A stretch of DNA of 58,765 nt from a virus (IMGVR_UViG_3300031754_000005:1-58765), one strand, 5' to 3'; counted from the stretch's first letter, positions 1-58,765 are shown. Numbers and translations are program-made. The notes: a model not told the origin generated them from the letters alone.

Positions 1-401
1 CCGCCACCAAAACGCGGCGCGCGACGGTGCCGATCAACGGCGTACTGCTGGCCGAGCTGCGCCTCGGGCGGTATGCGGAAGTGGAGGACGGTAGAGGCGA
101 GGGGGTGCACGTCGTCGAATTCCGAGGACGCCCGGTGCGTTCGATCAAGACGGCGTTCGCCGCCGCCTGCCGGCGAGCCGGAATCGCGAACAGCTCGCCC
201 CACACGCTGCGCCACAGCGCGGCCACGCACATGGTCATGGCCGGGGTGCCGCTGGCGGAGATCGCGCGGATGCTCGGCGACAGCGAGGCGATGGTCGAGC
301 GTGTCTACGGAAAATGGGCGCCGGACTATCTGCGCCGCGCGGCCGAGGCGCTGGCCGGGGATACGCGACCGCGGCTGATTTCTGATAGGGAGGAGGGATG
401 A
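1..401 (+). CDS. int: Tyrosine integrase, C-terminal part (continues from 58765)
   Basis: This is the 3' part of the integrase that begins at 57963. Its frame is open from the first base, and the first 139 bases repeat 58627-58765. It carries most of the catalytic domain: the H-x-x-R box (HTLRHSAATH, H289 and R292 of the joined protein) and the nucleophile Tyr324 in ERVYGKW. The joined protein is 354 residues, a normal length for a phage tyrosine recombinase. The gene ends 539 bp before the attP core, the usual int-attP arrangement. An internal ATG at 27 exists, but a start there would lose the DNA-binding domains, so this is a split gene and not a short one. Confidence 0.95.
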   Translation, partial: ATKTRRATVPINGVLLAELRLGRYAEVEDGRGEGVHVVEFRGRPVRSIKTAFAAACRRAGIANSSPHTLRHSAATHMVMAGVPLAEIARMLGDSEAMVERVYGKWAPDYLRRAAEALAGDTRPRLISDREEG

Positions 402-608
402 GAGATGGGCCGGCCAAAATTAGCGGCCGCGCCGAACTCTCCGACCGCACCGAGCCGGAATTTCTCGGACCTGTGTAGGGATTCACGTACAAAGAGTTCT
501 ATGCCATATTCCCCGCCGTGGCGGGGCCTAGACTAATCTCCGGGTCGCTTGCCACACGACGCACCTCCGTTCTGTTGTCCGTTGTCGGCGGAACTGGGTT
601 GCGAGAAC

Positions 609-678
609 GGGTGGACGTGGAGGGACTTGCACCCTCGGGGTATCCAGTTGACGGCCCGACCCCGCGCTTGCCACGCCC
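609..678 (-). ncRNA. Short tRNA-like element with a GTGC T-arm
   Basis: Read on the minus strand, GGGCGTG (678-672) pairs with CACGTCC (619-613) as a 7-bp acceptor stem with one G-U. It is followed by a perfect 5-bp T-stem (GAGGG/CCCTC) around the loop TGCAAGT. The body is about six bases short, the D-arm is minimal, and the anticodon arm is irregular; one folding gives the loop GTCAACT. The T-arm has GTGC where elongator tRNAs have GTTC. It may be a non-translating tRNA mimic, a decayed tRNA or part of the integration site. I cannot assign an amino acid. Confidence 0.45.
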
Positions 679-720
679 ATAGAGCTAAAGGCTCAGCGGC
701 AACTCGCCGTTAGCCTTCGG

Positions 721-751
721 AGCGCCGAGCAGTTCACCGCTGCTCGGCGCT
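721..751 (+). terminator. 12-bp GC-rich hairpin between int and attP
   Basis: AGCGCCGAGCAG (721-732) and CTGCTCGGCGCT (740-751) form a perfect 12-bp stem with a 7-base loop, followed by TCGTTCGTC. It lies downstream of int and could end the early transcript, although the following T-run is weak. A smaller hairpin (690-715) lies just upstream. Confidence 0.5.
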
Positions 752-939
752 TCGTTCGTCACCCCTTCATTCTGGGCTAGCGACCAATTTCCTGCCCCAT
801 GCTTGACCAATAGCTGATTATGATCAGACAGGAAGGCGGCCAGCGTCCGGAGAAATGAGCGTCTTGCACACCGCAGAACGACGTTTTGGCGGTACTGCAC
901 GACCCTCCAGAATACTGTTCGATATGGGCAAGCGGTGTC

Positions 940-984
940 CTCCGAAGGCAGAGGTCGAAGGTTCGAATCCTTTCGGGTCCGCCA
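940..984 (+). other. attP: attP core: 3' half of a tRNA-Arg(CCG) gene
   Basis: This segment reads as the 3' half of a tRNA: anticodon loop CTCCGAA (940-946, anticodon CCG), stem GGCAG, a canonical T-arm (GAAGG, loop TTCGAAT, CCTTT), acceptor strand CGGGTCC, discriminator G and encoded CCA (982-984). The 5' half is absent: upstream GTGTC cannot pair well with GGCAG, and no matching GGACCCG acceptor strand is present. This is the signature of an integrase target, where the incoming copy rebuilds the end of the host gene. It predicts insertion at the host tRNA-Arg(CCG), with crossover between the anticodon loop and the 3' end. Confidence 0.88.
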
Positions 985-1029
985 TTGTTTCCCGCCATTT
1001 TCTGGCGTAAAGCTGCCGCCGGCAGCGAG

Positions 1030-1058
1030 GGGTTTCTCCGACAGTGTAAGAGAAACCC
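1030..1058. repeat. Inverted repeat beside attP
   Basis: GGGTTTCTC (1030-1038) and GAGAAACCC (1050-1058) form a perfect 9-bp inverted repeat with an 11-base spacer, 46 bp after the encoded CCA. It could be an integrase or excisionase arm site, or a weak terminator. Confidence 0.5.
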
Positions 1059-1136
1059 GCCGGACGACACCCCCCACATGCTGCATCGGAGGGCGCCGCG
1101 GTTACCAGCGCGCCCACTAAGTGGGGAGAGGCTGCG

Positions 1137-1930
1137 ATAACCCGGCCGCTTGCGATCGACCTCTATTGTGGGCTTGGCGGCTGGTCCGAGGGCTTGCTTG
1201 CCGAGGGGTGGGATTGCGTCGGCTTCGACATCGAGCGGCACGAGTATGGCGGGTGCCGCTACCCGGCGCAGCTTGTGTTGCAGGACGTGCTGACGCTGCA
1301 CGGGTCGCAGTTTCGGGACGCGGCGTTGATCGTCGCCTCGCCGCCATGCCAGGAATACAGCTACATGGCGATGCCGTGGAAGCTGGCAAAGGCGAAGGCT
1401 GCGGCGATCCGTGCGGACACGACGGGGGAGATGCTGCGGATCTCAACCGGCTGTTCGATGCGTGCTTTCGCATCCAAGCGCAAGCCTCGCTCGCGGCGGG
1501 GCGGCACATTCCTATGGTGGTGGAGAACGTGCGGGGCGCGCAGCCGTGGGTCGGGCGCAGCCGCTGGGCGTTCGGGAGCTATCACCTGTGGGGCGACGTG
1601 CCGGCGCTGATGCCGCCTGTAGGTGTGCGCAAACTGTCGCCGGCTCTGCATCTTGGGGGCGGCAACAGCTTTATTGCGCATGGCCGCGAGGCGGCCCGCC
1701 ATGATGCTCGCCATGCTGAACGTCGCGAAGCCGAAATAACCTCTGACCGGTCGTTTCAAACCCAATCGGTCAAGATCAGCGGTGGCGGGGCGGACGGCTG
1801 GTTCGGCGACAACGACCATCCGCTGCGCCAGCACACGCGCGGGCACCCGGCCAGGAAGGCCGCGAGCGCGCTGATCGCCAAAATCCCACTGCAGCTCGCC
1901 CGGCATGTAGCGCGGGTGTATTGGTCATGA
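1137..1930 (+). pseudogene. DNA cytosine-5 methyltransferase, frameshifted and without a start codon
   Basis: The first part carries motif I (AIDLYCGLGGWSEG) and the catalytic PCQ motif (ASPPCQEYS). Near 1430-1445 the coding signal moves into another frame, which carries motif VI (VVENVRGAQPW) and a full C-terminus to the stop at 1930. The first frame is open from 1050 but has no ATG, GTG or TTG before motif I. The codon that should follow the GGGGAGAGG ribosome site is ATA at 1137, and a lost ATG is likely. All family motifs survive, so the damage is recent or is sequence error. If intact, it would be an orphan methylase protecting phage DNA. Confidence 0.75.
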
Positions 1931-1944
1931 AAAAGGAGCGAGCC

Positions 1945-2349
1945 ATGCGCACCAGGATTTTCCCGGCGCTCGCCACCGGCGGCACCCTCTTTAACGCCGC
2001 CGCGGCCGGCCTCTTGCTGATGACCGCCGCCTGCAACCTCGCGCAGCAGACCGGGCTCGTGCTCTCGCCAGCCGATCTGGCGGCGCTGCGCGACACCTGC
2101 GCCGCCGCGGCGCCGGCGTTGAGGGTGGCGACAAATCCCGCGGCGCCCGCGCCGCTCAGCGCCACCGCCGTCTATCCCGCGGCATTCTGCCAGCAGCTGC
2201 TCGCCGGCGCCGTGCCGCCGACGACAAATTCATCCTCGCCCGCGTGGCTCGGCCAGACGCTCGCGATCACCCAGGACATTGCGACCGCCGCCGGCGTCAT
2301 CTTGCCGATCGCGCTAAAGGTGTTGCCGCTGGTGGCGGCGGTGCTGTAG
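1945..2349 (+). CDS. Small exported, possibly lipoprotein
   Basis: The 134-residue product starts with a charged N-terminus and a hydrophobic stretch ending LLLMTAAC, a plausible lipobox with the modified Cys. The rest is Ala/Pro-rich and ends in a second hydrophobic segment (AAGVILPIALKVLPLVAAVL). ATG 1945 is preferred because AAGGAG lies 7 bases upstream; an alternative ATG at 1927 overlaps the methylase stop. I do not recognise the family. As the gene lies outside the late operon it could act in lysogens, for example at the envelope, but this is inference. Confidence 0.6.
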   Translation: MRTRIFPALATGGTLFNAAAAGLLLMTAACNLAQQTGLVLSPADLAALRDTCAAAAPALRVATNPAAPAPLSATAVYPAAFCQQLLAGAVPPTTNSSSPAWLGQTLAITQDIATAAGVILPIALKVLPLVAAVL

Positions 2350-2359
2350 GGGGCGGGAA

Positions 2360-2794
2360 ATGCCGCTCGATGACACGACGTGGACGCCAATCGAAATCGA
2401 GGCGCGGTCCCAACAATTGGGTTGGCTGGACCCTATTGGCCGCGCGCTAACTCGCGCTCGCGACCTGGAAATGAAGTTCTGGGGCCGCGGTAGTTTGCGT
2501 ACGGGAACCGGCATTTGCGCCCTTCACGCCATCCAACGTTCCACGGGCAGCCCTCATCCCTACGGCCTGCCGAATGCCGATTTGATTTGGCGCTGGAACG
2601 ATCGACAGAAAGAGAACCGGGAGATTCTTGCCGCCTTTGACGCGGCGATCGCCGATCCCTGCCGCCGGCGTTGGCGATTTACTCGCGAGGGGATCGCCGA
2701 CGAATGCGCCATTGCGCTGGCAACGCAGATCGTCGAAGCCGATCGGCGGGCGCACAAAAAAAGCGCCGGCCGGGATGACCCGACCGGCGCATGA
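2360..2794 (+). CDS. Hypothetical protein
   Basis: The 144-residue soluble product follows a GGGGGCGGG ribosome site and is rich in Arg and Trp, with a helical C-terminal half. No family is recognised. It belongs to the + strand cluster between attP and the late operon, 10 bp after the lipoprotein-like gene. A complete frame and codon use like its neighbours support it as real. Confidence 0.6.
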   Translation: MPLDDTTWTPIEIEARSQQLGWLDPIGRALTRARDLEMKFWGRGSLRTGTGICALHAIQRSTGSPHPYGLPNADLIWRWNDRQKENREILAAFDAAIADPCRRRWRFTREGIADECAIALATQIVEADRRAHKKSAGRDDPTGA

Positions 2795-2848
2795 AGTGGG
2801 GGGTAGAAAAGCCGGAACTCAATCGGTCTTTCAACCATGGAGAAGAGA

Positions 2849-3307
2849 ATGCCCGAGATCAACGCGAATTTTATCGCCAAGGCCTACGAGCTGACCGCGA
2901 TCGCCTACAGTGACAACATCGAGTGCCCACCGCTTCAGGCGCTGAACGAGTGGGTGATGCGGCAGCGGGCCGGCACGACCCCCGCCACCGGCAATTTCGA
3001 TGACGCGGTGTTGGCCGCGGTGCAATCCTCGCCCGATGGCGTCGGGATCGAGGATCTGCGCTCGATCCTGGCGACCTACAAAAAGCCGGCAAACCAGATC
3101 GGCGCGGCGCTCGCCCGCCTCGTCAAAAAGGAACTCCTCGCGGTCGCCGGTAGCGAGGCGGCGCAGATCTGGACCTTCAAGACCGCGCCGGCAGCGGCCG
3201 GCACGACCCAGCCTCGGACGCGCACCGCTTCCGGCAACGGTGCCGGGCGGACGCGCGGCCGGCCACGCAATCAACCGGCAGCCGGGCAGGCCGCGGCGGC
3301 GGAGTGA
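2849..3307 (+). CDS. Winged-helix-like protein with AT-hook tail
   Basis: The roughly 152-residue product has a helical central part (DDAVLAAVQSSPDGVGIEDL and on to ALARLVKKELL) that reads like a winged-helix DNA-binding domain. It is followed by a basic tail with the AT-hook core TRGRPRN. The start at 2849 has GGAG six bases upstream; a start at 2837 would place that site inside the gene. Small-groove binding by the GRP core is family knowledge; a nucleoid-like or regulatory role here is inference. Confidence 0.6.
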   Translation: MPEINANFIAKAYELTAIAYSDNIECPPLQALNEWVMRQRAGTTPATGNFDDAVLAAVQSSPDGVGIEDLRSILATYKKPANQIGAALARLVKKELLAVAGSEAAQIWTFKTAPAAAGTTQPRTRTASGNGAGRTRGRPRNQPAAGQAAAAE

Positions 3308-3310
3308 GCC

Positions 3311-3622
3311 ATGGCGGACGAAGCGGCTGTCGAAGCTGAAATCCAGGCGAAGGGGCTCAATGCCCCTCGCCTCAACCCCGCGCAGATCGATGCGCAGATC
3401 CTGGCCGAGCAATATCACGTCTTCCCCGGCACGACGCTGACCGTTTGCGCGCTGACCCTGCAGAACGGCTTTCAGGTCGTCGGCAAGAGCGCGTCGGCGA
3501 GCCCGGAGAATTTTGACGCCGAGCTCGGCCGGACAATCGCCCGCGAAGACGCCCGCCGGCAGATTTGGGTGTTGGAGGGCTACGCTTTGCGCTCGCGGCT
3601 CGCCGCGGGTTCGGCCGCATGA
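3311..3622 (+). CDS. gp49/gp66-family phage protein (N4 gp49 / Sf6 gene 66)
   Basis: The 103-residue product contains the family hallmark: FPGTTLTVCALTLQNGF, then SASASPENFDAELGR, then ARRQIWVLEGYALRSRL. The family is common in tailed phages; its biochemical function is unknown to me. The gene starts 3 bp after the AT-hook gene and overlaps the next gene by ATGA, so all three are probably co-translated. Confidence 0.85.
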   Translation: MADEAAVEAEIQAKGLNAPRLNPAQIDAQILAEQYHVFPGTTLTVCALTLQNGFQVVGKSASASPENFDAELGRTIAREDARRQIWVLEGYALRSRLAAGSAA

Positions 3623-3897
3623 CCGCGCCGGCCTGGACCGACCGGCTGCCGCGCTACCATGCGCTGCGGCCGGTGCGGGCGGCGCCGATCGCCGCCTTTG
3701 TCGACATCACGGCCGAGGGCGATGAAGTGCTGCGCCTCGCTCTCGGGCCAGAAAGGAGCGTCAAGGTGGTGGTGCCGGCTGCCGTCTTCGACGACGGCCG
3801 CGCCAAGATCGGCGACTATCTCATCGTCGACGATGAGGGTGAGGTGTCGTGGATGCCGGCCGGCGCGTTCGCGCTCGATCACCGGCGGGAGCCCTGA
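3619..3897 (+). CDS. Hypothetical protein (small beta-rich)
   Basis: The 92-residue product starts in an ATGA overlap with the gp49-like gene. It contains beta-type segments (EVLRLALGPERSVKVVVPAA, GDYLIVDDEGEVSWMPAGAF) typical of small accessory phage proteins that accompany gp49-like genes. It is the last gene of the + strand cluster and converges with the late operon. Confidence 0.65.
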   Translation: MTAPAWTDRLPRYHALRPVRAAPIAAFVDITAEGDEVLRLALGPERSVKVVVPAAVFDDGRAKIGDYLIVDDEGEVSWMPAGAFALDHRREP

Positions 3898-3907
3898 GGG
3901 ATGCGGC

Positions 3908-4069
3908 TCAGGCGGCCCTCGGCGACGGGCGGCTGCTGGTCGCCTCCAGCGCAGCAACGCACTCATCGCGGCATCGGCGCATTTGGGCGAGATTTTCGTC
4001 GGTGGGGTCGGCCTGGCAGCGCAAAATCGCCGCCCGAAAACGCTCCCAGGCCCGCTGCTCAGCCGTCAT
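3908..4069 (-). CDS. Small hypothetical protein at the end of the late operon
   Basis: The 53-residue product (starting MTAEQRAWERFRAAILRC) is preceded by AAGGAG four to five bases before the ATG at 4069. It is helical and charged with three Cys. It is the last gene of the leftward operon and ends 10 bp from the convergent + strand gene. Confidence 0.6.
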   Translation of the reverse strand: MTAEQRAWERFRAAILRCQADPTDENLAQMRRCRDECVAALEATSSRPSPRAA

Positions 4070-4168
4070 TAAGGCTCCTTCCCCGCCGTTGACGATGCGC
4101 CGCAGATGGAGTCGGCGGCGCGATTATCAAGCTGACGGTCAAATGGCGGTCAAATGGCGGTCAGCCCC

Positions 4169-4396
4169 TCAGCCATCGGGCGGGTTTGGCTGGCCGAAGA
4201 AATGCACCAGCAGAAAGACGCAGCTGGCGCAGACGAGCGGCGCCAAAGGGCGCCACGACGCCCAGCGGCGGATTGTGTCGGATAGCGTGTAGGCGCCGCC
4301 GCCCTGGTCAAAGACAATCGAGGTCGCCTCCAGCGCGACGAACGACAGGGCGACCGCAAAGAGCCACCACCACCAGATCCGGCGCCAGCGTTGCAT
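4169..4396 (-). CDS. Small two-TM membrane protein, holin candidate
   Basis: The 75-residue product starts with a basic, Trp-rich stretch (MQRWRRIWWWW), then a membrane segment (LFAVALSFVALEA), a loop, and a second one (LAPLVCASCVFLLVHFF). Size, topology and basic N-terminus suit a class II-type holin. It lies at the end of the late operon among other membrane-protein genes. Similarity to a named family is not claimed. Confidence 0.55.
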   Translation of the reverse strand: MQRWRRIWWWWLFAVALSFVALEATSIVFDQGGGAYTLSDTIRRWASWRPLAPLVCASCVFLLVHFFGQPNPPDG

Positions 4397-4403
4397 CGGC
4401 CGA

Positions 4404-4520
4404 TCATCCTTCGAAGAGCCAAAAGCCGAGCCGCAGCAGCCGCAAGGACCAGAGCCGCGCCCGCAGGTGCCGCACCAGGTTGCGCCGCTGGACCCCGCGG
4501 ATTTTGCCGGCCAGCGGCAC
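4404..4520 (-). CDS. Possible 38-residue basic peptide
   Basis: A GTG-initiated frame follows AGGAGG, but only one base separates them, which is too close for a normal site. The peptide is Arg/Leu-rich (RRNLVRHLRARLWSLRLLRL) and looks amphipathic. It fills the gap between two membrane-protein genes. The poor spacing makes it doubtful. Confidence 0.3.
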   Translation of the reverse strand: MPLAGKIRGVQRRNLVRHLRARLWSLRLLRLGFWLFEG

Positions 4521-4529
4521 CCCTCCTCT

Positions 4530-5030
4530 TTACGAGATGATCGCCCGCGCCGGCACGGTTGCCGGCACCGGTTCGAGCGGCGCTGCGACCGCGGTTGTCG
4601 CATTGCCGCTGACCGCGAGGTTGGTGGCGATCGCCGCCAGCCCGATCTGCGCCTCGATCTTGTCGGCGACCGCCCCTGGCGTAATGCCGAAGCGATCGAG
4701 CGCTTCCGGCGCGTGGTCGGCGACGTACTGCACGCCGACCGCCAGCGCGGGCGGCAGGCTCGGGTGCAAGGCCGCCGCGTGGTCGAGCTGCGCGTCGGTC
4801 GCCTGCTGGATCTTGCCGAGGCTGTTCCTGACCGCGGCGTCGAGCAGATCGCGGGTTTCCTTGTTCTTGATCTTGGCCTGGAGCATCGCCAGCGCGAGCG
4901 CGCCAAAGACGCTGAAGGCGCCGCCCACCGCCGCCGTGGCGATGCCGGTCAGATCGACCGTGACGCCGGCGGCCAATGCCGGCCCGGCGGCGACCAGAAG
5001 CGGCAGCGCCGGCAATATTCGGGACCTCAT
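4530..5030 (-). CDS. Exported or membrane protein, holin-like (LL-H type resemblance)
   Basis: The 166-residue product begins with a signal-like segment (MRSRILPALPLLVAAGPALA). A second hydrophobic stretch follows (IATAAVGGAFSVFGALALAM), then a helical region KNKETRDLLDAAVRNSLGK. An N-terminal hydrophobic part followed by a helical tail recalls LL-H-type phage holins, but the match is loose. It starts in an ATGA overlap with the upstream gene and stops with TAA at 4530. Confidence 0.55.
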   Translation of the reverse strand: MRSRILPALPLLVAAGPALAAGVTVDLTGIATAAVGGAFSVFGALALAMLQAKIKNKETRDLLDAAVRNSLGKIQQATDAQLDHAAALHPSLPPALAVGVQYVADHAPEALDRFGITPGAVADKIEAQIGLAAIATNLAVSGNATTAVAAPLEPVPATVPARAIIS

Positions 5031-5281
5031 TGTTGCTTTCCCTCTTCCAAGCAGGCCCGCATCCGGCGCGCCAGCAATTCGGCGGCCCGGTGCATCTCCT
5101 GCGCGCCGAGCCCCCACAAGAGCCCGGCGTGCGGGTTGAGATCGTCCCGGCCGGTCATCGGATCGGCGGCCACCTCGCGGCATTGCCGCGCCAGGTCGGC
5201 GAGGAACGCCGCCAGCTCGTTCGGCTCGACCAGCGAAGCGAGCTCCACCCGCCCAGCCCAGCGGGGCCGGTTTTCGCGCAT
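5027..5281 (-). CDS. Hypothetical protein in the lysis-candidate cluster
   Basis: The 84-residue soluble, helical product starts in a TGATG overlap with the upstream gene and overlaps the next by ATGA, so it is translationally coupled on both sides. It has two Cys and no membrane segment. No family recognised. Confidence 0.6.
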   Translation of the reverse strand: MRENRPRWAGRVELASLVEPNELAAFLADLARQCREVAADPMTGRDDLNPHAGLLWGLGAQEMHRAAELLARRMRACLEEGKQQ

Positions 5282-5718
5282 CACTTTTTTTCCGGTTCGA
5301 TAGTCGCCCGGGCTAGATCAGTTTCGGCGATGATGACCTTGCGTTCTGCCTGGGCGACCATTGCCTGAGCCTTCAGGGTCGCCGCCAGTTCGCCTTCCGC
5401 GCGCGCGGCTTCCTCCAGCCGGGTCTGATTGCTGTTGCCCTGGATCTCGATCTTGTGCATGTCGTCCGCCATGGCCTGCAATACTGCGGTGTGTTCGACC
5501 GCCTTTTCGATGATGATCTCAGCCGCGGCGCGCCCTGAATCGGCCGCCCTGATGCTCATCTGGGTGGCGATCGCCACCTCTTTGGTCGCCGCCGCCAGCG
5601 TCTTCGCGGTGCGCCGATCGCTGCGCCATTGCCGATAGATCCCAAACAAGACCCCGGCGGCGATGACCCCTTCCGGGCCGAACCAGGCGCGCGTCAGCTC
5701 GCCCATCTCAATCATCAT
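5281..5718 (-). CDS. Membrane-anchored coiled-coil protein, inner-membrane spanin candidate
   Basis: The product of about 145 residues has one N-terminal membrane segment (GVIAAGVLFGIYRQW). A long Ala/Glu/Lys-rich helical region follows (ATKEVAIATQMSIRAA through AEGELAATLKAQAMVAQAERK), likely a coiled coil. That architecture matches i-spanins and some virion-associated membrane proteins. ATG 5718 is chosen; ATG 5715 and GTG 5727 are alternatives. No outer-membrane partner was recognised. Confidence 0.5.
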   Translation of the reverse strand: MMIEMGELTRAWFGPEGVIAAGVLFGIYRQWRSDRRTAKTLAAATKEVAIATQMSIRAADSGRAAAEIIIEKAVEHTAVLQAMADDMHKIEIQGNSNQTRLEEAARAEGELAATLKAQAMVAQAERKVIIAETDLARATIEPEKK

Positions 5719-5793
5719 GCGATTCACTACCCGGACATGAAAAACGCGGCCCGCGGGCCGCCCTGTAGGCGTCAAAAAAGCGTCGTTGCTGCG

Positions 5794-8700
5794 TCAGTGG
5801 ACCGTCGAGCCGGCCGCCGGCTGCTCTTTCAGCATCTCGCGCACCTTCTGGGGCGAGGCGCCTTCGGCCTGCGCTTTCTTCGCCGCGACCGCGCTATCGA
5901 TGATGCCGTGGTTGTGCATCATGATGAGGGTGCGGCCATATTCGCGCGCCGTCGTGATGACCTTGCCGATGATCTCGCGCTGTGCCGCTTCCGGCATCTG
6001 GGCAAAGCCCGGTTTGCCGATGATCTGGTCGAGCTGCATCTTGGCGGTGCGCCCGGCGACCCGGGAATAATCGGCATATTGCTGGTCGGTCAGTTCGACG
6101 CCGCGGATGCGCCGCTCCGGCAGGCTGGGATAGATCCCGAGCGCGTCGAGCCGCTGCTCGACGGGATCGTCGCGGGCATGCTCGTAATAGGTCCCGGCCC
6201 AGCCGCGGTTCATGACCGGCTGGCCCCAGACATCAAAGCGCGGCTGCAATTCTTCCGAGATGACCGGCAGCTTTGCCAGGATCGCGTCCATCGTCGTGCG
6301 CGCCTGGCGGGAATAGGGGTCGACCTGCCGCGCGATCTGCCCGAGCCCGACCGAAAACGGCACGGCCGACGACAGAAATCCGCGCACCCAGCGCGCGCCG
6401 TAGCGGTCAGGGTCCTCGATCGCCTGCATCATCTCGGCGGGTCCGCGCGCAAAACTCTCATCGATGATGTTCTGCGCAAAGGCGTGCGCCAGCTCGCTCG
6501 CAATCTTGGTCGCATCGTCGCTGCCGATGTGCTCCGCCGCGTATGCGAGGTCGGCCGCGACGCTCATCTGCAAGCCCATATTGCCGAGCCGCAGCACGTC
6601 GAACGAAAGTTCGCCCACCCGCAGCCCGTGCGGCATGCCGTTGCGCCGGCGCCACGCCATCGCTTCCCTCGGGTCGCTCGGCCCCGAATGGTTCATGATG
6701 CCTTCGATCGCGAGCCCGCCCGCTGCGGCCATAAAGAGCGTCCCGGCGATCAGTTTGCCGGCGGTGCGGTCAAAGGCGACGCCGCCGTTTTTCATCGAGA
6801 GATCGTCGCGGATGCTTTGCGAGAAGAGCGCAAAGGGCGTGTTGCGGCCAAACGCCGCCTTCATCACGTTGGCCTGGATCTGCACAAAGGGGTCAATGAA
6901 CTTGACCGGGCGCAATGTCCCCATCGGGAAGCTGATGCCGCCGGGCAGCGGCACATCCGGCACCTTGACGCCCCAGTTGGTCAGGCGCGACAGCCGGCCC
7001 ATAAAGCTCTCGTAGCCGGGGCGCACCATCAAGGCGCCCATCCCGGCGTCAGTGCTGGCTTCCTTGATCATTTCTTCGGTCGGGTTGAGCGTCAGTTCGG
7101 CGACTCGGGCGGAAAACGCCGAACCTTCGAGTTGCTTGCTGACGGCGACGCGGAACGCCTGGCCCGAGATGCTCTGCGAATAAAAGGTCGTCCAGTTGAA
7201 GCTGTGCAGCGCTGCGACGACCCGCGACGGTGCCTCGATAACGCTGCCGACCGGCAGCGTGACAGGGCCGATCTGCGGATTGGGGATGATGCCGCCCTGC
7301 CCGACCGCCTGCCCGGCCAGCCCCGGCAAATTGGGCGAGCGCTCGACCTCGGCCGGCAATACCGTGCGATTTTCCTTCAGCGCCTGCCAGGCCGCCTTGA
7401 TGCCGCTGCGGGCGCCGCGATATTGCCCATAAAGCTGCGCCGGGACTTCGCCGATCCGCGCGCCCTCAGCCTCGCCCAGCCCGGCCACCCGGCGGATTGC
7501 CCCGACCATCGCTGCGGCGCTCGTCTCGCCGACGCCGCGGAAGAGACCGAACATCTCGCCCGCCGCGGTGTAGCCGAGATGGGTAAAGGGACCGCTGAGC
7601 AGCGCATTGAGAAAGAGGCTCTGCACCCAATCAAAGAGCCCCGGCCGCTGCGCGTCGCGGATGAACTTGCCGATCTGCCCCGGCTGGTCGAATTGCGCGA
7701 TCTTGCGCGCGAGCGATTGCATCTGGTTGAGCGTGCGCCCGGTCGAGTCGGTGACCGCCTGCTTCAGGATATCGGCCGTCGCCGCCGCCTCGCGCGACCA
7801 GTATTCCTGCGAGCGGCGGAAGGCGCGCAATGCCCGGCCCGCTTCGGCCGTCGCCTGCGAATAAAGCCCCTGGATCATGTCGTGGCGCAAAAAGGCTTCG
7901 GTCATCGCCACGATGTCGGCATCGGCCCCGCTTGCCGCCGCCTTGGTCGCTAGCTCGTGCACATGGCTGGCCGATTGCGCCAGCGTCTTTTCCAAGAGCT
8001 TGATTTCGGAGTCGGAAAAAGCTTCGCCGATCTCGCGCCCCAGCACCTTGTCGGGCGTCGTGCCGAGCACGGTTGCCAGCGCTTCCCGCTGCGCATCGCT
8101 GACGACACCGCGCCGGCGTTCGATAAACCCGCCCTGGCGTTCGGCTGCGGCGCGGATCGCATCCTTGAAATCGTCCGGCGTGTCGATGTTGTCGAGCCGG
8201 ATATTCCCGGCCTTGTCGACTAGTCGCTCGTCGGCGGGCGAGAGGAGGGCGGCGCCCCCTTCGGGAGCCGCACCAGCGCGCGCACCTGTTCGTCCTGGAG
8301 CCCCAGCGCCAGGTCCGCGTGGTCGTAGGCCCGTTTCGCCAGATCCCGGATCGGCTGCGGCAGGTCGGGGATTTCCAGCCATGCCTTGGCCTTCGCCCGC
8401 CCCAGCAGAAGCCGATGCCTCCTCGTGATAGCCACGTTCCAGATCCTCTTCGCTGCGCGGCACGCTAGCATAAACTTCGTCGGGCTCCCACGCTTCGCCG
8501 CGCGTTTCGAGCCATTCTTTGCCCCGCCGCTCAAGTTCATCGAGGGCGAATTCGTGGGCGGCATCCTGGCTGCCGATCTGCCGCGCCTGCTCTTCCAACG
8601 ACAGGTGCTCGCTCGCCAGCCGGAAGAAATCATCGCGGCTATACTGCCGCGGATCGATGCCGAGCGTCTGCCCGAGGCGGTCGATTTCGGCGTTGCGTTG

Positions 8701-11124
8701 GAGCGCTTCGCGGTAGGCCGCGACCGCGCCGTCGTCGTGCGCCGAATAGCGCTTATTGCCCTGCGCCTCGTCCTGGATCAATTGCACCAGGTCGCTCACC
8801 GTCGGGCGCTCGGTATGTTCGGGGAAATAGCCTTCTTCCCAGGCGCGCAACGCCGCATCGTCGAGCGACAACCCCTTGCCGTTGATGAGCCCAGGCCGGA
8901 ACCGCGTCCCGCCGATGACGTGGCTGACCTCGCCGCCCTGGTCCTGAACGCCGCCGAGACGGCGCAGGAATTCGGTCAGCGGCAAGGGCTCGCGCGGAAT
9001 TTTCTCAAAAGCCCCACCACGGCCGGCGTTGCGCGGCGCCTCGGTGACAAATTCGCGCGCCGGCGCCGCTTCGGGCGCGATGACGGCCGCCTCTTCGGGC
9101 GCCGCCAGCATGCGGTCGAAAACGCCGCGGATGTCGTCGGTGATCGGCGCCCGCAACCGGGCGACCGTCTGATAGATCGTCGTCAGCCACGCCTTGAACT
9201 TGGCAAAGACCCCGGCCAGCGCCGGCGAGGGTGCGTGGCCCTCCATCATGTAGCGCTCAAACCCGCGGGCGAATTTCTCGTGCGCCTTGCGCGGGATATC
9301 CGCTCCTTCCGCGACGTCGAGCCAGGCGCGCACCGTCGCGGCGTCGCCGGTCAGGTCAGGCGGCGCGCGCTCGTCCTTGGCATCGCGCATCAACTCTTCG
9401 AGCCACTGATGTCCGGTCTCGTGGATAAAGGTCGAGGCGTCTGCGTGGGCAAAGAGCCGGATCGTCGCCTGGCCGTCCCTGAGCGTGATCGCGCCGCGCC
9501 GCGCCTGCGCCAGTTCGAGTTCGCCGGCGCGGGCCGGTGCGCCGCGACCGGGCAGGATCGTCGCACCCTCGCGGCTGTAGAGTTCGGCGCCGGTGCCGAG
9601 CATCCCGCGGAACCGGGCGGCCCGCGCTTCGTAGTGCGCCTGGATCAGCGCTGCCGCGGCCTCGCTCTCCTCGGCCGGGCGTCCGGCGGCAACGAGTTGC
9701 CGGTCGACATCGGCGGCGATATCGGCGACGACGGGACGCGCCGGCGCCGGTTCGGGTGCGGATGGCGCCGCGACGGGCTGCGGAGCTGCAGGAGGCGCCG
9801 TCTCGGCTGCCGGTGCGACGATAGGGGCGGCCGGCGCTTCGGCCGCTGGCGCGGCTTCCGGCGGGATCGGGCGGGCGATTTCCGGCGTCGACGCGGGTGC
9901 GGCCGGCTCGCCGGCGGCCTCTAGCGGCGTCGGCGCCAAGGTCTGCGGCGGGGGCGCTGTCTGAGCCGGGGCGGTGGGGACGACAGTCGGGGCGCCCTCC
10001 GGCATGCCTTCCGACCCCACGCCCTGCGCCGCCTGCCGGTAGGCGGCCGACACCTCGGGCGCGAGATCGCGCATCTGGTAGTCGGTTTCCTGGACGCGCT
10101 GCTGCAACGCCTGCATTTCCGGCGTCGGCTCGGTGCCCTCCGGGATCGCCTTCGCGGCCCGGGCGCGCTCGCTCTTCAGCCGGTCGGTCGTGAGGCCGGC
10201 GCGTTCGGCCGCGGCGATCTGCGCGTCGATCGCCGCGACCTCGGGCGAAGAACCGGCCTGGCGCAACGCGCGCCAGTCATTGAGACGGCCCGACAGCGCA
10301 TCGCGCTGTGCCGACAAAGCGTCGTATTCGGCAAAGGTCTCCGGCGCGAGTTGCCGCGCGATCGCGTGCAGGTCGGGCGCGGCTTCGGCGGGCGGTCCCG
10401 CCGGCTGGGCTTCGGCGGGCGGCCCGAACGGCTCGGCCGATATCGGCCGGGCGACGCTCTCGCCGCTCGGCTCCAACGCGCGGATAACGGCGGCGGTGAC
10501 TTCGGGTGACACCGGTTCGACGGTGCCTTTCCAGCCGCCTTCACCCTCGCCGATCACGCTGAAGGCGCGCGCCTTGGCAAGCGAGGTCGGGATCGCGGCC
10601 CGGATCGCGCCGGGCGCGCCCATGCCGTGAAGGCCAAAGGGGAAGGCGCCGGCGACTTCCATCGCCGGCTCGACGCCGGGGATTTCCATCAACAATCGCA
10701 GCGGCCGGCGCAGTGCCAGATCGAGCGCCAGGGCGGCCGGCCGCATCGCCACTTCGTTGAGGGTCTTCCAGAAGCTGCGGTGCGCGTCCTGGTAGTCGTT
10801 CCAGAGCCCCGCTTGGCGCAACCCGGCCTCGGTCTCCGGCCCGATTCCGAGCGGGTCGGCGCCCCAACTGTTTTTGATCCCTTGCCCAAAGGCATTGAGC
10901 ACCTGCGCCGCCGGTGCCTCGCTGGCGTATTTGTCCCAGATGGGGCCGGTCATCGTGCCGCCCTCGGAAAGGGCGTACATCTGCGCCGCGTTCGGCTCAT
11001 AGGCGGCATCGAGGATTTCGCCTGCCGTTCGCTTGGCCGGCGCGGGTCCGAGAAGATCGCCGACTGTCGGCTTTGCTTGCCCCGCCCCGTTATCGACCGG
11101 GACGCCGAGCGGAATATCGGACAT
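5794..11124 (-). CDS. Giant internal virion (ejection) protein with HETGH metallopeptidase motif and LPD38-like C-terminus
   Basis: The 1776-residue protein has a Pro/Ala-rich low-complexity region around residues 370-480. A zincin motif FIHETGHQWLEE follows (H568, E569, H572). The C-terminal third resembles the large polyvalent-protein-associated domain LPD38, with hydrophobic helices (IAGTLFMAAAGGLAIEGIM, FLSSAVPFSVGLGQIARQ). It starts in an ATGA overlap with the transglycosylase-type protein and lies after the nozzle and internal-core genes. This is the place of proteins ejected into the host with the DNA in T7- and N4-like phages. An ejected role and a protease acting during entry or maturation are inference. 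Confidence 0.75.
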   Translation of the reverse strand: MSDIPLGVPVDNGAGQAKPTVGDLLGPAPAKRTAGEILDAAYEPNAAQMYALSEGGTMTGPIWDKYASEAPAAQVLNAFGQGIKNSWGADPLGIGPETEAGLRQAGLWNDYQDAHRSFWKTLNEVAMRPAALALDLALRRPLRLLMEIPGVEPAMEVAGAFPFGLHGMGAPGAIRAAIPTSLAKARAFSVIGEGEGGWKGTVEPVSPEVTAAVIRALEPSGESVARPISAEPFGPPAEAQPAGPPAEAAPDLHAIARQLAPETFAEYDALSAQRDALSGRLNDWRALRQAGSSPEVAAIDAQIAAAERAGLTTDRLKSERARAAKAIPEGTEPTPEMQALQQRVQETDYQMRDLAPEVSAAYRQAAQGVGSEGMPEGAPTVVPTAPAQTAPPPQTLAPTPLEAAGEPAAPASTPEIARPIPPEAAPAAEAPAAPIVAPAAETAPPAAPQPVAAPSAPEPAPARPVVADIAADVDRQLVAAGRPAEESEAAAALIQAHYEARAARFRGMLGTGAELYSREGATILPGRGAPARAGELELAQARRGAITLRDGQATIRLFAHADASTFIHETGHQWLEELMRDAKDERAPPDLTGDAATVRAWLDVAEGADIPRKAHEKFARGFERYMMEGHAPSPALAGVFAKFKAWLTTIYQTVARLRAPITDDIRGVFDRMLAAPEEAAVIAPEAAPAREFVTEAPRNAGRGGAFEKIPREPLPLTEFLRRLGGVQDQGGEVSHVIGGTRFRPGLINGKGLSLDDAALRAWEEGYFPEHTERPTVSDLVQLIQDEAQGNKRYSAHDDGAVAAYREALQRNAEIDRLGQTLGIDPRQYSRDDFFRLASEHLSLEEQARQIGSQDAAHEFALDELERRGKEWLETRGEAWEPDEVYASVPRSEEDLERGYHEEASASAGAGEGQGMAGNPRPAAADPGSGETGLRPRGPGAGAPGRTGARAGAAPEGGAALLSPADERLVDKAGNIRLDNIDTPDDFKDAIRAAAERQGGFIERRRGVVSDAQREALATVLGTTPDKVLGREIGEAFSDSEIKLLEKTLAQSASHVHELATKAAASGADADIVAMTEAFLRHDMIQGLYSQATAEAGRALRAFRRSQEYWSREAAATADILKQAVTDSTGRTLNQMQSLARKIAQFDQPGQIGKFIRDAQRPGLFDWVQSLFLNALLSGPFTHLGYTAAGEMFGLFRGVGETSAAAMVGAIRRVAGLGEAEGARIGEVPAQLYGQYRGARSGIKAAWQALKENRTVLPAEVERSPNLPGLAGQAVGQGGIIPNPQIGPVTLPVGSVIEAPSRVVAALHSFNWTTFYSQSISGQAFRVAVSKQLEGSAFSARVAELTLNPTEEMIKEASTDAGMGALMVRPGYESFMGRLSRLTNWGVKVPDVPLPGGISFPMGTLRPVKFIDPFVQIQANVMKAAFGRNTPFALFSQSIRDDLSMKNGGVAFDRTAGKLIAGTLFMAAAGGLAIEGIMNHSGPSDPREAMAWRRRNGMPHGLRVGELSFDVLRLGNMGLQMSVAADLAYAAEHIGSDDATKIASELAHAFAQNIIDESFARGPAEMMQAIEDPDRYGARWVRGFLSSAVPFSVGLGQIARQVDPYSRQARTTMDAILAKLPVISEELQPRFDVWGQPVMNRGWAGTYYEHARDDPVEQRLDALGIYPSLPERRIRGVELTDQQYADYSRVAGRTAKMQLDQIIGKPGFAQMPEAAQREIIGKVITTAREYGRTLIMMHNHGIIDSAVAAKKAQAEGASPQKVREMLKEQPAAGSTVH

Positions 11125-14078
11125 CAGCGCAACGGGATTGGCGGGTGCAGCGCCGGGGCCGGCGGCGGCACGGGTGGCGCATCGGCCGCGGCAAACCCGC
11201 CGCGGATCAATGCTTCTTCCGCCTGCTGGCGGCTGAGCTTATTCGCCCGGTACGCCGCGACGATGCCGGCCTGCGTCGTCAAATCGGGCGCGGCGGCGCC
11301 GGCCGGCGATCCTGCGCCAGCTTCGACGCCGGCGGTCAATTGGTCGCGCGCGAGTTCGGCATCCGAGCGGCGGAACGGCTTGACGAGCGTCTCGAGCTTG
11401 TCCTGCGCGACGAGTTCGCCCGGCGATTTGCCGGCGGCGATCCCGGCTTCGTAATAGCGGTAAAACGCCGGCAGAAACCCGATGTTGAAGCGGTCCTCGC
11501 CTTTTGGATCGCGCAATTTGAAACTGCCGTAATCCATCTCGAACGACAATTGGTGCTTGGCGTAGGCCATCGCGCCCTTGCGGATTTCCGCATCGCCCAC
11601 GCCCTCCGGGGTGCGCCGCTGCGCCATCTCCTGGCGCAATTTTTCATAGCCCGCGGTCGTCAGATCCTGCGATCCGTCATCCTTGGGCAGGGTCAGCTGC
11701 AACAGTTGCGAGGGGTCGCGGATGCGGTCCGGGTCGGCGTCGGCCGCGGCGACGCGCCTCAGCACATCGAAATAGCGCGGCCCGTAGGTCGCGACATCAT
11801 GCTCGGCGGTCGACCGGGTGCGCGTCTCGATCAGCCGGTATAAATTTTCCCGGCTGGCGGCATCGAGTTTCGGATCGTTGGCGATTCGTTCAGGAAGCGC
11901 GGCATCAAGCGGAACACCCGGCCGCAACACCTTGACGTAATCGTCGAGCGCGGCGTTGCGCGCTTCCGTGATTGCCTGCTTTTGCGCGCTCAATGCCATC
12001 TGCCGCGAGCGGAAATCGATATCGGCCTTCTGCATCGCGTGCGCCGCCGCGGTCGGGTTTGCTTGACCGCGCGGATCGGCGCCGATCGCGGCAATCGTGG
12101 CGGCGTGGCGCTGCGCCAGCTCGGCTTCGGCATTCGCCAGATCCTGCATCCCGGGCGGCGGCAAGGCGGGCGGTGTCGAGAGGCTGCCGGGCGGCGCCGG
12201 GATCGGGATGGCGCTTGCGGCGGCCCGCAATCCAGCAGGCGACGTGGGCTGTCCCTCGATCTGATCTTGCGGCGCGGCAAGCGATGCTGCCGGCAGCAGC
12301 TTTGCAGCGCTCGCCGCGTAATCCTTGTAGCCCTGCGGCCCGGGGTGGACATCCTTCGTCGGCAGCGGCCCGGCGAACGGCACCTGATGCTGATCGGCGA
12401 TGCGCTTCAGATCGTCGTTGTAGACAGAGAATGTGCCCTGGTCGACGCCAGCCAGCACCGGCATCGCGCCGGCTTTTTTTAGCGCATCGAGCTGATCGCC
12501 GACCGTCGCAAATACCGCGGCCGGGTTCGCCGCAAGCGCGGCGCGCGCGTTCATCAGCCCCGATGACCAGAGGACGGATTTGCCCTGGAACCGCTCGGGA
12601 TGCGCGTTGATGAAATCGAGGCCCTGCTGCGGGTTGCGGCTGCCAGCCGCGTCGGCCAGCGCTGCCTCGGGCATCTTGACATCGTTGACCGCGACGCCGC
12701 CGAGCCCGGCAGCGCGGATATGCCCGACTCCGATGCTGTCGCCGGCCGCCATGTCGAATTTGCCGGGCGTCCCCGCGGCGGCTAATGTTTGCGCGCCGCC
12801 GCCAACACCTTCGCGCGGTGTGCCGGCGATGATCTTCTGGACGTAGCCGCGAGTTTCCGCGATCGGGATCTTGCCGGCGAAATCGGCGTCGGTGATGCCG
12901 CCCGTGCGCGGGTCGCCGATCGTGCCAAGCCAGCCGTCGACGCGATCCGGCCCGGCATTGTAGGCCGCCGCCGCCAGCGCCTCGTTGCCGTCGTACCGCG
13001 CCAGCATCTTGTCGAGATAGCCGCGGCCCAGCTGCTCGTTATAGGCCTGGTCGGTATGGAGGCGCCGTTCGTCGTAGGGCAGCCCGAGATCGCCGGCCAT
13101 TTCCTTTGCCGTCGACGGGATGATCTGCGAGACGCCGATGGCGCCCTTGGGGCTGACCAGCGCTTCGCCATTCGGGCCGATGCCGCCTTCGGCGCCCTTG
13201 ATCCGCGACCACAGATCGCCGGAAAGCGATGCCGGATTGCCGGCGGCTCTGCGCGCTGTCGCCAGAATATCGTCGCCGACCGCCCCGTCGCGGCCGCCGC
13301 GGATATGCGTCTCGTAAGCCGGCCGTACCTTGTCGTCGAGTAAGCCGCCATACTGTTTGAATATCTGGTCGGCCGCCGCAAGATCGTGTTGTGCCAGGGC
13401 GCCGTTGAGCCGCGCCGCGACCGAGCGGCTGTCAGCCTCGGCGATGGCGCCCGCCTTGTCGGCGCCCTGCAATTCGGCCTTCTTGCCGGCCGCGAGCCGC
13501 TGGTCCTCCATCGAGTGCTTGAAATGTTCATCGTCGTTGTAGTTGTTGGCGATCGTGCGGTCACCGTTCGCCAGCGCGCCGTCATTGACCGAGATGCCAT
13601 AGATTTTGGCCTGCTGCTCGGTGTGGGCGCCGACCTTGCTCATCAAGAGCGATTGATAGCGCCGCGTAAAATTCTCGAATTGAAGCTGCGATTGGCCGGT
13701 TAGGAGGCCGCCTGCGTATTTCTCTCGCAGCGCACCGATCTGTTGTTCAAATTGCGGGCGCGCGCGCAACGCATCTTCGCCCGTGAGGCCGATAAATCCA
13801 AGATCCGGCTTGCCGTCCGCGCCGATCTGGCCGGTGCCGTACAATAAATCGTCGGCTTCCTTCTGCCATTTGTTGCTTTGCTCGTCGGCCGCGATCTGGC
13901 CGAAGAATTGTCCGGTCTTCTCCAGCCCCTGCCCGACCGCTTCTTCCGCCTGGCCGACCTGCGCGCCAAACTGCCGCGGGCTGGTCTGGATGTTCTGCCG
14001 GTCCTCGGGCGGCGTTGGGCGCGGCTCGACCGATGGCACAACGCCGGTCGAGGGGGGAAAGCTGATTATGTGGGCCAT
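11124..14078 (-). CDS. Virion lytic transglycosylase fused to an SGNH-hydrolase-like domain
   Basis: The 984-residue protein has a helical N-terminus. An SLT-type transglycosylase domain spans about residues 290-385, with catalytic-type Glu297 in IKGAEGG, then SPKGAIGVSQIIPSTA and AAAAYNAGPDRV. A second domain (about 441-590) has a GDS box (AAGDSIGVG, 446-448) and a late DVHPGPQGY block (D576, H578), as in SGNH/GDSL esterases, though D and H are one residue closer than usual. The rest is helical. A peptidoglycan-cutting enzyme carried in the virion fits cell-wall penetration; esterase activity, perhaps on acetylated wall polymers, is inference. Confidence 0.82.
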   Translation of the reverse strand: MAHIISFPPSTGVVPSVEPRPTPPEDRQNIQTSPRQFGAQVGQAEEAVGQGLEKTGQFFGQIAADEQSNKWQKEADDLLYGTGQIGADGKPDLGFIGLTGEDALRARPQFEQQIGALREKYAGGLLTGQSQLQFENFTRRYQSLLMSKVGAHTEQQAKIYGISVNDGALANGDRTIANNYNDDEHFKHSMEDQRLAAGKKAELQGADKAGAIAEADSRSVAARLNGALAQHDLAAADQIFKQYGGLLDDKVRPAYETHIRGGRDGAVGDDILATARRAAGNPASLSGDLWSRIKGAEGGIGPNGEALVSPKGAIGVSQIIPSTAKEMAGDLGLPYDERRLHTDQAYNEQLGRGYLDKMLARYDGNEALAAAAYNAGPDRVDGWLGTIGDPRTGGITDADFAGKIPIAETRGYVQKIIAGTPREGVGGGAQTLAAAGTPGKFDMAAGDSIGVGHIRAAGLGGVAVNDVKMPEAALADAAGSRNPQQGLDFINAHPERFQGKSVLWSSGLMNARAALAANPAAVFATVGDQLDALKKAGAMPVLAGVDQGTFSVYNDDLKRIADQHQVPFAGPLPTKDVHPGPQGYKDYAASAAKLLPAASLAAPQDQIEGQPTSPAGLRAAASAIPIPAPPGSLSTPPALPPPGMQDLANAEAELAQRHAATIAAIGADPRGQANPTAAAHAMQKADIDFRSRQMALSAQKQAITEARNAALDDYVKVLRPGVPLDAALPERIANDPKLDAASRENLYRLIETRTRSTAEHDVATYGPRYFDVLRRVAAADADPDRIRDPSQLLQLTLPKDDGSQDLTTAGYEKLRQEMAQRRTPEGVGDAEIRKGAMAYAKHQLSFEMDYGSFKLRDPKGEDRFNIGFLPAFYRYYEAGIAAGKSPGELVAQDKLETLVKPFRRSDAELARDQLTAGVEAGAGSPAGAAAPDLTTQAGIVAAYRANKLSRQQAEEALIRGGFAAADAPPVPPPAPALHPPIPLR

Positions 14079-14079
14079 T

Positions 14080-14646
14080 TTACAGGCCGCCCAGCGCGGT
14101 TCTGGTTCCTGCGCTGCCGGACGCGCTATCCCTTAAGCCAGCGAATTTCAGCCCGATGCTGCTGGCGCCGGATAGCAGATCGCCGCCGCCCTTCAAGTAT
14201 CCGGCCGTCGTGTCGTAGCCGGCCTCGGCGGTTTTTAGCTGCGCCTCTGCTGTCGCGTTCGAGGCCTGCGTGCGGTAGCCGTAGGCGGCAAGCTGCGTGT
14301 CGGCCAGGACGCGCTCGGTGTCGAGTTCGCCGACCGCGCGTTTGGATGCGCGCAGATCCACCGCGCTGCCGCTGTTGATGTCCGTCCCGCCCGCCGCCAG
14401 CGCTGTTGTCAGCGCCGCGAGCCCGGCGCGGTTCTTCATGCCCTGGTCGCCCGCTTTGGCTTCGCCGGCGGCAATCGCGTAATTCGCGTTCTGATTATTA
14501 ATAATCGCATTGTTCTTGGCGACCTGGGAGCTATACCGCGCCTCCGCGGCTTGCGCGTTGCCCTGGCCGATCGCGCCGATCGCCGAGATCCCGGTGCCGG
14601 CAACAGCGGCACCCGCGCCGATCGCGGCCAGAGTGATGACGCACAT
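14080..14646 (-). CDS. Internal virion protein, T7 gp14-like
   Basis: The 188-residue product begins with a Gly/Ala membrane-like helix (LAAIGAGAAVAGTGISAIGAI). A long Ala-rich helical part with QAAEARYSSQVAKNNAIINN follows, typical of gp14-type core proteins. In T7 this protein forms the outer-membrane part of the ejection channel. It starts in a TGATG overlap with the gp13-like gene, as expected for the internal core block. Confidence 0.75.
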   Translation of the reverse strand: MCVITLAAIGAGAAVAGTGISAIGAIGQGNAQAAEARYSSQVAKNNAIINNQNANYAIAAGEAKAGDQGMKNRAGLAALTTALAAGGTDINSGSAVDLRASKRAVGELDTERVLADTQLAAYGYRTQASNATAEAQLKTAEAGYDTTAGYLKGGGDLLSGASSIGLKFAGLRDSASGSAGTRTALGGL

Positions 14647-15182
14647 CAGCCCGGGTCCTCATGGAAGCCCATCACGACGCCATAACTGTTGCCGATTGGC
14701 ACACGCAGGCTCGGCTCATCGCGAATAAAATCGGCAAGACCCACCCTCTCCCGCCTGCTGCCGGCGCGCCCGCCAGGACCGCCATGGCCGATATGGAAAC
14801 CGAGAAAGGCCGCCAGGCGCCGAGCGGGTGGATCGTCGCCAACCAGCACCGTCGCCAGCTCCCGATAGGTCGTCATGACTTCGGCAAGCTGCCGGCGCGC
14901 TTGCCTGGCGACGGCCACCGGATGCGCGGTGATATCCTCCGACAAGACCAGCCAGACCGCGCCATAGGGCGACAGCAGCGACCCGCAGATGCCGCCGAGC
15001 GCGGCAACCCTTCCGTCGATCAACCAAACTCGGCAGATCGCGGACTCCAGGTAGCGATCACGCAGAGTGCGGTGCGGATCAAACCCGGCCTCGATGATGA
15101 TCCGGCGCTGCTCTCGGCGCATGCGCCGCGCCATCTGTCCGCAATGCCATAGTCGCGCCGGGCGAATTTCGTACCCGCTCAC
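14646..15182 (-). CDS. GNAT-fold phage protein, T7 gp13-like (DUF2833 type)
   Basis: The 178-residue product starts at a GTG overlapping the nozzle stop (GTGA). The pattern EIRPARLWHCGQMARRMR, then VWLIDGRVAALGGICG and AVWLVLSED, then ARRLAAFLGFHIGH, is that of the acetyltransferase-like gp13 family. These proteins help virion core assembly in T7-like phages, and enzyme activity is not expected. Gene order gp13-like then gp14-like supports the call. Confidence 0.7.
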   Translation of the reverse strand: MSGYEIRPARLWHCGQMARRMRREQRRIIIEAGFDPHRTLRDRYLESAICRVWLIDGRVAALGGICGSLLSPYGAVWLVLSEDITAHPVAVARQARRQLAEVMTTYRELATVLVGDDPPARRLAAFLGFHIGHGGPGGRAGSRRERVGLADFIRDEPSLRVPIGNSYGVVMGFHEDPG

Positions 15183-18100
15183 CGCCGGAAGCCGGCCTGC
15201 TGGGCCATCTCGGCCATCTCGAGGTCGTCCGGGCCGGCCCTTGCCGCCGGGCGCGCCGCGGGCTGTCCGCGGCCCCCGGCCGGCTGGCCCTGCGGCCGCT
15301 GGCCGTAGCCGACTTCCGGCACATCTCCGGGCAGGATCTGCGGGACAAACGCCAGGACATTGAGCGGCAGCGGCAATAGCTGCTGCACCGCGATCTGCCC
15401 CGGCTTCTGCCACGATGCCGGCACCCGGGCGATAACATCGCCGGTGAAGAGCGGAAAGACCGTGCCGCCCGAGGCGGTCGTGTAGCTGGGCGGCGCTTCC
15501 GCGGCGCGCACTGCCGGCGGCAACGCCCAGTTGGAAAAGAGCGGCGAGGGCAGCAAGGTCGAGCTGTCGGCCTGGTTGGCGCCGCATTGCAACGAAGCCG
15601 AAGCCTCGACCCTGACCGTCGCCGCGCTGATCGCCTTGCGCTGGCCCTGGATCGTCGGCATTCCGGTGTCGAGATAGACCGATTGGAGTTGTGCGGCAAA
15701 GCCGAGCCCGAGCCGGACATTGCTCGCCGCGCGGTCGAGCACGACGCTGCCGTCCGCCGCGACGGTGCGCAATCCGACCGGGATCCCGTCGGCAAGCCCC
15801 ACCACCTGCCGCCCGGCCAGGTGCGAGAGCCCGTAGACGGTCGTGATCGGCGCGGCGAGGCTCCATGCCCCGGCCGCTTGCACGATCGGCGTCCCGCTGG
15901 GATCGTTCGGTAATATCTGCCGGCAGGGAGTGAGCCAGTTGCCGGTGACCTGGCTCGGGCCAGTGTAGCCGGTGACCAGCGCGATCCCGCCGCCCATGCG
16001 GATGATCTGGCCGACTGCGGCGCTGCTGAAAATCCCGGGCGAGCTGATGAAATTGACCCCGCTGCCTGAAGCGGCGCTGGCGGCGAGCATCGCGTTGGGC
16101 AGGGGCAATGCCGTCCCGATCGCGCAATCGACGCACCACGAATCCTCGAGCCCCCGCCAGATCCGGTTATCCATCCGTTCGACAAAGAACCGGGTAAAGC
16201 CCGCCGCGACCGGCCGCTCGACCACCAAGTAGAGTGCATCGACGGGCGGCTCGACGACGGCGCAAACCGAGCGCACCTGGCCTTGCGTGTCGTGCCGCGC
16301 CCAGCCGGCGACTTCCTGCTCCTTGAGCCAGGTGAGGCTCAACAGGATGCCGTCGTCGCGCACCATCCATTGGACGCGGTAGGGCTCCTCGCACCATGCC
16401 CATTCCTGGATCTGGTGGCCGATCAGCAGATGCGAAGAGGGCCAGGAAATATCGACGCCGGAATAGATGTTGAGATACACCTGGTAAGTCAGCGAGCGGA
16501 CGGTAAATCCCTTCGCCGATACATAGAGCAGATCCCAGTTGATCTTCTGCGGCGGCACGCTGGCGCTGGCGCCGCTCGAACCCTGCCGCACCGCGATCAG
16601 GTTTGACGGCGTGATCGGGGACGGGCTGGAAATAAAGTTCTGGCTGGCCGTCACCTGCCAGACCTCGTCGCCCGTAAAGGTGACGAGCCCCAAGGGCATC
16701 GACTGCATCCACTGCACCCCGTCGACGCGCTGCGACCACGGCGTCGCGGTGATCGCATCGGTATCGACGACCGGCACGGCAGTATCGAAATCGAGAAATG
16801 CGTCGGGCTGCGAAAACCAGATCGTATCGGGATTGTTGATCGTCTGGGCGTAGGCCCGGCGCTCCTGAAAATAGCTGACGACGCCGGGATAGGTGCCGCT
16901 CTGCGGCCCGATCGTCGGCGTCGCGGTGACGCTGGTGCCGTTGCCGCTAAAGACGAGCGTGTCGCCCGGCTGATATTTCTTGCCGCCATTCAGGATGATG
17001 ACCGCGACGATGAGCCCGCCGTTCGACGGGCTGAAAACGACCTGGCCCTGAAACCCGGAGCCGGTCGCGCTCGACATCGCGACCGTTGCTACGGTCCAGT
17101 CGCCCGAGGTCGCATTGATCGTGACTGCGGTCACCTGGCCCGGGGCAAACGGGTCTTTGTGCAAGGGCGGCGTCTGGGTGAAATCGGCCGTCACATCGTT
17201 GGCATCGACAAACTGGTTGCCAAAGCTCGACCCGACAAACCCGAAGATCGTCCCGGCCGGGATCGGCAACGAATTCGTGTTGCTGCCGCCCGTATTGTAG
17301 CCGGGCGGCGAGCGATAGATGCGGTATTGCCCGGCCGCCGGGACATTCGTCCATTGCACGACGTTGGAGCCGGCGGTCACCGCCATGTCGACGCCGTTGG
17401 TGACCTGCGCAATGCCGCTCGCGACCGATTCCTGCCCGGTCTTCGGGTCGATCGAGGTCACACAATAGGCGTAGGCGCAGGGCAGCGTCGGCGGGGTCGC
17501 GGTCGCGTTTGGCTGGACCGTCGCGATGACGGTGACCGATCCCGGCGGCGATACCCTGGCGCCCAGCAAGAGGGGTGCCATCGACCAATTTGTCGGGCCA
17601 AGGCGCGAGAGTTCCTGCGGCGGATAGTTCGGGTGGGTAAAGCTCATCACGTCGGCCGACTGCACCCATTTGAGGAGCGGCAGGTCGGCTGCGGCATAGG
17701 GCGTCGGCAGCGTATAGAGCCGGCTCGCGGTGCCGCCCGAGGTGTAGGCGAGATACAAGGTCGTATCGAGCGGGCCGCCGTCGAGATTTTCGAGCGTAAA
17801 GGCGTTGGTGGTGGCGCTGCCGACGATAGCGACCTGGCCGTTCAATTGCAGCATGCCGCCCAAGCCGGCAAACGCCACCCAGTCGCCGTTCGAGAAACCG
17901 TGCGCCGTCGAGTTGACGACTCCGGGATTGGCCTGGGTGACGCCGCTGACCGCTACCGGCGCCTCGACGACGTAGCCGCCCGCCGAGAGGAAACGGCAAT
18001 AATTGTCGCCGAATTCGAGCGCCAGGCCCTGGCTGATCGAAAACTGAAACGGCACAAGGCGCGGCTTCGCCTGCCCCAAATCGGGCCGCTGCTTCGAGCG

Positions 18101-18268
18101 CCCGCAATAGGCCGTGCCGGCGCGGCTATAGGCGCCGCCGCGGTAGCCGACGAACAGGTTCCGGCAGGTCCCGGCGGCCGAGCCCCACAGCGGAAGATCG
18201 ACGTGGCCAAACAGGCTCGGCGCGATCTCACCGTGCGCGAAGCTGGTTTTGATGAAGGGCGCAGCCAA
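15179..18268 (-). CDS. Tail nozzle / tubular protein B-like
   Basis: The 1029-residue protein opens with the widespread phage pattern IKTSFAHGEIAPSLFGHVDL, then CRNLFVGYRGGAYSRAGT and LVPFQFSISQGLALEFGD, which marks large podoviral nozzle-type tail proteins. The middle is beta-rich (WFSQPDAFLDF, TFTGDEVWQV). It follows the adaptor paralogues as gp12 follows gp11 in T7, and would form the distal tail tube. Confidence 0.75.
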   Translation of the reverse strand: MAAPFIKTSFAHGEIAPSLFGHVDLPLWGSAAGTCRNLFVGYRGGAYSRAGTAYCGRSKQRPDLGQAKPRLVPFQFSISQGLALEFGDNYCRFLSAGGYVVEAPVAVSGVTQANPGVVNSTAHGFSNGDWVAFAGLGGMLQLNGQVAIVGSATTNAFTLENLDGGPLDTTLYLAYTSGGTASRLYTLPTPYAAADLPLLKWVQSADVMSFTHPNYPPQELSRLGPTNWSMAPLLLGARVSPPGSVTVIATVQPNATATPPTLPCAYAYCVTSIDPKTGQESVASGIAQVTNGVDMAVTAGSNVVQWTNVPAAGQYRIYRSPPGYNTGGSNTNSLPIPAGTIFGFVGSSFGNQFVDANDVTADFTQTPPLHKDPFAPGQVTAVTINATSGDWTVATVAMSSATGSGFQGQVVFSPSNGGLIVAVIILNGGKKYQPGDTLVFSGNGTSVTATPTIGPQSGTYPGVVSYFQERRAYAQTINNPDTIWFSQPDAFLDFDTAVPVVDTDAITATPWSQRVDGVQWMQSMPLGLVTFTGDEVWQVTASQNFISSPSPITPSNLIAVRQGSSGASASVPPQKINWDLLYVSAKGFTVRSLTYQVYLNIYSGVDISWPSSHLLIGHQIQEWAWCEEPYRVQWMVRDDGILLSLTWLKEQEVAGWARHDTQGQVRSVCAVVEPPVDALYLVVERPVAAGFTRFFVERMDNRIWRGLEDSWCVDCAIGTALPLPNAMLAASAASGSGVNFISSPGIFSSAAVGQIIRMGGGIALVTGYTGPSQVTGNWLTPCRQILPNDPSGTPIVQAAGAWSLAAPITTVYGLSHLAGRQVVGLADGIPVGLRTVAADGSVVLDRAASNVRLGLGFAAQLQSVYLDTGMPTIQGQRKAISAATVRVEASASLQCGANQADSSTLLPSPLFSNWALPPAVRAAEAPPSYTTASGGTVFPLFTGDVIARVPASWQKPGQIAVQQLLPLPLNVLAFVPQILPGDVPEVGYGQRPQGQPAGGRGQPAARPAARAGPDDLEMAEMAQQAGFRR

Positions 18269-18296
18269 GGCGGTGTGCTATCCTCGTAACGGGAAA

Positions 18297-18315
18297 GCCC
18301 CGCACGAGGCGGGGC
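18297..18315 (-). terminator. Hairpin before the nozzle gene
   Basis: GCCCCGC (18297-18303) and GCGGGGC (18309-18315) form a perfect 7-bp stem with a 5-base loop. On the minus strand it is followed by TTTCCC. It lies 29 bp upstream of the nozzle start and may lower expression of nozzle and internal proteins relative to the adaptors. Confidence 0.5.
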
Positions 18316-18371
18316 GGAGGCGGCGGTTGAAACCTCGAAAGTACGGCCCGCGTGGCGTCGTTCTTGCCGTC

Positions 18372-18578
18372 ATGCGATTGCCCGGGCCGACGCCCATGCT
18401 GCGAAGCGGGTCGGTTGCCGAAATCGCGCCGCTAAAGCGACGGGGCCGGGACTATGGTGACCCCCGGCCGCGCGAGCCGAGCGAGATCAGGGTCGAGCTT
18501 CGTGTGCTGAAGCGACTGGCAGGCCGGCGCCATCGAGCCAACAAGCGAGCCGCCCGGAATACGAAGGTGTTCGAATGA
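18372..18578 (+). CDS. Possible small basic protein upstream of a zinc-binding protein
   Basis: The 68-residue frame is rich in Arg and Lys and ends in an ATGA overlap with the next + strand gene, which suggests coupling. There is no clear ribosome site, and the frame also extends upstream to 18249. It covers the gap between two minus-strand genes. Weak support. Confidence 0.3.
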   Translation: MRLPGPTPMLRSGSVAEIAPLKRRGRDYGDPRPREPSEIRVELRVLKRLAGRRHRANKRAARNTKVFE

Positions 18579-18769
18579 CGCGCAGCTACACGATCGGCCC
18601 GGATTTCAGCACGATCACCTGCCGCTGGTGCGGGCTCACCAGCCACAATCTGCGCGATGTTGCCGAGCGCTATTGCGGGCGCTGCAACACTTTCCACGAC
18701 GATCTGCCGCCTCAAAACACCGCGCCGCCATCGCCCCCGAACGCAAACCCCTCCCAGCCGAGGGAATAA
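18575..18769 (+). CDS. Small zinc-finger protein on the opposite strand of the late operon
   Basis: The 64-residue product has ITCRWCGLTSHNLRDV then RYCGRCNTFHDDL: two CxxC knuckles and a C-terminal FHDD. This is a conserved small protein of alphaproteobacteria and their phages, of unknown function. GAAGG precedes the ATG. It is transcribed against the late operon, and its 3' end overlaps the adaptor paralogue by 58 bp, so it probably has its own promoter. Confidence 0.75.
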   Translation: MTRSYTIGPDFSTITCRWCGLTSHNLRDVAERYCGRCNTFHDDLPPQNTAPPSPPNANPSQPRE

Positions 18770-19596
18770 TATCCGGGCAGCCCGACCCCGCTGCGACCAA
18801 AGCCGCCCCAGCCCCCGCCGCCGCTGCGAGCGCGCAGCCAGTCGGGCGTGTGATCGATCGTCTGCGGAAACCCGCTGTCGTTGGCGTTGGCGACCCGCGC
18901 CTCGCTGATCGCGGATTTCGCGATGGCGATCTGCTGGTTGCGCACCGTGATGGCGAGCTTTTTGTCGAGGATCAGCGGCATCGCGAGGCGCGCGCCGCAG
19001 ACCGCGGCCATCGCCTCCTCGAAAAGCGCGTCCCATTCCTCGGGCGCCAGCACGAGCCGGGTGTAGACAAGGCTCGCGGTCGGGACATCGGTCAATATGA
19101 CCCGCCGGCCGATCGGCCCCTGGCCTTCCGGCAGGTCAGGCAGGTTGTCCCAATCGGCCTGTCCGGCGATGGCCGGGAAGTCGTTGGACGAGGACACCAG
19201 AAACCGCCCCGGGATCAAGCTCGAACCGAGCGGGGTCGCCGCCAGCCCGGTCATGATCGGCACTGCGGTCGGCTGCGCCTGCTGCGCCCACGGCAGCCAG
19301 CGCGCCTTGACGCCATCCGAGGGCCACGCATAGGCATAGGTCCACGGTGGCTCGACCGTCCTTGCATAGGGCTGGCCGTTGGGCGCCAGCGTCTGCCCGG
19401 TGGCATCGCCCAGCAACAGGAGCGGCGCCTGTCTTCGGGCAAATCCCCAGTGTGCGGTGCGCAATAGTTGCCGGAGGGTCGGGCCGTAGATCCGCCGCGC
19501 CGCTTCACTAGCCGGGGTGCCGTCGGCGAAGCTGGCGATCAGCGTGCCGGCGCCGATCGCGTCGAGGCTGCGATTGATGATGTCTTCGGCCTGCAT
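18712..19596 (-). CDS. Tail adaptor paralogue 4 (T7 gp11-like), longest copy
   Basis: The 294-residue product starts AEDIINRSLDAIGAGTLI, then an ARRIYGPTLRQLLR helix and the signature PPWTYAYAWPSDGVKARWL. This is the same block order as the three genes upstream. It has an extra Gly-rich C-terminus (SGGGGWGGFGRSG). In T7 the gp11 adaptor joins portal to nozzle. It lies 1 bp after the preceding paralogue. Confidence 0.75.
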   Translation of the reverse strand: MQAEDIINRSLDAIGAGTLIASFADGTPASEAARRIYGPTLRQLLRTAHWGFARRQAPLLLLGDATGQTLAPNGQPYARTVEPPWTYAYAWPSDGVKARWLPWAQQAQPTAVPIMTGLAATPLGSSLIPGRFLVSSSNDFPAIAGQADWDNLPDLPEGQGPIGRRVILTDVPTASLVYTRLVLAPEEWDALFEEAMAAVCGARLAMPLILDKKLAITVRNQQIAIAKSAISEARVANANDSGFPQTIDHTPDWLRARSGGGGWGGFGRSGVGLPGYYSLGWEGFAFGGDGGAVF

Positions 19597-19597
19597 C

Positions 19598-20233
19598 TCA
19601 GCCTCGGTTCGCTTCGGCGGCGCCGGTTAATGCGGCCTCTTCCGCCCGTTCGATCTTCTCGACCGCCTCGCCCTCCCTGAGCGCACGCACCAGTTTTTCA
19701 CCGAGGCGCTTCACCACGAGCGAGACAAACGAGGCATCCCACAGGTTCGGGTCGGTGACCCGGCCGGTGTAGACCGCCAGCGCGCCCTTGAGGTTGGAGA
19801 GGATGACTTTCTGCTGCGCCGTCGCCGCGCCGTTGCGATCAATCAGCGAATTGTCGTTGTCGACGCGGAAGACCGCGGGCTTGGGATCGAGGTCGAACAT
19901 CGCCCCGGGCGGCGGGACGATCGCCTTCAGTTCGAGGCAATCGGCCGGGTAGCCGTACTGGTAGAGAAACCCCGGAGGGGGATATTGCGCCGACCACGGC
20001 TGTCCAGGGTTGTACCCGCCAGGCGGCGGCGGCCCCTTCAGGAGGGCGAGCGGGATATTGGCCCGCCGCGCCAGCGGAAAACCGCCGGCACGCAAGAGTT
20101 CGTCGCGCACCTGGCGGTAGACTTCCAGCGCCGCATCGGCCGCGCGCGTCCCCTCTTCGAGCGAGGCGATGCGCTCGGAATAGCCGATCTCGACAAGAGC
20201 CTGATTCACCAAATCTTCGGGCGCGACGGTCAT
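19598..20233 (-). CDS. Tail adaptor paralogue 3 (T7 gp11-like)
   Basis: The 211-residue product starts PEDLVNQALVEIGYSERI and has EVYRQVRDELLRAGGFPLA, LYQYGYPADCLELKAI and, near the end, LWDASFVSLVVKRLGEKLV, the shared adaptor blocks. It ends 1 bp before paralogue 4 starts. Confidence 0.78.
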   Translation of the reverse strand: MTVAPEDLVNQALVEIGYSERIASLEEGTRAADAALEVYRQVRDELLRAGGFPLARRANIPLALLKGPPPPGGYNPGQPWSAQYPPPGFLYQYGYPADCLELKAIVPPPGAMFDLDPKPAVFRVDNDNSLIDRNGAATAQQKVILSNLKGALAVYTGRVTDPNLWDASFVSLVVKRLGEKLVRALREGEAVEKIERAEEAALTGAAEANRG

Positions 20234-20234
20234 C

Positions 20235-20867
20235 TTACTGCCGCTGCGCCGCGGCTGCCGCGCGTGCCATCAATTCCGGCATCATCGGCCCGGTCATATC
20301 GCCGACATCGGCTGCTTCGCCGATCATCTGCTCGGCCATTCCGGCACGGGTGCGCGCGAGGTTGATGTCGTCGCGCAGGGCAAACGAGAAGAGCTTTGCC
20401 AGGAGCGCGACAAAGGCCTGGGTAAAAGCCGCGTTCCACGTCAGGGGGTCGGTGATCTGCGCATAGTAGCCGCAGACTGCGGCGGCCTGGTTGGTCGCGA
20501 TGACCTTGGCCGGGGTGCCGAGCGTCGAGTCGTTATAGGTCTTGAACCGCACCGGCTGCGGGTCGTTGTTCGGGTTCGGGATCGTGCCGTGGACATAGGC
20601 GATGCGCAGCGCGTCGGCCGGGTAGTTGTATTCCTGGCTGAACCCGAGAATTTTCGCGCCGCCGGCGGTCGGGGTCAGCGCCACCTCGCGAAACGAAAAA
20701 TCCCAGTCCTGCGATTGCAGGAGACCGTCGCGCGCCGGGCCGTAGACCTCGACCGCGACGCGCGAGGCGCGCGAGCCTTCGTAAATTTCAGCAATTGCGC
20801 GCGGGTAACCGCAGGCGCGCAATGCCGCATTGATGCAATCCTCGGGACTGGCATAACCGACCGCCAT
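20235..20867 (-). CDS. Tail adaptor paralogue 2 (T7 gp11-like)
   Basis: The 210-residue product has PEDCINAALRACGYPRAI, EVYGPARDGLLQSQDWDF, QEYNYPADALRIAYV and TWNAAFTQAFVALLAKLFSF, matching its neighbours block for block. ATG 20867 is chosen because GAGG lies 7 bases upstream; a GTG lies just before it. It ends 1 bp before the next copy starts. Confidence 0.78.
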   Translation of the reverse strand: MAVGYASPEDCINAALRACGYPRAIAEIYEGSRASRVAVEVYGPARDGLLQSQDWDFSFREVALTPTAGGAKILGFSQEYNYPADALRIAYVHGTIPNPNNDPQPVRFKTYNDSTLGTPAKVIATNQAAAVCGYYAQITDPLTWNAAFTQAFVALLAKLFSFALRDDINLARTRAGMAEQMIGEAADVGDMTGPMMPELMARAAAAAQRQ

Positions 20868-20890
20868 CACGTTACCTCAAATCGGTAAAA

Positions 20891-21448
20891 TCAGTTTTCG
20901 TCGACCAGTTCGGCGGTGTTGGCGTATTGCTCGGCCTCCGCCAGGAGCTCGCGGGCGAAGTCGGGCCGCCCAGCCAAGGCCATCGCGAGCGGATTGCTGA
21001 TCAGCCGCGCGACCGCCTCGATAAAGGCCGAGTCCCATTGGTTTTCGTTCGGCGTCGAGCTGGTGTAGACCGCGCTCGCATTTGCCTGGTTACTGACGAT
21101 GACCTTGGCCGCGAGCCCGTTGTCAAAGGCGAGCGCGCCGCGCACCGGCTGCGGATCGTTGACGTTGTAGCTGCCGGCCTGCGGGCGCAGCTGGCGCAGC
21201 CGCAGACAATCGGCCGGGTAGGTATATTCATGCGTCCACGGCGGGGGGATCGTGCCGCCCGCCGCGCTCAGCACATCGGTGCGCCGGGCAAAGGCCGGGT
21301 CGAGCCGGCGCAGCAGCAGGTTGACCGCCGGCGCGTAGATGACCTGGGCGGCGTTGCCGGCGACCGAGCCGTCGTTCAGTGCGGTGATCTGGACCTGGAC
21401 GCCCAGGAGCTCCAATGCTCTGTTTACGACGTCGGTCGAGGTTGGCAT
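20891..21448 (-). CDS. Tail adaptor paralogue 1 (T7 gp11-like)
   Basis: The 185-residue product has STDVVNRALELLGVQVQI, AVNLLLRRLDPAFARR, PPWTHEYTYPADCLRLRQL and QWDSAFIEAVARLISN. It is the first and shortest of four adjacent genes with the same block order. It follows a fibre-like gene with a 10-bp gap. Confidence 0.78.
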   Translation of the reverse strand: MPTSTDVVNRALELLGVQVQITALNDGSVAGNAAQVIYAPAVNLLLRRLDPAFARRTDVLSAAGGTIPPPWTHEYTYPADCLRLRQLRPQAGSYNVNDPQPVRGALAFDNGLAAKVIVSNQANASAVYTSSTPNENQWDSAFIEAVARLISNPLAMALAGRPDFARELLAEAEQYANTAELVDEN

Positions 21449-21458
21449 GGGAGGGGCC

Positions 21459-23363
21459 TCAGCAGTGGGTCACAATCCCATTCGTCACAGCATAGGAGCC
21501 GCCTGGCGCTCCTGCACACGTCACCCCCGCGATCCCGTTGGCGTAGTAAATTCCGGCTGCGTTGATCGTGCCGAGGCCCTTGTCGCCACCGGGCGGTGCG
21601 CCAAGCTGCAGCCCGGGGCCAAGAGCGGCAAGGGTCGTCGCGGCCGAGGCGCCGGTCTTTTGCAGCCAGCTAAAGCTCGGGGCGGCCAGGGTATCCGCAT
21701 TCCAGAAATTGACCGCGTGGTCGCCCGCAAAATGCTGCGTGATGGCGCTATGGAGCGTGCCCGAGGCGGGATAGATGCCAAAGTAGTTGCTTACTTCGAC
21801 AATGCCGTCTCCGCCGATACCGGCGCCGACCAGCAGAGCGTTGCTGAGCGTCGTCAGGCCGCTGGTGCTGAAGGACGCGATATTGGAGGCACCGCTGCCC
21901 AGTGTCTGAATCTGCAATGCGTTATCGATTGCAACCAATCTTGTACCATGGGCTTGATCGGTCACATCGCTGCGAATAGCAAACCCGGGAATATCGGAGC
22001 CGTCGTAAGTCCAACCGATTTCATATTGCCGCGGTATGTCGAGCACCATCGGTTCGGCCTGCGCGGTAAGAGAACCGGCGCCAAACACAATGCCGCGATT
22101 GGCGGTAGACCCGGTGCCGAAAGTCACATCGAACTTGGCGCCGGTGCCAGCACCACTCGACGACAACTGCGCAACCGGGCTGGAGGGATTGACGGTATAG
22201 GTCCCGGCGGTAGAGATCACCGCGCTGGTAACTATGCCGTTTGCGCCAACCGAAGTTACCCTCAGCACCCCGGCAACCGATGAAACGCCGCCCGCCAGAG
22301 TGATCGTGTCGTTCACCGCATAGCCGGTGCCGGCAGCGTTGACATCGCTGACGGATTGGAGTCCGGCGCCCTGCCCCTGATTGGTGATCCCGATAAAAGT
22401 CGTCAGCGAGTTCGGCGAGGAACCGCCGGCGCTCGTAACCAATTCGCCGCCCGCCCCAAGCCACAAGGCTGCGGTTGTTCCTGCATCGCCCAAATTATAA
22501 GGGCTGACGGTTATCGCATTGCCAAAGTTGGCGACCTCGATTTCAACACCGAGGACAGCGCCGGCCGAGGGATAGCGGGCGGCGGCATGATAGGCGCCTT
22601 CCGCCCCTAAACTGCTGTTGGCAATCCCGATCGTTGCAATGGGGAGACACGCAGCCTGGCTGAAACTTCCCCTCGCATCGCTTGAACGGCAGGCAAAGGC
22701 GCCGCCGATGCCGCCGATCGTGCTGTAGGATTCAAACTGGCTGTAGTCGTCGTAATAGAGGTATCCGCCGTTGGCGAATTTACCCAGCCAGGTCAGATCG
22801 TTCGGCAAATTGGTTGCGCTTTGTGCGCCGCCGACCAGGAGGCGGTCCCGTATGCTCCAGACATTTGCCGGTGGGATATTGGTCCAAAAACCGGCCGGTA
22901 CAGCGGGTGCATTTCTTGCAATGCTGTTCGACAGCAGCGTATTGGTGCACGCCGAGAGTGTGCCGTTGATCAGAAAATTGCAGGTCGGTGCCGCCCCGCC
23001 GCCGATGCTGTCGAGCGTGATGAGGCCGTTGCCGTTGCCGTCAAAGCCGAATTTGAATTCGCTGAAGGGGCCCGTCGCATACCCGCTGTAGAGCGCCAGC
23101 GACTGCCCGCTGTTAACCAGCGGCATCCCGGTCGGCAGCGTCCCGGGCTGATTGTTGTTGGCTGGCGCGCCGCCGGCCAGCGTCGGCCCGCCGGCATCCA
23201 GCACGCAGTTGCTGCCGGCATACATCAGGAGATGACCCGCCGTCAGCGCGCCGCAGTCGCGCAACGCGCCCTGCGCCCTTGCCGGGGCAAGCGGGAGCAG
23301 CATTGCGGGCGTTACCAGGACAAGAAAAAAGGCCGCCACGAGGGCGGCCCGAAAGCGGCGCAT
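21459..23363 (-). CDS. Fibre-like protein with a Sec signal peptide
   Basis: The 634-residue product begins with a classical signal peptide (MRRFRAALVAAFFLVLV through LAPARAQ). It continues into a Gly/Ser/Asn/Thr-rich beta-type body with fibre-like repeats (TLAGGVSSVAGVLRVTSVG, GVNDTI-type turns). The C-terminus (YYANGIAGVTCAGAPGGSYA) resembles the ends of tail fibres in alphaproteobacterial prophages. Export of a fibre before assembly is unexpected. A receptor-binding role is inferred from composition and position. Confidence 0.65.
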   Translation of the reverse strand: MRRFRAALVAAFFLVLVTPAMLLPLAPARAQGALRDCGALTAGHLLMYAGSNCVLDAGGPTLAGGAPANNNQPGTLPTGMPLVNSGQSLALYSGYATGPFSEFKFGFDGNGNGLITLDSIGGGAAPTCNFLINGTLSACTNTLLSNSIARNAPAVPAGFWTNIPPANVWSIRDRLLVGGAQSATNLPNDLTWLGKFANGGYLYYDDYSQFESYSTIGGIGGAFACRSSDARGSFSQAACLPIATIGIANSSLGAEGAYHAAARYPSAGAVLGVEIEVANFGNAITVSPYNLGDAGTTAALWLGAGGELVTSAGGSSPNSLTTFIGITNQGQGAGLQSVSDVNAAGTGYAVNDTITLAGGVSSVAGVLRVTSVGANGIVTSAVISTAGTYTVNPSSPVAQLSSSGAGTGAKFDVTFGTGSTANRGIVFGAGSLTAQAEPMVLDIPRQYEIGWTYDGSDIPGFAIRSDVTDQAHGTRLVAIDNALQIQTLGSGASNIASFSTSGLTTLSNALLVGAGIGGDGIVEVSNYFGIYPASGTLHSAITQHFAGDHAVNFWNADTLAAPSFSWLQKTGASAATTLAALGPGLQLGAPPGGDKGLGTINAAGIYYANGIAGVTCAGAPGGSYAVTNGIVTHC

Positions 23364-23432
23364 CAGCGCCTCCGGTTTATTGCGTGATTGCGGGTGAGGG
23401 GAGTGTGGGGCGGCCGATCGACAAAGCGCCGA

Positions 23433-23501
23433 TCAAGCCACGGCGATCAGCAGGAGCAGCAGGAAGAGGCCGGCATCGGCGAGCGAGACGACGATAAACA
23501 T
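23433..23501 (-). CDS. Tiny membrane peptide (22 residues)
   Basis: The peptide MFIVVSLADAGLFLLLLLIA plus two residues is almost entirely one membrane helix. GGAGG lies at good spacing before the ATG at 23501. It sits between a signal-anchored protein and a fibre gene. It could be a holin-accessory or regulatory peptide; the strong ribosome site is the main evidence. Confidence 0.5.
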   Translation of the reverse strand: MFIVVSLADAGLFLLLLLIAVA

Positions 23502-23530
23502 CGCCCGCCTCCGGTGTTGCTCCGGCGCGA

Positions 23531-23911
23531 TTATTTCGGCGCCGGCTCGGCTGCCGGCGGCTCCGGCGTCGGCGACACCGCGGCCGGTGCCGGCGTGGGG
23601 AGCCCGCAGGCCACTCGATCGCCACACCAGGCGGCAAAGCTCGCCTGCCACTCAGCCTCGCGCCTGGCGCGGGCCGCTCGCGCGTCCTGGTCAAAGGCGC
23701 GCAATTCGCTTTCGCGCAACGCGATCAGCGCTGCCTGCGCGGCGATTGTCTTGGCCGATACCTCGGGATGCGGGTCGCTCGGCACCTGCGGCACCTGCGC
23801 CGCGGGCGGCACCGCCTGGCTCCAGGCCGCCGGACCCAAGGTAACCAGGCCGAAAAGCAGCGCGGCGCTGAGCACAGCGAAGATCACGCCCTCTGAAATA
23901 ATCCTGCGCAT
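23531..23911 (-). CDS. Signal-anchored periplasmic helical protein, Rz-like candidate
   Basis: The 126-residue product has one N-terminal membrane segment (GVIFAVLSAALLFGLVTLG). Next come a Pro-rich stretch, a charged helix (SAKTIAAQAALIALRESELR through ARARREAEWQ) and a Pro-rich end. AGAGGAAAG precedes ATG 23911. The form suits an i-spanin or a membrane-tethered virion factor. The stop is TAA, one of the few in the window. Confidence 0.5.
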   Translation of the reverse strand: MRRIISEGVIFAVLSAALLFGLVTLGPAAWSQAVPPAAQVPQVPSDPHPEVSAKTIAAQAALIALRESELRAFDQDARAARARREAEWQASFAAWCGDRVACGLPTPAPAAVSPTPEPPAAEPAPK

Positions 23912-24006
23912 CGGTCTTTCCTCTCGCTGTTGCGCCATGGAATGGATCGTCAGTGCTGTAGCCGAACGCCATCCAGAAGAGGCGGCGCCGGCGAGTATTG
24001 CCGCCG

Positions 24007-26898
24007 CTAAAACGCCGACCCGAAGGCAAAGCGCGGATAGGTGTTCCAATCTGGCGTCCCTACCGAGTTCATCCGCGTGTTGGCATCGGTGATCAGTGCG
24101 TCGACCGCTGTCCCGTCGAGCGCGGTGATGCCCTGCGCCTTGAGGCGGTTCCACAGGGCGCGCCCGTTGGCGATGTAGGCGTTTGCGTTGTTGGCGCTGA
24201 CGACGCCCGTCGAGGTCACGCTGGTCGGTTGCGGCAGCACGTAGGCCGGCTGGAAGGCGGTGTTGAACGTGCCGCTGGTGTGGCAGCCGCTCGGCGTCGC
24301 CCCACTCGGTGGCGGCAGCGCAGCACCACCGACGGTCGCCGACAGGTCGAACGTGTAATTGCTGCCCCCGGTGTTGACCGTGTTCTTCAGGTAATACGGC
24401 GTGTCCGCCAGGTAGCCGCAGATCACGCCCTGGAAATTACCGTAGAGGAACTTGTCGCCATCGGTCGGCGTCCACCCGGTCGAGCTGGCGTTGGAGAGGC
24501 TGATCATCGGTGAGGATGCCGCCCAGGTAACCGGGCCGGGCACGGACGGCCCCCACTGCGCGTCGGACGAGATCATCGCATTGGCGTTCGACGCGCCCGT
24601 ATCGCTGCCGTTGACGTTGTGCTCGGTGTAGCCGTTGAGCGCCCAGCCGGAGAAGGTGGTCTGGTAATAGAGCCCCTTGGTCGCGAAGTTCTTCGCCCAG
24701 GTCTTGCAGTCGGCGTTGTTGTAAAGGTCCGCCGCCCAGGCGGCGATATGAGCGTTGTAGAAGAACTGCCAGCTTTCGCCCAGCAGCACGTCCTTGATGC
24801 TGTTGTCGCTGTTGAATTCCCCCATCGTCCAGTAGCCTTTGGCGATGGCGTAGGTGCCGAGGTTCGGCAGCGCCTGGTTGACCGGCCAACTGCAATTGGC
24901 CGCCGTCAGATCGTCGTACAGCTTGCCGATGTGCGACCCGTCGAAATAGGGATCTGGCGCCACCCGGCCGGCCAGCATCTCGCGGCGGAACGACCAGGCG
25001 GCATCGCGGTTCTCGGCGTCGCGCGCGGTAGCGATGCCGTAGGCGGCGACCGGATAGAGCGGGTTGCGGTGATTGGTCCCGCCGCCGACGTGCATCTGTC
25101 CGCCGAGTGCCGCCTCGATCCCGAGGTCGAGCACGAAGGCTTCGCCCGTCAGGAGATAGGCGTAGATAAAATTCTCGGAGCAGTGCGAGCAGTCGGCGTC
25201 GTCGAAGACGTACTGATAGGTGCTGGAGGGCGGCGGGGTCCACGAACCGTTTGGCCCCGGCCCAAAGCCGCTCCAGCGAAACTGTTGCTGGGCCGAGGAC
25301 GGCGCGGGCACCGGGTCGGTGCCGCCGGAATAGGTCGTGTTGGTCAGATTGGGATACTGCCGGGTCGCGTGGTCCCGGAAATTCATCCCGTCATGCACCT
25401 GCGACAGCGCGACCTGCCGCACCATCACGTCGTCAATCTGGTCCTGAATGTAGAAGTGACGCATCGCACCCGGCCAGAGCGGGCCGACATCGGCGTCGCC
25501 CGTGGTGTGGCGATCCGACGGCTGCGGGCCGATCGATGCCGAGTTCCACGCATAGGGCGCGCCGCCGTTGCAGGAACTGGCCTGCGCCACACACTCGTTG
25601 CTCGTCACGGTGCCGATCTGCGCAAGGTCGATCGGCCCCAGGACGTGCGACTTCTCCCAATAGGTCTGGTTGAACTTCGGCCTCAGGCGCGGGTCGGCGG
25701 CAATGCTGCCGGCGCCCTGGAAGAAGCGGCTGCGCACCGTCGTCGGGTCGGCGTCGACGATCGAGCCGAAATGCACGACGGCAAAAGCCGGGTTGAAGGT
25801 GTGCGTCCCGGTCCCGGCATCGCTCGGCGTCACCACGCCGCCGCCGATGCCATTGGTTCCGAAGGTCGCATTATGACTGGTGCTGCTGGAGACCGAGGCG
25901 AAGTAAAGCGTGTTTGCATCGAGCCCGGTCGGCAACGTGCCGGTGGTCGTCACGTAACCGGCGAGAATCTGATTGCCGGCCCCCACCTCGACGCCGAAAT
26001 AAAACGGATTGGTCGCGCCGGCCAGGACGAAGTTCGGTGATCCGCCCGTTGCGGTGAAAGTCGTCGCGGTCGGCAGCGTTGCGAAGTTTACCGTCGCCGT
26101 GCCGCTGCCGCCGGGGCCGACCGTCGTGTAGGAGATGGCGGAAAAGGCCCGGACGTTCTTGGCCGGCGTGTCGTAGTTGTACCACGGCTGGGTGATCCGG
26201 CCCCACTTCAGGAAGCCACCAAGAGCGCCCCCGGAGGCGGTCAATGCCGTGACGTACTCGTAATCCTCGAGCTGGCCGTGGGCCGTGCCGTCCTTGGTCG
26301 GCGACAGGTGGACGAGGTAGCGATCCTCGCGTCCGCACCCGCCGTCGAGCGTGTTGAACTGTTCGGCGTTGTTCGACCCCGATATTGTCGGGTCGTCGAG
26401 CCAGGCCCCCTCGTTGACGATGTTGGCGCCGGTGATCGGCGCGGCCGTCGCGTTGACGACGTAGTTCTGCGAATAGACCTCGGATCGTGCACGCGAGCCC
26501 GCCGCGGGCCACGAGCCGCCGGCCTGGATGTGAATTGTCGCGGAGGCGTTGTTGGCGGTGCTGGGAACCTTGCAAACCAGAAACATCGCCGTCATCAGGC
26601 TGCCGTCCTGCCCGGTCTCGTCCCAAGCGCGCTTTGCGCCCCAGGAATATGGCAGCACGTTGCCGCTGTCGTCCTTGAACACCGGCGCCTGACCGGACGG
26701 GATGTCGCCCTGCTTGAACGGGTGGGCGAAACGAACAAAGCCGTTGCCGATCGTGCTGCCGCTCTCGTTGACGACGGTCATCGTCGTCAGGTCACTGGGT
26801 GGGGTGCCATTGCTCCCACCACCACGAAGCAAGAAGGCATTGCCCGACCAGGGGGCAACAACAGCAGCAATAAAGACCAGTGCAGCGAGGGTGCGCAT
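24007..26898 (-). CDS. Large exported protein with a PcRGLX/YetA-like N-terminal domain, polysaccharide-degrading spike candidate
   Basis: The 963-residue product starts with a signal peptide (MRTLAALVFIAAVVAPWSGNA). Residues about 35-130 (TVVNESGSTIGNGFVRFAHP, FKQGDIPSGQAPVFKDDSGN, then DGSLMTAMFLVCKVP) resemble the N-terminal domain of exo-rhamnogalacturonan-lyase-like proteins. A long region with Trp, Tyr and Asp clusters and an alpha-helical-toroid feel (GEAFVLDLGIEAALGGQ, AAYGIATARDAENRDAAWSF) fits a glycan-active enzyme. A depolymerase-type spike is inferred; no catalytic residue is assigned. Confidence 0.6.
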   Translation of the reverse strand: MRTLAALVFIAAVVAPWSGNAFLLRGGGSNGTPPSDLTTMTVVNESGSTIGNGFVRFAHPFKQGDIPSGQAPVFKDDSGNVLPYSWGAKRAWDETGQDGSLMTAMFLVCKVPSTANNASATIHIQAGGSWPAAGSRARSEVYSQNYVVNATAAPITGANIVNEGAWLDDPTISGSNNAEQFNTLDGGCGREDRYLVHLSPTKDGTAHGQLEDYEYVTALTASGGALGGFLKWGRITQPWYNYDTPAKNVRAFSAISYTTVGPGGSGTATVNFATLPTATTFTATGGSPNFVLAGATNPFYFGVEVGAGNQILAGYVTTTGTLPTGLDANTLYFASVSSSTSHNATFGTNGIGGGVVTPSDAGTGTHTFNPAFAVVHFGSIVDADPTTVRSRFFQGAGSIAADPRLRPKFNQTYWEKSHVLGPIDLAQIGTVTSNECVAQASSCNGGAPYAWNSASIGPQPSDRHTTGDADVGPLWPGAMRHFYIQDQIDDVMVRQVALSQVHDGMNFRDHATRQYPNLTNTTYSGGTDPVPAPSSAQQQFRWSGFGPGPNGSWTPPPSSTYQYVFDDADCSHCSENFIYAYLLTGEAFVLDLGIEAALGGQMHVGGGTNHRNPLYPVAAYGIATARDAENRDAAWSFRREMLAGRVAPDPYFDGSHIGKLYDDLTAANCSWPVNQALPNLGTYAIAKGYWTMGEFNSDNSIKDVLLGESWQFFYNAHIAAWAADLYNNADCKTWAKNFATKGLYYQTTFSGWALNGYTEHNVNGSDTGASNANAMISSDAQWGPSVPGPVTWAASSPMISLSNASSTGWTPTDGDKFLYGNFQGVICGYLADTPYYLKNTVNTGGSNYTFDLSATVGGAALPPPSGATPSGCHTSGTFNTAFQPAYVLPQPTSVTSTGVVSANNANAYIANGRALWNRLKAQGITALDGTAVDALITDANTRMNSVGTPDWNTYPRFAFGSAF

Positions 26899-29640
26899 TT
26901 ATGACGTTTTTACCGAATAGAGCGAGCATGATCCGGTGTTGATGTTGCCGCTACTGGAATGGACGCGAAGACCCGTCACCGCATTGGTGTCGCCGGTATA
27001 GGTCCCGCCGATAGCAAGCATCTGGTAGATCGAGCCCTGGGTAAACCCATCGCTTATTCCAACAACATCATGATACACGGCCCCTACCAAATTAAAGAGA
27101 TCCCATCTTCCTGAAGTTCCTCTCGTAGTCGCCATCTGGCCAACGCGAGCCAGCGGGATACCGCTGTCGCTATTCGAGCCGAGATCGACGGCGGTGCCGC
27201 CGTTCTGCATCCCCGGCCCGTTCCACGCGTAATTCGCGGTCTGATAGGTAGGTGTCCCGCCGGTGCCGAATTGCAGGTAGAGCGTGACGGCGCTCGTCGC
27301 CGTGATCAGATTGCGACAGCGCAACTCGTAATCGGTCCCGGTAAGTGCCCCCGAGGTCGAGCTATCGAATATCAAGTCCGTCGCGGTATTGCTGGCGGTT
27401 TGCGTCGAGATGAAGGTTGTCGCACCCCCGCCGCTAGCGGTCTGATATGTCGGGTCAGCGGCCGCGCCATTGCTGGTCAAAACCTGCCCAGCCGTGCCCG
27501 CCGCCGTGGCATTGATCCCCGAGCCGGTGCCGAGAAGGATGCCGTGGTTGGTATAGGTGCCGGTGGTGATGCCGTAATATTCGTCGACGACGATGACGCC
27601 GGCATTGCCGGCAAGCCCCGCCGTTGCGCCCGCGCCAGCCGTGCCGGCTGCACCGACCGTATAGGTGTACGTCGCCCCGGGCGTGACGATGATCTGCTGC
27701 AAACACTCGCCGCCGCCGCCGCCGCCCGAGCCGCCAGTCAACACCGAGGCGCTGTTGACGCCGTTTGCGCCCGCGCCATTGTTGCTCGCCGTCGCGGCCT
27801 GGAAGGCGCCGAGAAAGCTGTCGCCGCCGACGCCGCCCGCCACTTGGGCGATCGCACCGACCACATTGCCGCCATCGCCAGCATCCCCGCCGGTGATGCG
27901 GAACCCGCCGGTGCCGAGCGCGCCGGTGCCGCCCTGACCGCCGACCCCGCCGGTGCCGCCGGTGGTCGAGGTGGTGCCGGTGCCGCCGGTGCCGCCGATC
28001 GCGGTGACGCTATTGAAGGTCGTCGTACCGCCGGTGCCGCCGGTGCCAGCGCCGGCCCCGAGGCCGCCCGAGCCAGCACCCGCGCCGCATTGCGTGACGA
28101 TCAGCTTATTAGCGTTGGCGGGCGTCGTATAGGTCGCCGCTGATCCGGTCGTGAAGCGCTGCCGGGTCAGCGCCTGCGAGGTTCCTCCGCCCCCCGATGA
28201 ACCACAAGAAAATGCGTCGCTCGACTGCGTGTAGTTGAGATGGCTGCCGCCGGTATCGGTGCAGTCCGGCACGACCTTGTAGGTGCTGGCACCGGCAACG
28301 TCGACCGGGATGGCGTGGCTCGCAGCACCGGTGCCGAGCTGGGCCACCGAGGCTGCGCCGGACAGATCGGTGAACGCCGGCTGCGAGGCGTGCGGCACCC
28401 CGGCGACGATGCTGTCGAGAAAATTGTGCGATACGGCCGCCAGCGACAGCCCGACGCCGTACACCGTCGTTGAGGAAACCACCGACCCGGGTTGCCAGTC
28501 GAGCGTGGAACCATTGGAGAGCAAACAGCCGCCCAAACCCGGCAGGATAGACAGGCTGGTTCCCGTCACCCCGCCGGGGAAGTTGATCGTCGGCGTGCTC
28601 GACAGGGTGATTGTCCCGGTGCCCTGGTTCTGGTAGCAGGCGAACATCCCATTGGCGAAGATCGTCGCGCTGATCGCCGGGGCGGTGAGCGTCCACCCGG
28701 TGCCGGTCAGATTGACCGTGCCGCCCATGTCCCCCGCCGCGAAGGGATAGTTGGCCGACTTCGTGCTGTCGGGAACGCCGGGGAGATCGGCAGCAGCAAG
28801 CGCACGGAAGGTCGGATTAGCGGCGCTGCCCGAGGACGGCCCGGATAATACGGTGTTGGCCGTCTGGGTCCCGAGCGCGGTCCCGAGGTTTGTCGCCGTC
28901 GGCGTGCCGAGGAATGTCGCGACGCTCGTGCCGAGGCCGCTTACATCGCTCCCGATCCGCACCGTGCAGGTGTTGTTCGCACAGACGATCGTCTTGTTGG
29001 TCAGCGTCTCGGTGCCGGCCAGGGTTGAAAGCGTCTTGTTTGTGCCATCGGACGGTGGGCCGGTGATGACTGTCGTGCCGCTCGGCGCCGGATACTTCCA
29101 ACTGGTGATCGCGGCGCCGGCCTGGATATCGCACTGAAAACCGCCGGCATTGGGAACAAAGCAGCCGATACCGTGATCTGCTGTGGTGCCCGAGGTCGTG
29201 TTGAACCCAGCCCAAAGGTACGGGCTCGCGTTCGCTGCGATCAGCGGCAGCAGAACAGCGGTGCTGTTGAGATAGCTGCCCGTGCCGGTGCTGTTCAGTG
29301 TCAGCGAACCGAAAGCGAGATTGTCGGTTACCGCGCCGATCGTATAGGTCGAACCAAGCGACATCGCGCCCGGCGCGCTCAGCCCGACCCCCGCTCCGGC
29401 ATTGAGGGTGATGCTGCTGCTGCCGCCGCCGACAGCCGGAATCCATTTTGTCAGCGCGGCATTATAGGTCAGCACCAGGCCGTCGGTCGGCGCGTGGACG
29501 CCCGTCACCGCGACATCGCTGAGGGTTGAGAGACTGCCGGCGCCGCCCTGGAGTTGCGCGCGGGCGGCATTGGGCGCGAGCAGCAGAAATACCGCCAGCG
29601 CCGCGACAGCCAGAATTTGCCGCGTGGGGCTAGCTCGCAT
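26899..29640 (-). CDS. Glycine-rich fibre protein with a Sec signal peptide
   Basis: The 913-residue product has a signal peptide (MRASPTRQILAVAALAVFLL through NAARAQ), a beta-rich body and a Gly/Thr-rich region near residues 500-600 (GGTGGTTTFNSVTAIGGTGG type). A C-terminal domain (LYLQFGTGGTPTYQ, SGIPLARVGQMATTRG) looks receptor-binding. ATG 29640 lies inside the end of the upstream gene with GAGG 9-10 bases before it. It is the largest fibre candidate. Confidence 0.68.
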   Translation of the reverse strand: MRASPTRQILAVAALAVFLLLAPNAARAQLQGGAGSLSTLSDVAVTGVHAPTDGLVLTYNAALTKWIPAVGGGSSSITLNAGAGVGLSAPGAMSLGSTYTIGAVTDNLAFGSLTLNSTGTGSYLNSTAVLLPLIAANASPYLWAGFNTTSGTTADHGIGCFVPNAGGFQCDIQAGAAITSWKYPAPSGTTVITGPPSDGTNKTLSTLAGTETLTNKTIVCANNTCTVRIGSDVSGLGTSVATFLGTPTATNLGTALGTQTANTVLSGPSSGSAANPTFRALAAADLPGVPDSTKSANYPFAAGDMGGTVNLTGTGWTLTAPAISATIFANGMFACYQNQGTGTITLSSTPTINFPGGVTGTSLSILPGLGGCLLSNGSTLDWQPGSVVSSTTVYGVGLSLAAVSHNFLDSIVAGVPHASQPAFTDLSGAASVAQLGTGAASHAIPVDVAGASTYKVVPDCTDTGGSHLNYTQSSDAFSCGSSGGGGTSQALTRQRFTTGSAATYTTPANANKLIVTQCGAGAGSGGLGAGAGTGGTGGTTTFNSVTAIGGTGGTGTTSTTGGTGGVGGQGGTGALGTGGFRITGGDAGDGGNVVGAIAQVAGGVGGDSFLGAFQAATASNNGAGANGVNSASVLTGGSGGGGGGECLQQIIVTPGATYTYTVGAAGTAGAGATAGLAGNAGVIVVDEYYGITTGTYTNHGILLGTGSGINATAAGTAGQVLTSNGAAADPTYQTASGGGATTFISTQTASNTATDLIFDSSTSGALTGTDYELRCRNLITATSAVTLYLQFGTGGTPTYQTANYAWNGPGMQNGGTAVDLGSNSDSGIPLARVGQMATTRGTSGRWDLFNLVGAVYHDVVGISDGFTQGSIYQMLAIGGTYTGDTNAVTGLRVHSSSGNINTGSCSLYSVKTS

Positions 29641-30298
29641 CTTCCTCGGCCTCGATTTCGATATCGAAAACCGCGCCGGTCGGGAGCGCCGCGCCATTCA
29701 TGTTGAGATAAAGAAAATCGAGGGCGCCGCGCAGGACGCAGGCGTTGCGGTCGAAGAGCCAGACCAGATCGGTGGCCGCGACGCCCGAGCCGGCGGCGGC
29801 GAGCTGCACCCGCCCGGCTCCCGCCAAGCCGCCGACCTGCGCCCCGAGCGACCCCGGATTGGCGGTGCCGATCGTCGAGACGACCGCCGTTGCCGCGGCG
29901 TAACTGGTGTCGGCTTTGAAGGCGGTGAGGGCGGTGCGCACGAGGCTTGTCGTGTCGGCGACCGAGCGGCGAACGAGCTGCGCCGGCATGTTGCCCGCGG
30001 CGGTCGCGACCCCGCCCACCTTGATGCGGCGGATCCGGATCGTCTTTGTGGCGCTGCCCTGGATCTCGAGGACATCGGTCGGCGTCGCGACCGCCGCAAA
30101 TCCGAGGACCGCATAACGGTAGCCGGGTTTCAACCCCTCCGAAGAGACCGGCAGCGCGACAAGGCCGGGTGCGAGCGTGAATTTGTTGCCGAGCTGGTCG
30201 GCTGGAACGACAGAGGGCGCCCAGTTGCCGCCGACGGCGTTGATGTCCATCGAATAGGGGGCGCCGTTCTTGTCGGTGACGAGAAACGGGCTGCTCAT
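29630..30298 (-). CDS. Structural protein, decoration or fibre-base candidate
   Basis: The 222-residue product is beta-rich (PGYRYAVLGFAAVATPTDVL, KTIRIRRIKVGGVATAAG) with an acidic C-terminus (FDIEIEAEEDAS). It ends 11 bp inside the next gene. The pattern is seen in virion proteins encoded beside fibre genes of alphaproteobacterial phages; its exact role is unknown. Confidence 0.6.
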   Translation of the reverse strand: MSSPFLVTDKNGAPYSMDINAVGGNWAPSVVPADQLGNKFTLAPGLVALPVSSEGLKPGYRYAVLGFAAVATPTDVLEIQGSATKTIRIRRIKVGGVATAAGNMPAQLVRRSVADTTSLVRTALTAFKADTSYAAATAVVSTIGTANPGSLGAQVGGLAGAGRVQLAAAGSGVAATDLVWLFDRNACVLRGALDFLYLNMNGAALPTGAVFDIEIEAEEDAS

Positions 30299-30302
30299 CG
30301 GC

Positions 30303-30515
30303 TCAGAACCCCAGGATCAGCGGATAAAAGGGATTGCTCGGCGGGGCGGGAAAAACCTGTGCGCCGATCGGCGTTCGCGGGAGGCAGAAGAGGCAGTAAA
30401 TCGCGCCGGCGCTCGTCTGGTCCGGCACTCCGGCCAGCCCCTGTTGGGTCACGCCAGCGGCGGCGGAGATGCCGGGCGATTGCTGCGGCTGCGGGGTAAC
30501 CCTGCCGCGGTTCAT
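30303..30515 (-). CDS. Small hypothetical protein
   Basis: The 70-residue Pro/Gln-rich product has CLFCLP and a hydrophobic C-terminus (NPFYPLILGF). It starts 4 bp upstream of the next gene, with a modest GGGGGCG site. It could be a short virion component. Confidence 0.5.
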   Translation of the reverse strand: MNRGRVTPQPQQSPGISAAAGVTQQGLAGVPDQTSAGAIYCLFCLPRTPIGAQVFPAPPSNPFYPLILGF

Positions 30516-30547
30516 CGGCGCCCCCGCAATTCGCTCCGGCAGAATCG

Positions 30548-30577
30548 AAAGCGCCCGCCCCGACCGGCGGGCGCTTT
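30548..30577. terminator. Strong bidirectional terminator-like hairpin
   Basis: AAAGCGCCCGCC (30548-30559) and GGCGGGCGCTTT (30566-30577) form a perfect 12-bp stem with a 6-base loop and A/T ends on both sides. It lies between an Ig-like gene and the fibre block and may reduce fibre-gene expression relative to capsid genes. Confidence 0.65.
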
Positions 30578-30617
30578 GATCGGGCGCCCTATCTAGGGCG
30601 TAAATAGGGCCTGGTTT

Positions 30618-30977
30618 TTAGGGGCCGGGAGCGGTCGGCGCCGGCTGCTGGGTGAGGCTGGCGGGGCCGAGAGTGATGTCGCCCGGGGCGGCCGGCACCG
30701 GATAGTCCACGGTGAGATCGACCGCCACATCGCCCGTGGAGTCGGTCACTTCGACCTTGATCCCGAGCGTGTTGGCATCGGGGAGCGTCGCGGCCTTGAC
30801 GACGAGTTCAGGGCTGCCATCGGCGGCGGCGTTGACCGTAGCCAAGACGGCCGGGCTGGTGGATGTGGCGGTGAACACTTCCCCAGCGGGGAGCGGTTCG
30901 GTTTGGCCGGTGGCCGGATCGACGATGGAGAGAGGCCACGTGTAGACATCGGTCGGCTTCAAGGTGATCGTGATCAT
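30618..30977 (-). CDS. Ig-like decoration-type protein
   Basis: The 119-residue product reads as one beta-sandwich: ITITLKPTDVYTWPLSIVD, PAVLATVNAAADGSPELVV, TLGIKVEVTDSTGDVAVDL, then a Pro-rich tail. Such bacterial Ig-like domains decorate capsids and tails. It starts in an ATGA overlap with the preceding gene. Confidence 0.6.
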   Translation of the reverse strand: MITITLKPTDVYTWPLSIVDPATGQTEPLPAGEVFTATSTSPAVLATVNAAADGSPELVVKAATLPDANTLGIKVEVTDSTGDVAVDLTVDYPVPAAPGDITLGPASLTQQPAPTAPGP

Positions 30978-31390
30978 GGGCCGGCTCCTCTTGGTGCGGG
31001 TTGCGTGCTGACGACCATATGGTCGACATCGAGGACTATCGCACGGCGGCGCGGCCGGTCGAGAGTCGCGTCAATCACCTCTTCGACCACCTCCTCGATC
31101 ACGGCTTCGATCTTTGCGTGGTGCGCGCCGACCTGGTGGAGGAGGAGCCATACCGTCTCGCCGGCCCGGCGGAAGACGCCATCGTGAAACGCGGCGGCGA
31201 GGAGGTGATAGGGCAGCGGCTCTTCATCGGGGTCGCCCGACGGCGGCGGTGCGCCGGGAGCGCCGATCGTGCCGGTGCCGTCCGCCGGGTTGCCGGTGCC
31301 GTTCAAACGCTCGATGTGGGTTTGCTTCCCGTATTCGCTCTTATCGCGCAGCGCATTCGGCACGGTGGATCCCGGCCTCGCATCACTCAT
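30974..31390 (-). CDS. Hypothetical structural-module protein
   Basis: The 138-residue product has a hydrophilic N-terminus and a central helical part (LLAAAFHDGVFRRAGETVWL) ending in the acidic helix KIEAVIEEVVEEVIDATLDR. It starts 8 bp inside the capsid-staple gene. No family recognised. Confidence 0.55.
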   Translation of the reverse strand: MSDARPGSTVPNALRDKSEYGKQTHIERLNGTGNPADGTGTIGAPGAPPPSGDPDEEPLPYHLLAAAFHDGVFRRAGETVWLLLHQVGAHHAKIEAVIEEVVEEVIDATLDRPRRRAIVLDVDHMVVSTQPAPRGAGP

Positions 31391-31673
31391 CGTCGTCGTC
31401 CTCGTCGTTTTCGAGGCGCAGCTTCTCGATCTGAATTTCGACGCGCTGCCCGCTGCCGTCGTCCGAGACGCTGGTGACGCAGCCAAAGCAGCGCAGATCG
31501 ATCTCGTCGCCGACCTTTGGCAGCGGCAGTTGCGCCTTTTCGAGTTCGCGGCCGGTCAGGCAAATGCGCGTGCCGTAGGGATACTGGGGCTTCTCAGCGA
31601 TGGCTGGGCTCGCCTGGTCCGCCATCTCCTCATCATCGTATTCGAGGTTGATCAGCGGCCCCCATTTCGCCAT
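31383..31673 (-). CDS. Capsid staple protein-like
   Basis: The 96-residue product shows QYPYGTRICLTGRELEKAQL, PLPKVGDEIDL, then CVTSVSDDGSGQRVEIQI and a very acidic end (ENDEDDDDE). The order YP-G-RI-L, LPKVGD, VTSVS, R-VEIQI is typical of capsid staple proteins that lock neighbouring capsomers. The start is in a TGATG overlap with the His-rich gene. Confidence 0.7.
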   Translation of the reverse strand: MAKWGPLINLEYDDEEMADQASPAIAEKPQYPYGTRICLTGRELEKAQLPLPKVGDEIDLRCFGCVTSVSDDGSGQRVEIQIEKLRLENDEDDDDE

Positions 31674-32203
31674 CACGCGCCTCCCGCGGCGGCCATCGCC
31701 GGCGCCGGCGGTTCGGGTGCCGGCGCACCGGCCGCGCCGGCTGGGCCCGCGCCCGCGCCTGCGGCGCCGAGCAACTCCGCCTCATGCTTCATATTGAGGG
31801 TGTGGCGCTCGTGGTGGTGGCGCTCGGCCATGTCCTTGTGGCGCTTCTCATGGTCGCCGACGAGGCCGTGCTTTTCGTGCTCGTGGGTGCGGTGCAACCC
31901 GACGGTCGCGGCATGGTCGGTCATGCCCGCGTGTTCGCTCTCGTGCCGCGCATCCATCGAGCGGTGTTCGTCGCGCTGGCGGTTGTGCTCGTTGCGCCGC
32001 TGACCCTCGTGCTCGACGCGCAACCCCTCGCGCTCGCCGGCGTGCCGCTTCAGCATCTCGCCGCCGCTGGAAGGCGTGTCGCCGCCCGCCTTGTGTGCCG
32101 CGGGCTTGCCGGCGGTGCGCTTCTCGCGGGCGCTCGTCATCTCCGGCGAATCGTAGAGGTCCTCGCCGCGCGACTTCTTCGCCGGCTTTTTTTCGTCGGC
32201 CAT
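31673..32203 (-). CDS. Histidine/glutamate-rich coiled protein
   Basis: The 176-residue product has a Lys-rich N-terminus and a central region of about 95 residues with alternating His, Glu and Arg (HNRQRDEHRSMDARHESEH, HRTHEHEKHGLVGDHEKRH, then HHHERH). An Ala/Pro-rich tail follows. GGAGGG lies 8 bases before the ATG. The region should be a long charged helix able to bind metal. Its role in the virion or assembly is unknown; the gene sits with capsid-accessory genes. Confidence 0.6.
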   Translation of the reverse strand: MADEKKPAKKSRGEDLYDSPEMTSAREKRTAGKPAAHKAGGDTPSSGGEMLKRHAGEREGLRVEHEGQRRNEHNRQRDEHRSMDARHESEHAGMTDHAATVGLHRTHEHEKHGLVGDHEKRHKDMAERHHHERHTLNMKHEAELLGAAGAGAGPAGAAGAPAPEPPAPAMAAAGGA

Positions 32204-32459
32204 CAAGGCCCTCCGTGTGCTAAGGGAATGCCGCTGCGGCGGCGCGTGAGCGTAGGGAAACCAGCGGTCGTAAAGTTTACCGGCAGCCGTTTTTACCGCG
32301 ATCGAGCCGGCATCGGTTGCGGGAGGCAAGCCGCGGGAACAGCCGAGTGCGCATCAAGGCTGGCGACCAAGCCCGGTAGGACCCTCCCCGTGTGGTGCTG
32401 GCTGTAATCGGGAACGTCGCAGCAAATTGGTCAGGCGGATGCTATGCTGGCTCTCGAGT

Positions 32460-32549
32460 GCCCGTGTGGCGAAACTGGTAGACGCGGAGGGCTTTAAACC
32501 CCGCCTGCCCCGCAAGGGCTTGTCGGTTCGAATCCGACCACGGGCACCA
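32460..32549 (+). tRNA. Type II tRNA of leucine form, apparent anticodon UUA
   Basis: The acceptor stem GCCCGTG/CACGGGC is perfect. The D-arm is Leu-like (GGCGAAACTGGTAGACGC), the T-arm is canonical (GTCGG, TTCGAAT, CCGAC), a long variable arm has a GCCC/GGGC stem, and CCA is encoded. Counting against leucine tRNAs places the loop CTTTAAA at 32492-32498, so the anticodon is TTA (32494-32496), which would read UAA. Only three of five anticodon-stem pairs form (G-G and A-C at the outer end). A one-base shift would give TAA (Leu), but with a worse stem. It lies alone, opposite to the late genes. Confidence 0.8.
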
Positions 32550-32552
32550 ATT

Positions 32553-32861
32553 TTAAGCGCAGCGCCCGTAGCCCTCTTCAAAGGCGCGGCGCGGGCTGAT
32601 CGAGCGGTAGCCGTCGCGATAAAATAAGAGGAAATCGCCGGCGATCGGCATGTAGCGCCGCACCAGAATGCTCTCGACCAGCATCGGGGCAAATCCGCTG
32701 TCCTCAGCGAACGACAGAACCACGCCGCCATCGGCGCGCGGCTCAATCTTGGCAATCCTCAACGCCCAGACTTCCTTGTGCGACTTGTAGCGCGGCGGTG
32801 TCGAGGTGCCCCCCGCGGTCGTCGGCAGATCCGGGCCGGCGTCAATCACAGCAGCCTCCAT
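32553..32861 (-). CDS. Conserved small phage protein (KSHKEVWAL type)
   Basis: The 102-residue product has KSHKEVWALRIAKIEP, then LVRRYMPIAGDFLLFYRDGY and SISPRRAFEEGY. This pattern recurs in small proteins of capsid modules in many proteobacterial phages, with unknown function. ATG 32861 is used; AGGGCGAG lies upstream. It overlaps the neighbouring gene by 20 bp. Confidence 0.65.
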   Translation of the reverse strand: MEAAVIDAGPDLPTTAGGTSTPPRYKSHKEVWALRIAKIEPRADGGVVLSFAEDSGFAPMLVESILVRRYMPIAGDFLLFYRDGYRSISPRRAFEEGYGRCA

Positions 32862-33129
32862 CGCACTCGCCCTGGCCGCCGAGGCATTTGCAGCGCCGGG
32901 CGAACTCCTCGGCGACTTCGCGGGCGGCCGAGCCGGCCCGCGGCGGGCGCAGCGGCAATATGCCGGAGAGGCCCGGCCCGACATTGCCGAGGCGGCGTTT
33001 TGCTGCGGCATCGATATTGCCCGCCCCGCCGCAGGTGCCGCAGATTTCAGCCCCGAGCCGCACCAGCGTGTCGACCGCCCTGTCGCGCGGCACGAGGCCG
33101 CCCTTGCACGCCGGGTTTGGGCATTTCAT
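32842..33129 (-). CDS. Cysteine-rich zinc-binding small protein
   Basis: The 95-residue product has CPNPAC, CGTCGGAG and a terminal cluster CKCLGGQGECDGGCCD, ten Cys in total, suggesting two or more zinc sites of the DnaJ-like CxxCxG type. It overlaps the downstream gene by 20 bp and the upstream gene by 4 bp. Function unknown. Confidence 0.6.
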   Translation of the reverse strand: MKCPNPACKGGLVPRDRAVDTLVRLGAEICGTCGGAGNIDAAAKRRLGNVGPGLSGILPLRPPRAGSAAREVAEEFARRCKCLGGQGECDGGCCD

Positions 33130-33368
33130 CGGGATGCTTTCGAAGACGGATGGTCGTAAAACCCGCCGTGGTGCCAGCTTGCCATCGTCTTGGCGCGAGC
33201 CGCATCGCGGCGAATCGCGGGATTGCTCGATCCCGCCGCCGCGGCGAGCCGGCTCTGTGGGATTTTCTGCCCCTCGGGCACGCCGAGCTCGCGGTGCAAT
33301 TTTCCCTTGGAGCCGCCCGGGTGGAATTCGGCTTTTGGTATCCAGCCCTTTGGCTTTTTCTCCGCCAT
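33126..33368 (-). CDS. Small basic protein with C-terminal HGGFYDHPSS tag
   Basis: The 80-residue product has GWIPKAEFHPGGSKGKLHRE, GQKIPQSRLAAAAGS and ends ASWHHGGFYDHPSSKASR. GGAG lies 10 bases before the ATG. The FHPGGSKGKLHRELG core is known from small phage proteins of this region. The C-terminal tag is shared with the gene at 33410-33604. Confidence 0.68.
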   Translation of the reverse strand: MAEKKPKGWIPKAEFHPGGSKGKLHRELGVPEGQKIPQSRLAAAAGSSNPAIRRDAARAKTMASWHHGGFYDHPSSKASR

Positions 33369-33409
33369 CCCGGTGCTCCGTGACGCGAGGTCGAGCAAAT
33401 TGGGCGAGG

Positions 33410-33604
33410 TCAACGCTTTGCGCTCGATGGATGGTCGTAGAAACCGCCGTGCTTCGTGCGCTGCGGTTTGCCGTCCTTGACCCGCTCGGGCAATTTGCCG
33501 CCCGGATCGGCGTCCGCGAATTCCTTCGCGGCGCGGCCTTCCTTGGTCGGCTTGTCCTTGTTGGCAAAGGCCCAGCGCCGCTGCGCCTGCGAGACGTCCG
33601 GCAT
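33410..33604 (-). CDS. Small phage protein (MPDVSQAQRRWAFAN type) with the same C-terminal tag
   Basis: The 64-residue product starts MPDVSQAQRRWAFANKDKP, a widespread small phage pattern, then GGKLPERVKDGKP and ends KHGGFYDHPSSAKR. The tag matches that of the neighbouring unrelated protein at both protein and DNA level, although the N-terminal parts differ. Confidence 0.68.
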   Translation of the reverse strand: MPDVSQAQRRWAFANKDKPTKEGRAAKEFADADPGGKLPERVKDGKPQRTKHGGFYDHPSSAKR

Positions 33605-33607
33605 CGA

Positions 33608-34930
33608 CTACAGCTCGGCCGATGCCTGGATATTGGCCCCGCCGCCGGCGCCGACCAGCTGGCAGGCAAATCCTGCGGTCGTCGAAGCCGTCGTTGCCTG
33701 CAATGCGATCGTGTCGATGGTGTTGCCGATGACCGCATCCTGAATGAGGTAGGTCGAGGCCAGCACAACGGGCGTCACGGTCTTCGACAGGACGGCCCAG
33801 GTCGAGGTCGACTCGGCGGTGCCGCCGATGGTGATCGTCGGCGCGACCCGCATCGTCACCGGCAATTTGATCGCAACATCGCAGATCGTCGCGGTCATGT
33901 AGGCGCCGCCCTGGCTGACGATCTTGGAAGCGGCCGGCTCGACGATCTCGTAGAAATAGCGCTGCTGGAGGATCGTCTCGATCGCCTGGCTGCGCCGCTC
34001 GAAGGCGCTGCAGTTGACCTGACTGTTCGATTGGTTGTCGCAGGAATAGCCGGCCGTGGCGTTCGCCGTCAGCGCCGGGTTGCGCACCAGCGCGATGTTG
34101 CTGAAGGCGATGTAATCGTTGGTGCCGGCGGTGCCGACCGGCGTCCAGCACAAGGCAACGGCGATTTCGGTGGCGCCGGCGGGGATCTTGCCGACCGCCG
34201 CATAGCGGCCCAGCGAGGAGACGCCGCCAAGATTGATGACGGCCGCGGTCGCGTTGGCCTGGCCGGTCCAGCCACCCGAGCCGCCGCCGCCGGCATTAAG
34301 CCCGAACGCCACCGAGGCAGAGCCGGCGACACCCTCATCGGTGCCGGTCCCGGTGATGATGTAGGCCGTCATGTTGGCACCGGCGCCGGAGAAATTCGCC
34401 CCGGTCGCGGCGTGGAAATCGAGTTCGGCGTTCTGCCCCTGGAACTGATAGGCCTGTGCGCTTTCGACTTCCTGCAGCATGCACACCTGCACGACGCCGG
34501 TCTGGCCCGAGGTCCGGGCCATCTTGAAGGCGTATTTCGCGCCGGTCGGCAAGTCGCCCGCGGTCGAGTCGCGGCTGAGCGTCATCGCCGTCGAAGCGCC
34601 CGACCAATAGGCCCAGCGGTCGGGGCCGCCATAGGCGACGGTCGTCGTCTGGCTGGCCCCGGTCGTCGCGCGCTGGAAAAGGTTGGTCGTGGCATCGCCG
34701 CCGATCAGCGCATTCGACTTCCACGGCTGGCCGCCGACATAGCCGGCGAATTTCTGTGCCGTGGCGTAGTAGTTGCCGACGCCGATCGCGCCGTTCGGCA
34801 GATCCTGGATCAGGTCCGCGTCATTGAGCATCGATACCTGTGGCGGCGGATAGGTCTGCGCCAGCGCCGCCGCGGCGACAGCGAGCGCGGCGCAGACAAT
34901 CGTCGCGGCAAGCGGAATAAAACGCTTCAT
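33608..34930 (-). CDS. Exported virion-type protein (fibre or carbohydrate-binding-like)
   Basis: The 440-residue product begins with a signal peptide (MKRFIPLAATIVCAALAVAAAALAQ, cleavage near AQT, shown here only to mark the segment at residues 1-25). The body is beta-rich (DRWAYWSGASTAMTLSRD, YAFKMARTSGQTGVVQVCML) and resembles carbohydrate-binding modules fused to phage fibres. The late ERRSQAIETILQQRYFYEI pattern is frequent near fibre C-termini. Position between capsid and fibre genes supports a virion role. Confidence 0.62.
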   Translation of the reverse strand: MKRFIPLAATIVCAALAVAAAALAQTYPPPQVSMLNDADLIQDLPNGAIGVGNYYATAQKFAGYVGGQPWKSNALIGGDATTNLFQRATTGASQTTTVAYGGPDRWAYWSGASTAMTLSRDSTAGDLPTGAKYAFKMARTSGQTGVVQVCMLQEVESAQAYQFQGQNAELDFHAATGANFSGAGANMTAYIITGTGTDEGVAGSASVAFGLNAGGGGSGGWTGQANATAAVINLGGVSSLGRYAAVGKIPAGATEIAVALCWTPVGTAGTNDYIAFSNIALVRNPALTANATAGYSCDNQSNSQVNCSAFERRSQAIETILQQRYFYEIVEPAASKIVSQGGAYMTATICDVAIKLPVTMRVAPTITIGGTAESTSTWAVLSKTVTPVVLASTYLIQDAVIGNTIDTIALQATTASTTAGFACQLVGAGGGANIQASAEL

Positions 34931-34994
34931 CGATGAAGCTCCTGAAAAAGGGGCGAAAAGGATCGCGGGCGAGCCCGGGCGGCGCGGCGGCGGC

Positions 34995-35552
34995 CTAGTA
35001 AAGCGGTCGGCAGAACGCGCGGATATCCGCGGTGGCGGCGGCGCCCTGCGCGGTCGTGAGATTGAAGTAAATCACCGGCAGATCGAGCGCGTTGGTTGCG
35101 CCCGCCGTGGCGATTGTCGCGCTCATCGCGCTGCCGGCCGCATCGTTGGCCGCCGAGGTCAATGTGGAATAGGCCTGCGTCGCCGCCACGAGCGCGACGC
35201 CGCCCTGGGCCGCTGCGGTATAGAACCCGCCCGCCGCTGTGGTCAGCGAGAGGCTGGCGTTGTTGATCGTGATCGCGTCCAGCATGTAGAGCGCGGAAGG
35301 CGCCGAAATCGGGATCGCCTGGTCGGCGCTCGCCGAATTGAAATTGGCGCCGGCGAGCTTGCCGCACTGGACACGCGCCGGGGCGTAGGATTGCCAAGGC
35401 GTCGTCGGGAATTGAAAGCCGGGCGAGACGCCGGGCGCCGCCTGCGCGCCATCGAGCATTGCGGCCAGCATGACCGGCAAACCCGCCAGCGCCAGGCCGA
35501 GAGCGAAGGAGAGGGCGGCCGGCAGCAGCCGCCGCCGCAAGGTATGTTTCAC
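34995..35552 (-). CDS. Exported protein with long signal segment
   Basis: The 185-residue product has a basic N-terminus (MKHTLRRRLLPAALS), a long hydrophobic stretch with a possible cleavage near AQAAPG, and a beta-rich Ala/Thr body (ASLSLTTAAGGFYTAAAQGG) with two Cys. It is the second of two adjacent exported genes. Family not recognised. Confidence 0.55.
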   Translation of the reverse strand: MKHTLRRRLLPAALSFALGLALAGLPVMLAAMLDGAQAAPGVSPGFQFPTTPWQSYAPARVQCGKLAGANFNSASADQAIPISAPSALYMLDAITINNASLSLTTAAGGFYTAAAQGGVALVAATQAYSTLTSAANDAAGSAMSATIATAGATNALDLPVIYFNLTTAQGAAATADIRAFCRPLY

Positions 35553-35586
35553 GTGGAAACCTCCAGAATTTCGGTCGGGGGAGCGG

Positions 35587-36018
35587 TCAGATCACCGCCG
35601 CCAGCGAGAGCGACATTGCCGCTGCGCCGTTGGTCGAAAACCGCCAATTGATCGTGCCCGAGGTCCAGGCGGTGCAGTTGAGGCGGTAGAGGACGCCCTT
35701 TTCCGGCTCGCCGATAACGGCCGAGATGTCCGTCCCGGTATTCCAGATCGCCTGCTGCCCGGCGCCGCCGATGCCGCAGACAATCCAGGTCGTGCCGCCA
35801 TCAAAGCTGCGTTCGAGGCGCACCGTTCCGACCCAGGCGCCGTTGGGGCCGCCGCTGGCATAGATCAGGAGGTTGCACGGGCCGAAAATCTGGATGGCGT
35901 CCGTCTGTCCGGTGCCGGTGATCGGCGCATTGCCGGCCTGCGCCGACGAATAGACAAAATTCGCCTTGTCGCCTGCCGGCGGGGTCGGGATGTTGGGCGC
36001 GGCGGCCGGGATCCCCAT
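35587..36018 (-). CDS. Small beta-rich structural protein
   Basis: The 143-residue product has AIQIFGPCNLLIYASGGPNG, WVGTVRLERSFDGGTTWIV and GVLYRLNCTAWTSGTINW. The pattern of a strand-rich domain with SFDGGTTW is common in phage decoration or head-fibre proteins. There is no signal peptide, unlike its two downstream neighbours. Confidence 0.6.
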   Translation of the reverse strand: MGIPAAAPNIPTPPAGDKANFVYSSAQAGNAPITGTGQTDAIQIFGPCNLLIYASGGPNGAWVGTVRLERSFDGGTTWIVCGIGGAGQQAIWNTGTDISAVIGEPEKGVLYRLNCTAWTSGTINWRFSTNGAAAMSLSLAAVI

Positions 36019-36027
36019 CGGCGGCGC

Positions 36028-36849
36028 CTATTGCACCGGCGGGCGGGCCGGCTCGGCGATCGTGCCGAGGATGTGCACCGGCTCGCGGTTGATGACCCGC
36101 AGCTCGCCATCGGCCGGTCGCCCGTTGCCGAGTTGCGGCGGTCCCACCGGATCGCCCGTCGGCCCGCGCAGGACGCGGAAGCCCTCGACGAGCGGGTCGG
36201 AGGGTGCCGGCAACGGCACATGGCCGATCGAATCGAGAAAGTGCCGGTGAATTTCGGCCGCGGCCTGGTTCATCGGCACCATCGCCTCGTTTGGCACGCC
36301 GGGCCACGAAAAGCGGGTGGCGTAAGTCTTTTTGTCGCTGCCGATAAAAGTCGGGTGGACCCGCTCTTCCGAGAGGTAGCAGACCTGGCGCGTCTCATAT
36401 TCGGGCGATAGGCGCTCTGCGCGGCACCTGAGGATTGCATCGGTCATCGCCTCGCGCGATCGCGAGCGCTGCGCGAGGACGGCCGGCGCCACCGCGCGGC
36501 GCGAACCCGGCCGGCCCTGGTCGATCAGTTCGCCGATCGTCAGCGCCAGCTTTTCGGCAAAGGCCCGGTCGGTATGACCATCGGCGACAGCTTCGGAGAG
36601 CCCGGCAATCTCGCGCTTGGCGGCGAGATCGGCCATGATCTTTGCCACCGCCTCGGCGACGGCGCCGGTGATCGCGGCTTTGACCTGCGGATTTTCCATC
36701 AGCCGCGACAGATCGAGTGGCGCGCCGGCCGGCGCTGCGGCTGCGTCTTCCGCGGCGGGTTGCTGGCCGATCGGCGTCTGGCCCTGGGCCAGCAATGCCG
36801 CTTCGCGCTCGGCCAATTCGGATTGGGCGCGGTCTGGGGTGCTGCGCAT
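36028..36849 (-). CDS. Hypothetical capsid-module protein
   Basis: The 273-residue product has an Ala/Pro-rich N-terminus, a helical middle (PQVKAAITGAVAEAVAKIMA) and a C-terminal part with the conserved-looking RFSWPGVPNEAMVPMNQAAA. It lies 10 bp upstream of the small beta-rich gene. The ribosome site at ATG 36849 is weak. It is probably a head-associated protein. Confidence 0.55.
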   Translation of the reverse strand: MRSTPDRAQSELAEREAALLAQGQTPIGQQPAAEDAAAAPAGAPLDLSRLMENPQVKAAITGAVAEAVAKIMADLAAKREIAGLSEAVADGHTDRAFAEKLALTIGELIDQGRPGSRRAVAPAVLAQRSRSREAMTDAILRCRAERLSPEYETRQVCYLSEERVHPTFIGSDKKTYATRFSWPGVPNEAMVPMNQAAAEIHRHFLDSIGHVPLPAPSDPLVEGFRVLRGPTGDPVGPPQLGNGRPADGELRVINREPVHILGTIAEPARPPVQ

Positions 36850-36883
36850 GGTGTGATGCCGTAAATTGTGGAGGAGGGGTCGA

Positions 36884-37153
36884 ATGGACGAGAAACCGGC
36901 AGACCTGATCGAGCAGGCGGTTGCGCGGTTTATCGGCAGTGCGGCGCTGGTCAATGACGACGCCGCGGAATGCGCCGGCGCGGTGCTCGAAGCGCTCGCC
37001 GCTGCCGGCTATGTCATCGTGCCGCGCGAGCCGACCGAGGCGATGCTTGAGGCTGGCGCGTTAACGGAAGACCTTGACATCGGCTTCGCTGAACAGGGCG
37101 CGAACCTGTGGCGCGCGATGATCGCTGCCGCGCCGGGTCAGGCGATCGTATAG
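36884..37153 (+). CDS. Small phage protein with EPTEAMLEAG domain, opposite strand
   Basis: The 89-residue product has a helical N-terminus and VIVPREPTEAMLEAGA, then LWRAMIAAAPG. This module is widespread in small early phage proteins of unknown function. GGAGGGG lies 5 bases before ATG 36884. It is transcribed against the late genes, diverges from 36849 and overlaps the cement gene end by 16 bp. Confidence 0.75.
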   Translation: MDEKPADLIEQAVARFIGSAALVNDDAAECAGAVLEALAAAGYVIVPREPTEAMLEAGALTEDLDIGFAEQGANLWRAMIAAAPGQAIV

Positions 37154-37695
37154 TTGCGTGCCGCTTGCCGATTGCTCTGATCGTCGCGATCGGTCGTGAC
37201 CAGCGCATAGGCGATCGTCCCGGCGCTGAGATTGGTGCCGGCCGGGAACTGCATCAGGAGCCGGGCAAACCGCGGCCGGAGCGTCACGGGAAATACCGGC
37301 GGCCAGTCAAACCGGCCGATGACGGTGTTGGCGGCAGCATCGCCCACCGCGCGCGCGCCCGTCTCGACAACGGTCGACCAGGCGCCCGGCTGATAAAGGC
37401 CGGCAGCGCCGGTATCCGGGGCGAGCTGAAAAGCCAGGTTCCAGGTCGCGGCGTTGCCGGTCGTAAACGCGGTGCCTGTGGCGATCGCCAAAAGCGCGCG
37501 CTTGACGCCGATGCCGAAATCGGTGCCGAAAAGCGCCGCGGTGCCGATGATCCCGGTCGGCGCGACACCAACGCCGTTACCGAGCAGATCGAGCGCGACA
37601 CCGCCCGGCGCCATCACGATCGGCTGGCCGGCAGCGCCAACCATGCTCTGATTTTGGCCAATTCCTACAAAAGCGAGGAGGGCATCGACATACAT
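37138..37695 (-). CDS. Capsid cement protein, Bbp16-like
   Basis: The 185-residue product starts MYVDALLAFVGIGQNQSM and continues with Gly-rich strands, LAFQLAPDTGAAGLYQPGAW, then VTLRPRFARLLMQFPAGTNL and a C-terminal TIAYALVTTDRDD. Position right after the major capsid gene and overall pattern match the Bbp16 cement family of the BPP-1 group, which stabilises the shell. It is separated from the capsid gene by a terminator-like hairpin. Confidence 0.75.
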   Translation of the reverse strand: MYVDALLAFVGIGQNQSMVGAAGQPIVMAPGGVALDLLGNGVGVAPTGIIGTAALFGTDFGIGVKRALLAIATGTAFTTGNAATWNLAFQLAPDTGAAGLYQPGAWSTVVETGARAVGDAAANTVIGRFDWPPVFPVTLRPRFARLLMQFPAGTNLSAGTIAYALVTTDRDDQSNRQAARNYTIA

Positions 37696-37720
37696 TGGGC
37701 TATCCCTTTTTCGGGCAGGT

Positions 37721-37742
37721 AAAACCGCCCGAAGGCGGCTTT
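37721..37742 (-). terminator. UUCG-loop terminator between major capsid and cement genes
   Basis: On the minus strand CCGCC, loop TTCG, GGCGG, then TTTTACC forms a classic stable hairpin with a short U-run (37742-37721). It lies 34 bp after the major capsid stop and could set a lower level for downstream genes by partial termination. Confidence 0.7.
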
Positions 37743-37775
37743 ATGGGTTGATGGATCGCGATTCGCCGCGCTCGC

Positions 37776-38825
37776 TCAGACGACCTGCGCTTCCGTTGTG
37801 AGCAGCTGGTCGACGACCCTGAGCGGGATGCCGCGGATGTAGTCGGTGACGATGCCGGCGGCGTCGGTCAGGGACAGCAGCACGTTCCTGTCGCGCATCC
37901 CCTGCGTATCAAACCACAAGCGTCCGGTGCGGTTGGTGTAGAGGGCCGGACGGATGCCGATCGCCGCCTCGTCCGGGGCGTCGGTTTCGGTGATCCCGCT
38001 GGCCATCTGGGAGAGCGTCGGCGGGTACATAAAGGCCCGCGCGAGCGTGGCGTAGAGGTCGAGCGCACTTGGCCCGGCGAGCCCGGCCGCGGTCACATCA
38101 ACGTTCGCGATGCGCACGCCATAGCGCCAGTCCTCCGGCACGATCCCCGCCTCCTGGCGGAAATGCGTCGTATAGACCTTGAAGGGGTTGCCCAGCGCGT
38201 CCGAGCCGGGCCAGGTGGTGCCCAGATCCTCCTGGTGGAGACCGGCTTTTGAGCCGCGCGGGTAGAGCGCCTTGATTGTGCGCTCGCCCCAGCAGATCAG
38301 CCAGATCGACAGGTTGGAAGAGCCGGTGCCGCCGCCGTCGATGACATTGGCGCCGTTGAGCGCGTTTGCCGTGTTCTTCGTGTTGTAGAAGGGCGAGAGC
38401 CCCATGAACTCGGCCGGGGTGACGACCGAATTGCCGTACAGCACGACGCTCGCCAGGTTCTGCGACATGCCTTCGAGAAAGCCGATGTCCTCGAGGTAGC
38501 GTGCGCGCTCGATATCGCCCGACCGCTCGGCGATAACGACGTCCATCTGGCTCCAGGCTTCGAGCATGCCGAGCCCGACCCGCGCCTTGGCGGTGGTCGA
38601 CTTGGCGTAGGGCACCCCGGCGTTGATCTGTCGCCAAGCGCCCTGCGGCACCGAAGTGCGGTAGCCGAATTCATGCCCGGTCATCTCCGAGCTTTCGACC
38701 CACGGCATGTCGGTCAGGATCGCGTTGAACTGCGACATCAGCTCCGCCATGCGGAGCTGCTTTCCCATCCCGTCGGTGCGGGAGGTCAGGTCGAGTAGAG
38801 TGAGCCACTGCCCAGTACCGGCCAT
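37776..38825 (-). CDS. Major capsid protein (BPP-1 Bbp17-like)
   Basis: The 349-residue product begins TGQWLTLLDLTSRTDGMGKQ, then PWVESSEMTGHEFGYRTSVP and AWRQINAGVPYAKSTTAKA, the start of HK97-fold capsid proteins in the BPP-1 lineage. It continues with NLASVVLYGNSVVTPAEFMG and ends in GIPLRVVDQLLTTEAQVV. No N-terminal delta domain is seen; the separate scaffold gene upstream supplies that function. Confidence 0.85.
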   Translation of the reverse strand: MAGTGQWLTLLDLTSRTDGMGKQLRMAELMSQFNAILTDMPWVESSEMTGHEFGYRTSVPQGAWRQINAGVPYAKSTTAKARVGLGMLEAWSQMDVVIAERSGDIERARYLEDIGFLEGMSQNLASVVLYGNSVVTPAEFMGLSPFYNTKNTANALNGANVIDGGGTGSSNLSIWLICWGERTIKALYPRGSKAGLHQEDLGTTWPGSDALGNPFKVYTTHFRQEAGIVPEDWRYGVRIANVDVTAAGLAGPSALDLYATLARAFMYPPTLSQMASGITETDAPDEAAIGIRPALYTNRTGRLWFDTQGMRDRNVLLSLTDAAGIVTDYIRGIPLRVVDQLLTTEAQVV

Positions 38826-38952
38826 CGTAAAGGCACTCCTGTTGCGGAATGCCGAGCCTCACCCCCGCCGCTCTCTCTCGCCTGCGGCGGGCTTCTGATG
38901 CTGTTCGGAATTCAGAGAATTAAGGGGTCCCGCCTTGCGGGAAATTGCGAAA

Positions 38953-39819
38953 TCAGCCTGGCGGCTTGTCGTGGTCGTACCACTGGCCGCGGTCGAAGCG
39001 GCCCTGCGCCGGCCGCTTGCCGATATCGGGCGGCGGGTTGTGCGGCGGCGGCGCGGGTGAGGGTTCGGCAAACCGCCGTCCCGCGCGATAGAGCAGTCGC
39101 AGCATCGCCGGGTGGTTGCCGACACCCGAAATCCGCAGCATGTCGGCAAAGTCGGCGCGGTCGGCTTCGGCGACGAGCTCGTCGCGCGCCTGCGCCACAA
39201 ATTTCATCGCGGTCTGGTGTCCGGCGCCGCCGAGTTCCGGATCGGCCAGGACGCGCTGCTGCCAGGCCTGCTGGGTCTCGCCAAAGACCCGCCATTGGTC
39301 GGCGGCGACGCCTTCGGCGTAGCGCTGCATCTCGGCGATGTGCAACTCGGCCAGTTGCTGGCGCGCTTCGCCCGGCAGCCGGTGCGGCGCGATAACCGCA
39401 TCAAAGGCCTCAATTCGTTCCGGCGTCAATTCGACGCCATCGGGCAAATTCAGCGGCTCGTATTTGATCGGCTCGGCGGCTGCGGCTGCGGCAGCGGCAT
39501 CGGCCGCCGCCGCGTCGCCGTCCGCGGGCTTTGCCGGCTCGGTCGGCAGCTCGGCCGGCTTTTCCGGCGCCCCGGCGGCTTCCAGCAGCGAAGCGGCTTC
39601 GGTGATCGCCGGTCTGGCCGGTGCAGCGGGGGCAGCGGGCTCGGCAGCGGGTATTTCCGGGGCCGGCGGGGCTCCAGAGGGCGCCTCGGGAACAACAGGT
39701 GCGCCGGGGCTCCCGCCGGTCCCAGAAATGACGGCGCCCGCTACGGGGGCGGGCGCGGCGGGTTCGATGATCGTTGCGGGGGCCGGTAGCGGCGTCCCGC
39801 CTGTGCTATCGTCTGGCAA
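38953..39819 (-). CDS. Scaffolding protein
   Basis: The 288-residue product has a disordered Pro/Ala-rich N-terminal half and a helical C-terminal half (PERIEAFDAVIAPHRLPGEA, AELHIAEMQRYAEGV). It ends RGQWYDHDKPPG. Composition and position just upstream of the major capsid gene are typical of scaffolds. The start is TTG at 39819 with GAAGGGC eight bases upstream. The C-terminal YDH recalls the tag on two small downstream proteins. Confidence 0.75.
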   Translation of the reverse strand: MPDDSTGGTPLPAPATIIEPAAPAPVAGAVISGTGGSPGAPVVPEAPSGAPPAPEIPAAEPAAPAAPARPAITEAASLLEAAGAPEKPAELPTEPAKPADGDAAAADAAAAAAAAEPIKYEPLNLPDGVELTPERIEAFDAVIAPHRLPGEARQQLAELHIAEMQRYAEGVAADQWRVFGETQQAWQQRVLADPELGGAGHQTAMKFVAQARDELVAEADRADFADMLRISGVGNHPAMLRLLYRAGRRFAEPSPAPPPHNPPPDIGKRPAQGRFDRGQWYDHDKPPG

Positions 39820-39998
39820 TGGAAAGCCCTTCTAACCTGCCTACCGGCGCTGATTTTGCGCTGGGCTCCTTGAGAGAACTGCGACACGCGATCACCGAGT
39901 TGACTGCGCGCGTGACGGCGATTGAGCGCGCACTGGCGTTGCCAGCGCCGGATCGTTCTCGCGCATCATCAGCTGGACCCCCTCGGGCTCAAACCTGA
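39819..39998 (+). CDS. Possible small coiled-coil protein, antisense to scaffold start
   Basis: The 59-residue frame includes a convincing amphipathic helix (LRELRHAITELTARVTAIER). It lacks a clear ribosome site, and over half of it lies opposite the Bbp19-like gene. It may be a shadow frame. Confidence 0.3.
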   Translation: MESPSNLPTGADFALGSLRELRHAITELTARVTAIERALALPAPDRSRASSAGPPRAQT

Positions 39999-40323
39999 GC
40001 CAGGAGCGGTAAAGCCGGAACGCCAACCGCTGCTCGCCGGCTTCGCACCAGGTCGCCGCCTCTTGCGGAAATCCGTTCGGCCCGCAGGCAAAGCGCTCTT
40101 CGAAAGCATGGCCGGCCTGCAGGATGCCCCACATTTCGCGCCGGCCGATCGCAGTGGCGAACACCGCGCGCCAGAAGAGCCGCGCTTCTTCCTCGCGCTG
40201 CTTCTGGTTGGCCCGCGCCCGGCGGTGCGACTTCCGGTCGGCGGCGTTCGGGATCTCGTCAAGCGGATGCGGCGCTGCGGCCGGCTCGTCTTCCTCCGGC
40301 AGCCCGTCGTCGTCTTCCGCCAT
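39892..40323 (-). CDS. Bbp19-like phage protein
   Basis: The 143-residue product has RRARANQKQREEEARLFW, ATAIGRREMWGILQAGHAFE, EAATWCEAGEQRLAFRLYRS and LMMREND. This order fits the Bbp19-type domain of BPP-1-like phages, found between portal and scaffold. Function unknown, but it is consistently part of the head module. Confidence 0.7.
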   Translation of the reverse strand: MAEDDDGLPEEDEPAAAPHPLDEIPNAADRKSHRRARANQKQREEEARLFWRAVFATAIGRREMWGILQAGHAFEERFACGPNGFPQEAATWCEAGEQRLAFRLYRSWLRFEPEGVQLMMRENDPALATPVRAQSPSRAQSTR

Positions 40324-40572
40324 CTAGCTCGCGCTGCGGTGCCGCTGCCCGCTGTACCACAGCATGAAATCGGGATGCCGGCCGTAGCTGTCGCTCGGCA
40401 ATACCGGCGGGAAAAACGATGCGGGCACCGCCTCCTTGCCGGCTATGCCCTGGCGCAGCCCGACGATAAACATCGTTGGCGGTGCTTCGCGGCAATGTCC
40501 GATCGCCGCGCCCTCGCCAAAGAAATGGATGCACGTCGCGCAGGTCGGCCGGCCCGCCGGCTCGTCGTTCAT
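40324..40572 (-). CDS. Small zinc-ribbon-like protein
   Basis: The 82-residue product begins with CATCIHFFGEGAAIGHCREA then PPTMF and SFFPPVLPSD, a recurring pattern in small phage proteins with a CxxC...C site. It starts in an ATGA overlap with the upstream gene and ends 1 bp before the Bbp19-like gene. Confidence 0.65.
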   Translation of the reverse strand: MNDEPAGRPTCATCIHFFGEGAAIGHCREAPPTMFIVGLRQGIAGKEAVPASFFPPVLPSDSYGRHPDFMLWYSGQRHRSAS

Positions 40573-41003
40573 TCGGTCAGCGCCCGGTATGCAGCGAGCG
40601 GAAACGGCGCGATCTCGCGCGGCTCAGGCTCGCGCGGCGGAAGGGGGACAAGACCGGCGGCATTGTCAATGGCCCGTAACGACAGCCACCCGGACGCGAC
40701 AAGCAGGTGCGGGGGGATCATATACGAGCGATAGATGCGCGCTGCGGCGGCCTCGATGTCGGCGAGCGTCAACGCCGGCCGCGCAGGCGGCTCGTTTATG
40801 GCCGCGAGCTCGTGCTGGCGTTGGATGATCTTCCGCTCCACGTACCGCGCCGCACCGGCTGCACGTTCTTCTTCCGGTAACGCATTCAGCGCGCGCAAAT
40901 CCTGAAGCGCGTCCATCCCGGGACCGCGACCGTAATTCTCGACTGCGCCGATCCGCGCTAGAGCGCGCGGGATGATTTCATGGTTGGTGACGCTCATGCT
41001 CAT
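40569..41003 (-). CDS. Hypothetical helical protein in the head module
   Basis: The 144-residue product is mostly helical (ALQDLRALNALPEEERAAG, YVERKIIQRQHELAAINEPP). It overlaps both neighbours by 4 bp. No family recognised. Confidence 0.6.
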   Translation of the reverse strand: MSMSVTNHEIIPRALARIGAVENYGRGPGMDALQDLRALNALPEEERAAGAARYVERKIIQRQHELAAINEPPARPALTLADIEAAAARIYRSYMIPPHLLVASGWLSLRAIDNAAGLVPLPPREPEPREIAPFPLAAYRALTE

Positions 41004-41551
41004 GCCGCCCTCTTATCCTTGAACCCCGGCGGCAGCACGATAGCACCGGGCGCCTTTACCTGCACCGGGCGGCTCTCTCTATGCGGGCCAGGCCGCATCG
41101 GCGGCATCAGCGCGCCCTGGGTCATGGGCGAGCGTCCGAGCGGTCGGTCGTGCCGGCGCTGCATCTGCCGGTGGATCTCGCGCAGTACCGTCGCGGCCTT
41201 CAGGAAGAGTGGCCCGCGGTAGTGCGAGCGCAACCAGTCGCCGATCTTCTGGTGCAGGGTGCCCATCATGTGCGAGACCTCAAGCCATCCGGCCGAGTCG
41301 TTCTCGCCCATTTGCACGGCTTCAAGCCCGTGCGTGCCACTGAAGCCAACGGGGGCGCCCACTCCGCCGGCGTCGTCGCGACACCACGCCAAGGCGCGGC
41401 AGGCGCCGGTGATCAGCTTTAATTCTTCCAGGAGCCGCAGATAGGTCGGGCCACGGATCGGCAGCCGCGCCAGCTTTTCGCAGTCCTCCGCCGCAAGGCG
41501 CATATTTTCCGACAGGCATGCCCAGATTTCGGCCTCGGTCGGGATGCTCAC
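41000..41551 (-). CDS. Hypothetical helical protein next to portal
   Basis: The 183-residue product has ENMRLAAEDCEKLARLPIRG, LLEELKLITGACRALAWCRD and LHQKIGDWLRSHYRGPLFLK, then a basic Pro-rich tail. It overlaps the portal stop by 4 bp. Location between portal and Bbp19-like genes suggests an accessory role in head assembly. Confidence 0.6.
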   Translation of the reverse strand: MSIPTEAEIWACLSENMRLAAEDCEKLARLPIRGPTYLRLLEELKLITGACRALAWCRDDAGGVGAPVGFSGTHGLEAVQMGENDSAGWLEVSHMMGTLHQKIGDWLRSHYRGPLFLKAATVLREIHRQMQRRHDRPLGRSPMTQGALMPPMRPGPHRESRPVQVKAPGAIVLPPGFKDKRAA

Positions 41552-43389
41552 GCCTGCCCTCCCGCCGGCTGTCCGCCGCCCGGCTGGGTTCCCATCATAG
41601 CCTGCACCGCCGATTGTCCGCCGCCGACATCGATGTGGCTCAGCCCCTCGGCTGCCTGCACCGCCGGCAGGGCCGCCGCCATCATCTGCCGCTGCTGCGC
41701 CGCCTTGGCGCGCTCGGCATCCGACGCGGTGACTTCAGCCTCGCTGTAGATGCCGCGCGCCGGGTAGCCGAGCCGGTCGGCATAGATCCGCGCGCCTTCG
41801 TCGAGGTTGAAGATCCGCAGCGGGTTCGGCAGTCCGGCCGCCATGGCGCCCTCGCTGAGCTTTGCCACGGTGCCCAGCGTCCGCTCGATCCCGGCGGTTT
41901 CGGCCGCTCGCTGCGCCAGTTTCATCATGCTGATGTATTCGATGGCGATCGGAACGCCGCGCAGCGACGGCGGCGGCGGCTTCAGGAGCCCGCGGCGTTG
42001 CATGATCGCGACGACACGCTGGATGGCGGGCGAGGCGAATTCGGTCTCAAACAATTCGATGACCGGCCCCAGCAACTGGATCTTCTCGCCCTTCCTCTCG
42101 GCGATCTCCAGTTCGTTCCGGGGCTGCACCCCCTCCATCTGGCTGATCATCAGGAAGACATCGACAAAGAATGCGCGGTCGATGCGCTTCTGCACGCCCT
42201 CGATATCGGCCGAGAGCGCCGGCATGCCGTGTCCGTCCACCTCGTAGAGCGGCCAGAACCCCTTTTTGCCGCCCTCGGTGTTGATGTAGGTGACCTCGCC
42301 CGGCAATATCGAAGTCGGCTCCATCTTCAGGGCCGGGTCGGCGCCCATCGGCGGGCGCACCATCTTGTCGATGTATTCGCCCTTCCTGCGCTGCTCGTGC
42401 TGCAGCTGCGTCGTGCCGCCCAATGCCACCATCCCGGGGCCGCGGCCATAGGCATCGTTCGATGTCTTCGACCAGCGCGCGACGACAAACGGGCGCTCGC
42501 GAAACCCGCGGCGCGACAATTCCGCCTCGGTCTTCTGCCCGCGCAGCCAATAGACTTCGCGATAGATAAAATCGCCGCCGACCACCGCGATCTTGTTGTC
42601 GGCCTTGCCGCGCGCCGCCAGCGGGAAATTGGGCTCGATCGCGTGCCCGACGACAAACTCGCGCTCGAGGCTCGCCCCGCCCTGCAGCCAATGCTGGCGC
42701 ACCTGCTGCGGGCAGTGGTCGAGCCTGAACCAATCGACGATCTGCGCCACGGTGTAGGTGTATTCGCGGTAAAAGCTGTCGACACTGAGGCGGCCGCCGA
42801 CACTGAGAAAATATTCCCCGGCGCACGGCACATAGCAGCGGATTACGTCTTCGAAATCCTCGTAGATCAGCATCGGCGCGGTGCCGAAGGTAACGAGGTC
42901 CTGAAAGACCTGCGCGCCCTCGGTGTAGAAGTTGCTGCCGCCCAGCACCGCATAGATCCGCTCGGTTGTGTCGTCGAGCCAGGCGGCGGCGGCGGCGTCC
43001 GGCTCAAAATTCGGCAATGCCGTCCCGAGCTTGAACCACGGCCGCGACGACGACATGACGCCCGCCTGCAAGCCGGCCGAGCAGACGCCCATCGCATAGG
43101 TCGCCGTCTCGTCGATGATCGCATCGTTGACCGAGTTGCCCCGGTTCAGGTTGTTGGCGGTGATGACCCAGTGGTAGCGGTAGGGCAGGATCAGCCGCGC
43201 CAGGCGCGCCCAGTGGCCCCACCAGCTGTAGCGCCACACCCGCAGGCTCGCGAGCCGGGCTTCGAGATGAACGTAAAGGTCCTGCCAATCAGCCTCGGCG
43301 CGCGGTTCCGGCGCGCTGAGCGGCTGCTCGGCAAGAAAGCTCGGCCCCGCCCGCTCGTAGGGCGCCACCGCCTCGGCTGCTGCTGCCAT
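41548..43389 (-). CDS. Portal protein (podoviral head-to-tail connector)
   Basis: The 613-residue product has the connector-family pattern: RILILPYRYHWV-like start (LARLILPYRYHW), ATYAMGVCSAGLQAGVMSSS-RPWFKLGT, YGRGPGMVALGGTTQLQHEQ, PALSADIEGVQKRIDRAFFVDVF, and a C-terminal Gln/Gly-rich tail. These blocks define the Head-tail_con family that forms the dodecameric DNA channel of podoviruses. It follows the large terminase as usual. Confidence 0.9.
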   Translation of the reverse strand: MAAAAEAVAPYERAGPSFLAEQPLSAPEPRAEADWQDLYVHLEARLASLRVWRYSWWGHWARLARLILPYRYHWVITANNLNRGNSVNDAIIDETATYAMGVCSAGLQAGVMSSSRPWFKLGTALPNFEPDAAAAAWLDDTTERIYAVLGGSNFYTEGAQVFQDLVTFGTAPMLIYEDFEDVIRCYVPCAGEYFLSVGGRLSVDSFYREYTYTVAQIVDWFRLDHCPQQVRQHWLQGGASLEREFVVGHAIEPNFPLAARGKADNKIAVVGGDFIYREVYWLRGQKTEAELSRRGFRERPFVVARWSKTSNDAYGRGPGMVALGGTTQLQHEQRRKGEYIDKMVRPPMGADPALKMEPTSILPGEVTYINTEGGKKGFWPLYEVDGHGMPALSADIEGVQKRIDRAFFVDVFLMISQMEGVQPRNELEIAERKGEKIQLLGPVIELFETEFASPAIQRVVAIMQRRGLLKPPPPSLRGVPIAIEYISMMKLAQRAAETAGIERTLGTVAKLSEGAMAAGLPNPLRIFNLDEGARIYADRLGYPARGIYSEAEVTASDAERAKAAQQRQMMAAALPAVQAAEGLSHIDVGGGQSAVQAMMGTQPGGGQPAGGQA

Positions 43390-43396
43390 GCCCGGC

Positions 43397-43621
43397 TCAG
43401 GTGCCGACCAGCGCTTTGGTCGCCGTCGCCGGCGATTGGGTGCCCTGGCCCCCGGTCAGGAGCGTATTGTCGAACCCCGCGCCGCCCGCCGTTGCCGCGG
43501 CGGCCCGCGCCGCATCGGCCGCGGCCATGACGCCGCTCGACGCCATCGTCGGCGGATTGGGCGGCGGCGGGGGCGGCGGGGGCGGCGCCGGGATCTTTGG
43601 CCCGCCGAACTGCATCCCCAT
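43397..43621 (-). CDS. Small proline-rich protein
   Basis: The 74-residue product has a run of nine prolines near its start and an Ala/Gly-rich rest. It starts in a TGATG overlap with the preceding 44-residue gene and ends 8 bp before the portal start. Probably a short structural or assembly peptide. Confidence 0.55.
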   Translation of the reverse strand: MGMQFGGPKIPAPPPPPPPPPNPPTMASSGVMAAADAARAAAATAGGAGFDNTLLTGGQGTQSPATATKALVGT

Positions 43622-43755
43622 CAGGCGAGGGCTTTCTTGCGCCGCTCAAAAGCCGCGCGATCGGCCTCTTCCTCGAAATTGCGCTTCTGGCGCAGCGGCG
43701 CCATCTGCTTCCCGTGCGCCGATTGGGTCAGGACCGCGACCGAGAATGCCCTCAT
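43621..43755 (-). CDS. Small helical protein (44 residues) after terminase
   Basis: The product starts MRAFSVAVLTQSAHGKQMAP and ends in a charged helix (NFEEEADRAAFERRKKALA). It overlaps the terminase stop by ATGA and the next start by TGATG, so translation is coupled through the three genes. Confidence 0.6.
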   Translation of the reverse strand: MRAFSVAVLTQSAHGKQMAPLRQKRNFEEEADRAAFERRKKALA

Positions 43756-45173
43756 CGGCCAATCTCCCCGTAGGGGTCATATTCCTTGCGGTGCGCGGTT
43801 GCGCCCAGCGGATGCGTCCCGCGCGGCAATACCGGCTGCGCAAAGGTCAGCACGAAAGCGTCGGCGTGGTCCGGCGAATAGCCGAGCCGCTCCTTGATCA
43901 GCGCCTTGTCCTCAAGCAACAGCCGGTCGCCGCGGAAGCTGTAGGTGGTTTGCGTCAACGCGGCGCCGAGCTCCGGGCACGGCGGCAATTGGCCGCCGCC
44001 CTTGATCCACTTCGCCGCCTCGAAATACATTTCGGCCCGCTTGTTGTAATAGCGCCGGTCATGCGGCTCTCCGGCAAACGGCACGCCGATCGGCGAGCGC
44101 CCCAGCTGCCGCAGCGCATCGATCCAGCCCGTCGCCCATCCGCCGCTGTCGTCGATAAAGCAGCCGTCGGCTTGCCAGTCGCCCCATTTCCGCGCAACGG
44201 CGCCGGCGCCCTGAAAGGAGTCGAGGTTGCGGTATTGCAGCGGCGTGAAGGCAACCAAACCCTGACGCGGAAAGATCACCGAGCTGTCGTCGCCAAATCG
44301 CGCCACATCGACACCGAGGATTTTTGCCCTGTGCGCGAAGTCGCCCTCGCGATAGCTGCGCCGCTCGGCGGCGGCGATCTCCTCCGGCCCGATCAGCGTG
44401 TTGATCGAGGATGGCGGGAACCGGCCAAAGATGTTGACCAGCACCCAGGGATTATCGGCGCCGTATTGCTCGATCTGCTCCCGCGCATGCGCGATCGGGA
44501 TGCGCGGACTGCGCTTTGGGTCATCCGGGTCGCCGGTGATCTCGACCACGACCCAGAGCCGCCGCGCTACCGTGCAGGCCCGGTAGAGCGGCCCCGAGAG
44601 GAGGAGCGGGTTGCCGGCCTGAACGATATGCGCCTCGACCGGATCGCCGGCAAAGATGCCCTCGGCGGTCGGCATGATCGCGTCGGGATAGGCGCCCGAC
44701 TCGTCCATCAGCCATAGCACGTAGCGGCTGTGGAGCCCGGCCAGCGCGTGGCCGATCTGCTCGCGCGTTGCGTCCTTTGCCCAGGTGCGGGCCTCAAGTT
44801 TCCAGGTCTGCGGATGGTCGCGGGCGAAAATTTCGGTCTTTGTCTGCTCGAACGCGGCCTTCAAGAGCGGCGATTTCTCGCGCCACACCGCGAGTTCAGT
44901 CCACAAATTGGCCCGCAGATTGTCGCCGGTGATCGACATCGCGCCGCACCTCGGATGCGGCCGCGTCACCATGAAGTTCCACCCGAGCCACGCGAGGACG
45001 GCGGTCTTCCCGGGCCCTTTGCAGGCCTTCATCGCGAGCCGCGGCGAGGACGGGAAAGCGCTCAGCGCCTCGTCCTGCCAAAGATCGGGCTCGGTGTTAA
45101 AGACCTCGCGGACAAATTGGCTGGGATCCTCACGCCAGCAGCGGAGCGCTGCCGGTGCCACCTCCATCGCCAT
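43752..45173 (-). CDS. Terminase large subunit
   Basis: The 473-residue product has Walker A in MKACKGPGKTAVLAW (G53-T57), Walker B in YVLWLMDESG near residue 150, and an RNase H-like nuclease region with KILGVDVARFGDDSSVIF and CFIDDSGGWATGW. It powers DNA packaging and cuts the concatemer. It overlaps the small-subunit gene by 44 bp. Confidence 0.93.
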   Translation of the reverse strand: MAMEVAPAALRCWREDPSQFVREVFNTEPDLWQDEALSAFPSSPRLAMKACKGPGKTAVLAWLGWNFMVTRPHPRCGAMSITGDNLRANLWTELAVWREKSPLLKAAFEQTKTEIFARDHPQTWKLEARTWAKDATREQIGHALAGLHSRYVLWLMDESGAYPDAIMPTAEGIFAGDPVEAHIVQAGNPLLLSGPLYRACTVARRLWVVVEITGDPDDPKRSPRIPIAHAREQIEQYGADNPWVLVNIFGRFPPSSINTLIGPEEIAAAERRSYREGDFAHRAKILGVDVARFGDDSSVIFPRQGLVAFTPLQYRNLDSFQGAGAVARKWGDWQADGCFIDDSGGWATGWIDALRQLGRSPIGVPFAGEPHDRRYYNKRAEMYFEAAKWIKGGGQLPPCPELGAALTQTTYSFRGDRLLLEDKALIKERLGYSPDHADAFVLTFAQPVLPRGTHPLGATAHRKEYDPYGEIGR

Positions 45174-45444
45174 CGGGTTTGAGACTCGCTTCGACCAGTT
45201 GTTCGAGCGTCAGCTTGCCGGTCACGTCGAATTCCTGGCGCGGTTTGCCGTGGCCGCGATCCAGGAGGATCTTGACCGCCTCAAGCCGGTCGGCGTGCCG
45301 CGCGTTCCCGTCCGCCATGATCTCGGCTGCCACCTTGACGCAGCGCGCGGTGTAGCGGTCGGCCAGGTCTTTCAGATCGCGCGTGCGATGGTTCAGCTTG
45401 CCCGGCGGACGCCCGGCGCCGGCGCGTTTACCGCCGTTTTTCAT
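45130..45444 (-). CDS. Terminase small subunit-like protein
   Basis: The 104-residue product begins with the frequent small-terminase pattern GGKRAGAGRPPGKLNHRTRD. A helical part (LEAVKILLDRGHGKPRQEF) and a flexible end follow. It directly precedes and overlaps the large subunit. DNA recognition at the packaging site is inferred from context. Confidence 0.75.
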   Translation of the reverse strand: MKNGGKRAGAGRPPGKLNHRTRDLKDLADRYTARCVKVAAEIMADGNARHADRLEAVKILLDRGHGKPRQEFDVTGKLTLEQLVEASLKPDGDGGGTGSAPLLA

Positions 45445-45446
45445 CG

Positions 45447-45469
45447 AAAACTGATATTTTTTCAGTTTT
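45447..45469. promoter_or_regulatory. A/T-rich inverted repeat just upstream of the terminase operon
   Basis: AAAACTG (45447-45453) and CAGTTTT (45463-45469) form a perfect 7-bp inverted repeat around ATATTTTTT, 3 bp before the small-terminase start. It is very A/T-rich for this genome. It could be an operator, a terminator for upstream transcripts or a regulator of terminase translation. Confidence 0.5.
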
Positions 45470-45483
45470 TGGGCTTAATCGCG

Positions 45484-45506
45484 GGGAAAATGCCCGGGAA
45501 ATGCCC
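45484..45506. repeat. Direct repeat GGGAAA(A)TGCCC upstream of terminase
   Basis: GGGAAAATGCCC (45484-45495) is followed immediately by GGGAAATGCCC (45496-45506). Two adjacent near-palindromic copies beside the terminase genes could be a terminase-binding (packaging) site, but this is inference. Confidence 0.45.
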
Positions 45507-45516
45507 CGAACTGCGC

Positions 45517-45834
45517 TCAGGCGTGCGATTGCAGCGCGCGCAGGACGGCTTCGGCGTGGGAGAGCGCGTCGTGCAGCTCCAAGGCGCCCCGGTGCAGCGC
45601 GTGCGTCACCGAATTAACCGGCGACTGCGGCTCGGCGGCTTCCTCGGGCGGCTGCTCGACCAGATGGCCAACCCCGACCCGATGCGCAAACGCTTCGAGG
45701 CCGCCGGCGAGGGCGCGCGCCCGCTCCAAGGCAGACACCACCTTGTCGTGAAGCTCGCCGAGCTGGGTCGGCTCCAGCGGTTTTCCTGCCGCGATCATCG
45801 GTGCTGACTGCGGCGGCATACTGCGTGATTGCAT
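45517..45834 (-). CDS. Hypothetical helical protein before terminase
   Basis: The 105-residue product has LGELHDKVVSALERARALAG and VTHALHRGALELHDALSHAE, a likely helical hairpin. GGGAGAG lies upstream of ATG 45834. No family recognised. Confidence 0.6.
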   Translation of the reverse strand: MQSRSMPPQSAPMIAAGKPLEPTQLGELHDKVVSALERARALAGGLEAFAHRVGVGHLVEQPPEEAAEPQSPVNSVTHALHRGALELHDALSHAEAVLRALQSHA

Positions 45835-45882
45835 TTCTTTCTCTCCCTCAAAGCCAAACCCCGACCCGCGCCGGGAAATCAC

Positions 45883-46215
45883 CTAGGCCGCCTTTCGCGC
45901 CGGCCGGGCGTAGCAATTCAGCCTCCAGTTTTCGCCGACCGCGGTCTTCGAGAAATGCTCGACAAACGCCTCGCCGAACACCGCCTTCAGCATTCCGCCA
46001 TCGAGCCGCCGCGAATCCGCCGGCGGGCTCAGCGTGCAGTGAAAAATCTCGCTGTCGAACTCGGTGAGTTCGCGCCGCACGCCCTCGGCCTTGACCAGGC
46101 CGAGCTGCTCATCCGCAGCGGCGATCGCCGCCTTCAGCGTGCCGACCTCATCGGCCAGTTGCGCCAGGCTCATGCCGCGCAGGCGCTTTTCCGCCGCGTC
46201 GAGCGGTTTGGTCAT
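45883..46215 (-). CDS. Hypothetical phage protein with leading coiled coil
   Basis: The 110-residue product has a helix (ADEVGTLKAAIAAADEQL) followed by FDSEIFHCTLSPPADSRRLD, GGMLKAVFGEAFVEHFSKTA and a short strand end. The order helix, FHCTLS, LK-FGEAF recurs in small phage early proteins of unknown function. It lies 8 bp after the recombinase gene. Confidence 0.6.
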   Translation of the reverse strand: MTKPLDAAEKRLRGMSLAQLADEVGTLKAAIAAADEQLGLVKAEGVRRELTEFDSEIFHCTLSPPADSRRLDGGMLKAVFGEAFVEHFSKTAVGENWRLNCYARPARKAA

Positions 46216-46223
46216 CCAGTCCC

Positions 46224-46943
46224 TCAGCTAGATCTGGCGATAACTCTGCGCACTTGCTCGCGCGACCACTGCGTACCGCCGCGAGGCGTTTCGATGCCGC
46301 GAGCCATAAGCGCGGCGGCGATCTCGCCAAGCGTAGAGCAGCCGGCATTCCGAGCCGCAACGACGTAGTGCATCACATCTTCGGCCCGCTTATCCGCCCT
46401 GATGATCCGCGCTTTGCGCGCCTCGCGCGCGAGCCCGAACCGATCGCCCGGCCGCAAATGCGGGTTCCCCAGTCTCACGCCGCGAGCCTTTGCCGCCGCG
46501 AGAGCCTCCTTCGTCCGCCGAGAGATCGCCTCAGCTTCATATTCGGCGAAGGCGGCCATTATGTGGATCAGCACGGGCGTCGCGTGTGGATTATCGCAGG
46601 CTACGAAGTCCACACAGGACTCCATTAACCCACTCACGAAATGGACGTTCCGCGCGAGGCGGTCCAGCTTGGCTATGACCAGCGTCGCCCGCTTCAGCCG
46701 GCACGCCGCAAGCGCCGCTGCCATTTGTGGCCGATATCGTTTCTTCGTGCCGGTCTCGATTTCGGTAAACTCGGCGATGACGATACCGCCGGCGCCAGCT
46801 ACATGCCGAGAGACAGCCTCGCGTTGAGCCTCAAGCCCGAGCCCCGAGGAACCCTGTCTGTCGGTGCTGACCCTGAAATAACTGACAAAGCGACCGCCGG
46901 AATTCGGCGTGCCAGCGCTCTGCGCCGGACCTCGCCGAGCCAT
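46224..46943 (-). CDS. Serine recombinase (resolvase/invertase family)
   Basis: The 239-residue product has the nucleophile motif FVSYFRVSTDRQGSSGLGL (Ser near residue 24), then VIAEFTEIETGTKK, LVIAKLDRLARNVHFVSGL and the E-helix region FAEYEAEAISRRTKEALAAA. A C-terminal helix-turn-helix-like part (STLGEIAAALMARGI) follows. It is complete and of usual resolvase size. It could resolve multimers, invert a segment or be cargo; no obvious inverted res-like site was seen beside it. Confidence 0.85.
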   Translation of the reverse strand: MARRGPAQSAGTPNSGGRFVSYFRVSTDRQGSSGLGLEAQREAVSRHVAGAGGIVIAEFTEIETGTKKRYRPQMAAALAACRLKRATLVIAKLDRLARNVHFVSGLMESCVDFVACDNPHATPVLIHIMAAFAEYEAEAISRRTKEALAAAKARGVRLGNPHLRPGDRFGLAREARKARIIRADKRAEDVMHYVVAARNAGCSTLGEIAAALMARGIETPRGGTQWSREQVRRVIARSS

Positions 46944-47004
46944 TCTGAGGCCGTCCCATTATGAAACGTCGGTTTGTCGGTGGCGTGACGGAATCGCGCG
47001 GCCG

Positions 47005-47571
47005 CTACGCCGCCTTGCGCTCGATCCTCCAAAGCGTGGCGAGCCGGCCGGTGGCCTCTTTCAGCGCATCGAGATCGCGCTGGTCCGCCGCCCAGGCCGA
47101 GGCGGAGCGGGCGCGCGCGCAATCCATAAACCGCATCGGGCGCTCATAGACCGCGAGGTTGACGAGGATCTCAAAGGGCCGCCGCGTCGACAGTGCGAGC
47201 AGCACCGCCGTTGCTTCGCCGAGATCGCCGGCGAGCCCAAATAAAATCTCTTCGCGTTTTTTGTCGTCGAGCAGTTCCCACTCCGCCCCGCGCAATTCGG
47301 GCATCATCGCCGCGAAATGCGACGGCATCGGGCCTCTGCCCCAAATCGCGATGTAGAGCCCGCCGTATCGCATCCCGGCGGAATGATCGGCACGCTGAAG
47401 GAGCCCCTTCAGCGCAAGGATGCCGAGCGGATACCCGGCACGCTGGTCGCGTTCGTTCGCTTCGCCGACCATTCGCGCGCGCTGCTCCAAGACTTCGGCG
47501 GGTGGCGCGATGTTCTGACAGAGCCGGCCGCCCGGATGGCGCGGCCCAGCCTTTTTCGGGCGACCCGCCAT
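47005..47571 (-). CDS. Hypothetical phage protein (MAGRPKKAGPR start)
   Basis: The 188-residue product starts with a basic GRPKKAGPRHPGGRL segment. Then come helices with GYPLGILALKGLLQRADHSA and a C-terminal ADQRDLDALKEATGRLATLW. GGAGGAC precedes ATG 47571. The basic start recalls DNA-binding terminase-accessory proteins, but no family is assigned. Confidence 0.6.
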   Translation of the reverse strand: MAGRPKKAGPRHPGGRLCQNIAPPAEVLEQRARMVGEANERDQRAGYPLGILALKGLLQRADHSAGMRYGGLYIAIWGRGPMPSHFAAMMPELRGAEWELLDDKKREEILFGLAGDLGEATAVLLALSTRRPFEILVNLAVYERPMRFMDCARARSASAWAADQRDLDALKEATGRLATLWRIERKAA

Positions 47572-47722
47572 CTGTCCTCCGCGCCGCGGAAAACGAAAGA
47601 CCGCCGCGGCCTGGCCGGGCGGTCGGACGAATTCGAGATTGCTATTTTGCAAGGCTGCGCCCAATCCGCTTCCCGCGTCAAGCCAGCCAGCGCCGCAGCG
47701 CCGCGCCGCACTTCAGCTTAGC

Positions 47723-48061
47723 CTAACGCGACGGCGGATTGGCAGTCGGCAAATCGATCTCCTGGTGCCCATTTTTCAACACTTTGATGATGGTTTCCGC
47801 CACTTTCGCCGCGGCGATCGGAGCGATCGGCACCGCCGTCAGCTCCGCCAGGCGCTCCAGCGCCTCGGTCAGATTAAGCAACAGATGCGCGCTGAAAACC
47901 TCATAATAGGCGCACAGCAATTCGGTCTGCCGCGGGATCGAGGCCCGCCCGGTGCGCTTCTGCCGGTAGCTGCTGACCCCCATCCCGAGCGCGCGCGCCG
48001 CCTCGGCGTCGGTTCTGAGCCCGCATCGTTTCTGCCAGGCGGCAAGCTCTTCCGGGGCCAT
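47723..48061 (-). CDS. XRE-type helix-turn-helix regulator
   Basis: The 112-residue product has an N-terminal helix-turn-helix: ELAAWQKRCGLRTDAEAARA, LGMGVSSYRQKRTGR. A helical C-terminus (LTEALERLAELTAV) follows. The form matches small phage regulators that read a GLRTDAEAA-A-LGMG helix pair. It may act on the leftward operon in which it lies. Confidence 0.72.
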   Translation of the reverse strand: MAPEELAAWQKRCGLRTDAEAARALGMGVSSYRQKRTGRASIPRQTELLCAYYEVFSAHLLLNLTEALERLAELTAVPIAPIAAAKVAETIIKVLKNGHQEIDLPTANPPSR

Positions 48062-48094
48062 CGGCCGATCTCGATGTGATTTTCTCCTCTCCGC

Positions 48095-48331
48095 TCAGCG
48101 CCCGATCTTGTAGCGTCGCCAGTCGTCGAGGAAGACAGCCTGCGCCTCCTTCAGGCTCATCCAACGATCGCGGCAGACGGCGATGCATGCCGCGCGCTCC
48201 AGCCGGTCCTTCTCAAGCGCTTCCGCGATGGGCTGCCACTGCAGGTTCGCGTCGTTGTCGGCGCCGCCAAGGCACAGCGGCACGATATGGTCCGCGCAAG
48301 CGGCGGGCGGCGAAGGCACGTAAGGCTCCAT
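48095..48331 (-). CDS. HNH-endonuclease-like small protein
   Basis: The 78-residue product has ADHIVPLCLGGADNDANLQW then IAEALEKDRLERAACIAVCR. The DHIVPL-GG-D-N-NLQ core with a following K is that of HNH nucleases, though the usual zinc-binding CxxC parts are missing. A start at 48331 is chosen, with no strong ribosome site; the frame stays open upstream. Activity is uncertain. Confidence 0.6.
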   Translation of the reverse strand: MEPYVPSPPAACADHIVPLCLGGADNDANLQWQPIAEALEKDRLERAACIAVCRDRWMSLKEAQAVFLDDWRRYKIGR

Positions 48332-48332
48332 A

Positions 48333-48425
48333 ATGGAAACCATGGTCATAGTGTTCTTTAGCGTCGTGATTATCGGGCTGATAATCGCGGGGATTTTCAT
48401 GTTCATCGGCAGGATTTCTGGGTGA
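48333..48425 (+). CDS. Possible 30-residue membrane peptide, divergent from HNH gene
   Basis: A frame with AAGG nine bases upstream encodes a peptide with one strong membrane helix (VIVFFSVVIIGLIIAGIFMF) and a basic end. It starts 2 bp from the HNH start on the other strand and overlaps the methyltransferase end by 23 bp. Hydrophobicity and the ribosome site are the only support. Confidence 0.4.
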   Translation: METMVIVFFSVVIIGLIIAGIFMFIGRISG

Positions 48426-49119
48426 CTGTCGGGCGCACGTCGCGGATCAAATCGCCTTGGCGCTGCGCTGCGGCAATCCGGCGGCACGCGATCTCAAAAT
48501 AGCGTGGTTCAATCTCCACCCCGACGAACCGCATCCCTAAGCGGACGCAAGCGACGCCAGTCGTGCCGCTGCCCATAAAGGGATCGAGGATGACAAACTC
48601 GTGTGGCAGCTTCTGCATCAGCGCCTCGCACAAAGAGATCGGCTTTTGATGCGGATGACTGCGCGCCTCGCGGTCGCCTAGGCCTTTGTGCTGCGTTTCC
48701 CAGGAAACCTGGACGTGTCCCCTTAGCACCCCCTCATCCCGCCTCCCGCGCCACGCGCGACCCCGCACGTAAATCAATTCAAACGACGGTTTCCATGGAA
48801 ACGAAAGATTGCCCATGCCGAAGGCAGGGCCTTTATCGAACACGAGGCACCCCGCCACGTCCGCAATGGGCGGCGTTTTCCACGTGCCGAACGCAGCGAC
48901 GTTATCGAAACCGGTCAGCACTTCGTCCCGCAGCGCCGTGTCATTGTCGCCAGCGATCCGCGTATCCTGCCAGGAAGCACCAAACGAGGATGAATGATTG
49001 ATGCCATACGGCGGGTCGGTCACCACAGCATCGGCGCGAGCAAGCGTCGGAAGCATCTCGCGGCAATCGCCGAGGATCAGCCGGCAGCCGCCGATGATTT
49101 CCTCACGAACGGGAGTCAT
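48403..49119 (-). CDS. DNA methyltransferase, N6-adenine or N4-cytosine, beta-type order
   Basis: The 238-residue product has DPPYGINHSSS (catalytic DPPY near residue 36), then HPHQKPISLCEALMQ and the SAM-binding FMGSGTTGVACVRLG followed by FVGVEIEPRYFEIACRRI. DPPY before the FxGxG block is the beta order. No restriction partner is present, so it is an orphan phage methylase, probably masking host sites. AAGGGAA precedes ATG 49119 inside a short leader frame. Confidence 0.88.
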   Translation of the reverse strand: MTPVREEIIGGCRLILGDCREMLPTLARADAVVTDPPYGINHSSSFGASWQDTRIAGDNDTALRDEVLTGFDNVAAFGTWKTPPIADVAGCLVFDKGPAFGMGNLSFPWKPSFELIYVRGRAWRGRRDEGVLRGHVQVSWETQHKGLGDREARSHPHQKPISLCEALMQKLPHEFVILDPFMGSGTTGVACVRLGMRFVGVEIEPRYFEIACRRIAAAQRQGDLIRDVRPTVTQKSCR

Positions 49120-49183
49120 CTATATAATTCCCTTTTGTATCAGTAGTCTGGCGGATCTGCGCTTCACGCTCTGCGTCGGTCAT
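49103..49183 (-). CDS. Short leader peptide overlapping the methyltransferase start
   Basis: The 26-residue frame (MTDAEREAQIRQTTDTKGNY, then IDDSRS) follows a strong GGGAGGAATT site. It ends 17 bp inside the methyltransferase gene in another frame, so its translation should influence methyltransferase initiation. Confidence 0.55.
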   Translation of the reverse strand: MTDAEREAQIRQTTDTKGNYIDDSRS

Positions 49184-49236
49184 TGTGGTAATTCCTCCCG
49201 CCAACGGTGAGCCCGGTAACGATCCCGGCCCAGCCG

Positions 49237-49446
49237 TCACGCGACATCTGGGCCATCCTCGTCTTTGGCGGCTGCACCCCAGCTGTCGCCGCCTGTGTGG
49301 GTTCCTGGTGCTACGCTCTTCACGCCCTCAGCGCGCAAGGCATGCCGGCGTTCCAGCTCTGCCCGCGCCGCGGCGATCGCCTCGCCCCGTTGGGCCAGGG
49401 CGCGCTGGTACGCCGCCGTCTCAAGCCACCTCAGCATCCGGCTCAT
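49237..49446 (-). CDS. Small helical hypothetical protein
   Basis: The 69-residue product has a basic amphipathic helix (TAAYQRALAQRGEAIAAARA) and a flexible end. It starts 26 bp inside the end of the replication-type gene, with GGGAGG about 10 bases upstream. No family recognised. Confidence 0.5.
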   Translation of the reverse strand: MSRMLRWLETAAYQRALAQRGEAIAAARAELERRHALRAEGVKSVAPGTHTGGDSWGAAAKDEDGPDVA

Positions 49447-50734
49447 CGTCCGCGACCTCCCGCTCCGGGTGAGTTGCCGCGCCGCCCGCCAGCGGCATCA
49501 CCAGTTCCGGCTGTTCGCGCAATCGGCGCGCCCGCTCGGCGATTGCTGCCGCGACCAGCTCGCGCTCGAGACCGCATTGCGGATCGTCGGGCGGCCTGCC
49601 CCAGGACGTGCGCCAGTGGCCGTCGACCCAGGCCGCGGCATGAAGGCGCCCGGCCACAGCAAATTGTTGCCACCAATCCGCATCTCGGCCCCACAATTCA
49701 TCTCGCCGCCGCGGATTTGACGCCACCTGGGCCGGCTCGGACGCAACGGCGCCGTTACCCGGCGCGGCCCGGGCATTGAGCGCCCAGTTGAGCCAGCGGC
49801 GGCGCCAGACATCGAGACGACGCCGCGTCTCGCCCTGGTGAATCTTAAATTTCGCCCACTCCGCGGCGAGATTGACCTCCGGTAATCGGGCGACCTGGCG
49901 TGTTGCGGCGGCTTCCTCCCGCCAATCATCCGGCAAATCGAAATTCAGAGAGAGAGCCGCGCCTCCTGGCGCGGTCGCGCGCGCGCCCCTCTCTCTCTTC
50001 TTCCCTTCTTTACCATTCAAGTAAGAGTCAGAGTGAGGGCTCACTGAGTTTTTCGTTGGGTCCCGGCTTTCGCCGGGGTCAGATTCAGTGAGGCCTCCAG
50101 AGGGTTCGGGAGTTCTCCCGTAATCATCCACCGGCGGCTGTGGGTAACGGTAGCTCGGATGCTGCGGCTGCTGGTGCCATGACCGGCATATTCCGTAGCG
50201 CTGGCCGCCCGCCTCGTAGCTGGCGATCAGCCCGCGCGCGGCCAGCTCGCCCAGCAGCTCGTCGACATCGACATCATCGAGCGGCAGCACCCGCAATTTC
50301 AGCGTCAGCGCCTGCCACTCAAAAATCCCGTGGTCGTCAGCCTCGTTACGCAGCCCGAGCAGCAGCAGTCTTGCGAGCGGTGAGCATTGCGCGAATTCGC
50401 CTTCGGTCCACTGCGAGGGATGGACTGACCTGATCCGGCTCATCGGCCTTCCCCTTCCGATGTTTGATTGCCGCCCTCGGGCGCGGCTTATTTTTTTCTG
50501 CAATTCGAGCCACGTCGCGGCGAGGTACCAGAGCGCGTGATCCCACCCTGGATCAGAGGGGATGCGCCAGCCGACCGTGCTGTAAAGCTGCAGCATGATC
50601 TCTAAGGGCGAGAGGTCCTGCGCCTCGGCCCACAGGCAATGCTCGACCGCGACGCCGATCGCTTCGTCGAATATCGAGGAGCCGGGAATCAGCCCCGATG
50701 CCGCGCCGACCGAGAGAAAGTCGGGGGCGGCCAT
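49421..50734 (-). CDS. Phage replication-type protein with an extra in-frame N-terminal domain
   Basis: The 437-residue frame has two parts. Residues 1-97 form a helical domain (FDEAIGVAVEHCLWAEAQDL) of unknown family. From Met98 (50443) the sequence SRIRSVHPSQWTEGEFAQCS, LLLLGLRNEADDHGIFEWQA, LKLRVLPLDDVDVDELL is the winged-helix start of phage replication initiator-like proteins, followed by a Ser/Pro-rich linker and a basic C-terminal domain. AAGGGGAAGG lies just before Met98, so a 340-residue product may also be made. AGGAAATAA precedes 50734. Confidence 0.72.
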   Translation of the reverse strand: MAAPDFLSVGAASGLIPGSSIFDEAIGVAVEHCLWAEAQDLSPLEIMLQLYSTVGWRIPSDPGWDHALWYLAATWLELQKKISRARGRQSNIGRGRPMSRIRSVHPSQWTEGEFAQCSPLARLLLLGLRNEADDHGIFEWQALTLKLRVLPLDDVDVDELLGELAARGLIASYEAGGQRYGICRSWHQQPQHPSYRYPQPPVDDYGRTPEPSGGLTESDPGESRDPTKNSVSPHSDSYLNGKEGKKRERGARATAPGGAALSLNFDLPDDWREEAAATRQVARLPEVNLAAEWAKFKIHQGETRRRLDVWRRRWLNWALNARAAPGNGAVASEPAQVASNPRRRDELWGRDADWWQQFAVAGRLHAAAWVDGHWRTSWGRPPDDPQCGLERELVAAAIAERARRLREQPELVMPLAGGAATHPEREVADDEPDAEVA

Positions 50735-50785
50735 TTGTTATTTCCTATCCGCCCACAAGGAGCTTAACGAGGCGGCGATCATCCA

Positions 50786-51016
50786 TCACGCCGCCCGCTC
50801 GGGCTGGGTGCGCCGCGGGGCAATCGGCTCAAAGAAATCAGCGGGCTTGAGCGGCGGGTCGAGCGCGTGGCCTTGCTCCAGCACATCGCGCTGGCGGGTT
50901 GCCGGGATGCGCCCGACGTCGCGCCAAGTGCGCACCGTGCTTTCGCGCAGGCCCAAGAGTTGGGCCAGTTTCGTCGGGCCGCCGAAGCGGGCGATGATCT
51001 GTTCCGCCGCATTCAT
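50786..51016 (-). CDS. Cro-like helix-turn-helix regulator
   Basis: The 76-residue product starts NAAEQIIARFGGPTKLAQLL, then GLRESTVRTWRDVGRIPATR and RQRDVLEQGHAL, a clear Cro/CI-type helix-turn-helix. It is the first leftward gene from the divergent promoter region at 51.05 kb and probably binds there. No partner CI-type repressor with an S24 domain was found. Confidence 0.78.
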   Translation of the reverse strand: MNAAEQIIARFGGPTKLAQLLGLRESTVRTWRDVGRIPATRQRDVLEQGHALDPPLKPADFFEPIAPRRTQPERAA

Positions 51017-51046
51017 GCGCCGAACGATATAACCGCGATTTTTTCG

Positions 51047-51087
51047 CGTCAAGACTATTGACGGCGGCCGATCCGGCGGATTATCGT
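51047..51087. promoter_or_regulatory. Divergent promoter with palindromic operator
   Basis: CGTCAA (51047-51052) and TTGACG (51058-51063) form a perfect palindrome with 5 central bases. TTGACG is a good -35 for rightward transcription, with TATCGT at 51082-51087 (18-bp spacer). Its mirror image serves leftward transcription with TATATC nearby (short spacer, 15 bp). CGCGA-A5-TCGCG (about 51034-51048) adds a second inverted repeat. The Cro-like gene and the early operon start on either side. Confidence 0.6.
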
Positions 51088-51118
51088 TCGCGGGAATTTC
51101 GCGCAGGGGGAGGCTACG

Positions 51119-51466
51119 ATGACCACAACCGACCGAACCACCGCACAACCTGAGACGATAGCGCCGGGCGTCACCTTCACGCCGGGGCCGTGGGCGGTAA
51201 TCGAGCCTGTCGCGCTCGATTATCGTGCCCCATTGATCTATGGGGCCGACAAAGTGTCGCTGGTTGCGATCGCCGAAGGTGGCGGTCCACGTAGAGCCAT
51301 AACCGCGCCGGAGGCCCGCGCGAATGCGTTTCTGATCGCCGCCGCACCTGATCTGTACGCGGCGCTGCAAGCTATCGCCTCTTACGCGGAGGCTCAGCCG
51401 CCAAACGCGTTCGCGCAAATCGATAGGCTCGCAAGAGCCGCGCTCGCCAAGGCGGAGGGCCGGTGA
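51119..51466 (+). CDS. Conserved phage early protein (TPGPW / IAAAPDLY type)
   Basis: The 115-residue product has FTPGPWAVIEPVALDY and ARANAFLIAAAPDLYAALQA, then an Ala/Lys-rich end. This arrangement is one of the commonest small early proteins in proteobacterial phages; its function is unknown. AGGGGGAGG lies 5-6 bases before the ATG. It is the first gene of the rightward operon. Confidence 0.75.
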   Translation: MTTTDRTTAQPETIAPGVTFTPGPWAVIEPVALDYRAPLIYGADKVSLVAIAEGGGPRRAITAPEARANAFLIAAAPDLYAALQAIASYAEAQPPNAFAQIDRLARAALAKAEGR

Positions 51467-51678
51467 TGCCCGCGCGGCCGCCCTTTACTCCCTCGCCGCG
51501 GCCCGAGCCGGGGATCGCCGTCGCGCTCGCCAGCGCTAACCGCAACCTCGGCATGCTGGTCGGCTGCACCCGCCGCTTGGCCGCTGCGCCCTCGCTGTTG
51601 TCGCGCGATGTCGACTGGCGGCGCTGGCGCTGGCTCTGCCTGCCGGCCGGCTATCCGTTTTGCCGGGAGAATGCGTGA
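51466..51678 (+). CDS. Small hypothetical early protein
   Basis: The 70-residue product is Pro/Arg-rich with a Trp-rich end (DWRRWRWLCLPAGYPF). It overlaps the previous stop as TGATG and the next start the same way. GGCGGAGGG precedes it. Confidence 0.55.
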   Translation: MPARPPFTPSPRPEPGIAVALASANRNLGMLVGCTRRLAAAPSLLSRDVDWRRWRWLCLPAGYPFCRENA

Positions 51679-51884
51679 TGCCGAACGGATTGCCGCAACA
51701 GGATGCCGAAATCTATCTCGGTGACGGGCTTTACGCCCGCTTCGACGGCTTCCAGGTCATCTTGCGGGCGCCGCGCGAGCTGGGCGACCATTACGTCGGA
51801 CTGGAGCCCGACACCTACCGCTCGCTGCAAGCGTGGATCGAGCGGCACCCGCGCCTCAAAGCGCACCTGGTGCGGCCCCGATGA
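51678..51884 (+). CDS. Conserved small phage protein (YLGDGLYARFDGFQVIL type)
   Basis: The 68-residue product has AEIYLGDGLYARFDGFQVIL, RAPRELGDHYVGLEP and a helical end. This pattern recurs across proteobacterial phages. It may form a small beta-sheet protein; function unknown. Coupled to both neighbours (TGATG, ATGA). Confidence 0.7.
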   Translation: MPNGLPQQDAEIYLGDGLYARFDGFQVILRAPRELGDHYVGLEPDTYRSLQAWIERHPRLKAHLVRPR

Positions 51885-52132
51885 GCGCCGCGATATTGCG
51901 CCGCGCCGCCGACCAGAGCCGCCTCGCCGAGGCCACGAGCTGCCTCGGCCGCGCGCTCGAATGTGAGCGGCTCGGGCCGGTGCGCAACTGGTTTCTGATC
52001 CGCGCCAGCCTCTTGTTGCACGATTGCGGCCTCGGCGAATTGGCCGGGCGCATTTCGGCCGACTCGGTCGATCGCGAACTCACCCGCCTCCACGACGAGC
52101 TGCGCGCCCTCGCCGGAGCCGGGCGATGGTAA
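51881..52132 (+). CDS. Small helical hypothetical early protein
   Basis: The 83-residue product is helical throughout (ILRRAADQSRLAEATSCLGR, LTRLHDELRALAG). It starts in an ATGA overlap and ends 7 bp inside the next gene. No family recognised. Confidence 0.6.
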   Translation: MSAAILRRAADQSRLAEATSCLGRALECERLGPVRNWFLIRASLLLHDCGLGELAGRISADSVDRELTRLHDELRALAGAGRW

Positions 52133-52371
52133 CCAGCCCGCCCAACGCCGGCAAACTGTTGGACGGCATGTGGCAGAGCCGCGACCGGCTGCATCGGCTG
52201 CCTGCCGGCTATCTTGCGCGGCTTTATGAGCGCGGCTGGGTCAGGCGCGCGGTCAAACGGCAGTGTAAATACCGTCGCGAGACGCCGGTCGCGAGCGCGG
52301 TGGTGCAATCGCAGTACGTCATCACCCGCGCCGGCCGCCAAGCCCTGCGCGAGGCGGGGCTGTTGCCATGA
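52126..52371 (+). CDS. Small basic early protein, winged-helix-like
   Basis: The 81-residue product has GYLARLYERGWVRRAVKR, then SQYVITRAGRQALREAGLL. The latter recalls the wing and last helix of winged-helix proteins (Y-ITRAGR-AL). A DNA-binding role is possible. Overlaps the next gene by ATGA. Confidence 0.55.
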   Translation: MVTSPPNAGKLLDGMWQSRDRLHRLPAGYLARLYERGWVRRAVKRQCKYRRETPVASAVVQSQYVITRAGRQALREAGLLP

Positions 52372-52586
52372 CCGACGCGCCCCGCTTTGACCGCCACGGC
52401 GAGATCCGCTGTCTCGGCCGGGTCGCCGACAAGGGCGCCCGCAAGGTCTGGGTCATCATCCGGCGCAAAGGCGGCGCGCAGGCTTACGCGATCACCGAGA
52501 CCGAATGGAATTTGTTCGCCGAAACGCCGCTCGCGGCAGGCGCCACGCTGGCGCCGCGGCTTGATCATTTCGGGGGCGTCCGATGA
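52368..52586 (+). CDS. Small hypothetical early protein
   Basis: The 72-residue product has RCLGRVADKGARKVWVIIRR and YAITETEWNLFAETPL, a strand-rich core. Coupled to both neighbours by ATGA. Function unknown. Confidence 0.6.
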   Translation: MTDAPRFDRHGEIRCLGRVADKGARKVWVIIRRKGGAQAYAITETEWNLFAETPLAAGATLAPRLDHFGGVR

Positions 52587-52858
52587 CCGTCTTTCACGGT
52601 GCCAGCGACCACGATCTGTTGCAGGCCACGGGCACGCTCGTCGAAATGCCGCGCCCCCGCAAAAAATCGCGCGCTCTCTGCCCTTACGACCGCCGCCCCT
52701 GCCGCTACCCGCGCTGCGCGCTGTGCCGCCACGGCCGGTTGCGCTGGCTTGACCACGCGGTCGGCGTCGGCGCGGCACTCCTCGCCGGGCTCGGCGGCGC
52801 CGTGGTCATCCTCGCGATCGGCCTCGCGCTGGTTGTTCTCATAAGGGACCTCGGATGA
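52583..52858 (+). CDS. Membrane protein with a cytoplasmic cysteine cluster
   Basis: The 91-residue product has a basic, Cys-rich part (CPYDRRPCRYPRCALCRHG) that could bind zinc. One strong membrane helix follows (GLGGAVVILAIGLALVVLI). Small phage membrane proteins in early operons often act in exclusion or immunity; nothing specific is seen here. Confidence 0.6.
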   Translation: MTVFHGASDHDLLQATGTLVEMPRPRKKSRALCPYDRRPCRYPRCALCRHGRLRWLDHAVGVGAALLAGLGGAVVILAIGLALVVLIRDLG

Positions 52859-53148
52859 AAGCGCAAAATTCGCCGCAACTCGACGAGCCCCCGCGCGAGC
52901 GGGCCGAAGCCGCGCTCGACAAGGCGCTGAACGCGCTCGTCGAATTGCTCGCCGTCGCCGAGTTGGTCGACGAGAAAGAGCCGCTCGGCGCCCGCGCGCT
53001 GCGGCAATACGCGGGCCTCCCCGAAGCCCGCCACGCCAGCGCCAAACGGCAGGCGCGCCAGACAATCCAGGATATCTGGACCCTGCGAGGCAAACCCGGC
53101 CGGCGCCAAGCCGACACGCTGGCGTGCGGAAGCGGGAGAGCCGGATGA
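52855..53148 (+). CDS. Helical hypothetical early protein
   Basis: The 97-residue product has a helix (ALDKALNALVELLAVAELVD) and a basic end. Coupled by ATGA to both neighbours. Not recognised. Confidence 0.55.
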   Translation: MKAQNSPQLDEPPRERAEAALDKALNALVELLAVAELVDEKEPLGARALRQYAGLPEARHASAKRQARQTIQDIWTLRGKPGRRQADTLACGSGRAG

Positions 53149-53324
53149 TTCCCATCCTCGGGCGCACCCCGCCCGCTTGGTTTAGGGGATGGCACGCCGG
53201 CCTCGACGACGCGATCCGCATCATCGACATGGGCATCAACGCCTGCGCGCCGGACGACGAAGCCGGCCGCGCCGCACTGCAATCCGCGCGCGAGAATATC
53301 GCGCTGCTGAAGGGGAGGGGATAA
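53145..53324 (+). CDS. Small hypothetical early protein
   Basis: The 59-residue product has PPAWFRGWHAGLDDAIRIID and a helical end. It sits between ATGA and TAATG overlaps, and the strong AGGGGAGGGG site inside its 3' end serves the nuclease gene. Stop is TAA. Confidence 0.55.
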   Translation: MIPILGRTPPAWFRGWHAGLDDAIRIIDMGINACAPDDEAGRAALQSARENIALLKGRG

Positions 53325-54292
53325 TGGTCCCGCGCGACTGGCCGACCCGGCTTCAGCCAAACCTGCCGGCACCCGATTATCACGCGCTGCGGGCGCTGTC
53401 GGCTTCAGGTGCGTGGACCTTGGCCGAGGACTGCCCGGCGAAATTTCTCTGGCAGAGCCCCTGGAACCCGCTATGGACAGCCGAGGCGAAGACCGAATTC
53501 GATATCGGCTCGGCGGCGCACCTGGCGGTATTGGAGCCGGCCGAATTCGAGGCGCGCACGCTTATCATCGACGCCGCCGACTACCGCACCGGCAAGGCGC
53601 AGGAGCAGCGCAACGCCGCGCGCGACTCGGATCGAGTCCCGCTGCTCGCCCGCCAGCTCGACATCGTGCAGGCGATCGCCGGATCGATCCGCGCGCACCC
53701 GATCGCCAGCGAAGCCTTTGCCGGCGGCATGCCGGAAGCGAGCCTGACCTGGCGCGATGCCGGCACCGATGTGCCGTGCAAGGCGCGCATCGACTGGCTG
53801 CCGCGGCACGGCCGCTGGCTGGTCGACCTGAAGACTGCGGCCTCGGCCAACCCGCGCACCTGGAAGGACCAGGCCACCCGGCTCGGCTACCATGCCCGCG
53901 CTGCCTGGTATCTAGAGGGCGCCGAGGCGGTGACCGGCCGGCGGCCCGAGGAATACTGGTTTGTCGTCGTCGAAAAGGAGCCGCCCTACCTCGTCAGCGT
54001 CGTCGCCTTTGACGAGGCCGCGCTCGAGTGGGGCCGGATCGTCAACCGCCGCGCCTGCGAATTGTTCGCCCGCTGTGCGGGCTCGGGCGACTGGCCGGGC
54101 TACCGCGAGCCTGGCGCCAAGCGCGACCGCGCCTTTCGCGTCTCGCTGCCGCCCTGGGCCATCTACCAATTGCAGGACAGGAGCGAGGCCGGCGAGTTCG
54201 CGACGCACCAGATCCGCCGCACCGCAGCGATCGACCCCGCGCTGTTGCGCACCGCCAAGGCGCTCTTTGCGCCAAACCCAGGAGAACAGTGA
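53324..54292 (+). CDS. PD-(D/E)XK exonuclease, RecE/exodeoxyribonuclease VIII-like
   Basis: The 322-residue product has a GSAAHLAVLEP block (His66), then ARIDWLP (Asp157), VDLKTAASA (Asp168-x-Lys170) and RLGYHARAAWYLEGA. These are the metal-binding and catalytic parts of the PD-(D/E)XK fold as seen in RecE-like phage exonucleases. It would resect double-strand ends to feed the recombinase encoded next. It overlaps the recombinase start by one base. Confidence 0.85.
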   Translation: MVPRDWPTRLQPNLPAPDYHALRALSASGAWTLAEDCPAKFLWQSPWNPLWTAEAKTEFDIGSAAHLAVLEPAEFEARTLIIDAADYRTGKAQEQRNAARDSDRVPLLARQLDIVQAIAGSIRAHPIASEAFAGGMPEASLTWRDAGTDVPCKARIDWLPRHGRWLVDLKTAASANPRTWKDQATRLGYHARAAWYLEGAEAVTGRRPEEYWFVVVEKEPPYLVSVVAFDEAALEWGRIVNRRACELFARCAGSGDWPGYREPGAKRDRAFRVSLPPWAIYQLQDRSEAGEFATHQIRRTAAIDPALLRTAKALFAPNPGEQ

Positions 54293-55329
54293 TGGCATCG
54301 AACATCCTCAACATCGCGCCAGCGACGCGCGCCGGGGCGCATCTCCTGATCCAATTCTTTGGGCCGCCGCGCAGCGGCAAAACCTACACGGCATTGCGCG
54401 TCGCTCGCGGCATCGTCGGGCCGCAGGGCAAGATCGGCGGTCTCGATACCGAAGCCGGCCGCATGCGCCTTTACAGCGACAAGGTGCCGGGCGGGTTTGT
54501 CGTCGGGGAGTTGACCCCGCCCTACACTCCATCGCGCTATCTGGAGGCAATCGAGGAATTTGTCCGCTTTGGCGTCGACACCCTGATTATCGACTCGTTC
54601 TCACATTGCTGGGAAGGGACGGGCGGCGTCCTGGAAATGGCCGACCTCGCCGAAGCCAACGGCAAAAGGGGCTTGCTGAAATGGCTGGAGCCAAAGCGCG
54701 ACTATAAGCGGCTGGTCAATTTCCTGTTGTCGACGCGGATGCACCTCATCCTGTGCACCCGCGCCAAGCAGCCGATCGTCGAAGCCTATATCGAGGAGAA
54801 CGGCAAGCCGAAAAAGACGCTTCTGACGCTGCCGTGGGAGCCGATCCAGGACAAGCGGCTCAAATACGAAATGACGATCGTCGTGCCGATGACGCTGGAT
54901 GGCGGCTACGAGGTTGACCCGGAGCGCCTCAAGGTGCCGGGCGACCTGGCCGAATTCTTCCGCGGCGAGCGCCTGACCGAAGCCACCGGGGCGGCGATTG
55001 CCGAATGGGTCAAGGGCGGCAAGCCGGTCGACCACGCGCTCGAACTCTTGCGCAAGGAAGCCTTCGAGTGCGCTGGCGCCGGCACCGGATTTTTCACGAA
55101 ATGGTGGAATTCGGCCGCCATCAAACCGCGCCGGAACGCCTTGCGCCCCGACATGGGCAACCTTGAATCGATCGCCTGCGCCGCCGATGCGGAGATCGAG
55201 CGCGAGCGCCAGGCGCAGGAGGAGGCGCGCCGAGGCGCCGCCGATGCAGAGACGCTCGATGACCCGTTTGGCGGCCGGTTGCCGCTGGAGACGGTTGGCG
55301 CCGGTGCCACGGCGCCAAAGGCGGCGTGA
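54292..55329 (+). CDS. Sak4-like ATPase, single-strand annealing or recombination protein
   Basis: The 345-residue product has Walker A FGPPRSGKTYTAL (Gly24-Thr31), DTEAGRMRLYSD, and Walker B VDTLIIDSFSHCW near residue 97, then LLSTRMHLILCTRAKQ. This order fits the Sak4/AAA-type phage recombinases. With the exonuclease upstream it forms a recombination pair. The C-terminus is acidic and may recruit single-strand DNA-binding protein. AGGAGAA precedes the ATG. Confidence 0.8.
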   Translation: MASNILNIAPATRAGAHLLIQFFGPPRSGKTYTALRVARGIVGPQGKIGGLDTEAGRMRLYSDKVPGGFVVGELTPPYTPSRYLEAIEEFVRFGVDTLIIDSFSHCWEGTGGVLEMADLAEANGKRGLLKWLEPKRDYKRLVNFLLSTRMHLILCTRAKQPIVEAYIEENGKPKKTLLTLPWEPIQDKRLKYEMTIVVPMTLDGGYEVDPERLKVPGDLAEFFRGERLTEATGAAIAEWVKGGKPVDHALELLRKEAFECAGAGTGFFTKWWNSAAIKPRRNALRPDMGNLESIACAADAEIERERQAQEEARRGAADAETLDDPFGGRLPLETVGAGATAPKAA

Positions 55330-55700
55330 TGCTCGGGCGGTTTGATCCGCGCGCCGCATGGGCAGCGTTCTCGGCCGAAGAACAGCGGGCCTTCGGCGAG
55401 ACCGCGCTATTGCTCGTCGTTGCGAGCGATGCGAATACCGATTGCGACAGCCCGAGCCATGTCCGCTGGGAACATGCCGAGCAGCAGGCGTGGCTTCAGC
55501 TTGGGTGCCTTGTCCCGGATTTCCGCGATTACCCGGGCGGCCCGGACCTGTCCGCGATCGGCGTCCGCGCATGCCGCGAATGCGGTTGCACCAACGAGAG
55601 CAGCTGCCCGGAAGGCTGCTGGTGGGTTTGGGACGATTTGTGTAGCTCGTGCTGGGACGATTTGTGTAGCTCGTGCGCGACACCAGAAAAAGGTGAATGA
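55329..55700 (+). CDS. Zinc-binding early protein with a duplicated C-terminal knuckle
   Basis: The 123-residue product has a helical N-terminus and a Cys-rich end: RACRECGCTNESSCPEGCWW, then WDDLCSSC twice in tandem. The single-copy form (CxxCGCT..C..GC.WV..DLCSxC) is common in phage proteins, so the repeat adds one knuckle. It overlaps the recombinase stop. Confidence 0.7.
   Translation: MLGRFDPRAAWAAFSAEEQRAFGETALLLVVASDANTDCDSPSHVRWEHAEQQAWLQLGCLVPDFRDYPGGPDLSAIGVRACRECGCTNESSCPEGCWWVWDDLCSSCWDDLCSSCATPEKGE
55629..55676 (+). repeat. Perfect 24-bp tandem duplication
   Basis: The 24-base unit at 55629-55652 is repeated exactly at 55653-55676 and keeps the frame, adding WDDLCSSC. Exact identity points to a recent slip or an assembly duplication. 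Confidence 0.9.
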
Positions 55701-56281
55701 TGGACTCAAATCGCATTTTCCTGACGGTCAATAGCGAGCGCCGCTCGCTGGCGTGGTTGATCGAAAATTCAAGCGCCGCGACCCATGTCCGGGTCGGCAA
55801 CTGCCCGGGCCTCGTGGCGCTGCCCGAGCTGCCCGCCGCGACCTATGTCGGGGTCTACAACTGCCCGGGCCTCGTGGCGCTGCCCGAGCTGGCCGCCGCG
55901 ACCCATGTCCGGGTCGGCAGCTGCCCGGGCCTCGTGGCGCTGCCCGAGCTGCCCGCCGCGACCTATGTCGAGGTCTACAACTGCCCGGGCCTCGTGGCGC
56001 TGCCCGAGCTGCCCGCCGCGACCCATGTCTGGGTCGACAACTGCCCGGGCCTGATGATGTTGAATGCCGGCGCCGATAAGCGCGGCTACCAGTTTGTCGC
56101 GGTTCGCGTCCGTGGCGCTTGGCGCATCATCGCTGGCTGCCGAAACTTTTCCATCGCCGACGCGCGCAACCACTGGGGCAAGGGCGGCTCGAGCGACCGG
56201 CCTGATTGCTTGGCGCTGGTCGAGCGATTGGCCGCCGAGATAGAGGCGCGCGCCCAATACGCGCCGGCGGTCGAAAGCTGA
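55700..56281 (+). CDS. Leucine-rich-repeat-like phage protein with 20-residue repeats
   Basis: The 193-residue product has a short N-terminus, then about 4.7 copies of a 20-residue repeat of the form LPELPAATHVRVGNCPGLVA. Differences fall mostly at HVRVGN, YVGVYN, HVRVGS, YVEVYN, HVWVDN. The consensus resembles short bacterial LRRs (LP-LP-x-V-V-N). The C-terminal part (ADKRGYQFVAVRVRGAWRII, GCRNFSIADARNHWGKGG) is a phage domain I have seen but cannot name. It might bind a host protein; this is inference from the fold. Confidence 0.75.
   Translation: MDSNRIFLTVNSERRSLAWLIENSSAATHVRVGNCPGLVALPELPAATYVGVYNCPGLVALPELAAATHVRVGSCPGLVALPELPAATYVEVYNCPGLVALPELPAATHVWVDNCPGLMMLNAGADKRGYQFVAVRVRGAWRIIAGCRNFSIADARNHWGKGGSSDRPDCLALVERLAAEIEARAQYAPAVES
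55774..56052 (+). repeat. 60-bp tandem repeats inside the LRR-like gene
   Basis: About 4.7 units of 60 bp run through this stretch, with most bases identical and differences grouped in the segment coding for H/Y-V-x-V-x-N. Units alternate between two types (CCCATGTCC...GGGTCGGC and CCTATGTCG...GGTCTAC), giving a 120-bp higher-order period. Such arrays change copy number easily. Confidence 0.95.
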
Positions 56282-56285
56282 ACGC

Positions 56286-56735
56286 ATGCAGGCGTTGACG
56301 GATCTCGAAGCCCTGACCTGCCCGACTTGCGGCATCCTCTATGCGGTGCCGCGCCGCTTTATCCAAAACCGACGCGAATCCCCGCGCGCGTCCCCGGGTT
56401 GGTATTGCCCGAACGGGCATGCGCTGCATTTCACCGAAACCGAGCTCGATCGCGTGCGTCGCGAGCGCGACAGCCTCAAGCAGGAAAACGCCCGGCTTGA
56501 TGAAGAGCGCGCCGCCGCCGATAGACGCGCCGCCGAAGAGCGCCGTCAGCGTGAGCGCATCGAAAAGCGCGCCGGCGCCGGCGTCTGCCCGTGCTGCAAC
56601 CGCACGGTATCACAGCTTGCCCGGCACATGCAGTCCAGGCATCCCGATGCGCCCTTTGTGCCGACCGCGAAGCCGGCACCGAAGTTAATGGGCGCCGCCG
56701 CCAAGCGAGCCGCAGCCAACCTCGGAGCGCCCTAA
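56286..56735 (+). CDS. Two-zinc-finger coiled-coil early protein
   Basis: The 149-residue product has LTCPTCGILYAVPRRF, GWYCPNGHALHFTETE, a long charged coiled coil (RRERDSLKQENARLDEERAA) and a C-terminal finger CPCCNRTVSQLARHMQSRHP. This architecture is widespread in phage early regions; function unknown. Stop is TAA. Confidence 0.75.
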   Translation: MQALTDLEALTCPTCGILYAVPRRFIQNRRESPRASPGWYCPNGHALHFTETELDRVRRERDSLKQENARLDEERAAADRRAAEERRQRERIEKRAGAGVCPCCNRTVSQLARHMQSRHPDAPFVPTAKPAPKLMGAAAKRAAANLGAP

Positions 56736-56736
56736 C

Positions 56737-57153
56737 ATGACGATCGAAGCGCGGCCTGGCTTTGACGACGGCTTCCCCGTGGTCGACCCCGGCACCTTTC
56801 TGGTGATCCGCGCCGACGGCACGGAAAAAGTCACCCGCGCCGAGAAGCCGGTCGTTCGCGCGATCGCCCGCGCGATCGGCGCCGAGACGCTCGACTTCGT
56901 GACGCTGACCTGGAACGCGGTCGGGCAGCCGGATTTGATGATGGCAGTGGACGATCAGGGATGGGAATACGAGGTCATCGAGCATTCGCCGACGCATTAC
57001 GAGCATCGCCCGACGCGGGCGCGCAAGCCGATCAATCCGCGCGCCACCGAGTTTTACCTGCGCATCTGTAAGCCGGGCACGACTCACCAGATCGTCGGTG
57101 ATGTCGCGCTCTGCCGCGACGGCGAGGGAAGCGGATGGGGCGGCAGAGAATGA
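56737..57153 (+). CDS. Conserved early protein with CKPGTTHQIVGDVA end
   Basis: The 138-residue product has a long N-terminal region (TLTWNAVGQPDLMMAVDDQG) and the common phage end KPINPRATEFYLRICKPGTT, HQIVGDVALCRD. It begins 1 bp after the preceding gene. Function unknown. Confidence 0.65.
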   Translation: MTIEARPGFDDGFPVVDPGTFLVIRADGTEKVTRAEKPVVRAIARAIGAETLDFVTLTWNAVGQPDLMMAVDDQGWEYEVIEHSPTHYEHRPTRARKPINPRATEFYLRICKPGTTHQIVGDVALCRDGEGSGWGGRE

Positions 57154-57252
57154 AAGATCACGATCGAAAACACCGACCGGCTGGTCACGCTGGAAATCGA
57201 CGGCAAGCGCGTGCCGGCGCGGATCTGGGAAGGCTCCGCCGAGAGCGCGGCG
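57154..57252 (+). pseudogene. Remnant of a KITIENTDRLVTL-type early gene
   Basis: After the stop at 57151-57153 the frame reads KITIENTDRLVTLEIDGKRV then PARIWEGSAES. This is the start of a small protein common in phages (normally beginning MKITIENT). Here the ATG is one base out of frame (ATGAAAG instead of ATGAAG). The rest of the family is missing, and the frame runs straight into the next gene. A GTG at 57211 could start a slightly longer fusion. Confidence 0.6.
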
Positions 57253-57510
57253 ATGGCTGAGCCCTTCTATTGGCGGTACGAAACGAGCGGAGCGCTGCGC
57301 CCCGCCGTCGAGGCGTATCTGGCCGGCGCCGAGCTCTCGGCCGCGCAGATCGCGGTGCTCCGGAACTATCTCCGGCAATGGATCATGGCGCCGGTCTGGC
57401 GTGGCGACGCGGTTGTCGCGCTGCGCGAGAGTATCGAGCTGATCGAGACGCGCGAAGCGATCGACGCCTGGCTCGCGGTCGCGCAGGGCGCGGGGATCGA
57501 TCCACTATGA
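57253..57510 (+). CDS. Conserved early protein (MAEPFYWRYETSGALRPAV type)
   Basis: The 85-residue product has MAEPFYWRYETSGALRPAVE, QIAVLRNYLRQWIMAPVW and AIDAWLAVAQGAGIDPL, a helical pattern known from phage early operons. ATG 57253 has GAGAGC upstream. It is fused in frame to the upstream remnant. Overlaps the next gene by ATGA. Confidence 0.65.
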   Translation: MAEPFYWRYETSGALRPAVEAYLAGAELSAAQIAVLRNYLRQWIMAPVWRGDAVVALRESIELIETREAIDAWLAVAQGAGIDPL

Positions 57511-57776
57511 AGGCGCCGACGTCTGCGATGCCTGACGCCGATGATCCGCCGGGCATCGGTCACAATCGGCCGCCACCGCCTCGCTTCGAGTTGCGCCGCT
57601 CGCGCGGCATCTCGTGCGACTGGACCCACCCAAAGAAGGGGGCGTCAAGGCCGCTGCGCTTCGAACGCTATTGGCGGATCACGCGCGACGGCAAAATCGT
57701 CGATAGCTTTCTCAGGAAGGCGAACGCCGTGCAGATGATCGAGCGACTGAGGGCGCGGGCAAACCGGGATGCCTGA
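57507..57776 (+). CDS. Small phage protein with PPGIGHNRPP motif
   Basis: The 89-residue product has DDPPGIGHNRPPPPRFEL, a motif frequent at the start of alphaproteobacterial phage proteins. A basic beta-type part follows (GISCDWTHPKKGASRPLRFE). It ends 8 bp inside the excisionase gene. Confidence 0.65.
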   Translation: MKAPTSAMPDADDPPGIGHNRPPPPRFELRRSRGISCDWTHPKKGASRPLRFERYWRITRDGKIVDSFLRKANAVQMIERLRARANRDA

Positions 57777-58122
57777 GCGCGCGCCGGTCCTCGAACACAC
57801 GCTGAAGGTCGCCGAGATCGCCGCGCAATATAAGGTGACGCCGCGCATCGTCTATGGCTGGATAGATGATGGCAGGTTGCTCGCGCTGCGCCTGCCGGGA
57901 GGGCGACGCGGTGTTGGCATCCTGCGGGTACGGCGCAAGGATCTCGCCGATTTCGAGCGGCAATGGCTAGGCCAAGGCTCACCGAGCCCCACTACATCCT
58001 CCGACCCCGAGGGCGATACTGGACCCTCAGCTGGACCGACCCCGACACGCGGAAAACTGTTGCCGTTTCAACAGGGCAGACAGAGCGCGCCAAAGCGCAG
58101 ATATGGGCCGACCAGTTCATAG
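57769..58122 (+). CDS. xis: Excisionase-like helix-turn-helix protein
   Basis: The 117-residue product has TLKVAEIAAQYKVTPRIVYG, WIDDGRLLALRLPGGRRGVG and LRVRRKDLADFERQWL, a MerR/excisionase-type helix-turn-helix with wing. It directly precedes and overlaps int by 160 bp. It would bend DNA at attL and attR to favour excision. The C-terminal tail past residue 70 is Pro/Ser-rich and is read in the overlap. Confidence 0.8.
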   Translation: MPERAPVLEHTLKVAEIAAQYKVTPRIVYGWIDDGRLLALRLPGGRRGVGILRVRRKDLADFERQWLGQGSPSPTTSSDPEGDTGPSAGPTPTRGKLLPFQQGRQSAPKRRYGPTSS

Positions 58123-58765
58123 CCGGATGGCAACAGCCCGAGCCGCCGGCGCAACCGATCCTCGCGCAAATCCTCGACGGCTATCTCGCGGCCCGCAAGT
58201 CCTACGTCGCCGCCTACGCCCGGCTGGAATATGCCAGCGCGGTCCTGCGCCGGCATGTCGGAAATCTGGAGCCTCACATGCTGGGGCGGCGCACCTACCG
58301 CGAGCGGCGCGAACAGGAAGGCGTCGCCGATGGGACGATCCGCCGGGAAGTGGGGGTGCTGCGCGCCGCGCTGACCTGGGCGGTGCGGGAGCGCTGGATC
58401 GACCGCGCGCCATTTATCGAGTCGCCGCCCTCGGCGCCGCCGCGCGAGCGGTGGCTGACGCGCAGCGAAGTCGAGGCCCTGATCGCGGCCTGCGCTTCCT
58501 CGCATGCCCGCCGCTTCGTGCTGCTCGCCTACCACACCGCAGCGCGGGCCGGCGCGATCTTCGATCTGACCTGGGACCGGGTAGACCTGGAACACCGTCG
58601 CATCGACTATCGCCGGCCAGGACGCGCCGCCACCAATAAGCGGCGCGCGACGGTGCCGATCAACGGCGTACTGCTGGCCGAGCTGCGCCTCGGGCGGTAT
58701 GCGGAAGTGGAGGACGGTAGAGGCGAGGGGGTGCACGTCGTCGAATTCCGAGGACGCCCGGTGCG
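57963..58765 (+). CDS. int: Tyrosine integrase, N-terminal and central part (continues at 1)
   Basis: ATG 57963 lies inside xis in another frame. The protein starts MARPRLTEPHYILRPRGRYW, followed by an arm-binding domain, a core-binding domain (LAQILDGYLAARKS through GTIRREVGVLRAALTWA) and the first catalytic box with Arg195 (HTAARAGAIFDLTWDRVDL). The frame runs off the window at the repeat end and joins base 1. The complete protein has R195, H289, R292, H298 and Y324. It inserts the phage at the tRNA-Arg end described under attP. Confidence 0.93.
   Translation, partial: MARPRLTEPHYILRPRGRYWTLSWTDPDTRKTVAVSTGQTERAKAQIWADQFIAGWQQPEPPAQPILAQILDGYLAARKSYVAAYARLEYASAVLRRHVGNLEPHMLGRRTYRERREQEGVADGTIRREVGVLRAALTWAVRERWIDRAPFIESPPSAPPRERWLTRSEVEALIAACASSHARRFVLLAYHTAARAGAIFDLTWDRVDLEHRRIDYRRPGRAATNKRRATVPINGVLLAELRLGRYAEVEDGRGEGVHVVEFRGRPV
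58627..58765 (+). repeat. Terminal overlap with positions 1-139
   Basis: Bases 58627-58765 match 1-139 except at two places (T/A at 58637 vs 11, A/C at 58639 vs 13), leaving an exact match of 126 bases. It falls inside int and joining restores a single frame, so it marks circularity of the sequence and not a physical terminal repeat. Confidence 0.9.

Follow-up and report, generated by a model that had tools for sequence, protein, structure and literature searches.

Predicted Sec leaders on fibre-type phage proteins and a candidate two-compartment route of virion building

A 58,765-base IMG/VR virus contig (here called the window, meaning the whole stretch of DNA analysed) encodes fibre-, spike- and decoration-type proteins that begin with predicted Sec signal peptides. 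Export of the fibre and spike proteins is strongly supported by sequence evidence. These proteins probably leave the cytoplasm and are not joined to the virus until the cell bursts. We rate as slightly better than even the chance that the window represents a tailed-phage lineage with two-compartment virion building, in which heads and tail tubes would be made in the cytoplasm and disulfide-bonded receptor-binding fibres in the periplasm, to be joined only at lysis.

By gene content, the window virus is a podovirus. Its minus-strand operon runs from terminase, portal (matching phrog_332), scaffold-position protein and major capsid protein, through a decoration/fibre block, to four tail-tubular-A-like genes, tail tubular B and the internal virion proteins, one of which is transglycosylase-type. 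An integrase-like ORF was spotted by eye at the right edge. Isolates with related capsids include phages of Pseudomonas, Salmonella, Xanthomonas, Bordetella and Caulobacter, all at <60% and the best at about 40% identity, and the best reading is a BPP-1-related podovirus of Rhizobiales-type bacteria. The tail-tubular-A-like genes (18712-21448) stand in tandem, four against the one annotated in BPP-1-type isolates. Proteins are named below by their first coordinate and relatives' loci, mostly metagenomic contigs, by L numbers. Three families were compared: A4, a small decoration/knob domain; A5, the 33608-type family; and A6, the fibre N-domain at the 21459 position (consensus AFGQxxxLQGGxWTxGHxPMY...DSGPAGGG). 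The features are as follows.

15179-18268, minus strand: tail tubular B (phrog_376, E=3.5e-140), without leader
18712-21448, minus strand: four tail-tubular-A-like genes, without leader (context)
21459-23363, minus strand: tail-fibre-type protein with leader, 634 aa, 8 Cys in mature part, score 17.1; in the position of the A6-like N-domain, directly upstream of the tail-tubular genes
23274-23363, minus strand: predicted signal peptide of 21459, cut after ARA before Gln, placed via homologues
23531-23911, minus strand: sixth leader protein, 126 aa, 2 Cys, short helical-looking mature part, score 14.1; upstream sequence AGAGGAAA; between 21459 and 24007
24007-26898, minus strand: leader-bearing protein with no recognised fold, 963 aa, 10 Cys in mature part, score 13.3
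26836-26898, minus strand: predicted signal peptide of 24007, cut after GNA
26899-29640, minus strand: fibre-type protein with leader, 913 aa from the preferred start, 12 Cys in mature part, score 17.0; ribosome site
29557-29640, minus strand: predicted signal peptide of 26899, cut after ARA before Gln
33608-34930, minus strand: tail fibre protein with leader, 440 aa, A5 family, 6 Cys in mature part, score 16.6; phrog_4492 tail fibre, E=1e-11
34859-34930, minus strand: predicted signal peptide of 33608, cut after ALA before Gln
34995-35552, minus strand: small decoration-type protein with leader, 185 aa, 2 Cys, GTG start, score 15.6
35439-35552, minus strand: predicted signal peptide of 34995, cut after AQA
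37776-38825, minus strand: major capsid protein (phrog_212, E=3e-55), without leader; clade marker

Leaders were detected with a rule-based Sec/signal peptidase I score, calibrated on 314 chance ORFs (at least 60 aa) from the same DNA. The first-pass annotation had assigned Sec leaders to five products (21459, 24007, 26899, 33608 and 34995). All five ORFs are present on the minus strand at the coordinates it gave, open with an n-region, an h-region and an AxA-type cleavage site, and score 13.3-17.1, compared with a chance maximum of 12.4. It had overlooked the sixth leader protein (23531-23911). Of the remaining window proteins, only a 75-aa membrane-protein-like ORF (4169-4396) exceeds 12.5. 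No leader was detected by rule score in the capsid, scaffold, portal, four tail-tubular-A-like, tail-tubular B and internal virion proteins of the window, so that the structural neighbours do lack signal peptides, as had been claimed. In four related isolates, none of 76 structural or adjacent CDS scored 10 or more; among genes sampled from the Rhizobium host, 12.6% scored at least 12.5. The leader proteins have the positive n-region, hydrophobic core and AxA-type site of Sec/signal peptidase I substrates and no later membrane segment, and we regard the predicted leaders on the five window proteins as real. For 21459, the rule alone puts the cut two residues earlier than the homologues do. The leader of 26899 stood, and its start was moved: 29640 is more probable than 29697, because a ribosome site is found at the former and the latter overlaps the upstream gene.

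Wider scans yielded 80 loci with A4, 70 with A6 and 27 with A5. The leader was kept in 56 of 57 distinct A5 homologues (55 strong, one weak) and in 72 of 73 distinct A6 homologues (67 strong, four weak, one with an ambiguous start), the sole A6 exception being truncated by a contig edge. A seemingly leaderless A5-domain paralogue in L207/L208 was excluded as a partial match. Distinct A4 homologues comprised 20 with a leader, 48 without, and 15 occurring as internal domains. Hence, the question whether homologues start past the hydrophobic segment, which the first-pass annotation had raised as a check, is answered no for A5 and A6 and yes for these 48 A4 proteins. A4 domains work leaderless in many phages, which is a counterpoint to the proposed mechanism and implies that export is not required for the A4 fold. 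One A4 homologue (L036:12797-13102) starts just beyond the relatives' leader cleavage point, with an in-frame stop just upstream, and would represent gain or loss of a leader inside the clade.

Ribosome sites of at least four bases preceded the leader start in 51 of 55 A5 and 36 of 67 A6 genes, and followed the leader in four of 55 and five of 67, respectively. In most homologues Gln follows the predicted cut, and the conserved domain begins right after it. Loci with 59-74% capsid identity carry leaders on genes of the same block, whereas at 46-51% identity the genes of the fibre block mostly have none. Hallmark genes of the same podovirus group were present in 59 of 66 A6 loci, which indicates that the leader is a lineage trait.

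Protein 33608 shares 54% identity with leader-bearing L011:14144-15457 and was also aligned with 10 leader-bearing homologues. Similarly, 34995 shares 52% identity with leader-bearing L011:13562-14065, and L002:8757-9263 likewise has a leader. The leader and first 135 aa of 21459 are common to L002:13191-15188 (40%). Although too divergent to be picked up by the A6 HMM, 21459 is counted in A6 on the basis of this alignment and its gene position. Its residues 324-419 gave a weak head-decoration/Hoc-type match, and tblastn against 50,697 phage records found mainly a repeat-type domain common to Hoc/SGNH proteins. Both 21459-23363 and L036:16548-17039 end in the motif C..(S/Y)..VNGIVTHC, with Cys as the final residue, possibly a disulfide-closed end. 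For 26899 there was no Pfam match, and tblastn against the same records gave only a weak 54-aa match. For 24007 no relative was found in Pfam, PDB, phage records or viral contigs, and neither 24007 nor 26899 had informative relatives among the sequences compared. Exact-pattern scans with 34995 and 24007 retrieved no relatives. A tblastn search of the 50,697 records with 24007, 33608, 34995 and two relatives' fibre sequences gave no match; the null is weak for one of the relatives' queries, which was two L036 pieces joined. The idea that 24007 is a secreted polysaccharide lyase was dropped, as nothing in Pfam or PDB matched.

Proteins that form disulfides tend toward even Cys numbers. The mature parts of all five window proteins have even counts (8, 10, 12, 6 and 2 for 21459, 24007, 26899, 33608 and 34995, respectively); one additional Cys of 33608 sits inside its leader. 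In the leader-bearing clade, 33 leader proteins have an even and one an odd number, compared with 83 even and 57 odd among leaderless proteins, and Cys is twice as abundant in leader proteins. To keep relatives from being counted repeatedly, A6 fibres were sorted into clusters according to their bodies. Even counts over the whole mature protein were found in 28 of 31 A6 clusters (p=2e-6); among leaderless proteins encoded at the same loci, the figure was 39 of 78 clusters (Fisher p=5e-5). This count was the second version; in the first, restricted to sequence beyond residue 150, parity was weaker (20 of 30 even), presumably because bonds cross this arbitrary cut. Parity in A5 was perfect (54 of 54), but these are not independent events, as the two conserved Cys columns (43/44 and 41/44) are homologous. 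The cleanest comparison is A4, one domain occurring with and without a leader: exactly two Cys were present in 17 of 20 leader-bearing members and none in three, whereas the 48 leaderless members had none (26), one (19), two (2) or three (1). The Cys are thus even in number and conserved, as expected of exported proteins with the predicted disulfide bonds, and the counts are independent evidence for the predicted export.

Sequence and fold comparisons point to the A5 and A6 families as fibre/spike proteins. Among 46 A6 members, the bodies gave matches to PHROGs of tail fibres and spikes, to pectate-lyase-like, beta-helix, tail collar and endosialidase extension domains and to the Mtd second domain, each type in one to five members. 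The solved folds nearest to an A5 model (pLDDT 87) are the Pseudomonas phage Pa223 capsid spike and the CBA120 TSP4 tailspike (E about 5e-4, TM-score only about 0.4), a likeness at the level of the fold. Fibre- or spike-related bodies were therefore found for 33608, the A6 relatives and the A5 fold. The earlier description of the leader proteins as fibre or decoration type applies in general and does not extend to 24007, which has no match and may not be a fibre. The end of a leader-bearing A6 fibre (L185:5306-7042) resembles, by eye, an S74-type intramolecular chaperone.

Rhizobial prophages were found through capsid alignment. The prophage of Rhizobium sp. BK313, with 61% capsid identity, was examined from terminase to a 1744-aa internal virion protein and has the same gene order as the window. 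The sole large fibre-like gene in this stretch encodes a leader-bearing A6 protein of 767 aa, whose end matches the A5 domain. Its structural module contains no leaderless fibre fit for the receptor-binding role. A first genome scan for relatives found none, a weak null as the query was again the two joined L036 pieces, and an A6 search of 397 genomes in the host's order brought up nothing beyond the known prophage and a single weak, broken match. BPP-1 (bbp9/Mtd), AF (gp19) and Tr60_Ab31 (gp17) have capsid and tail-tube genes related to those of the window virus, and an Mtd second domain occurs in one A6 member. In these isolates, leaderless fibres follow the internal virion protein, whereas the window fibres have leaders and lie between the capsid and tail-tubular genes. 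A fibre module of the BPP-1 type was found in neither the window nor BK313: no fibre gene was recognised after the internal virion protein in either. Mtd, bbp9, AF gp19, Tr60 gp17 and the Jess A tail protein, from four isolate relatives, are all leaderless, which agrees with the expectation of the first-pass annotation that tailed-phage fibres are not exported.

In the mechanism that we propose, fibre, spike and decoration proteins would be synthesised with cleavable leaders and pass through Sec into the periplasm. There signal peptidase I would remove the leader, mostly exposing Gln at +1, and disulfide bonds would form. Since heads and tail tubes have no leaders and would be assembled in the cytoplasm, the halves of the particle could meet only once the inner membrane opens. 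Lysis would then bring finished fibres and fibreless particles together, and the conserved N-terminal domains would dock the fibres onto virions. We infer this attachment to virions, as well as the cleavage, the periplasmic oxidation and the timing at or after lysis. Taken as a whole, exported, cleaved and oxidised fibres meeting cytoplasmic virions at lysis offer the best explanation, and a fairly probable one. If true, the two compartments would keep finished fibres apart from particles until release, and fibres would perhaps act at the host surface beforehand.

Exported proteins might instead stay free of the virion, as soluble depolymerases or adhesins from infected or lysogenic cells, or as a receptor-masking coat that blocks superinfection. 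Release outside the cytoplasm, one of the options first raised for these proteins, is supported by the leaders, their conservation and the paired Cys, and this evidence fits free proteins equally well. Moreover, a low-confidence model of the 33608 body (pLDDT 59; a hint only) resembles carbohydrate-binding modules, and weak O-antigen-ligase-like membrane proteins adjoin A5 in some relatives, hinting at surface modification. We nevertheless consider free action unlikely, because the leader genes sit inside the structural operon, and joining exchangeable bodies (fibre, spike, Mtd-type) to one conserved N-domain is how virion fibres are built. Free action would also mean that the BK313 prophage has no identified receptor-binding protein; as its structural module has no leaderless candidate, a virion role is favoured. 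Less likely still, the hydrophobic segments could remain uncleaved and tether fibres to the inner membrane, providing a platform for assembly. The positive start and long hydrophobic core are anchor-like, but the permanent anchor suggested at first loses ground to the cleavable AxA motifs with conserved Gln at +1, the conserved domain directly past the cut, the paired Cys in the mature parts, and a later membrane segment in only one of 142 leader proteins. Mimicry of signal peptides by alanine-rich, GC-rich proteins is largely refuted and extremely improbable: the window's 67% GC does bring many alanines, and 23 of the 314 chance ORFs have weak leader-like starts, but none matches the five window scores, and composition explains neither conservation, ribosome sites nor Cys pairing.

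The usual view is that both the folding of tail fibres and their attachment take place in the cytoplasm. The coat proteins of filamentous phages are virion proteins that cross the inner membrane with cleavable leaders, as predicted for the fibres here; these phages assemble in the membrane and exit without lysis, whereas the window virus, a tailed dsDNA phage, has capsid genes of the cytoplasmic kind. Tailed phages route endolysins via the host Sec system (fOg44 Lys44, SAR endolysins and Ms6 LysA; PMC6116005), which are wall-acting lysis enzymes, unlike virion fibres. In the literature searched, with sparse coverage of subscription papers, we found no report of exported tail fibres and no precedent for fibre attachment after lysis. 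If true, a clade-wide fibre export leader would amount to a novel way of assembling tailed phages and would explain how disulfide-rich fibres get made. The combination of leader, Gln and conserved N-domain may also serve as a marker for receptor-binding proteins of rhizobial phages, mostly unrecognised by Pfam and NCBIfam.

Two further kinds of gene were seen beside these families. At L002:9748-10902, L006:8605-9759, L007:5778-6854 and L010:14824-16089, the gene after A5 encodes a multi-pass membrane protein; the L010 copy has a weak Wzy_C O-antigen ligase match (E=5e-5, below the cut-off), and the L002 and L007 copies weakly match DUF2079. A role in changing the cell surface, or even in glycosylating exported fibres, is possible. 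Furthermore, small leader proteins with a short, helical-looking mature part adjoin A6 fibres in the window (23531-23911) and in L036:20250-20501, L094:10798-11073 and L154:5672-5926, and are possible periplasmic fibre chaperones.
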